Source of the DNA: a virus
Direction: 5' to 3' (one strand)
DNA length: 21,579 nucleotides
Virus record (IMG/VR): IMGVR_UViG_3300020131_000074
Coordinates: 1 to 21,579 of that record
Shown here: piece after piece, positions 1 through 21,579 of the stretch
How the letters are laid out: every line of letters starts with the position of its first letter
Numbering within the stretch: the first letter of the stretch is position 1
Notes under the pieces: generated by a model
Database searches by the model: none
What the model saw: the letters and a program-made list of their open reading frames with translations, nothing else
What the model was told of the DNA's origin: nothing
Program-made: the position numbers and the translations under genes

Positions 1-2
1 GG

Positions 3-1172
3 CGACTGAAGGCAGGTTCATCTTTAATTGATTCCGGCAACGTTGATGGAACCAATGCTCCAAACGATATTACAGGGATTGTTCGAGATGCTGGGTTAAA
101 TGGAGATATTGGCGCTTGGGAATATCGGATCACAACTGTTAAGTCTATCGGCACAACTGGGCGCGATTACTCGACGCTCCAAGCCTGGGAAGACGCCTGC
201 CCGTCTAATCTAGTGTCTAACCATGAAATTTGGAAAGGCGAGTGCTACAACGATAGCGAATTTACAGGTGGTCTTGTTGTCAGTGGACAAACCACCGACA
301 CCAACTGTTATCCCTGGCTAACCGTTGCCAGCGGGCATTCTTTTATCGATCACGTCAACGCAGCGACCAATCCACTACAATATGACCAAACTAAGGGCGT
401 TGGGGTCTCTGCTAACCCGACAGAAGCCCCGCTCATGGACGTGTTTACCGCTAACGCCAGAATCGAAAGGTTGCAGATTAAACGCAGCGGTTGGCAATTT
501 GGACACAGCCCTTTAAGGATGCGTAATGCCGGTTACGTCAATCAATGTTTGATCGAGAATTCTGTAGGGGCTCCCACTGGTGGTTACACAGCGTACCTGG
601 AAGAAGGGAGCAAAATTGAAAACTCTTTGGTCGTAGCGAGAACCAACAATCAAAACGGAATAGCTCTGTTCTTCTCATCTAGCGCCCACAGTTGTACGGT
701 AGTGTGCGACAGCGCGGTGGGGGAAAGCAGTGGCACGGGCGTAAATGACGTTAACGGAGGTTCCACCCTAAAGAACTGTGCTGTTTTTGGCTTTGCCGTG
801 CCGGCCGCAACCAGTGGCAGTTTCAACGCCTCGTCGGATCACAACGCGACCGACAAAGCCTCCGGTCTCCCAGGGAGCAACAGCCTTCACAACCTGACTT
901 TCGCTAACCAGTTCGTTAACACATCGAACGATTTTCGCCTCAAGGCGGGCGCAGGCCTAATCAATGCAGGTGACACGACATTAACGACTGATATCATCGG
1001 TCAAGCTCGCAATGACCCGGATATTGGTGCTTGGGAGTTTGTGGCGGGCGGGGTGGCACGACCGACCTCGCCGGCACCGCTTCCAGCCAGGCCGGGGGCT
1101 CCGGCGACCTTTCCACAGCCATCCCCGTGCTGGGTGCGGCGGCATCCGTCTCTACCGCGTCAGGGTCGTTAA
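3..1172 (+). CDS. Right-handed beta-helix fibre/adhesin protein, 5'-truncated, probably frameshifted at its 3' end
   Basis: The reading frame is open from the window's left edge, so the true start lies outside. What is visible is the end of one module and one complete further module. Each module ends with the same signature: RLKAG, then L-I-(D/N)-(S/A)-G, then DI(T/I)G, then DIGAWE(Y/F). The first copy ends near base 126 and the second near 1040, giving a module of about 305 residues. Short turn-rich strands and Asn/Ser/Gly ladders between them fit a right-handed beta-helix (pectate-lyase-like) fold, as in phage fibres and surface adhesins. The last ~40 residues (Pro/Arg-rich, after DIGAWEFVAGG) look like out-of-frame noise, because the next gene's repeats start immediately in the -1 frame. 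This stretch is visibly lower in GC than everything after ~1050. The beta-helix class is well supported; the virion location is inferred. Confidence 0.7.
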   Translation, partial: RLKAGSSLIDSGNVDGTNAPNDITGIVRDAGLNGDIGAWEYRITTVKSIGTTGRDYSTLQAWEDACPSNLVSNHEIWKGECYNDSEFTGGLVVSGQTTDTNCYPWLTVASGHSFIDHVNAATNPLQYDQTKGVGVSANPTEAPLMDVFTANARIERLQIKRSGWQFGHSPLRMRNAGYVNQCLIENSVGAPTGGYTAYLEEGSKIENSLVVARTNNQNGIALFFSSSAHSCTVVCDSAVGESSGTGVNDVNGGSTLKNCAVFGFAVPAATSGSFNASSDHNATDKASGLPGSNSLHNLTFANQFVNTSNDFRLKAGAGLINAGDTTLTTDIIGQARNDPDIGAWEFVAGGVARPTSPAPLPARPGAPATFPQPSPCWVRRHPSLPRQGR

Positions 1173-2224
1173 CGTCAAGCATCCCGCTGGAAGGGTCCGC
1201 AGCCGTGATTACCGCGGGCACCGGCGTCCTGTCGGGAGACATCCTCCTGGCTGGCTCTGCTCCCTCCACCACCGAGGCGGGCGGGTCCCTAACCACCCAG
1301 ATCAAACTGTCGGCGGACGCCTTGGTTGAAGCCCTGGCAACCGCAGGGCTCGACACCTCAATCTTGCTCGAGGGCTCGGCCCAAGCAGACGCCTTGGCCA
1401 CTGGACAACTCTCCACATCCATCCGCCTGTCCGCAGACGCCCAGGCCCAAGCCACCGCGACCGGCGCGTTCGACGCCTCGTCTGCGGCTTTGGCCGGCGA
1501 CGCTGCCGGTCAAGCGGCTGCTTCCGCCGACCTCACGATCCAGATCCGGTTGTCGGGCGCGGCGGTCGCCGAGGCATTACTCTCGGGCGGCCTCGCCACC
1601 GGCATCCCCTTGGCCGCCGAAGCTCTAAGCAACGCGGCAGCCACTGGCCAATTGCAGACAGACATCCCCTTGGCCGGTACCGCCGCCAACGATGCGACGG
1701 CCTCCGGTGGCCTCACGGCCCCCGGGGACAATTCTATGTACGGATCTGCCGCCAACGTGTCGCAGGCCACCGGACAGCTGTCGACGGCCATCTTGGCGGG
1801 CTCGGCGGCTCTGGCTCTTTCGACGGGCTCCGGCTCGCTTACCACCCTAATCCCATTGAACGGCGCGTCCCTGGCGCTTGCCAACAGCGGCGGCGATCTG
1901 ACTGCGACGATCGTCCTGTCGGCCTCGGCGTTGGCCCAAGCCCTAGCGACGGGGCAACTGGCTTCCAACGCTGTAGACCTCACCGGCGGAGCCGCGTCCG
2001 AAGCCCAGAGCCTCGGCGCCCTGACAGCGTACATCAAGCTGAACGCCCAGGCCCTGGTCCAAGGCTATGTCGCGGGGCAGCTGACCTCCGGCATCTCCCT
2101 GGCCGCCCTGGCACAGAGTTCATCCACAGCCACCGCGACCATAGAAGGCACTGGCCTTGGCCGGGTGTATAATGCTAGTATCAAGAATGTGACACCGGCA
2201 AGGACGCTCCAGCGTGTACATTAG
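1031..2224 (+). CDS. Ala/Gly/Thr-rich protein of 20-residue repeats (fibre shaft-like); probably the 3' part of the preceding gene
   Basis: The coding signal starts at about 1047. The nominal TTG start at 1031 lies within the preceding coding region and has no Shine-Dalgarno sequence, so I do not believe it is a real start. The protein is almost entirely ~16 degenerate copies of a 20-residue unit, roughly L-x-G-x-A-x-x-x-A-x-A-T-G-x-L-x-T-x-I-x. Clean 20-residue examples are LEGSAQADALATGQLSTSIR and LAGSAPSTTEAGGSLTTQIK. The alternation of small residues with regularly spaced Leu/Ile suggests a beta-rich fibrous shaft. No enzyme motif is visible. It ends overlapping the next gene by 11 nt. 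The likeliest reading is one long gene (beta-helix modules plus repeat shaft) broken by a -1 frameshift at 1046-1056. Alternatives are a programmed shift or a missing G in the assembly. The function as a virion fibre is an inference from composition and position. Confidence 0.6.
   Translation: MGVCGGRGGTTDLAGTASSQAGGSGDLSTAIPVLGAAASVSTASGSLTSSIPLEGSAAVITAGTGVLSGDILLAGSAPSTTEAGGSLTTQIKLSADALVEALATAGLDTSILLEGSAQADALATGQLSTSIRLSADAQAQATATGAFDASSAALAGDAAGQAAASADLTIQIRLSGAAVAEALLSGGLATGIPLAAEALSNAAATGQLQTDIPLAGTAANDATASGGLTAPGDNSMYGSAANVSQATGQLSTAILAGSAALALSTGSGSLTTLIPLNGASLALANSGGDLTATIVLSASALAQALATGQLASNAVDLTGGAASEAQSLGALTAYIKLNAQALVQGYVAGQLTSGISLAALAQSSSTATATIEGTGLGRVYNASIKNVTPARTLQRVH
2168..2173 (+). 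promoter_or_regulatory. Possible promoter -10 box before the connector operon
   Basis: A perfect TATAAT stands in GC-rich coding sequence near the end of the repeat gene, 40 nt upstream of the GTG start at 2214. No good -35 hexamer is found 16-18 nt upstream, so this is a weak call. If used, the transcript would start near 2180 and begin with the 101-residue gene. Confidence 0.25.
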
Positions 2225-2519
2225 TTTTCTCGTGCCGTCAGGACTCAACAACACTCAGGAGCTTCAGCTCCTGGTCAATGAGACCGTTGTTAACCACGCC
2301 CAGCTGACCCGTGCGCAGCTGATCGTGGATCGAACGACCACGCTCGACAGCTCCGTGGCCCCGGCCTTGTTCGATCTCACCCAGACGGATCGCTTGATCC
2401 TGAAGTTGGGGAGCGCTGGGCTGGCTTTCGGGTATCACACCGCCAAACTGATCACGTACGACGGCGCAAACCCGTCGGGCGTGCTCTGGAATACTCCCAT
2501 TCGGTTAATCGTCGTTTAA
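2214..2519 (+). CDS. Small virion-module protein of unknown function (101 aa)
   Basis: The GTG start is preceded by AAGGA at 2200-2204 (9 nt spacing) and overlaps the end of the repeat gene by 11 nt. The protein has no signal peptide or membrane segment. Its alternating hydrophobic stretches (YISFLVPSG, LQLLVNETVV, RLILKLGSAG, KLITYDG, IRLIVV) suggest a small all-beta domain. It lies between a fibre-like gene and the head-tail connector genes, where phages often encode decoration or head-completion proteins. I do not recognise the family. Coding is supported by the start signal, the codon pattern and tight packing with its neighbours. Confidence 0.75.
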   Translation: MYISFLVPSGLNNTQELQLLVNETVVNHAQLTRAQLIVDRTTTLDSSVAPALFDLTQTDRLILKLGSAGLAFGYHTAKLITYDGANPSGVLWNTPIRLIVV

Positions 2520-2530
2520 GGAAGAACTTC

Positions 2531-2731
2531 ATGGCTGAAAACACCAACCCCGCTGCTCTGGCCGAGAAGAAAACCAAAGCCCCGGTGCAGATCCGGCTGC
2601 AGGCCACCCACGACTTGCTGGAGCCGTTTAACCTGATCCGCTTCCCGGCCGGTGTGCCGGTGACGGTTGAAAAGATCACCGGCTGGATGCAATCCCAGAT
2701 CGATGCCGGCCTGATGATGCAGGTTGACTGA
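2531..2731 (+). CDS. Small conserved-type phage protein (66 aa), unknown function
   Basis: The ATG is preceded by AAGGAAG with good spacing, 11 nt after the previous stop. The N-terminal ~17 residues are charged and Ala/Lys-rich and probably disordered. The rest (VQIRLQATHDLLEPF, FPAGVPVTVEKITGW, SQIDAGLMMQVD) looks like one compact alpha/beta domain. Its stop overlaps the next ATG (TGATG), which indicates translational coupling to the connector-like gene. It is short enough to be overlooked, but start signal, codon use and coupling all support it. No specific function can be assigned. Confidence 0.75.
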   Translation: MAENTNPAALAEKKTKAPVQIRLQATHDLLEPFNLIRFPAGVPVTVEKITGWMQSQIDAGLMMQVD

Positions 2732-3189
2732 TGATCGAAGTCCTTTATACGGACACCGATCAGATCCGGGGCGCCCTCCAGATCACCGAGGAGGACTTGG
2801 GCGACGAGCGCTTCAACCAAGGTATCCTCGAGCTGGACCTGACGCTCGACCTCGACGCGTGGGCGCCCACCCACGCGACGATCTACGCGACCGGCCTCGG
2901 CACCCCGACTGCCAGCCAGCTCAACCAATTCAACCTTCTGCGGGCCTACAGTGCGTATTTCTGCGCCTACCAAACCCTGCAGACCGGAGCCTTGTCGATG
3001 CCGCAGAACATCTCGGACGGCAAGAACACCATCGAGCGGCCCCAAGATCGCGCCGGCTTGCGGGACTTCATTGCGGGTCGCCTGGCGACCTACAAGAGCC
3101 GCCTGACCGAGCTGTTGACCGGTTCGGTGCCGTCGTACGTGGGCCAATTCCTCGGGGTCGGCTCCAACTACGATCCGGTGACCGGCTAG
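2731..3189 (+). CDS. Putative head-tail connector (gp6-like adaptor)
   Basis: This 152-residue acidic, mostly helical protein starts at the A of the preceding TGATG. The first part (DTDQIRGALQITEEDLGDERF) resembles the N-terminal helix of adaptor proteins that dock under the portal, where residues around L/I-T-E-x-x-L are typical. The middle holds a helical stretch (SQLNQFNLLRAYSAYFCAYQTL) and the C-terminus carries a long helix (LRDFIAGRLATYKSRLTELL) and a Gly-rich tail. The assignment rests on size, predicted helicity and gene order (connector, stopper, terminator, tail tube). No decisive motif is visible, so the exact role is an inference. Confidence 0.5.
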   Translation: MIEVLYTDTDQIRGALQITEEDLGDERFNQGILELDLTLDLDAWAPTHATIYATGLGTPTASQLNQFNLLRAYSAYFCAYQTLQTGALSMPQNISDGKNTIERPQDRAGLRDFIAGRLATYKSRLTELLTGSVPSYVGQFLGVGSNYDPVTG

Positions 3190-3767
3190 TGAACCTCAAG
3201 GGCGCCGCGAGTTATTTCGCGAGAACCAAGATCGACGGCTGGAATGGTACGAGCTGGGACCTCGATGTGGCCCGCGGCACGTACGAAACTTTCGATCGTT
3301 TCGTAAGTGAGAGGGAATTTGGATCGAAGCGCCGGTATATCCTATGCAACCCGGATCGGTCGATTCCAGACACCTATAAGGTCGTCCGACTGAGCGGTGA
3401 AGTGTTCCTCCTCGGCGTCCGCAACAACGATATGCAAGGGTCGGTATACAGCCACCTGTTTTTGCTTCACCGGGCCCCGCTTCAGGCGGACCTGATGCAG
3501 TACACCAAGACGGCTTCGGCCTCGGGCGTCGCTGGCGCCGCCACCAAAACCAAGATCGGCACGTACCACTGCGATATCGAACGCATGAGCTACATGAACT
3601 CCCGCGAGTTCGACGCCATGCGCTTTTCCGAGATGCAGGTACTCTTGCCTTCCGATTGCCCGGTGACGATCGACCATGAGCTGAAGGTCGGCAGTTATTT
3701 CTATGAAGTCGAGGAGGTCTTTCCTTCCTCAGGTTTTCTCGCTTGCCGCACGGTACGAAAGAGATGA
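3189..3767 (+). CDS. Putative head-tail stopper / head-completion protein
   Basis: I place the start at GTG 3189, which shares its G with the previous TAG stop (TAGTG), giving 192 residues. The same frame is open further upstream, but that part is an Arg/Pro-rich shadow of the connector gene. The protein is beta-rich. Its C-terminal part (FSEMQVLLPSDCPVTIDHELKVG, then SYFYEVEEVFPSSGFLACRTVRKR) has the strand pattern, including G-x-x-Y-x-V, of the small beta-barrel stopper proteins (SPP1 gp16-like) that cap the DNA-filled head. Position between connector and tail-terminator candidates agrees. Its stop overlaps the next ATG (ATGA). The stopper role is inferred from order and strand pattern. Confidence 0.5.
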   Translation: MNLKGAASYFARTKIDGWNGTSWDLDVARGTYETFDRFVSEREFGSKRRYILCNPDRSIPDTYKVVRLSGEVFLLGVRNNDMQGSVYSHLFLLHRAPLQADLMQYTKTASASGVAGAATKTKIGTYHCDIERMSYMNSREFDAMRFSEMQVLLPSDCPVTIDHELKVGSYFYEVEEVFPSSGFLACRTVRKR

Positions 3768-4213
3768 GTTACGACACCTTCCCGCTCGCCCTGAAATCCA
3801 CGATCGATAAGTACGCCAAGCAGTTGGCGGACTCCAAGGCGATTAACTACCTCGACCTCGACGGCACACTACTGCAAGCCACCTTGCTCGAATCCGACCA
3901 GCCGGCGCTCGGCTGGAGTCTCTCCACCATGGTGGAATCCCCGAGGGACCCGATGTGGTATCTCGAATTCGAGATCGGGGGCATCACTTCCATCGACCCC
4001 GCGCAATACACCGCGCTCGATATCGTCAGCCTGGTCCGCAGCGTCTTCTACCAAGGCGCGGAGCTCCCCATCATGGACTATAGCGGCGTCGACCAGCCCA
4101 CCGAGCGGCTCGGCGACTTGATCATTTCCTCGACCAGCATTTCGCCGCAGCAGTTCGACCGCGCCGCCGGCCTTCGCATGGTCGTGGTCCAGGCCCGCGC
4201 CCTGAGGTTCTAG
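3764..4213 (+). CDS. Putative tail terminator protein (149 aa)
   Basis: I choose ATG 3764, which overlaps the previous TGA (ATGA), over the TTG at 3743, which would need a longer overlap and lacks a better ribosome site. The protein is alpha/beta: an N-terminal helix (FPLALKSTIDKYAKQLADS), a central W-Y-L-x-F-E-I-G strand, a helix (LDIVSLVRSVFYQG), and a final strand GLRMVVVQARALRF. This layout, its ~150 residue size and its position just before the tail tube region fit the gpU-like tail-terminator family. These proteins form the ring that ends tail-tube growth and joins the tail to the head. There is no sequence motif I can use to prove it. Confidence 0.45.
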   Translation: MSYDTFPLALKSTIDKYAKQLADSKAINYLDLDGTLLQATLLESDQPALGWSLSTMVESPRDPMWYLEFEIGGITSIDPAQYTALDIVSLVRSVFYQGAELPIMDYSGVDQPTERLGDLIISSTSISPQQFDRAAGLRMVVVQARALRF

Positions 4214-4214
4214 C

Positions 4215-5069
4215 GTGGCGGGTGTTCGACCCAGAATAAAGACTCGGGTAGGCAGTTCCGGTATCACGCTTGCCGTCCAGGCTTTGACGCAAAAGAAAGC
4301 CCAGGAGCTCGCGCTGGCCAAGGAGATCCAAGTCGCCAAATTTATGGCGGATTACTTTTCCAACACCTTGCTGGCGGTTAGGGACATTCTGGATAATCCC
4401 GGCATTCCCGTGACTTCCGGCAGGGGTCAGGGGCTCCGGTTCGCCGCCCGGCGCCCGACCACGGTCAAAATCCCAAAGGCGGTCAAGCTCCTGAGCGTCA
4501 GGCAAGTGAAGTCCGCGGAGGCGTTCGCCAGCGAGAAAACCGAGACCGTAACCGTGGCCTCGGGGCTTGCCGAGCGGTTCCGCTGGAAGCCGTTGACCCG
4601 GCGCTGGATCAACACCGGCGCAAGGCAAGGCTTCAAGTCTAGGCAATATTGGAAGAAGACCGGGAAATTGGCGTCGATCTATCGGGGCGCCTTGCCTCGA
4701 ACTTTGTCGATCACCCGGAACAGCTCTAATTACCACGGGCGAGCGGAAAAGCTCGGCAGGGCATCCATCGAACTGGCGGTACGAAGCGGCCTTCTCAGTC
4801 CGGGCGCATCTGTAAGAAACGCCACAGTCGTCCGGCTGAACCTGAAACGTCCTGTGATCAATCCGGTGCTGAACGACATCCTGGCGAACCCTTTTTTCGC
4901 CCAAGACCTGAATTTGGATAGGCCCAAGGACGTGCCGTCTTTTGCGAATTTAAAGGGCGGCGTCACAAACATCGATCGGCTGCGTTATCCAGAGTATTAC
5001 CGGCCCTGGCTCCGGAGGTTCGCGCTCATGATGGGTCGGAAGATGCGGGCTGACCTGAAGCGGCTGTGA
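4215..5069 (+). CDS. Basic virion-module protein, unknown function (284 aa)
   Basis: The GTG start is one base after the preceding stop. The protein is strongly basic (many Lys/Arg) with an N-terminal helical part (residues ~18-60, Lys/Ala/Gln-rich). A C-terminal region is rich in Arg and aromatic residues (YPEYYRPWLRRFALMMGRKMRAD). No transmembrane segment, enzyme motif or signal peptide is visible. It sits between the tail-terminator candidate and the tail tube. Codon use is less GC-biased than its neighbours (more AGG, TCT, AAT), which hints at a different origin. I do not recognise the family. Roles in neck or tail assembly are possible but not shown. Confidence 0.7.
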   Translation: MAGVRPRIKTRVGSSGITLAVQALTQKKAQELALAKEIQVAKFMADYFSNTLLAVRDILDNPGIPVTSGRGQGLRFAARRPTTVKIPKAVKLLSVRQVKSAEAFASEKTETVTVASGLAERFRWKPLTRRWINTGARQGFKSRQYWKKTGKLASIYRGALPRTLSITRNSSNYHGRAEKLGRASIELAVRSGLLSPGASVRNATVVRLNLKRPVINPVLNDILANPFFAQDLNLDRPKDVPSFANLKGGVTNIDRLRYPEYYRPWLRRFALMMGRKMRADLKRL

Positions 5070-5089
5070 CTGTCTAGTTTTTGAGACAG
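5070..5089 (+). promoter_or_regulatory. Perfect dyad CTGTCT-N8-AGACAG (operator-like)
   Basis: Immediately after the stop codon of the 284-residue gene lies a perfect 6-bp inverted repeat with an 8-nt AT-rich centre. It covers the region where the -35 contacts of the putative tail-tube promoter (-10 at 5097) would fall. It lacks a following T-run, so it is not a standard terminator. A regulator-binding site is possible but unproven. Confidence 0.35.
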
Positions 5090-5093
5090 GATC

Positions 5094-5102
5094 TGTTATG
5101 AT
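5094..5102 (+). promoter_or_regulatory. Putative extended -10 promoter for the tail tube gene
   Basis: TGTTATGAT matches the extended -10 pattern TGnTATAAT with one mismatch, in the only real gap (89 nt) of the late operon so far. No good -35 is present at 16-18 nt, as is usual for extended -10 promoters. A start near 5109 would precede the tail tube ATG by ~50 nt. A dedicated promoter would fit the need for very many tail-tube copies. Confidence 0.4.
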
Positions 5103-5104
5103 TA

Positions 5105-5125
5105 AGAGGCGCAGGATGCGCTTCT
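5105..5125 (+). promoter_or_regulatory. 5'-leader stem-loop of the tail tube mRNA
   Basis: AGAGGCGC and GCGCTTCT form an 8-bp stem (one G-U) around the 5-nt loop AGGAT. It lies at the expected 5' end of a transcript from the -10 at 5097. Stem-loops at the mRNA 5' end are known to protect highly expressed transcripts; that role here is inferred. Confidence 0.35.
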
Positions 5126-5158
5126 AACCCACCTAACTTCGTCAAGGAGGACGATGTA

Positions 5159-5983
5159 ATGGCATTAGGCTCCCCCAAAACCAAACAATTCCGTATCGGC
5201 ACGTTCGAGGTCCGCATTGGGCCGCAGTCGAGCGCCGGCAAACTCGACGCCTCCCACTCGATCGGGGTCATCGACCAGGTCACGCTCAACATCGAGCAGA
5301 CCTCGGTGGATCTGATGGGTGGCTTTCCGCAGAAAATCATCGACACCGCGCTGACGTCGCAGTCGGCCAGTATCTCGGCCACCTTGCGCGAGTACAGCCG
5401 CCGCAACCTAAACGTCATGCTCGGCAACGCCGTCGCCGCGTACGACTCGACCGACACCAAGTCGACGGTGGACACCACCGCGCAAATCAACGCCGCCGCG
5501 ACCAGCATCCCGCTGACGTCAGCCACCGGTTTCACGGCAGGGGACATCGTTGTGATCTTCGAGGTTGGCAAGCCGGAGTCGGTCACTGTCTCCAAGATCG
5601 ACAGCATCGCGACCAACACCCTGACCCTGGTCACCGGCCTCGGCACCGTCGCCGCCTTCGCCGCCGGATCCGACGTGCTCTGCTACAAGTCGCCGGCTGT
5701 GGCGATCGGTGGCCTGTCGAGCGTCAACTACTTCGCGGTGCAGCTGCTGCAGCTCGAACGCGGCACCAGCCGGCCGATGGGCTTCAACTTCTGGAAAGCC
5801 GCGATCAGCGGCAGTGCTTCGATCGGCGCGTCCCCGACGGAGTTCTCGTCGACCGAAATGCAGATCAAGCTGTTGGAGCCGGCCGCCAGTGAATACGCGG
5901 CGAGCGCGCCGCTGGAGCACTTGTCCAGCGTCATCCCAAGCTACCCGATCGGCATGATGTTCATGTCGTCCGACGCCGCTTAA
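5159..5983 (+). CDS. Major tail tube protein
   Basis: The ATG has the strongest ribosome site in the window (AAGGAGG at 5144-5150, 8 nt spacing); an ATG-TAA minimal ORF lies between them. The 274-residue protein starts with a beta-rich domain typical of tail tube subunits (FRIGTFEVRIG, IDQVTLNIEQTSVDLMGG, ASISATLREYSRRNLNVMLG) and returns to it after ~180 (VNYFAVQLLQLERGT, EMQIKLLEP). Residues ~101-178 look like an inserted small beta domain (SIPLTSATGFTAGDIVVI, then alternating V/I strands and A-G-S-D-V). Such insertions usually decorate the outside of the tube. Position two genes before the tape measure, and its own promoter and terminator, support the call. The presence of one such gene and no sheath gene points to a siphophage. 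Confidence 0.75.
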   Translation: MALGSPKTKQFRIGTFEVRIGPQSSAGKLDASHSIGVIDQVTLNIEQTSVDLMGGFPQKIIDTALTSQSASISATLREYSRRNLNVMLGNAVAAYDSTDTKSTVDTTAQINAAATSIPLTSATGFTAGDIVVIFEVGKPESVTVSKIDSIATNTLTLVTGLGTVAAFAAGSDVLCYKSPAVAIGGLSSVNYFAVQLLQLERGTSRPMGFNFWKAAISGSASIGASPTEFSSTEMQIKLLEPAASEYAASAPLEHLSSVIPSYPIGMMFMSSDAA

Positions 5984-6001
5984 GCCCGAGCCGCCTCGGG
6001 C
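5984..6001 (+). other. Hairpin directly after the tail tube stop
   Basis: GCCCGAG and CTCGGGC form a perfect 7-bp stem around CCGC. It begins on the first base after the stop codon and has no T-run. It may protect the 3' end of the tail-tube mRNA or act with the terminator that follows. Confidence 0.4.
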
Positions 6002-6028
6002 GGCCGGCACGGTCTTCCTTAGGACCTT

Positions 6029-6055
6029 CTGGCCGCCTTCGGGCGGCCAGCTTTT
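6029..6055 (+). terminator. Intrinsic terminator after the tail tube gene
   Basis: CTGGCCGCC and GGCGGCCAG form a perfect 9-bp stem closed by a TTCG tetraloop, followed by CTTTTATC. This is a clear rho-independent terminator lying between the tail tube gene and the chaperone/tape-measure genes. With a promoter upstream it would make the tail tube a separate abundant transcript while leaving some read-through for the downstream tail genes. Confidence 0.8.
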
Positions 6056-6068
6056 ATCGAGGCCTGGC

Positions 6069-6632
6069 ATGTCCATATTCAATAGGCATCACCAACCTTT
6101 CGCGGTCCCTTTACTTGCCTTCGAACGGTTTTCCGAGCTCCGTCAGCAGCTGACCGACGACGCTCAAGTGCTCGAATCCGCCGTCATCCCGACCCTGGCC
6201 GAATGTTGCGGCATGCCCCAGCCGACCGCCGACGCGATCGAGTACTTCATCGAGCGCCTCGAAGCTGCCGGGCGGGAGGCAGACTCCCTGTCCAATCCTT
6301 CCCAACCGACACCGGGTAAGACACTCGGATCCGCCTACGCCGCGGCGCTGCGAGAGCTGGATACCGCCGGACTGATTCTCTACATGTGCGCCTTTGATTT
6401 CCATAAGGCGAACTACGTATACACCCAGCTCGACCGGGACGTCGCCTTGAAGATGCTCGATCACTTCCTGGCGCTGAAAGGCCAGGAGAACAACCTCTTG
6501 TTCGAAGCCTGCCTGTACGGCTTCGGCGGCAAGTACGACGCTGACGGCGGGAGCGCCGAGGTGGTCACGGTAGACCTCAGCAGCGAAGACAACTTCAACA
6601 TGCTCGCCCAACTTTTCGCTAAGACGCATTAG
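6069..6632 (+). CDS. Putative tail assembly chaperone (187 aa)
   Basis: The ATG follows GAGG at 6059-6062. The gene sits exactly between tail tube and tape measure, where siphophages encode the chaperone that coats the tape measure before tail polymerisation. The protein is acidic and largely helical (FSELRQQLTDDAQVLESAVI, ADAIEYFIERLEAAGR, MLDHFLALKGQENNLLFEACLYGFGG), as known chaperones are. Many phages make a second product here by ribosomal frameshifting. In this window only 9 nt separate the stop from the tape-measure ATG, and the -1 and +1 frames close at once, so no frameshifted extension is possible at the 3' end. The function is inferred from position and composition. Confidence 0.6.
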   Translation: MSIFNRHHQPFAVPLLAFERFSELRQQLTDDAQVLESAVIPTLAECCGMPQPTADAIEYFIERLEAAGREADSLSNPSQPTPGKTLGSAYAAALRELDTAGLILYMCAFDFHKANYVYTQLDRDVALKMLDHFLALKGQENNLLFEACLYGFGGKYDADGGSAEVVTVDLSSEDNFNMLAQLFAKTH

Positions 6633-6641
6633 GAGCCCAGG

Positions 6642-9600
6642 ATGGCTGACAAGATCCAACTAGACGCCGTCGTCGACTACATCATCAAAGCCGGGGATGT
6701 TACCAACCTGCCCGAATTCCAGCAGCAGGTCAGTAAGCTCCTGGGCGGCCTCGCCCGGGAGCTCAAGATTCCGAAGGTGCATCTCCCGGTCAACCTCGAG
6801 GCGGGCGACGTCTTGTCTGAAGACCAGCTGAAGGCCTTGAAGGGCGAACTGCACGACGCCTTGAGACAGATCAACCAAGCCCTCCGGCAGGAAACCGACG
6901 GCGCCAAGAGGCAGGCCCTCGCCTCCGTCCGGCTGTTCTACGAGGACATCTCCCACGCCCTCAGCACGATCAAGACCACCAAGGTCACCCCGACGACCCA
7001 AGGGCTGTTCAAGCAGATCCTCGCGAAAGAGCTCGACATCACCGACCCGAAGCTGAAGCAGAAGCAAAAGGCCCAACTCCGGGAATACGCCGCCGCCCTG
7101 GAGTCGCAGTCGAGGGCGCTGAAGGAGATCCAGCGGAAAGCCGCCCGCGGACGCTCGGTCTACTTGCCGGGTGAAGGCGATGGATCGGGCCAGGTGATCA
7201 AATCCCTGCCCTTACAAATTCCGCAGCTCGGCGTCGCGGCTCAGCAGAACCTCACCACGGTTCGGAAGTTCAACCAGCTGACGGACGAGGATCGGATCGC
7301 GGCCCGCAAGGACGCGGAAGCCCTTAAGCTCCGGAAAGGCACCAATCAGCTCGAAGTCTCCGCCGCCAAGCAAGCCGAACGGCAAGCCGAGACTAAGAGG
7401 CGTCGTCAGGAGGCAGAGGACCTTCGGATTCGGCGCGGCACCAATCAGCTGGAGGTTAAGGCCGCGAAAGAGGCGGAGAAAGCCGTGCAACGCGAGCGGG
7501 CCGCCCGCTTCTTGACCGGCGCCGCCGGCCGAGAGCTCGAAACCATTGGCGGGGACCTGACCCGCGCCGGCAAGGAATTCGACTTCGGGCTGATTCGCCG
7601 CGCCCTCAATTCCAGGATCAAGCAGCAGCTCAAGGCAGCCAAGGAAGCGATCACCGAAGCCGCCGCTGAGACGGCGTTCTCGAACGTCCGGTCCTTGGAA
7701 GACTTCAAGCGGAAGCTGGACGAGCGCCGGCGGGAGGTCGAAGGCACGACCTTGGGCCGTTCCCTCACCAAGAAACGGCAGCTGGCGGAGGACTCCTCCC
7801 AGTTCGCGTCCCGCTTGCTCGGGCGGGGCAGGCTCGAGGAGCTCGACGAGCCGACCCGGAAAGCGATCAAGGATGCTCTGAGCCGGGCGGTCGCCTCCTC
7901 CCGCGCCTACCGGGAAGCCGCGGCCGGCAGCCAGGAAGCGATCGAGGCGGAGCGCCTGTACCTTTCCTTGCTGGAAAAGGAGATCAAGTTCAAGCGCGAG
8001 CTGAAGGCGCTCGAAGCGGGCCCACCGGTGGCGGCTCCCCGCGCCGACCGGACCCGGATCGACCAGAAGCTCGCGGACCTTCGGGCGCTCACCGCACAAC
8101 GCGGGCGGGGGCGGCGGGCGATCGATGCGGTGGGGGGACTTTCCAACGTCCTCGATCTGCCCAAGGACACCTATGAAGATGCGCTGGTTTACCTCAAAAG
8201 CCAGCAGCAGCACATCCAGCAGCGGATCAAGGACAGCGACGCCGGCACCGGGCAACGCCTGACCCCGGGGGAGATCAGCGACCTCAACCGGCAGTTCGCC
8301 GAGCAAGCCGTCGCCATCAAAAAGGTCAACGCGGAGCTTCGTGGTAACGTTGGCCTCTGGCACCAAGCCTCCCTGGCGATGCGGGCATTCTTCCGCTATG
8401 CGATTCTGTACGGGTCCGGCTTCGCCTTGCTGGAAGGCCTCCGCCGGCTGACCGGCCAGGTGTTCGATCTTGAGGAAGCCCTCAAAGGGATCCAGGCCGT
8501 CTCGCAGGCCACCTCGGCGGATATGCGGAACATCGAATCCGCGATCAAGCAGACTGCGACCACCACCAAGTTCTCGGTCCAGGACATCGCGGAAGCCACG
8601 CAAACCTTGGCGCAGGCGGGTGTCGAGGCGGCGGACCTGCCGAAGGCCGTCGAGAACGTCGCGCTGTTCGCCGGTGCGACCAAGAGTTCCCTGCAGACCG
8701 CGGCGGACGTCATCGCCTCGATGCGGTCGGTCTTTGCCGATCTTTCCGACCGGACCCTGGCCGATCAGCTGACCAACGCCATCAACATCTCGAAACTGAC
8801 CGCGGACGATCTCAAGACCCTGGTCAGCTTGCAGGCGCAGACGGCGAAATCCTTCGGGCTCAGCTCCAAGCAAATCCTCGGGCTCAACGCCACCTTGTCG
8901 AACATCGGTATCAAGCCGTCGACCATCGCCACCGGCTCCCGCGAAGCCTTGATCGAGGTCCTGTCGCCGGACGAGAAAACCGTCCGGGCGCTGATCCCCT
9001 TGTACCAGAAGATGTTCGGGCAGATCCTGACTGGCAAGGAGATCCGGCAAAGGTTCCTGGCCTTCCAGCAGGACGACAACCCCTTGCTGGCGGCGCTGCA
9101 GGAATACCGGCGGCTCGGTATCGGCGGCGGCGGTCCCAATACCGACGCCTTCCGGGGTGTTCTGGAACGCCGGGCGGAGAACGTATTCCTGCCGCTCCTC
9201 GATTCGCTCGACATCCTCGAGAAGAACATCACCCAGGTGTCGCGGGCGGGCGCCGCGGCCGAGGGGTCCGAGACCCAGATGGAAGCCGCCAACAACCAGA
9301 TCCGGCGGTTCGGCCAGACCATCCTGTCCCTGACCCACACCATCGCGAGCGACGGGCTCCCGGTGGTGAGCCGTTTCTTCAAGTCCCTGGCGGACGGCGC
9401 GAAGTCGCTGCAGGACCGGATTATTGATCGCAAGGCGACCTTGGGTGAGGATACCAGCAAGGCCGCCTTGTCGGGGCTTGGCACCGGGCTTTTGACCTAC
9501 CTCTTGTCTCCCGGCACGAGACTAGCCCGCGGGGCGTTGGGCGTCCTCGGCGGGTTGGCCGGCGGGATTGGCTCGTTGACGGCGTCGCCGGATAACCGCA

Positions 9601-12164
9601 CCGCCAAGGATCTGACCGAACTCAGTGGGACGGCGGGCACGGGGCTTGCCATCGTCGGTGGAGCGATCACAGGCTTCCAGGGGCTTGTGGCGTTGGGCAA
9701 AGGGATTTTCTCTAAGCTTTCCGGCTCTCTGAAGGTTATCTCCACGGCTGCTTCCTGGACCCCGCTCGGCCGGATGGTCGGGTTACTGGCCTCAGCCCTG
9801 GTTGCCGGCAAGGTGGTGTATGACAAATTTTTCGCCAAAGGCCCTTCGCTCGACACCCGGTTGGAAGGCATCGAGGCCCAGCGCACGGCCAAACTCCAGA
9901 AAACCGACGCGGTCAAGCAGGAGTTCGCCCCTTTTTCGGCGGACTCCCAGGGCGGGCCTGCCGAGGAAGCCCGGCAGCTGGCGGACCAGATCTACGGCAA
10001 GGAGATGGACGAGCTGGCCTTCCAGCTGTTCGTGCAGAAACTGGGGGTGGTGCGTCAGAACCTTCTGGATGAACTGAAACGGCTGTCGAATAAAAAGGCC
10101 TCGGGTCAAGACATCGGCGAATCGGGCGAAGCGAAGCTCAGGGAGTTCGAACAGCTCTACGGCTCGGAGTTGTTCTCCGGAGCCCTACCCAAGACCGTGG
10201 ATGAGGCGAAAACTTTCGTCACCTCTCTGCAGAGTTTCTACGCGGGGTTGGAGCAGAAAGGCCAGGAGCTTCTGAACGGCCAGGGCGATCTGGAGGCTAT
10301 GACCGATAAGATCATCGCAATGACGGTGGCGGGCAAGCTCAAGCTTGCCCCAACGGACATGTCCTCGCTCCTGGTCAGTATCCAGGACGCGGCGGTCAAC
10401 GGCCAAGTCGAAATCCTCAAGGAATTCAGGTTCCAGGTTAACAATGCGATTGACGCCTTGGTCAGCCAAGGCAAAGCGTCGCTCGACAATGTCGACTACG
10501 TTCGCCTCCTGAACATCAAGGACACCATTCAGCCGGCGATTGATCAAGCCAAGCAACGCGCTGCTGAGATCGCGGCGGAGAAAGCTCGTCTGCAAGCCGC
10601 TCGCGAGAAAAACGCCGCGGAACAGGAGAAGGAGGGCCAATCCGAGCTCGATCTCAAGGAAGTTGATCGGCTCAGCAAGATCCTGGAAACCAAACGCCGG
10701 GTGGTCGACGAGCAGATCGCAGTCGCCAAGGACGAGAAGGACCAGAACAAGATCAGCGCCCTGATCCTGGAGCGGGCCGGCACCGAGGAAGCCATCAACC
10801 GCTTGCTGACCCGGAAGGCCCAGCTCGAAGGAGTGATCACCGACGACCTCATTCAACAGGAGGCAGGGCTTCGGCGGAAGCAGAACGAGGAGCACTCGAA
10901 GCGCCTGACTCTGGAACAGGGTGCCTCGAAGGAGATCGAGAAATCGAACAAACAGCTGCAGACTCAGCGCAACAAGCTGCAGAAGATCAACGAGCGCTTG
11001 TCCAGCGCCGAGCAGCGGTACCGCGAATCCCTCGACAAGCTCAATGAAGCCAAGGGCAAACAGCGGGAGTCTCAAAACTTCTTTGCCGACGCCAAGCGCG
11101 AGCTGTCCGGCGAGCAGATCTCGCCCTCCGACCGGATCCGGGAACTCTTGGATCGCGCCAGAAAGCAGCTTAAGGGCGGCGCTTTCGACGAAGCCGAGTC
11201 GGATGCTAGGGGCGTCGTCGATTTCGTCCGCTCGGGGCTGCAGGACGGCACGGTCTCCCGGTTCGACGCAGGAAGCGTGGTCGACGAGGCCGCCACGATC
11301 GCCGCGGAGTCCCAGAAAAAGAAAGTGAGCACCGCGGAGGAACGGGCGATCCGAGACAAAAACGCTCTGCTGCAGGTTCAGGCGGACGCAGCAGCGGTAC
11401 AGGCGAAGATCGACGCCTTGGAAAAGCGGATCGAGGATCTTGGCAAGCTGAAGATCGGCTTCGACCCGAAGCAAGTCGACACGGTCGCCGACCAGCTCTT
11501 GGCGCAGCTCGATGACAAGCTCCAGGCCCATCCGGTCGAATTGCCGATCTCGGGGCCCGACGGGAAGCCGATCCCATCGGACACCACGGGCGCGGCGACG
11601 CCGGCCCCCTCGGCGGCTTCGTCCGCCTCGACCGACGCGGCGTCTCCGAAGATCTTTAGTTACGCGGACGAGAGTGGCCGTAGGGTCTACACCGACCGTT
11701 CTACCCCTATTGAGAAGGAGCCCCAAACAGGAGAGCAAAGATTTACGCAATCCCCTTATGGGGCGCCGACGTCGCTTCCCGACAGTCTCGTCGACTCTGT
11801 TCATAAGCCCCTGCCCGAGATCACCTTCAGCAACCCGGCCAACGGCGTCGAAGGTATTTCCCTGGCTGATGCGGAGCGCTATACGGAACGCCTGAGACGT
11901 GGTGGGCCAAGGCTTGGAAACATCTCCTCCCTGGCTGAACGGGCAGCGCGTATCCATCTGCCGGACTTGGCCGCCCCGGAGGTCAATTTGCCCTCGGTGA
12001 GCCCCGCCACTACCTTGTCACAAGCTGCCGAACAGGTTTCCAACAAGACGCCGGTCAACCTCTACATCAGTAATGAGAGGGTGCCCGTCTTGGCCGACAG
12101 TAACGCGGCTGATACACTACAGCGACTGCTTGCACTCCAAGCGCTCAAGGAAGGGCGACGCTGA
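6642..12164 (+). CDS. Tail tape measure protein (1840 aa)
   Basis: The ATG follows AGGAG, 9 nt after the chaperone stop. This is the longest gene in the window. Residues ~1-560 are charged, helical and coiled-coil-like, with a 33-residue tandem repeat at about 227-292 (both copies contain RGTNQLEV or KGTNQLEV). Residues ~580-900 match the conserved phage-tail tape-measure domain (LEEALKGIQAVSQATSADMR, then TTKFSVQDIAEATQTLAQAG, and ITGKEIRQRF-like sequence). Three hydrophobic Gly/Ala/Leu segments lie at about 940-985, 996-1022 and 1045-1064, as expected for a protein that enters host membranes on DNA ejection. Long coiled coils follow (~1300-1400 and ~1426-1478). Near the C-terminus, residues 1670-1687 (KIFSYADESG then YTDRS) resemble the DUF4124 domain of proteobacterial envelope proteins. 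Its stop overlaps the next ATG (TGATG). The protein should set tail length and occupy the tube lumen. Confidence 0.92.
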   Translation: MADKIQLDAVVDYIIKAGDVTNLPEFQQQVSKLLGGLARELKIPKVHLPVNLEAGDVLSEDQLKALKGELHDALRQINQALRQETDGAKRQALASVRLFYEDISHALSTIKTTKVTPTTQGLFKQILAKELDITDPKLKQKQKAQLREYAAALESQSRALKEIQRKAARGRSVYLPGEGDGSGQVIKSLPLQIPQLGVAAQQNLTTVRKFNQLTDEDRIAARKDAEALKLRKGTNQLEVSAAKQAERQAETKRRRQEAEDLRIRRGTNQLEVKAAKEAEKAVQRERAARFLTGAAGRELETIGGDLTRAGKEFDFGLIRRALNSRIKQQLKAAKEAITEAAAETAFSNVRSLEDFKRKLDERRREVEGTTLGRSLTKKRQLAEDSSQFASRLLGRGRLEELDEPTRKAIKDALSRAVASSRAYREAAAGSQEAIEAERLYLSLLEKEIKFKRELKALEAGPPVAAPRADRTRIDQKLADLRALTAQRGRGRRAIDAVGGLSNVLDLPKDTYEDALVYLKSQQQHIQQRIKDSDAGTGQRLTPGEISDLNRQFAEQAVAIKKVNAELRGNVGLWHQASLAMRAFFRYAILYGSGFALLEGLRRLTGQVFDLEEALKGIQAVSQATSADMRNIESAIKQTATTTKFSVQDIAEATQTLAQAGVEAADLPKAVENVALFAGATKSSLQTAADVIASMRSVFADLSDRTLADQLTNAINISKLTADDLKTLVSLQAQTAKSFGLSSKQILGLNATLSNIGIKPSTIATGSREALIEVLSPDEKTVRALIPLYQKMFGQILTGKEIRQRFLAFQQDDNPLLAALQEYRRLGIGGGGPNTDAFRGVLERRAENVFLPLLDSLDILEKNITQVSRAGAAAEGSETQMEAANNQIRRFGQTILSLTHTIASDGLPVVSRFFKSLADGAKSLQDRIIDRKATLGEDTSKAALSGLGTGLLTYLLSPGTRLARGALGVLGGLAGGIGSLTASPDNRTAKDLTELSGTAGTGLAIVGGAITGFQGLVALGKGIFSKLSGSLKVISTAASWTPLGRMVGLLASALVAGKVVYDKFFAKGPSLDTRLEGIEAQRTAKLQKTDAVKQEFAPFSADSQGGPAEEARQLADQIYGKEMDELAFQLFVQKLGVVRQNLLDELKRLSNKKASGQDIGESGEAKLREFEQLYGSELFSGALPKTVDEAKTFVTSLQSFYAGLEQKGQELLNGQGDLEAMTDKIIAMTVAGKLKLAPTDMSSLLVSIQDAAVNGQVEILKEFRFQVNNAIDALVSQGKASLDNVDYVRLLNIKDTIQPAIDQAKQRAAEIAAEKARLQAAREKNAAEQEKEGQSELDLKEVDRLSKILETKRRVVDEQIAVAKDEKDQNKISALILERAGTEEAINRLLTRKAQLEGVITDDLIQQEAGLRRKQNEEHSKRLTLEQGASKEIEKSNKQLQTQRNKLQKINERLSSAEQRYRESLDKLNEAKGKQRESQNFFADAKRELSGEQISPSDRIRELLDRARKQLKGGAFDEAESDARGVVDFVRSGLQDGTVSRFDAGSVVDEAATIAAESQKKKVSTAEERAIRDKNALLQVQADAAAVQAKIDALEKRIEDLGKLKIGFDPKQVDTVADQLLAQLDDKLQAHPVELPISGPDGKPIPSDTTGAATPAPSAASSASTDAASPKIFSYADESGRRVYTDRSTPIEKEPQTGEQRFTQSPYGAPTSLPDSLVDSVHKPLPEITFSNPANGVEGISLADAERYTERLRRGGPRLGNISSLAERAARIHLPDLAAPEVNLPSVSPATTLSQAAEQVSNKTPVNLYISNERVPVLADSNAADTLQRLLALQALKEGRR

Positions 12165-12688
12165 TGGGATGGACGACACGCAATTTCGCTATCGGGACCG
12201 CGATCATTGAGGTCCCCCAGGCGCTTCAGTTTTCGCAAACCTACGAAGAATTCGGCGGCGTCAATACCCTCCGCATGGCGGATGGCTCGGCCGTTCGCCA
12301 GTCCAACTGGTCGAAGCTCCGGACTACCTTGTCTGGTGAAGGGTTCGTTCCGCCCGGCCTCGCGGGCGTTGCCTGGAAGACCCAGCAAACCCTGAAGTGC
12401 GGCGTCAAACGCTCGCTTCAGTCCCCGAGCAATGTCATCGCCCTTCCTGCCGCCCGGCGCACAGACGCGGGTTATGAACCGAACGGTTACGCCTTGAAGG
12501 ATGGGATGTGGTTACCCTCCTCGGTCAGCGTCGTCACCAACACCGCGACCGTGACCGCGGTCACCGGTGCCACGGCCTACATGGTCGAGTATTACCCCCA
12601 ATTCACCGCATTTATCGAGCCCCCGCAGGCCGACTTCAATCGGACCACGGGAACTTATCGCTGGACGATCAACGCTGAAGAGGTTTAA
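12164..12688 (+). CDS. Tail-tip protein, possibly distal tail (Dit-like) (174 aa)
   Basis: The ATG shares bases with the tape-measure stop (TGATG), so the two are translationally coupled. The protein is beta-rich and without membrane segments. The first half (FSQTYEEFGGVNTLRMADGS then VRQSNWSKLRTTLSGEGFVP) is followed by a hydrophobic strand pattern in the second half (SVSVVTNTATVTAVTG, AYMVEYYPQFTAF). The first gene after the tape measure in siphophages is usually the distal tail protein that joins the tube to the tip. That is the basis for the role; no diagnostic motif is visible. Confidence 0.55.
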   Translation: MGWTTRNFAIGTAIIEVPQALQFSQTYEEFGGVNTLRMADGSAVRQSNWSKLRTTLSGEGFVPPGLAGVAWKTQQTLKCGVKRSLQSPSNVIALPAARRTDAGYEPNGYALKDGMWLPSSVSVVTNTATVTAVTGATAYMVEYYPQFTAFIEPPQADFNRTTGTYRWTINAEEV

Positions 12689-12690
12689 AG

Positions 12691-14355
12691 ATGGCTGCAC
12701 GCTACTGGAGAGTTGACCAATTCACCGTGACCGGAGGCGCGGGGTTTGATCTGGCCATTTACGCGCTGGAGCTTTACAGCTTGGGCTCCGCCGTCTCCAA
12801 CACCGTGACGCTCAATTGCAACAAGACACCGACTGCAGGGACCTTGGCTGAACTTCAAGACGGCAGCAATGTGACCGGCGCCACCTTCGCGGCGGCGGAT
12901 GTCGCGACCCTCGAATTCATCTTCGATGCCGGCGCGGGGGCCGCCTTGGAGTCTGACGCCATTAAGTTCGTGGTCAACGGCGTGGACAACTACCCGGCCT
13001 CGGTGCGGGTGTCCTGGTCCAACGACGCCGTGTCCTGGATCATCGCTGGACAGATGAGCAACTTGACTGCCAACACCTCGGGCATCTCGCTTTACCTTGA
13101 CTACTGTCCTCCGTTCCGAGGGGCGACCGGGACGATCACGGAAAGCCTGGCCGAGTCTACGTTTACCGTCCGGATCGCGAACGCCACGAACGGCACGGTC
13201 CTGAAGTCCGTCACCACCAAGACCAACTTTTACGGGTACCACAACACCTCGACGGCGGATGACACCCCTTTGATGATCACGGCGTACGCCGATCACGGCT
13301 CTCGCTGGCGGTCCAGCGTAACAAAATCCTTAACAAATCTAATCTTCCCGTCGGATCCGGCCGTCGGGCATTACTACGAGTGCGAGGTGGCCGGCACGAC
13401 CGGGGCGACCGAACCGGTGTGGCCCACCAACGGCGGCACCGTGGTCGATGGTACCGTGACCTGGCGAGACAAGGGACAAGTGGTGCAACCGGTAACCCAA
13501 TACCCTCTCTCCCTGGCGAGAATGCCGGGTGGCGGGTTGGTGACCGACGGGTTGGTCTTCATTCTGGACGCCGGGTTCGCTCGAAACTTCGCCAACGCCT
13601 CGGACCAACTGTGGCGGAACTCCGTTCCGTCTCCGGCGGACGGGTCGGCGGCGAGTGCCTACAATTTCTATCGGGGCGTGGACGGCACTTCAGAAACCAC
13701 CGACCCGACGTTCACGGGGACTATCAACAACGGGATCTCGGCGACTCAGGCGAACCAGCCCTACTTTTCGTTCTCCCTCACCGCGCCGTACAAGTTCTTT
13801 ACCTTGGCCGCCGCGACGGCGTTTCTCAAAAGCCTCCACAAGGCCGGGGCGAAATTCACCTTCGAGGTGTTTTTGTACGCCGGCACGGCTCTGACGGATG
13901 CCCCCATCTTCGATTCCGGCACCGGCTTTACGGCGACCGACGTGCATCAAGGTGTCCAGTTCTGCCGCTACCCGGCCTTGTTCAAGAACGGGGTCCTGGT
14001 CGCCGGGGACACCGGCGGCAGCCCCGCGTTGCAAAAGTTCTCGGACGCCACGGTTACGGGGTCGACGTTCAACTACCTGGCTGCCTCCATCGACGGCACC
14101 GGGGCGCAGGCCTCGTTCTTGTATCGGAACGGCGCCTACGACCCGGTGGGCGGACAGAATACTTGGGACGGGACTTTCGTCTCCCCGAGCACGGTGGATC
14201 CGCCCAACCTGCCGCGTATCGGCATCCGCGGGGATGCCGCCGCGGCGGCTTTAGGGACGGCTCGAATCTACTTCCTGAGGCTCTACAACCGGAATCTCAC
14301 CAAGGCCGAGCTTGACCAGAACTTCAACGCCCAGATGCACCGGATGCAGATCTAA
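12691..14355 (+). CDS. Tail adhesin with discoidin-like and LamG-like domains (554 aa)
   Basis: The ATG has GAAGAGG nine bases upstream, straddling the previous stop. Residues 1-~130 start with YWRVDQF and contain IYALELYSLG and RVSWSNDAVSW, the pattern of F5/8 type C (discoidin) sugar-binding domains. Residues ~225-265 (YYECEVAGTTGATEPVWPT, then DGTVTWRDKG) are the short GTTG-TEPxWPT module common in phage fibres. Residues ~285-554 look like a LamG/concanavalin-type jelly roll: GLVFILDAGFARN at its start, FTFEVFLYAGT in the middle and ARIYFLRLYNRNLTKAELDQNFNAQ-type sequence at the end. The protein is probably a tail-tip receptor-binding protein recognising surface glycans. The domain recognition is by eye; the substrate is unknown. 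Confidence 0.7.
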   Translation: MAARYWRVDQFTVTGGAGFDLAIYALELYSLGSAVSNTVTLNCNKTPTAGTLAELQDGSNVTGATFAAADVATLEFIFDAGAGAALESDAIKFVVNGVDNYPASVRVSWSNDAVSWIIAGQMSNLTANTSGISLYLDYCPPFRGATGTITESLAESTFTVRIANATNGTVLKSVTTKTNFYGYHNTSTADDTPLMITAYADHGSRWRSSVTKSLTNLIFPSDPAVGHYYECEVAGTTGATEPVWPTNGGTVVDGTVTWRDKGQVVQPVTQYPLSLARMPGGGLVTDGLVFILDAGFARNFANASDQLWRNSVPSPADGSAASAYNFYRGVDGTSETTDPTFTGTINNGISATQANQPYFSFSLTAPYKFFTLAAATAFLKSLHKAGAKFTFEVFLYAGTALTDAPIFDSGTGFTATDVHQGVQFCRYPALFKNGVLVAGDTGGSPALQKFSDATVTGSTFNYLAASIDGTGAQASFLYRNGAYDPVGGQNTWDGTFVSPSTVDPPNLPRIGIRGDAAAAALGTARIYFLRLYNRNLTKAELDQNFNAQMHRMQI

Positions 14356-17036
14356 TGCCGTACACGCCCAGCTACAACCTGACCCTCCCCGGCGGGCAGT
14401 ACACGCCGGACTATGATATTGACCTGAATCCCTCCGGGGGCGTCGGCTTTTCAGAGGTGGGCAGTCTCAGCGCGACCCTCGAGCAGACTATCTACGCCAC
14501 CGGTACGGTCTCGGCGACGATCGAACAGCAGATCCTGGCTGACGTCTACACCATCAAGGCCCCGGTCCAGCAGGTGGTTTACGACGTCGGCTCGCTTTCG
14601 GCGACGATCGAACAGCAGATCATCGCCTACCAGGTCGGTTCGATCTCGGCGACCCTGGAGCTTCAGATTTACACCACGGGCTCGATCGCGGCGACGATCG
14701 AACAGGTGCTTTACGACCCCAGCGGGTTCTTGCCAGCCCCCGGCGACACGCAGTTGTGGGCGGTCAAGGTTTACCTCGACGGCGTCGACGTTACGGCCAG
14801 CGTCACCGGCCTCATCACCGTCGACGCGGAAGAAGGCGCGGCCCGCATCGCCACCTTCGTCATGATGCCGACCTTCGGCCCGATCGCGGTTTCGGCATGG
14901 GTCAACAAGCCGGTTCGGATCGACTACCAACTGGCGACCCCGGGTGACGTCGTAATCAAACCCTTGTTTATCGGTCGGGTGGATACCCCGGAGTACGACC
15001 CGAACACCCGCCTGACCACGTTCAAATGCTCGGACTTCCTGCAGAAGCGCTTCGAGCAAGCCTCGCGCAAGCAGATCCTCTCGGAACTCGGCGGATCCTG
15101 GTCGAGTGTGGTGTTCGACGAGCACGCCAGCAACGTGGATTACGCCCACGACGTACTATCCACGATCCCGGCCAGTTACGACCTCACGGTCGATGGAGTG
15201 GGCAAGCTGACCTACTGGAACACCCAGTCGGGTCCGGATTACACCTTCACCGCCGGGCACTTGGTCGATGGCTCCCTCACGGTGGAACTGGCGTCCAGCC
15301 GGAGCGTGGTGAACCAGGTGGAGCTTGACATCGGGTTCCGGTTCGACCGGATCCACGAGCAGAGGCAGCGGTACGCTTGGGATTTCTTCTTGTCCTCGTT
15401 CAGCTTGTCCTGGAAAGACGTGGCCGTCGACGGCATTCCGATGCCGACGACGAACATGATCCAGGAGGCGATTCAAGGGGTGGATTGGCCCTTGGTCGGT
15501 TCGCCCGTCTTCTTCGCGCCGCCCTCCTATGTCGAGTATTACACCACCGGTTCCGACGGCACCCTCAATGTTGGCTATCTGGTCAATCCGCCCGGCATCT
15601 GTGTCGGCGCGAATTTCACTTTGGCCAAGCGCTGGGCGCAGCAGATCACCGAGCGCAGCCGGTTTCTGGTCAAAGCCCCGCAGTCCATCGAGCAGATGGG
15701 GTTGGTCCCGGAAGAACAGGGCTACGCCTACGAGCCGGATTCGAGCGCCTACCACTTTTATAATGTGTTCGAGGAAACCTGGAACAAGCCCTATGTCGAA
15801 GGGCGGGTCGGTTCGGCGGGGGTCGTGAGCCAGCAGTTCACTCCCGCAGATGCCGTCTCCGGCAGCTACACCTGGTACCGTTATCCGTTTCCCTCGGCGG
15901 CGAACAGCACCGATTATGGCGAGTATGTCGATCTCGACGAGATCCAGATCGTCAACCTCCTCGCAAGCCCGGAGAACCTTTCGGCCTGGTCCGGCAGCGC
16001 CGGGGTCGTCAGCAACGTGTCCGTGAATCTGGACGGCGAAGCCAAGGGCGACAAACTGACTCTGGCCTCGAACACCTATCGGGAAACCACGGCCAACGTC
16101 GAGCCCAGTGTCACCTACACCGTGTCGGTTTACCTCCAAACGGATGTCGTGAACAACGGCCGGTCGATCTACCTGACCGCGTCCGATGACGATGAGGTCT
16201 CCGAGGCCACGGTGTGTTACCTCTCCACCCAGTGGGCCCGGTACAGCGTCACCCTCACCACCGGGGCCAGCGCCACCCAGCTGACGCTCCGCCTCGGGGG
16301 CGGCGGCGACGCTCTGGTCGTGTTCGCCGACCGGGCGATGGTGAACGAGGGCCCTCTGATGGAGTACACGGCGAGCACCGGCAAGTCCAGCCGGCAGCTC
16401 GCCGAGGAAGCGATCGTCTGTGCCCAAGCGCAGGCCAAGACCGCGATCCTGGCCTCGCACCGCAACAACGTCGTCCAGTTCAAGACGATACTCAACCCCT
16501 TGCTGGAGCGGTTCCACAAGCTCAGAGTCGACACAGCGTCCGTGCAAGCGACCGGGAAGGTCAAGCAGATCACGCACGAGCTCGACACCTTCGCGTGCTC
16601 GGCTTTGACCACCGTGCGACTGGCGATCAGCAAGGTGGTGGCCAATTCGGTCCCGGCCGAGACCGTGTTGGCCGCGCCGGCCAAAGCGGTGTCGGCACCC
16701 CTGTCGCCGGACGAGGACGAGGTGACGGCAACCGGCCGCTTAGGGACCTGGATCGGGTTCCTGGAAAATCCGGTGCCCGGCGCCCCTTACGATTACGTGT
16801 CGGGCGTCAACGGGACCACCTACTTGTCGTACGACCCGATCTACGGGTATATGGCCGATGCGACCGCCACCCGCAGCACCTTCGATTTGAGCAAGCTGTA
16901 TTATGGCTACGGCGAGCCGCGCTTCGTCATCGGGACGCCGGCGATCCACCGCAGTAACACAGATGAGACAATCAAGTATAATCAGGCGGAGGTCATCGTC
17001 GCCATTCCGGACGATGAACTTGTGATGGCGGCCTAA
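14355..17036 (+). CDS. Tail hub / baseplate protein with inserted carbohydrate-binding domain (893 aa)
   Basis: The ATG overlaps the previous stop (TAATG). Residues ~35-120 hold four copies of a G-S-(L/I)-S-A-T-(I/L)-E-Q-Q-I motif, 14-29 residues apart. Two of them share an identical 24-bp DNA stretch (14510 and 14597 regions). From ~131 a tail-hub fold follows: WAVKVYLDGVDVTASVTG, then FIGRVDTPEYDPNTRLTTFK with CSDFLQKRFE. It resumes near the end with KVKQITHELDTFACSALTTVRLAIS-like sequence, typical of gp27/gpJ-type hubs. Residues ~533-675 (LLASPENLSAWSGSAG, then TYTVSVYLQTDV and WARYSVTLTTG) look like a CBM4/9-type jelly roll placed inside the hub. The protein should form the central tip through which DNA exits and may contact surface polysaccharide. 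Hub identity is likely; the CBM subfamily is uncertain. Confidence 0.7.
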   Translation: MPYTPSYNLTLPGGQYTPDYDIDLNPSGGVGFSEVGSLSATLEQTIYATGTVSATIEQQILADVYTIKAPVQQVVYDVGSLSATIEQQIIAYQVGSISATLELQIYTTGSIAATIEQVLYDPSGFLPAPGDTQLWAVKVYLDGVDVTASVTGLITVDAEEGAARIATFVMMPTFGPIAVSAWVNKPVRIDYQLATPGDVVIKPLFIGRVDTPEYDPNTRLTTFKCSDFLQKRFEQASRKQILSELGGSWSSVVFDEHASNVDYAHDVLSTIPASYDLTVDGVGKLTYWNTQSGPDYTFTAGHLVDGSLTVELASSRSVVNQVELDIGFRFDRIHEQRQRYAWDFFLSSFSLSWKDVAVDGIPMPTTNMIQEAIQGVDWPLVGSPVFFAPPSYVEYYTTGSDGTLNVGYLVNPPGICVGANFTLAKRWAQQITERSRFLVKAPQSIEQMGLVPEEQGYAYEPDSSAYHFYNVFEETWNKPYVEGRVGSAGVVSQQFTPADAVSGSYTWYRYPFPSAANSTDYGEYVDLDEIQIVNLLASPENLSAWSGSAGVVSNVSVNLDGEAKGDKLTLASNTYRETTANVEPSVTYTVSVYLQTDVVNNGRSIYLTASDDDEVSEATVCYLSTQWARYSVTLTTGASATQLTLRLGGGGDALVVFADRAMVNEGPLMEYTASTGKSSRQLAEEAIVCAQAQAKTAILASHRNNVVQFKTILNPLLERFHKLRVDTASVQATGKVKQITHELDTFACSALTTVRLAISKVVANSVPAETVLAAPAKAVSAPLSPDEDEVTATGRLGTWIGFLENPVPGAPYDYVSGVNGTTYLSYDPIYGYMADATATRSTFDLSKLYYGYGEPRFVIGTPAIHRSNTDETIKYNQAEVIVAIPDDELVMAA
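16954..16982 (+). promoter_or_regulatory. Possible internal promoter before the last tail genes
   Basis: A perfect TATAAT (16977-16982) stands 17 nt after GTAACA (16954-16959, four of six matches to TTGACA), near the end of the hub gene and ~70 nt before the GTG at 17051. The local sequence is AT-rich for this genome. It could give extra transcription of the last three tail genes. It lies in coding sequence, so chance cannot be excluded. Confidence 0.25.
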
Positions 17037-17050
17037 ACACGGAGGTTGAC

Positions 17051-17476
17051 GTGGCCCTAAGCTTCAAACTGTACACCGACGCAAACCTAACAGCCCCACT
17101 GGCTGGGAATCTGATTTGCGCCCAGAACGCCGACGGCAGCACGCCGGCCGTGGATAAAATCCTCTATCTAGGGTCCACGACCGCGAGCCGGAAGCTCGAG
17201 GCCAACTCCAACCCGGGCGTGGACCAGATCGTGGTCAGCGTCGTGGACGCCGTGCCGGCGTCCGGACATCCGGCGACCGAGGTCAAACTGGCCACCACCT
17301 TGGCGGGCCTGAACTCCGCGGTCGGCGGCGCGTCCCTGAATATCGGCACCCAGATCTTGTCCGGGGCGGCCAACGCCATCCCGATCTATATCCGGGTCAA
17401 TGATTCCACTGGGCAGGTAGGCACGGCGACGGAGCTCTCCGTCGCGATCGCCAACGTGCGCGAGACCAGCGTCTAA
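17051..17476 (+). CDS. Minor tail protein, unknown family (141 aa)
   Basis: The GTG start is preceded by ACGGAGG, 14 nt after the hub stop. The protein is beta-rich and low in charge. It begins MALSFKLYTDANLTAPLAGN and ends with alternating strands (AIPIYIRVNDSTG, ELSVAIANVRET). The middle (DQIVVSVVDAVPASG, SLNIGTQILSG) also reads as short strands. This suggests a small jelly-roll or Ig-like virion domain near the tail tip. No signal peptide or catalytic motif is present. It overlaps the next ATG by one base (TAATG). The family is not recognised. Confidence 0.75.
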   Translation: MALSFKLYTDANLTAPLAGNLICAQNADGSTPAVDKILYLGSTTASRKLEANSNPGVDQIVVSVVDAVPASGHPATEVKLATTLAGLNSAVGGASLNIGTQILSGAANAIPIYIRVNDSTGQVGTATELSVAIANVRETSV

Positions 17477-17871
17477 TGGTAGGGGAGGCCGCCACCGCGG
17501 GGCTGAATCGCGCCTGGACCGGGCGGACGGATGAGCGGCTGGCCGAGGAGATCGGCAAGCTCACCCCGCCCGAGAAACGGAAGCACCAGACGCTCGGCCC
17601 AGCGCGGACAGCCGCTTCGATCGAGGCCCAGACCGGCATTGGCAAGCTGAATGTCGCGGATGCGGGCGGCGACAGTGACTCGACGGCCGCGGGGATCACC
17701 CCGCCCCTCACCGAGCCGGATGTGTCCGCTCGGGAATACTACGACCCGCAAACCCTGACTTCGTCGGACGGCCTCTTCACCTTTGAAGTGCGTCCGATCG
17801 CCAAGGCGGTGTTCATGGACGCCGCCGGTCAACGCGTGGAACTGATCTACGCCGAGCCGCTCTTGCCGTGA
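17476..17871 (+). CDS. Minor tail-module protein, unknown function (131 aa)
   Basis: The start shares its A with the previous stop (TAATG). The N-terminal ~70 residues are charged and helical or disordered (DERLAEEIGKLTPPEKRKHQ). A Gly/Asp/Thr-rich linker follows, and the last ~45 residues are strand-rich (LFTFEVRPIAKAVFMDAAG, RVELIYAEPLLP). It ends with a GTGA overlap into the next gene, so it is certainly within the tail operon. The acidic linker and small C-terminal domain would suit a tip accessory or chaperone-like protein, but there is no direct evidence for either. Confidence 0.7.
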   Translation: MVGEAATAGLNRAWTGRTDERLAEEIGKLTPPEKRKHQTLGPARTAASIEAQTGIGKLNVADAGGDSDSTAAGITPPLTEPDVSAREYYDPQTLTSSDGLFTFEVRPIAKAVFMDAAGQRVELIYAEPLLP

Positions 17872-19607
17872 TCCAGCTCGATCACATCGTCAAGGAGAAT
17901 GACCCTGGGATCCTAGGGTTTCCCTACCACGGGCGGCTGGTGAACGGGATGCTGTTACTCCCGGCGACGGTGCAAGTCACCAACACCGCGGGCAACTTCT
18001 ACTTGCCGAACGGCCGCCAGGTGTATTGGTCGGCGGACTACAGTGCCTATTACTTCCCCTTGACCGCGCCCAGTTCGTCCCTGTCGTTCTACGTCAAAAA
18101 GCCCGGCATCGCTCCCATCGTCCGAACCCCGGCCGAGCAAGCCTGGGACCAAGCGAATGGGTATGAATGGCGGAACGATGCCATCCTCTATGGGGGTTTT
18201 TTGTATGGGAAATCGCTGGGGTCCACCGACCGGTTCCTGTTCTTCGGAACGGACGGCAGCCGCTGGCTGATCGATGTCAGCGGGATCACGATTACCGACG
18301 GCAATACCCTTGGTGGTTCGATCTCTGCGACAAAATTCGGGGAGTTCGGCGGGACCTCGGAAGTCATCACAGCGCCGGTGTCGGTCAACGACCTGGGACA
18401 GGCCACGCCGACTTTGTCCTATTCGGGAACGATTGATTTCCAAAACGACGACCCTGCCACCCGGACGATCAAAGCGACGACGGTCAGAGTCTCGGATACG
18501 ACCTCCTCCGGGGACAAGGCGATCCTCGGGCTGTACGACACGCAGTCTCGAAGCGCCGCCAACCCCGCGATCGGCCGCTGGTCGGATTGGGACGGGTACA
18601 AATACAACGCCATTACTTTTTGGCCTTTGGGGTTTGTTGAGCTGTCCCTCAGCTATAACCCGAACGGATCCCCGAAGATCACAGCCACTTGCACCGTCTC
18701 GAAGACGCGGGAACAAGTGCTCGGAGGCTATTCCTCGTCCAGCGTCCCGGCCTCCGTCGTCCTTGTCGACCAGAACGGGGACTCCTGGTACGGCTACCCG
18801 ATGATCAATACGGTTTATTCAATCACCGACCGGATCCTCGGGATGGGGTACACCAAAGCGAATGCTCTGTTTGAGATCAAGCTGAGTTTTTCCGAGACCA
18901 TCTCGGGGACGTCGAGCTACGCCACGGACCCCACGGGGGTCACCGGGATGACCGGCTCGACCACGACCACGGCCAGTCTCACCTTGTCGGTAGGGTCGCA
19001 ATCCAAGACGATCAATTACACAGGGTCGAGCACCAGCACTTGGGGCCCGCCGTCGGTCCCGATCGACCAGACCAATTACGAGGCGATCAACACCGTCTCG
19101 GCCGAGCAGTTCACGAGCGGGTACACCCAGCATTCCCGGGTGCTCACGGACGTCCAGATCATCGATGAGAATCACGCGGTGTATGGTGTACCGGCCGCGT
19201 CGTCCGTCGGGTTCCGGGTTTCGACCGGGAGCAGTCAAAATGCTATCGACTGGGATCGGTATCAGATGTCGAGTAGGGTTATCGCGACGCTCCTTGATGC
19301 TGACACCGCGCAGGTCGGGGACTTAGCGGCGGTGAAGTTCAACCTGGGCCTGCAGGGGAACAAGCTGGCGGTCCACCGGGCCAAGGCATACCGAGAACTG
19401 GACGGCTCTCAGAACGGGCTACTCTATTCAGACGCTCACTACCTGAAGACGGCGCTGGCCTATAACAGCGAGGTCAATCACATCACCCCGAACGACATCT
19501 ATCAGGAGAATGTGACCTACGCCTCGTCCCCTCTGGCGTTTGGGGTTTTCGACCCTTACAACGAAGCGATCCTTTGGCCCTACGCCTCGCCGATCTGGGT
19601 GGTCTAG
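17868..19607 (+). CDS. Large minor tail protein, unknown family (579 aa)
   Basis: The GTG overlaps the previous TGA (GTGA). The protein is beta-rich and full of Ser/Thr/Tyr/Gly, with no membrane segment or signal. The N-terminus (HIVKENDPGILGFPYHGRLV) leads into strand-rich regions with many aromatic residues (VYWSADYSAYYFPLTAPSSS, GYEWRNDAILYGGFLYGKS). A Ser/Thr-rich stretch lies at ~355-400 (GTSSYATDPTGVTGMTGSTT), probably a flexible linker. As the last gene of the tail operon it is a candidate tip or fibre protein contacting the host. Its stop codon shares the palindrome CTAG with the stop of the convergent pilin gene. No known domain is recognised. Confidence 0.75.
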   Translation: MIQLDHIVKENDPGILGFPYHGRLVNGMLLLPATVQVTNTAGNFYLPNGRQVYWSADYSAYYFPLTAPSSSLSFYVKKPGIAPIVRTPAEQAWDQANGYEWRNDAILYGGFLYGKSLGSTDRFLFFGTDGSRWLIDVSGITITDGNTLGGSISATKFGEFGGTSEVITAPVSVNDLGQATPTLSYSGTIDFQNDDPATRTIKATTVRVSDTTSSGDKAILGLYDTQSRSAANPAIGRWSDWDGYKYNAITFWPLGFVELSLSYNPNGSPKITATCTVSKTREQVLGGYSSSSVPASVVLVDQNGDSWYGYPMINTVYSITDRILGMGYTKANALFEIKLSFSETISGTSSYATDPTGVTGMTGSTTTTASLTLSVGSQSKTINYTGSSTSTWGPPSVPIDQTNYEAINTVSAEQFTSGYTQHSRVLTDVQIIDENHAVYGVPAASSVGFRVSTGSSQNAIDWDRYQMSSRVIATLLDADTAQVGDLAAVKFNLGLQGNKLAVHRAKAYRELDGSQNGLLYSDAHYLKTALAYNSEVNHITPNDIYQENVTYASSPLAFGVFDPYNEAILWPYASPIWVV

Positions 19608-20143
19608 CAGGCCCCTTGCCCCTTTTCCACCGACGCCCTCCCCACCGGTCCCAGCGTCAGGTTCTTGGATTTGTTCGCGCCATCGTCGCACAGGGTGACG
19701 GTAACGAGACCGCCGGTGGGCCGCGTTCTCGCTCCCAGCGAGTTGAAGCCTAGACACACCCGGTCCTCGGTCACTTGGATGGCGTGACCCCTGGCTTCCG
19801 TTGAATAAAGGACGAGGTCCGCCGGGTAGCCGTCGTGCGCCGCGGCGTCGATCTCGCAGCCGGCGTCGAGCGTCTGGTCGTAATCCACGAACACCAGCAT
19901 CCCTTGCTTCCAATCCGTGCCGCAGGTGTTGCCAGGGCCTTTGGGGCAGAACGACACCGGGGCGTTCCGTCGGATCGCCTCGCCCCGGATCTTGACCAAA
20001 TCGAGGAGAAGATCGTTGGCCTGGGTGACCAGGCGGTTGTTGACGATGAGGTCCCGGAAGGACGGGACGCCTAAGGCGAGGGTGATGGCCAGGACCGCGA
20101 CGGCCACTATCAGTTCGATGAGGGTGAAGCCTGAGACTCTCAT
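19604..20143 (-). CDS. FimT/GspH-family type IV pseudopilin (phage cargo gene)
   Basis: The ATG (minus strand) has AAGGA eight bases upstream. The 179-residue protein has a classic type III signal: a 5-residue leader MRVSG, cleavage before F6, and the hydrophobic helix FTLIELIVAVAVLAITLALG with the essential Glu at position 10 (E5 of the mature form). The following helix (FRDLIVNNRLVTQANDLLLD) and a beta-rich C-terminal domain with six cysteines (66, 74, 96, 130, 152, 179) match FimT/GspH minor pseudopilins. These are processed by prepilin peptidase and built into a type IV pilus or type II secretion pseudopilus. The C-terminus reads GRAS at 168-171, whereas the DNA-uptake FimT proteins carry GRxR there. 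It is encoded opposite to the tail genes and next to the attachment region, as lysogeny-expressed cargo genes often are. The family is sure; the role is not. Confidence 0.88.
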   Translation of the reverse strand: MRVSGFTLIELIVAVAVLAITLALGVPSFRDLIVNNRLVTQANDLLLDLVKIRGEAIRRNAPVSFCPKGPGNTCGTDWKQGMLVFVDYDQTLDAGCEIDAAAHDGYPADLVLYSTEARGHAIQVTEDRVCLGFNSLGARTRPTGGLVTVTLCDDGANKSKNLTLGPVGRASVEKGQGAC

Positions 20144-20307
20144 ACCTGGTTTCCTTATAAATAAAGTCTAAGTGTAGGCCAGCGCCCAAAGTCTGCTGTG
20201 TCAAAACTGTGTCTAGGGTTATGTGAGAAATCCAGGGAAATCAGATCGTCGGCAACGGTCGACCTCCTATAACCCTTTGATTTTCTTACATTACCTGTAT
20301 TGCTAGA
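20144..20307. other. Non-coding left arm of the attachment region
   Basis: This 164-nt stretch is AT-richer than its surroundings and holds no credible gene. It contains the upstream region of the pilin gene and a pair of direct repeats that look like integrase arm sites. I find no 5' half of the tRNA gene here. On the minus strand a perfect TTGACA (20204-20199) is present, but no -10 box lies at the right distance, so the pilin promoter remains unclear. Confidence 0.6.
20198..20215 (+). repeat. Paired direct repeats GTGTCAA / GTGTCTA (left integrase arm sites)
   Basis: Two heptamers start at 20198 and 20209, exactly 11 bp apart, about one helical turn. The same pair geometry and sequence occur on the other side of the tRNA core. 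Paired short direct repeats flanking the core are the usual arm-type binding sites for the N-terminal domain of tyrosine integrases. Confidence 0.5.
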
Positions 20308-20355
20308 GCATTCATAATGCGGGTGTCGGCGGTTCAAGTCCGCCCGTAGCTACCA
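20308..20355 (+). other. Attachment core: 3' part of tRNA-Met(CAT)
   Basis: These 48 nt equal tRNA positions 29-76. They hold half the anticodon stem, the loop TTCATAA with anticodon CAT at 20313-20315, the variable loop, and a perfect 5-bp T-arm GGCGG/CCGCC around TTCAAGT. The 3' acceptor strand CGTAGCT, the discriminator A and an encoded CCA follow. The two lowest anticodon-stem pairs are broken and no D-arm or 5' acceptor strand lies upstream, so this is not a working tRNA gene. A tRNA 3' half beside an integrase gene is the typical attP/att core. On integration it would restore the host tRNA-Met gene. Confidence 0.85.
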
Positions 20356-20362
20356 CAAATTC

Positions 20363-20394
20363 AAAGGCTTGGGCGTTTCGCCTAAGCCTTTTTT
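20363..20394 (+). terminator. Intrinsic terminator of the tRNA-Met fragment (also behind the integrase)
   Basis: AAAGGCTTGGGCG and CGCCTAAGCCTTT form a 13-bp stem (one G-U pair) with a TTT loop, followed by more Ts. It lies 7 nt after the tRNA CCA and is placed to end a tRNA transcript on the plus strand. In reverse it lies 10 nt beyond the integrase stop and may end that transcript too, though its T-tract is poorer in that direction. Confidence 0.8.
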
Positions 20395-20401
20395 GTTTCC
20401 G

Positions 20402-20420
20402 GTGTCAACGGAGTGTCAAC
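20402..20420 (+). repeat. Paired direct repeats GTGTCAAC (right integrase arm sites)
   Basis: Two identical octamers start at 20402 and 20413, 11 bp apart, and overlap the 3' end of the integrase gene. They mirror the pair at 20198/20209 on the other side of the tRNA core, in the same orientation. Confidence 0.5.
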
Positions 20421-21412
20421 CGCGTCAGCGGGTTAAGCTCCAGCACTTCCCGCAAATGATCCGGCGCGAGATGCGCATAGCGCATGGTCATGGTTAGATT
20501 GGCATGGCCGAGGATGCGCTGAAGCGCCAGGATATTACCACCGTTCATCATGAAGTGGCTGGCGAAGGTGTGACGAAGAACGTGGGACATCTGGCCTTCA
20601 GGAAGTTTAATTCCCGATCTTTCGACAGCCTCCCGAAAAGCACTGTAGCAGGATCGGAAAAGACTCCCCGCCTTTTTCGGACGACTATCGAGTATTTCCT
20701 CGACCAGCGGCAACGCTACCGGAATGACTCGGACTCTTCCGCTTTTAGTTCCGCGAAATGTGACCGCGGAAGGATCGCGAGACATATCCCGGACGTGAAG
20801 CCCCTCCCCTTCGGACCATCGGCATCCGGTGGCAAGACAGATCCTTACGACATGGTAAGTGTCCGGATTCGTTGAGGCTCGACATTCATCCAGAAGCAAA
20901 CCTATTTGCTCTAAGGTCAGATACGATAATTCACGTTCATCGACGCGCAGCTTTCTGACCTTCGCCAGTGGATTACGTCCCGACCACTTGCCGATACGCG
21001 AGAGTTCCGAGAAGACCGCCGATAGCGTTGCCTGTTCCCGGTTGAGCGTGGCGACTTTCGTTCCTTCAGCCAATCGCCGCGAGCGGTATTCCACAAACGT
21101 CTCGGAAGTGAACGCGGTTGCCGGTGGATCGCCGATGTAATTGCATAGAGCGGTCAAGCGCTTGTAAGTATCCCCAGCAGATTTAAGGCCAATCCCGTGA
21201 TGATCAAACCATAGCTTGACCAGATCGGACAACGGACGCTTGTCAGGCTTTTCCGGTCGCCATTCTGGTTGCTGGATAATCTTTCCTTGAATGAATCGTT
21301 CAAACTGGAGAGCTTCGACTTTCGTGGGGAATTTTTTGCGAAAGCGTTTCCCGCCCCGACCGCCCGGTTGAATGTCGACCTGCCAGCCGGCCTCGGTTTT
21401 CTTGATCGCCAT
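20405..21412 (-). CDS. int: Tyrosine-recombinase integrase, P2-like
   Basis: This 335-residue protein should integrate and excise the phage DNA at the tRNA-Met site. Residues 1-~55 (basic, KRFRKKFPT) form the arm-binding domain; ~58-150 is the core-binding helical SAM-like domain (LSDLVKLWFDHHG onward). The catalytic domain shows all expected residues: R198 in ATGCRWSEGEGL, K223 in GTKSGR, H277 and R280 in SHVLRHTF, H303 in LGHAN and the nucleophile Y312 in MRYAHL. The RWSE form of box I is typical of P2-group integrases. Length is normal and the gene looks intact. The Shine-Dalgarno is weak, and a small gene ends 19 nt upstream, so the two are probably cotranscribed. Its 3' end abuts the attachment core, the usual arrangement for this family. 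Confidence 0.93.
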   Translation of the reverse strand: MAIKKTEAGWQVDIQPGGRGGKRFRKKFPTKVEALQFERFIQGKIIQQPEWRPEKPDKRPLSDLVKLWFDHHGIGLKSAGDTYKRLTALCNYIGDPPATAFTSETFVEYRSRRLAEGTKVATLNREQATLSAVFSELSRIGKWSGRNPLAKVRKLRVDERELSYLTLEQIGLLLDECRASTNPDTYHVVRICLATGCRWSEGEGLHVRDMSRDPSAVTFRGTKSGRVRVIPVALPLVEEILDSRPKKAGSLFRSCYSAFREAVERSGIKLPEGQMSHVLRHTFASHFMMNGGNILALQRILGHANLTMTMRYAHLAPDHLREVLELNPLTRLTLR

Positions 21413-21431
21413 GGTTCAGACCGGTCGGTGT

Positions 21432-21579
21432 CTACGCCGCCTTGCCGATCAGCCGCCTCAGGGCGAGGCCTTTTTCGATCTGTTCCCTTAAGTCCGCTTC
21501 GGTCAGGTTCCTGGAGCGGTAATAGCTCAGAAGATCGTCGAAGCAGTCGAGCCGCTTGAGGTTTTTCATGACCTCCCGC
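21432..21579 (-). CDS. Small basic ORF upstream of the integrase, open at the window edge
   Basis: Reading the minus strand from the right edge, an ORF runs to a stop 19 nt before the integrase. If the ATG at 21569 is the start it encodes 45 residues (MKNLKRLDCF to LRRLIGKAA). A GGGAGG lies only about two bases before that ATG, which is tight. The frame is open to the edge, so the true start may lie outside. The composition (helical, NLTEADLREQIEKGLALRRL) would suit a small regulatory or DNA-binding protein, and excisionase-like genes often precede an integrase. No family is recognised. Confidence 0.45.
   Translation of the reverse strand, partial: REVMKNLKRLDCFDDLLSYYRSRNLTEADLREQIEKGLALRRLIGKAA

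Follow-up and report, generated by a model that had tools for sequence, protein, structure and literature searches.

A phage-borne FimU/FimT-type minor pilin gene between a tail operon and a tRNA-Met attachment core: a candidate for receptor-modifying superinfection exclusion

Several prophage genes protect lysogens from pilus-dependent phages, namely, Tip of D3112, Aqs1 of DMS3, and PfsE of Pf phages (PMC12826054), all of which are small inhibitors of the pilus machinery. Another route is described for P. aeruginosa phage JBD68, whose receptor is a minor pilin (PMC13170266). According to the review PMC12826054, which cites Sztanko et al. 2024, the prophage-encoded P-FimU takes the place of host FimU in the pilus of JBD68 lysogens, the pili still assemble, and P-FimU is thought to bar infection by similar phages. 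P-FimU and the pilins of MD8, F10, PAN70, and LESphi2/3 (phrog_11596) are GspH/FimU-type prepilins of temperate siphovirus-type phages, and in JBD68 and its relatives the pilin gene lies within the tail operon, between the genes for the major tail protein and the chaperones. Among bacterial proteins of this kind, FimT binds DNA via a C-terminal GRxR motif (PMC8897410).

We analysed a window of 21,579 bases, the whole of one IMG/VR record, in which a gene for such a pilin lies between a tail operon and an attachment core. The features are as follows, the last line being the corresponding gene of a sister phage (L101, part of record G003).

6642-12164, plus strand: tail tape measure protein
12164-12688, plus strand: tail protein (phrog_5314), 29% identical to JBD68 gp14
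14355-17036, plus strand: tail tip protein (phrog_5842), about 30% identical to JBD68 gp15
17476-17871, plus strand: tail protein, 35% identical to JBD68 gp18
17868-19607, plus strand: last tail gene, 579 aa, putative receptor-binding protein, so named from its position and divergence
19604-20143, minus strand: fimT/fimU-like minor prepilin, complete ORF of 179 aa with an ATG start
20144-20160, minus strand: leader region of the pilin gene, with a likely Shine-Dalgarno sequence (AAGGAA) ahead of the ATG, as read from the sequence
20252-20305, no strand assigned: att-site arm of the tailed phage, similar in L101, which is without the filamentous phage
20306-20355, plus strand: 50-bp att core, a 3'-terminal piece of a tRNA-Met(CAT) gene that the window and L101 share without a mismatch
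20363-20391, plus strand: terminator-like hairpin right of the core
20405-21412, minus strand: tyrosine integrase of a filamentous phage, adjoining the replication initiator
21432-21579, minus strand: 3' end of the replication initiator of the filamentous phage (phrog_1159), complete in overlapping record L002 at 4209-5519
L101 16740-17294, strand opposite to the tail genes: FimT-like pilin of L101/G003, C-terminal end GRVRKE

The product of the gene at 19604-20143 is a genuine phage-borne minor pilin of the GspH/FimT/FimU kind. It begins with MRVSG-FTLIE, in which the Gly/Phe cleavage site is of the class III prepilin type and Glu5 falls in the predicted mature protein, and it has a hydrophobic N-terminal helix, six Cys residues, and GRAS close to the C-terminus. 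Pfam models for both the N-terminal motif (N_methyl, PF07963, 6.5e-6) and the GspH domain (PF12019, 2.2e-11, 44.6 bits against a cut-off of 21) matched above their curated cut-offs; NCBIfam returned the general N-terminal motif, with full-length pilin models, GspH among them, at sub-threshold level only. The JBD68/MD8 pilin family phrog_11596 also matched (4.2e-10), over residues 2-96 only, and an AlphaFold model of low confidence (pLDDT 46) has a pilin-like secondary structure, with a long N-terminal helix and strands after it. The sequence-only reading, which had described a complete prepilin with leader, Glu5, and cysteines, is confirmed on this point. It had also argued from GRAS, at the place where DNA-uptake FimT proteins have GRxR, that DNA binding may be lost and that interference is the likelier role. 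This argument did not hold up, as the sister pilin has the motif (GRVR) and roughly every second bacterial FimU/FimT homologue in the comparison is without it. The window gene is solitary, standing between tail operon and att core outside any pilV-pilW-pilX-pilE operon context, and no sigma-70 consensus promoter was found near it.

Two records of metagenome 3300021184 overlap the window. G001 (36 kb) corresponds to window positions 1-18218 at 99.99% identity and reaches about 17.9 kb further left, and L002 corresponds to positions 18248-21579 and extends 5.4 kb further right; the 29 bp missing between them belong to tail ORF 17868-19607, which is open, and this speaks for joining the two. G001 carries an integrase, a thymidylate synthase, and a ribonucleotide reductase (all three named from sequence alone), a probable large terminase and portal, and then the tail operon. 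The tailed phage's own integrase therefore sits on this linked contig, and the integrase that adjoins the core in the window, previously taken to be that of the tailed phage, belongs to another element: it is found beside the genes for Rep, Zot, and coat proteins of a Pf-like filamentous phage. At its left end the window holds long repetitive ORFs (1-1172 and 1031-2224): an upstream one, whose protein in G001 (17084-19063, reverse complement) consists of two halves that resemble each other, and one for an Ala/Ser/Thr-rich repeat protein.

The filamentous phage lies at window positions 20306-21579 and L002 positions 1-6546, abutting the tailed phage. Right of the core, L002 encodes Zot (PF05707, 8.8e-39), an Ace-like minor coat protein (DUF2523), a small coat protein, and the replication initiator, which is 33-37% identical to PA0727 of Pf1 and its relatives. 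In Pf phages the integrase adjoins the replication initiator, and we assigned the integrase at 20405-21412 to the filamentous phage because it has the same neighbour. In the simplest reading, a Pf-like filamentous phage has apparently inserted in tandem with the tailed phage, both using one tRNA-Met core; a possible alternative is that the junction in the window reflects a cointegrate of two circular genomes. Among L016-L094, relatives of the window integrase had no filamentous-phage Rep or Zot next to them. Type IV pili often serve Pf-type phages too, and the pilin of the tailed phage could also affect its filamentous neighbour.

With a tail protein of the window as query, we found the sister phage L101 in an 86,511-base record (G003) from a different metagenome, which we regard as circular because 127 identical bases are repeated at its ends. 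Its tail operon, 70-80% identical to that of the window at the DNA level, is followed by the convergent FimT-like gene, the 50-bp tRNA-Met core, and the phage's own integrase. The same order with an own integrase identifies the pilin as a gene of the tailed phage, between tail operon and attP, which is where the sequence-only reading had placed it. What that reading called attP is, in the window, a junction of two elements; the intact attP is in G003. Around the identical core the left arms are similar. On the right there is no such resemblance, which fits a filamentous phage occupying that side in the window.

Divergence between the two phages differs from gene to gene. The integrases of L101 and G001 are 83% identical and the tail tips 76-78%, in comparison with 26-29% for the last tail gene and about 35-40% for the pilin (35% over the whole length). 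Pilin and last tail gene thus form a divergent pair, as expected of a receptor and its binder varying together; the AlphaFold model of the last tail protein is weak (pLDDT 30). Between stretches that are adjacent in G001, the L101/G003 record has about 52 kb (positions about 2,600-54,500), a segment with long ORFs resembling replication genes that are absent from G001, and G001 may have suffered a deletion or been joined wrongly.

The tail-tip genes of the window are distant homologues (29-35% identity) of JBD68 gp14, gp15, and gp18, so the tailed phage has the tail tip of a pilus-dependent phage type and would itself probably use pili. We collected 80 contigs from IMG/VR that encode this tail tip, among them the window record in the form of G001, which ends before the pilin, and sought prepilin ORFs by script. 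Such an ORF was present in 46 of the 80, mostly inside the tail operon at the JBD68/MD8 position. In three contigs, L196 (the same as L101/G003), L199, and L200, it follows the tail genes and runs in the reverse direction, which is also the arrangement of the window. L199 and L200 are prophage contigs, each with an MD8-like pilin gene at 17019-17546 on the minus strand (49%; L199 was compared with MD8 gp11), and the downstream place of this MD8-like gene indicates that the pilin gene is not fixed to one position in this group of phages. In 28 of the 74 contigs that have the same tail tip and upstream sequence, the script found no prepilin ORF.

The descent of these pilins was examined in a tree of 38 proteins. 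Its bacterial members were retrieved by means of a profile built from the two phage pilins, which favours close resemblance. At 35% identity, the window and L101 pilins are no nearer to each other than to gammaproteobacterial homologues (34-39%), many of which sit in pilV-pilW-type operons. On the tree they fell among bacterial FimU/FimT proteins, with a poorly supported backbone and a long window branch, and apart from the JBD68/MD8 pilins (97/96 support). Phage copies as a clade of their own, a grouping raised from the sequence alone, were not recovered, and a single phage clade is nevertheless compatible with the AU test (p = 0.295 for the two pilins and 0.306 for all four). Independent recruitment of host pilins by these phages is possible. 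No relative of the window pilin was found in annotated phages (tblastn, E <= 0.01), a search of IMG/VR returned just an identical copy and distant pilins, the L101 pilin as query matched itself alone, and the C-terminal part of the pilin had no match in genome contigs.

The host is probably gammaproteobacterial, the sole hint being that relatives of the integrase come mostly from Gammaproteobacteria. In bacterial genomes these relatives are often oriented toward a tRNA gene, which in four cases is tRNA-Met(CAT), and the 50-bp core pattern was absent from 369 gammaproteobacterial-class genomes. In G003 the pilin gene and the phage's integrase stand on either side of the core; no FimT-like ORF was found in the flanks of the integrase relatives in genomes.

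We favour, at a probability of about 0.6, the view that the pilin is a lysogenic-conversion gene for receptor-modifying superinfection exclusion of the JBD68 kind. The prophage would supply a FimU/FimT-type minor pilin, presumably expressed in the lysogen, which the host prepilin peptidase PilD would mature and which would join the pilus-tip complex, replacing the host minor pilin or mixed with it. The pili would keep working with an altered surface toward this and related pilus-dependent phages, and lysogens would resist superinfection by them without loss of pilus function. This proposal is favoured by the complete GspH prepilin, the order of tail operon, pilin, core, and integrase in G003, the JBD68-homologous tail tip, the frequency of prepilins in contigs with this tail tip, the P-FimU precedent, and the divergent pair of pilin and last tail gene. 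It is weakened by the lack of a detected sigma-70 promoter and by a tail-tip homology of just about 30%, and the separation from the JBD68/MD8 pilins on the tree leaves shared descent with P-FimU no more than possible. The sequence-only reading had likewise proposed lysogenic conversion and exclusion of pilus phages; the place of a phage gene at the tail-distal, attachment-site end and the P-FimU precedent speak for this part, while the interference deduced from GRAS is dropped.

All of this presupposes that the gene is the phage's own. Two different elements do meet at the core in the window and the linked contigs, as they would if a host gene had been trapped between two prophages or if the assembly were chimeric. 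Either origin is strongly disfavoured and has, in our view, almost no chance of being correct: in the independent, circular G003 from another metagenome the genes are arranged alike and end with that phage's integrase, and the pilin gene directly abuts the convergent last tail gene, their stop codons overlapping on CTAG. No host pilin operon was found at this locus. The GC content of the window pilin (64%) fits the tailed phage (61%) and not the filamentous phage (55%); in L101 the pilin has 53% and the phage 56%, and this tracking of each phage's composition argues against a recent odd import. That the pilin is a virion part or a tail-assembly helper rather than a host modifier could be supposed from JBD68-like phages, where the gene is within the tail operon. 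We consider this very improbable, as the window gene is on the opposite strand and outside the operon, its product carries a leader that directs it to the membrane and to cleavage by the peptidase, and in many contigs that have this tail tip the sequence examined contains no pilin.

A host modifier, in turn, could act otherwise than by substitution. The phage subunit might enter the tip complex and stall assembly or retraction, leaving lysogens without functional pili. The selective benefit would be equal, other phages do shut pili down (PMC12826054; compare Tip, Aqs1, and PfsE, by another route), and a solitary gene without partners for the tip complex would suit such a role. However, pilus shutdown is usually the work of small inhibitors, whereas here a full-length member of a conserved pilin fold family is found in two phages and the JBD68 precedent is a working substitute, so we hold such poisoning to be unlikely. 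The pilin might instead serve host fitness or gene transfer through adhesion, DNA uptake, or surface sensing, given that FimT binds DNA by GRxR (PMC8897410) and the sister pilin ends in GRVRKE. With GRAS in the window protein, with such genes seen here only in phages with pilus-type tail tips, and with divergence common to the pilin and the last tail gene, we regard this role, too, as unlikely.

Receptor-modifying exclusion thus remains our preferred explanation, and it allows a more speculative extension, which we put forward tentatively and with well under even odds: phages with JBD68-like tail tips would have taken up minor pilins of their hosts on several occasions, and in the phages described here pilin and receptor-binding tail gene would diverge or be swapped as a pair at the attachment-site end, each prophage excluding exactly the phages with its own tail type. 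Apart from this extension, the gene itself widens the range of prophage-supplied pilus components, described in the cited sources from Pseudomonas phages only, to temperate phages of a probably gammaproteobacterial host, and its place in the prophage is the end next to the attachment site. A phage tail protein and a phage pilin, both variable, are thereby connected in a way that can be tested, and the case suggests that receptor substitution with pili kept working is a more general exclusion strategy.

In comparison with known systems, the closest locus is that of G003, which shares position, orientation, att core, and neighbouring tail operon with the window and differs in a pilin of 35% identity, its GRVRKE end, and an own integrase beyond the core. 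Bacterial FimU/FimT proteins of the GspH superfamily have the leader, Glu5, GspH domain, and cysteines in common with the window pilin, which differs from them in being solitary and phage-borne, in its long branch, and in GRAS, where high-confidence FimT proteins have GRxR. Unlike Tip, Aqs1, and PfsE, the window protein is itself a pilin. With the JBD68 group, for whose P-FimU a superinfection-exclusion role is proposed in the review PMC12826054, the window phage shares homologous tail-tip genes; its pilin is about 28% identical to theirs in alignment and is on a separate tree branch, and the pilin gene, which runs against the tail genes, follows the operon next to the att core instead of lying within it. 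The kind of system is already described in JBD68, and the window phage adds a probable further case.

Follow-up and report, generated by a model that had tools for sequence, protein, structure and literature searches.

The window, by which we mean the whole stretch of 21,579 nucleotides analyzed here (positions 1 to 21,579 of the IMG/VR virus record IMGVR_UViG_3300020131_000074), carries the tail genes of a tailed phage, which we call T, at its left, a tyrosine integrase and the end of a replication gene at its right, and the 3′ half of a tRNA gene between them. The features are as follows:

1–19607, + strand: tail region of tailed phage T (PhageMin_Tail; collinear with the related record G001, one mismatch to record G154).
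6642–12164, + strand: tape measure of T (PhageMin_Tail, E = 8e-20).
14355–17036, + strand: tail protein of T, 893 aa, in the tail region.
17868–19607, + strand: last tail-side gene of T, in the tail region.
19604–20143, – strand: FimT/GspH-type pilin, the final T gene before the core (GspH, E = 2e-11; N_methyl, E = 6.5e-6), in the same place in G001.
20252–20307, + strand: left arm of T’s attachment site, 85% identical to G001 when aligned jointly with the core (107 columns, 20252–20355).
20308–20355, + strand: shared attachment core, bases 30–77 of a tRNA-Met(CAT) without the 5′ half.
20363–20391, + strand: terminator-like hairpin on the inovirus side of the core, with a 13-pair stem and a T run (one found against 0.4 expected).
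20405–21412, – strand: int_I, the tyrosine integrase of an inovirus (Int_N, E = 2e-32; Phage_integrase, E = 3e-21).
21432–21579, – strand: inovirus rep gene, 3′ end only, truncated at the edge of the window (complete at L002:3185–4495; phrog_1159, E = 3e-106).

The core is a perfect 3′ half, identical at 48 of 48 positions to the corresponding bases of the 77-nt tRNA-Met(CAT) gene and spanning the anticodon stem to the CCA. It is present as a single copy in the window, where the next-best match reaches 26/48 and shuffled windows reach 25–28. With ARAGORN, the window yields no complete tRNA, the best match to the 29-nt 5′ half is 18/29, equal to that in shuffled sequence, and neither an overlooked 5′ half nor a second core rises above chance in the window, G154 or L002 (the latter being the two records that continue the window to its left and right, respectively). 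The first-pass annotation had described just such an isolated tRNA-Met 3′ half, with tail genes and a pilin to its left and an integrase to its right, and the profile matches agree with it on both flanks. The full tRNA-Met(CAT) or further copy of bases 20308–20355 that it had proposed looking for is absent from all three records, and the observations that it had named as telling against it (host genes beyond the small ORF at the right edge or on the pilin side, or a missed 5′ half) were likewise not made; the small ORF is in fact the 3′ end of rep, which continues in L002.

The search for a restored tRNA-Met in host genomes, which the same annotation had suggested, led to a methanotroph. In a scan of 84,980 genomes, each representing a different species, the exact 48-mer had a single occurrence, within the intact tRNA-Met gene of Methylocaldum sp. 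14B (L084:966–1042), and directly behind this gene lie both a very similar, nearly identical terminator hairpin and a remnant of int_I (85% nucleotide identity over 321 bases; 82% amino acid identity over 55 residues). A second Methylocaldum genome (G064) likewise has the tRNA in intact form, with a short remnant of int_I behind it. Based on the tRNA match and the integrase remnants, the host is probably a Methylocaldum-like methanotroph (a methane-oxidizing bacterium); a homologue of the inovirus Zot protein was looked for in four Methylocaldum genomes and not found, so the assignment depends on those two features.

To the left of the core, the sequence belongs to T. A second record of this phage, G154 (36.1 kb), shows a single mismatch to the window over 18,218 aligned bases (window 1–18218) and adds to T a terminase, a protease and a capsid-like gene, such that T combines the morphogenesis genes expected of a member of the Caudoviricetes (GpA terminase, E = 3e-19; S49 protease, E = 4e-38; and the tape measure listed above), with a capsid match that is weak and below the Pfam cut-off. 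At the far end of G154 lies T’s own integrase, int_T (364 aa), which is 83% identical to the integrase of G001 and matches int_I weakly and in the C-terminal part only (28% over 81 residues). The left end of G154 falls exactly at a stop codon, and four records carrying int_T relatives (L167–L170) likewise end on stop codons; such ends resemble those left by provirus trimming, which suggests that T was integrated. We note that G154 has, past int_T and before the end of the record, an HNH-like gene (L143:17636–18109, recognized by eye and unmatched in Pfam); in G001, core and integrase are separated at this place by just 288 bases.

The 86.5-kb IMG/VR record G001, which is circular by virtue of a 127-bp exact end repeat, shows how such a phage is arranged around the core. 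Window positions 1–20143 are collinear with it at 72–80% nucleotide identity, and its order is tail genes, pilin, core and then tyrosine integrase. At 85% identity, the homology covers the core plus ~55 bases on its left side, and stops at the last base of the core. A similar left arm is found at the same distance from the core in G078:C213, to which we return below. The remainder of G001 is collinear with T as represented by G154, apart from a segment of ~52 kb (L095–L099, ~2613–54550) that separates the early genes of G001 from those on the terminase side and is absent from T. The pilin (L003:9579–10169 in G001) is 35% identical between the two phages, compared to 78% for a neighboring tail protein, which marks it as fast-changing cargo that may serve in lysogenic conversion by acting on type IV pili. 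Separately, three 61-nt repeats spaced 87–90 bases apart lie at 14479–14716, within the gene for the 893-aa tail protein.

To the right of the core, the sequence leads into a different kind of element. Over the 3332 bases of window positions 18248–21579, the junction included, record L002 (8.7 kb) has the same sequence as the window. It then extends 5.4 kb past the window edge and there carries, on the integrase strand throughout, rep, Zot and DUF2523 genes together with a pIII-like and a coat-type gene. The families recognized in it (Zot, E = 9e-39; DUF2523, E = 1e-16; phrog_1859, E = 2e-11; and rep, as listed) show an operon that unites a pI/Zot-type ATPase with a replication gene and short genes of coat type, which is the combination taken here to identify an inovirus. 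The right arm is thus that of an inovirus as judged by gene content, L002 ending before the far attachment site. When the rep and tail proteins were used as queries against viral contigs, sibling records only were recovered.

Relatives of int_I in bacterial genomes are consistent with this assignment. We examined 20 loci, the best int_I relatives (42–55% identity) among 151 Methylococcales genomes, and in 12 of these a rep gene like that of L002 adjoins the integrase. In most of the 20, the integrase faces an intact tRNA gene (for Gln, Leu, Lys or Thr) tail-to-tail, the nearest such distances being 57–97 bases, and therefore the usual neighbor of such an integrase is an intact tRNA and not a half. 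Five rep-int-Zot prophages have, at a distance of 9.7–12.9 kb from the intact tRNA, a copy of its 3′ half, and genes of Zot type were recognized in several of the Methylococcales prophages. The pairing of rep with int is thus seen in Methylococcales genomes, whereas the integrase relatives in IMG/VR (~44–55% identity) gave no matches to the rep, Zot or coat proteins of L002, and therefore the integrase family as such is not specific to inoviruses.

Because the left arm is that of T, the right arm is that of the inovirus, and the homology to G001 breaks at the core, the junction reads T-left, core, inovirus-right, with the break at the core. Base composition (~59–65% GC to the left, 54–63% to the right) gives no clear separation of the arms, and so was not used as evidence. 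The first-pass annotation had offered two explanations for a lone 3′ half between phage genes, namely a single unintegrated, circular or permuted phage, or two prophages that meet in tandem at one and the same tRNA. The former would make the locus the attP of one tailed phage whose integrase is int_I, and one 3′ half between phage genes does look like an attP, a layout that circular G001 indeed has. T, however, has its own integrase at its other end in G154, the right arm runs on into rep, Zot, DUF2523 and inovirus coat-type genes, and the homology to G001 stops at the core; G154 and L002 therefore contradict this explanation, which we regard as extremely improbable. The second explanation is supported, with the difference that one partner is a tailed dsDNA phage and the other a filamentous phage, a mixed pairing that had not been foreseen.

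We consider it likely that the locus is the inner junction of two prophages lying in tandem at one tRNA-Met(CAT) gene, in what is probably a Methylocaldum-like methanotroph. As in other tandem arrays, there are separate integrases (int_I in the window, int_T in G154), and the inner 3′ half lies between different elements. The full order would then be host 5′ half and core, int_T through T to the pilin, core, int_I, rep and the remaining inovirus genes, core, and host. Each element would bring a tRNA 3′ half with its attachment site, such that the outermost copy only would be joined to the 5′ half and work as a tRNA, and the inner copies would remain as 3′ halves. In its native state, T would have an attP with the pilin on one side and int_T on the other, and the native integrase-side junction of the inovirus would be an intact tRNA; the hybrid seen here would arise by site-specific recombination at the shared core, giving the same junction whichever element arrived first. 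That both elements are chromosomal, that another core lies at the far end of the inovirus, and the identity of the host are points that we infer. Against the tandem arrangement, an exact-end search of viral contigs, both past the inovirus far end (the right end of L002) and to the left of T (the left end of G154), gave known records only, and the lack of a Zot homologue in the four Methylocaldum genomes also counts against it, as does the fact that the two records containing the junction may come from related samples and are thus not surely independent.

The same pair of records bears on whether the junction exists at all. If T and the inovirus were separate, an assembler could have bridged them through the 48-nt core, which both elements use and which, as a repeat, is below the usual read length. 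Yet the two records have different ends and share the same junction with zero mismatches over the 3332 bases, and we consider such an assembly join very unlikely. A further possibility is that the inovirus integrated, by means of its own integrase, into the attP of T’s free circle, yielding a tailed phage with a complete filamentous phage as cargo. This would give an identical T-left, core, inovirus-right junction, and T’s attP has the right core, as the circular form of G001 demonstrates. On the other hand, the exact stop-codon end of G154, as in trimmed proviruses, suggests an integrated T, and T would need to package ~10 kb extra (an estimate taken from the 9.7–12.9 kb elements described above), making this arrangement unlikely. 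Were the inovirus to lie inside T at its attP, or were the two to excise jointly between the outer cores, a tailed capsid could move a whole filamentous genome into a new cell, an outcome to which we assign a similarly low probability.

Returning to the tandem arrangement, both tandem arrays at tRNA genes and neighboring inoviruses and tailed phages are already known, and what is unusual here is the pairing and the shared core resolved to the base. For tRNA genes, the Islander database counts, in a set of 3919 islands, 125 tandem groups with at least two members (PMC4383910), and, as in these arrays, each member here has its own integrase and tRNA fragment and is joined to the next by a shared tRNA core; unlike such arrays generally, the members are a tailed phage and an inovirus, and the outer ends are deduced. 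Inovirus prophages have been reported with, and sometimes colocalized with, Caudovirales prophages (PMC6813254), and our locus resembles those cases in that an inovirus prophage adjoins a tailed one; colocalization is reported there in general terms, whereas in our case the attachment core that the two share is defined to the base. Filamentous prophages in tandem have been described for CTXphi/RS1-type elements and for Vibrio genus VII (PMC11630473), where elements are likewise stacked at one attachment site. Those tandems are of filamentous phage with filamentous phage, with the CTX type using host XerC/XerD at dif, in contrast to the phage-encoded tyrosine integrase, tRNA gene and tailed partner seen here. 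Finally, helper-embedded satellites (PMC10111431) also place a smaller element against or inside a tailed prophage, and so bear on the possibility of an inovirus carried within T, but they reportedly insert in a late gene of the helper, whereas here an inovirus is the small partner and meets the tailed phage at the tRNA core that both use.

If the tandem arrangement is correct, the locus would provide a base-resolved route, through one 48-nt tRNA-Met core, by which tailed dsDNA and filamentous ssDNA prophages become neighbors. The shared core offers a possible mechanism for part of the reported colocalization of inoviruses and tailed phages, and predicts that separate or joint excision could occur. 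The locus also argues for caution, in that a metagenomic contig with a tRNA half resembling an attP does not have to come from a free phage, and the analysis records inovirus prophages at tRNA genes in methanotrophs.

Other sequences at this tRNA-Met point to further occupants. In G078:C213 and G003:C42, a 3′ half without a 5′ half is followed by int_T-type remnants, and from this layout, with the remnants to the right of the half, G078:C213 is taken to be another stacked site at tRNA-Met. To the left of its 3′ half, with the T-type left arm, lies a region of mercury-resistance type (L149, 1–5000). An inovirus-type left arm considered in G003:C42 (GCAACG adjoining the core) was dropped, as it comprised too few bases. 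The 98-kb virus record G155 (L171, 1–1043) starts exactly at the first base of the core, from which it differs by one base, and carries an int_T-type integrase of 67% identity.
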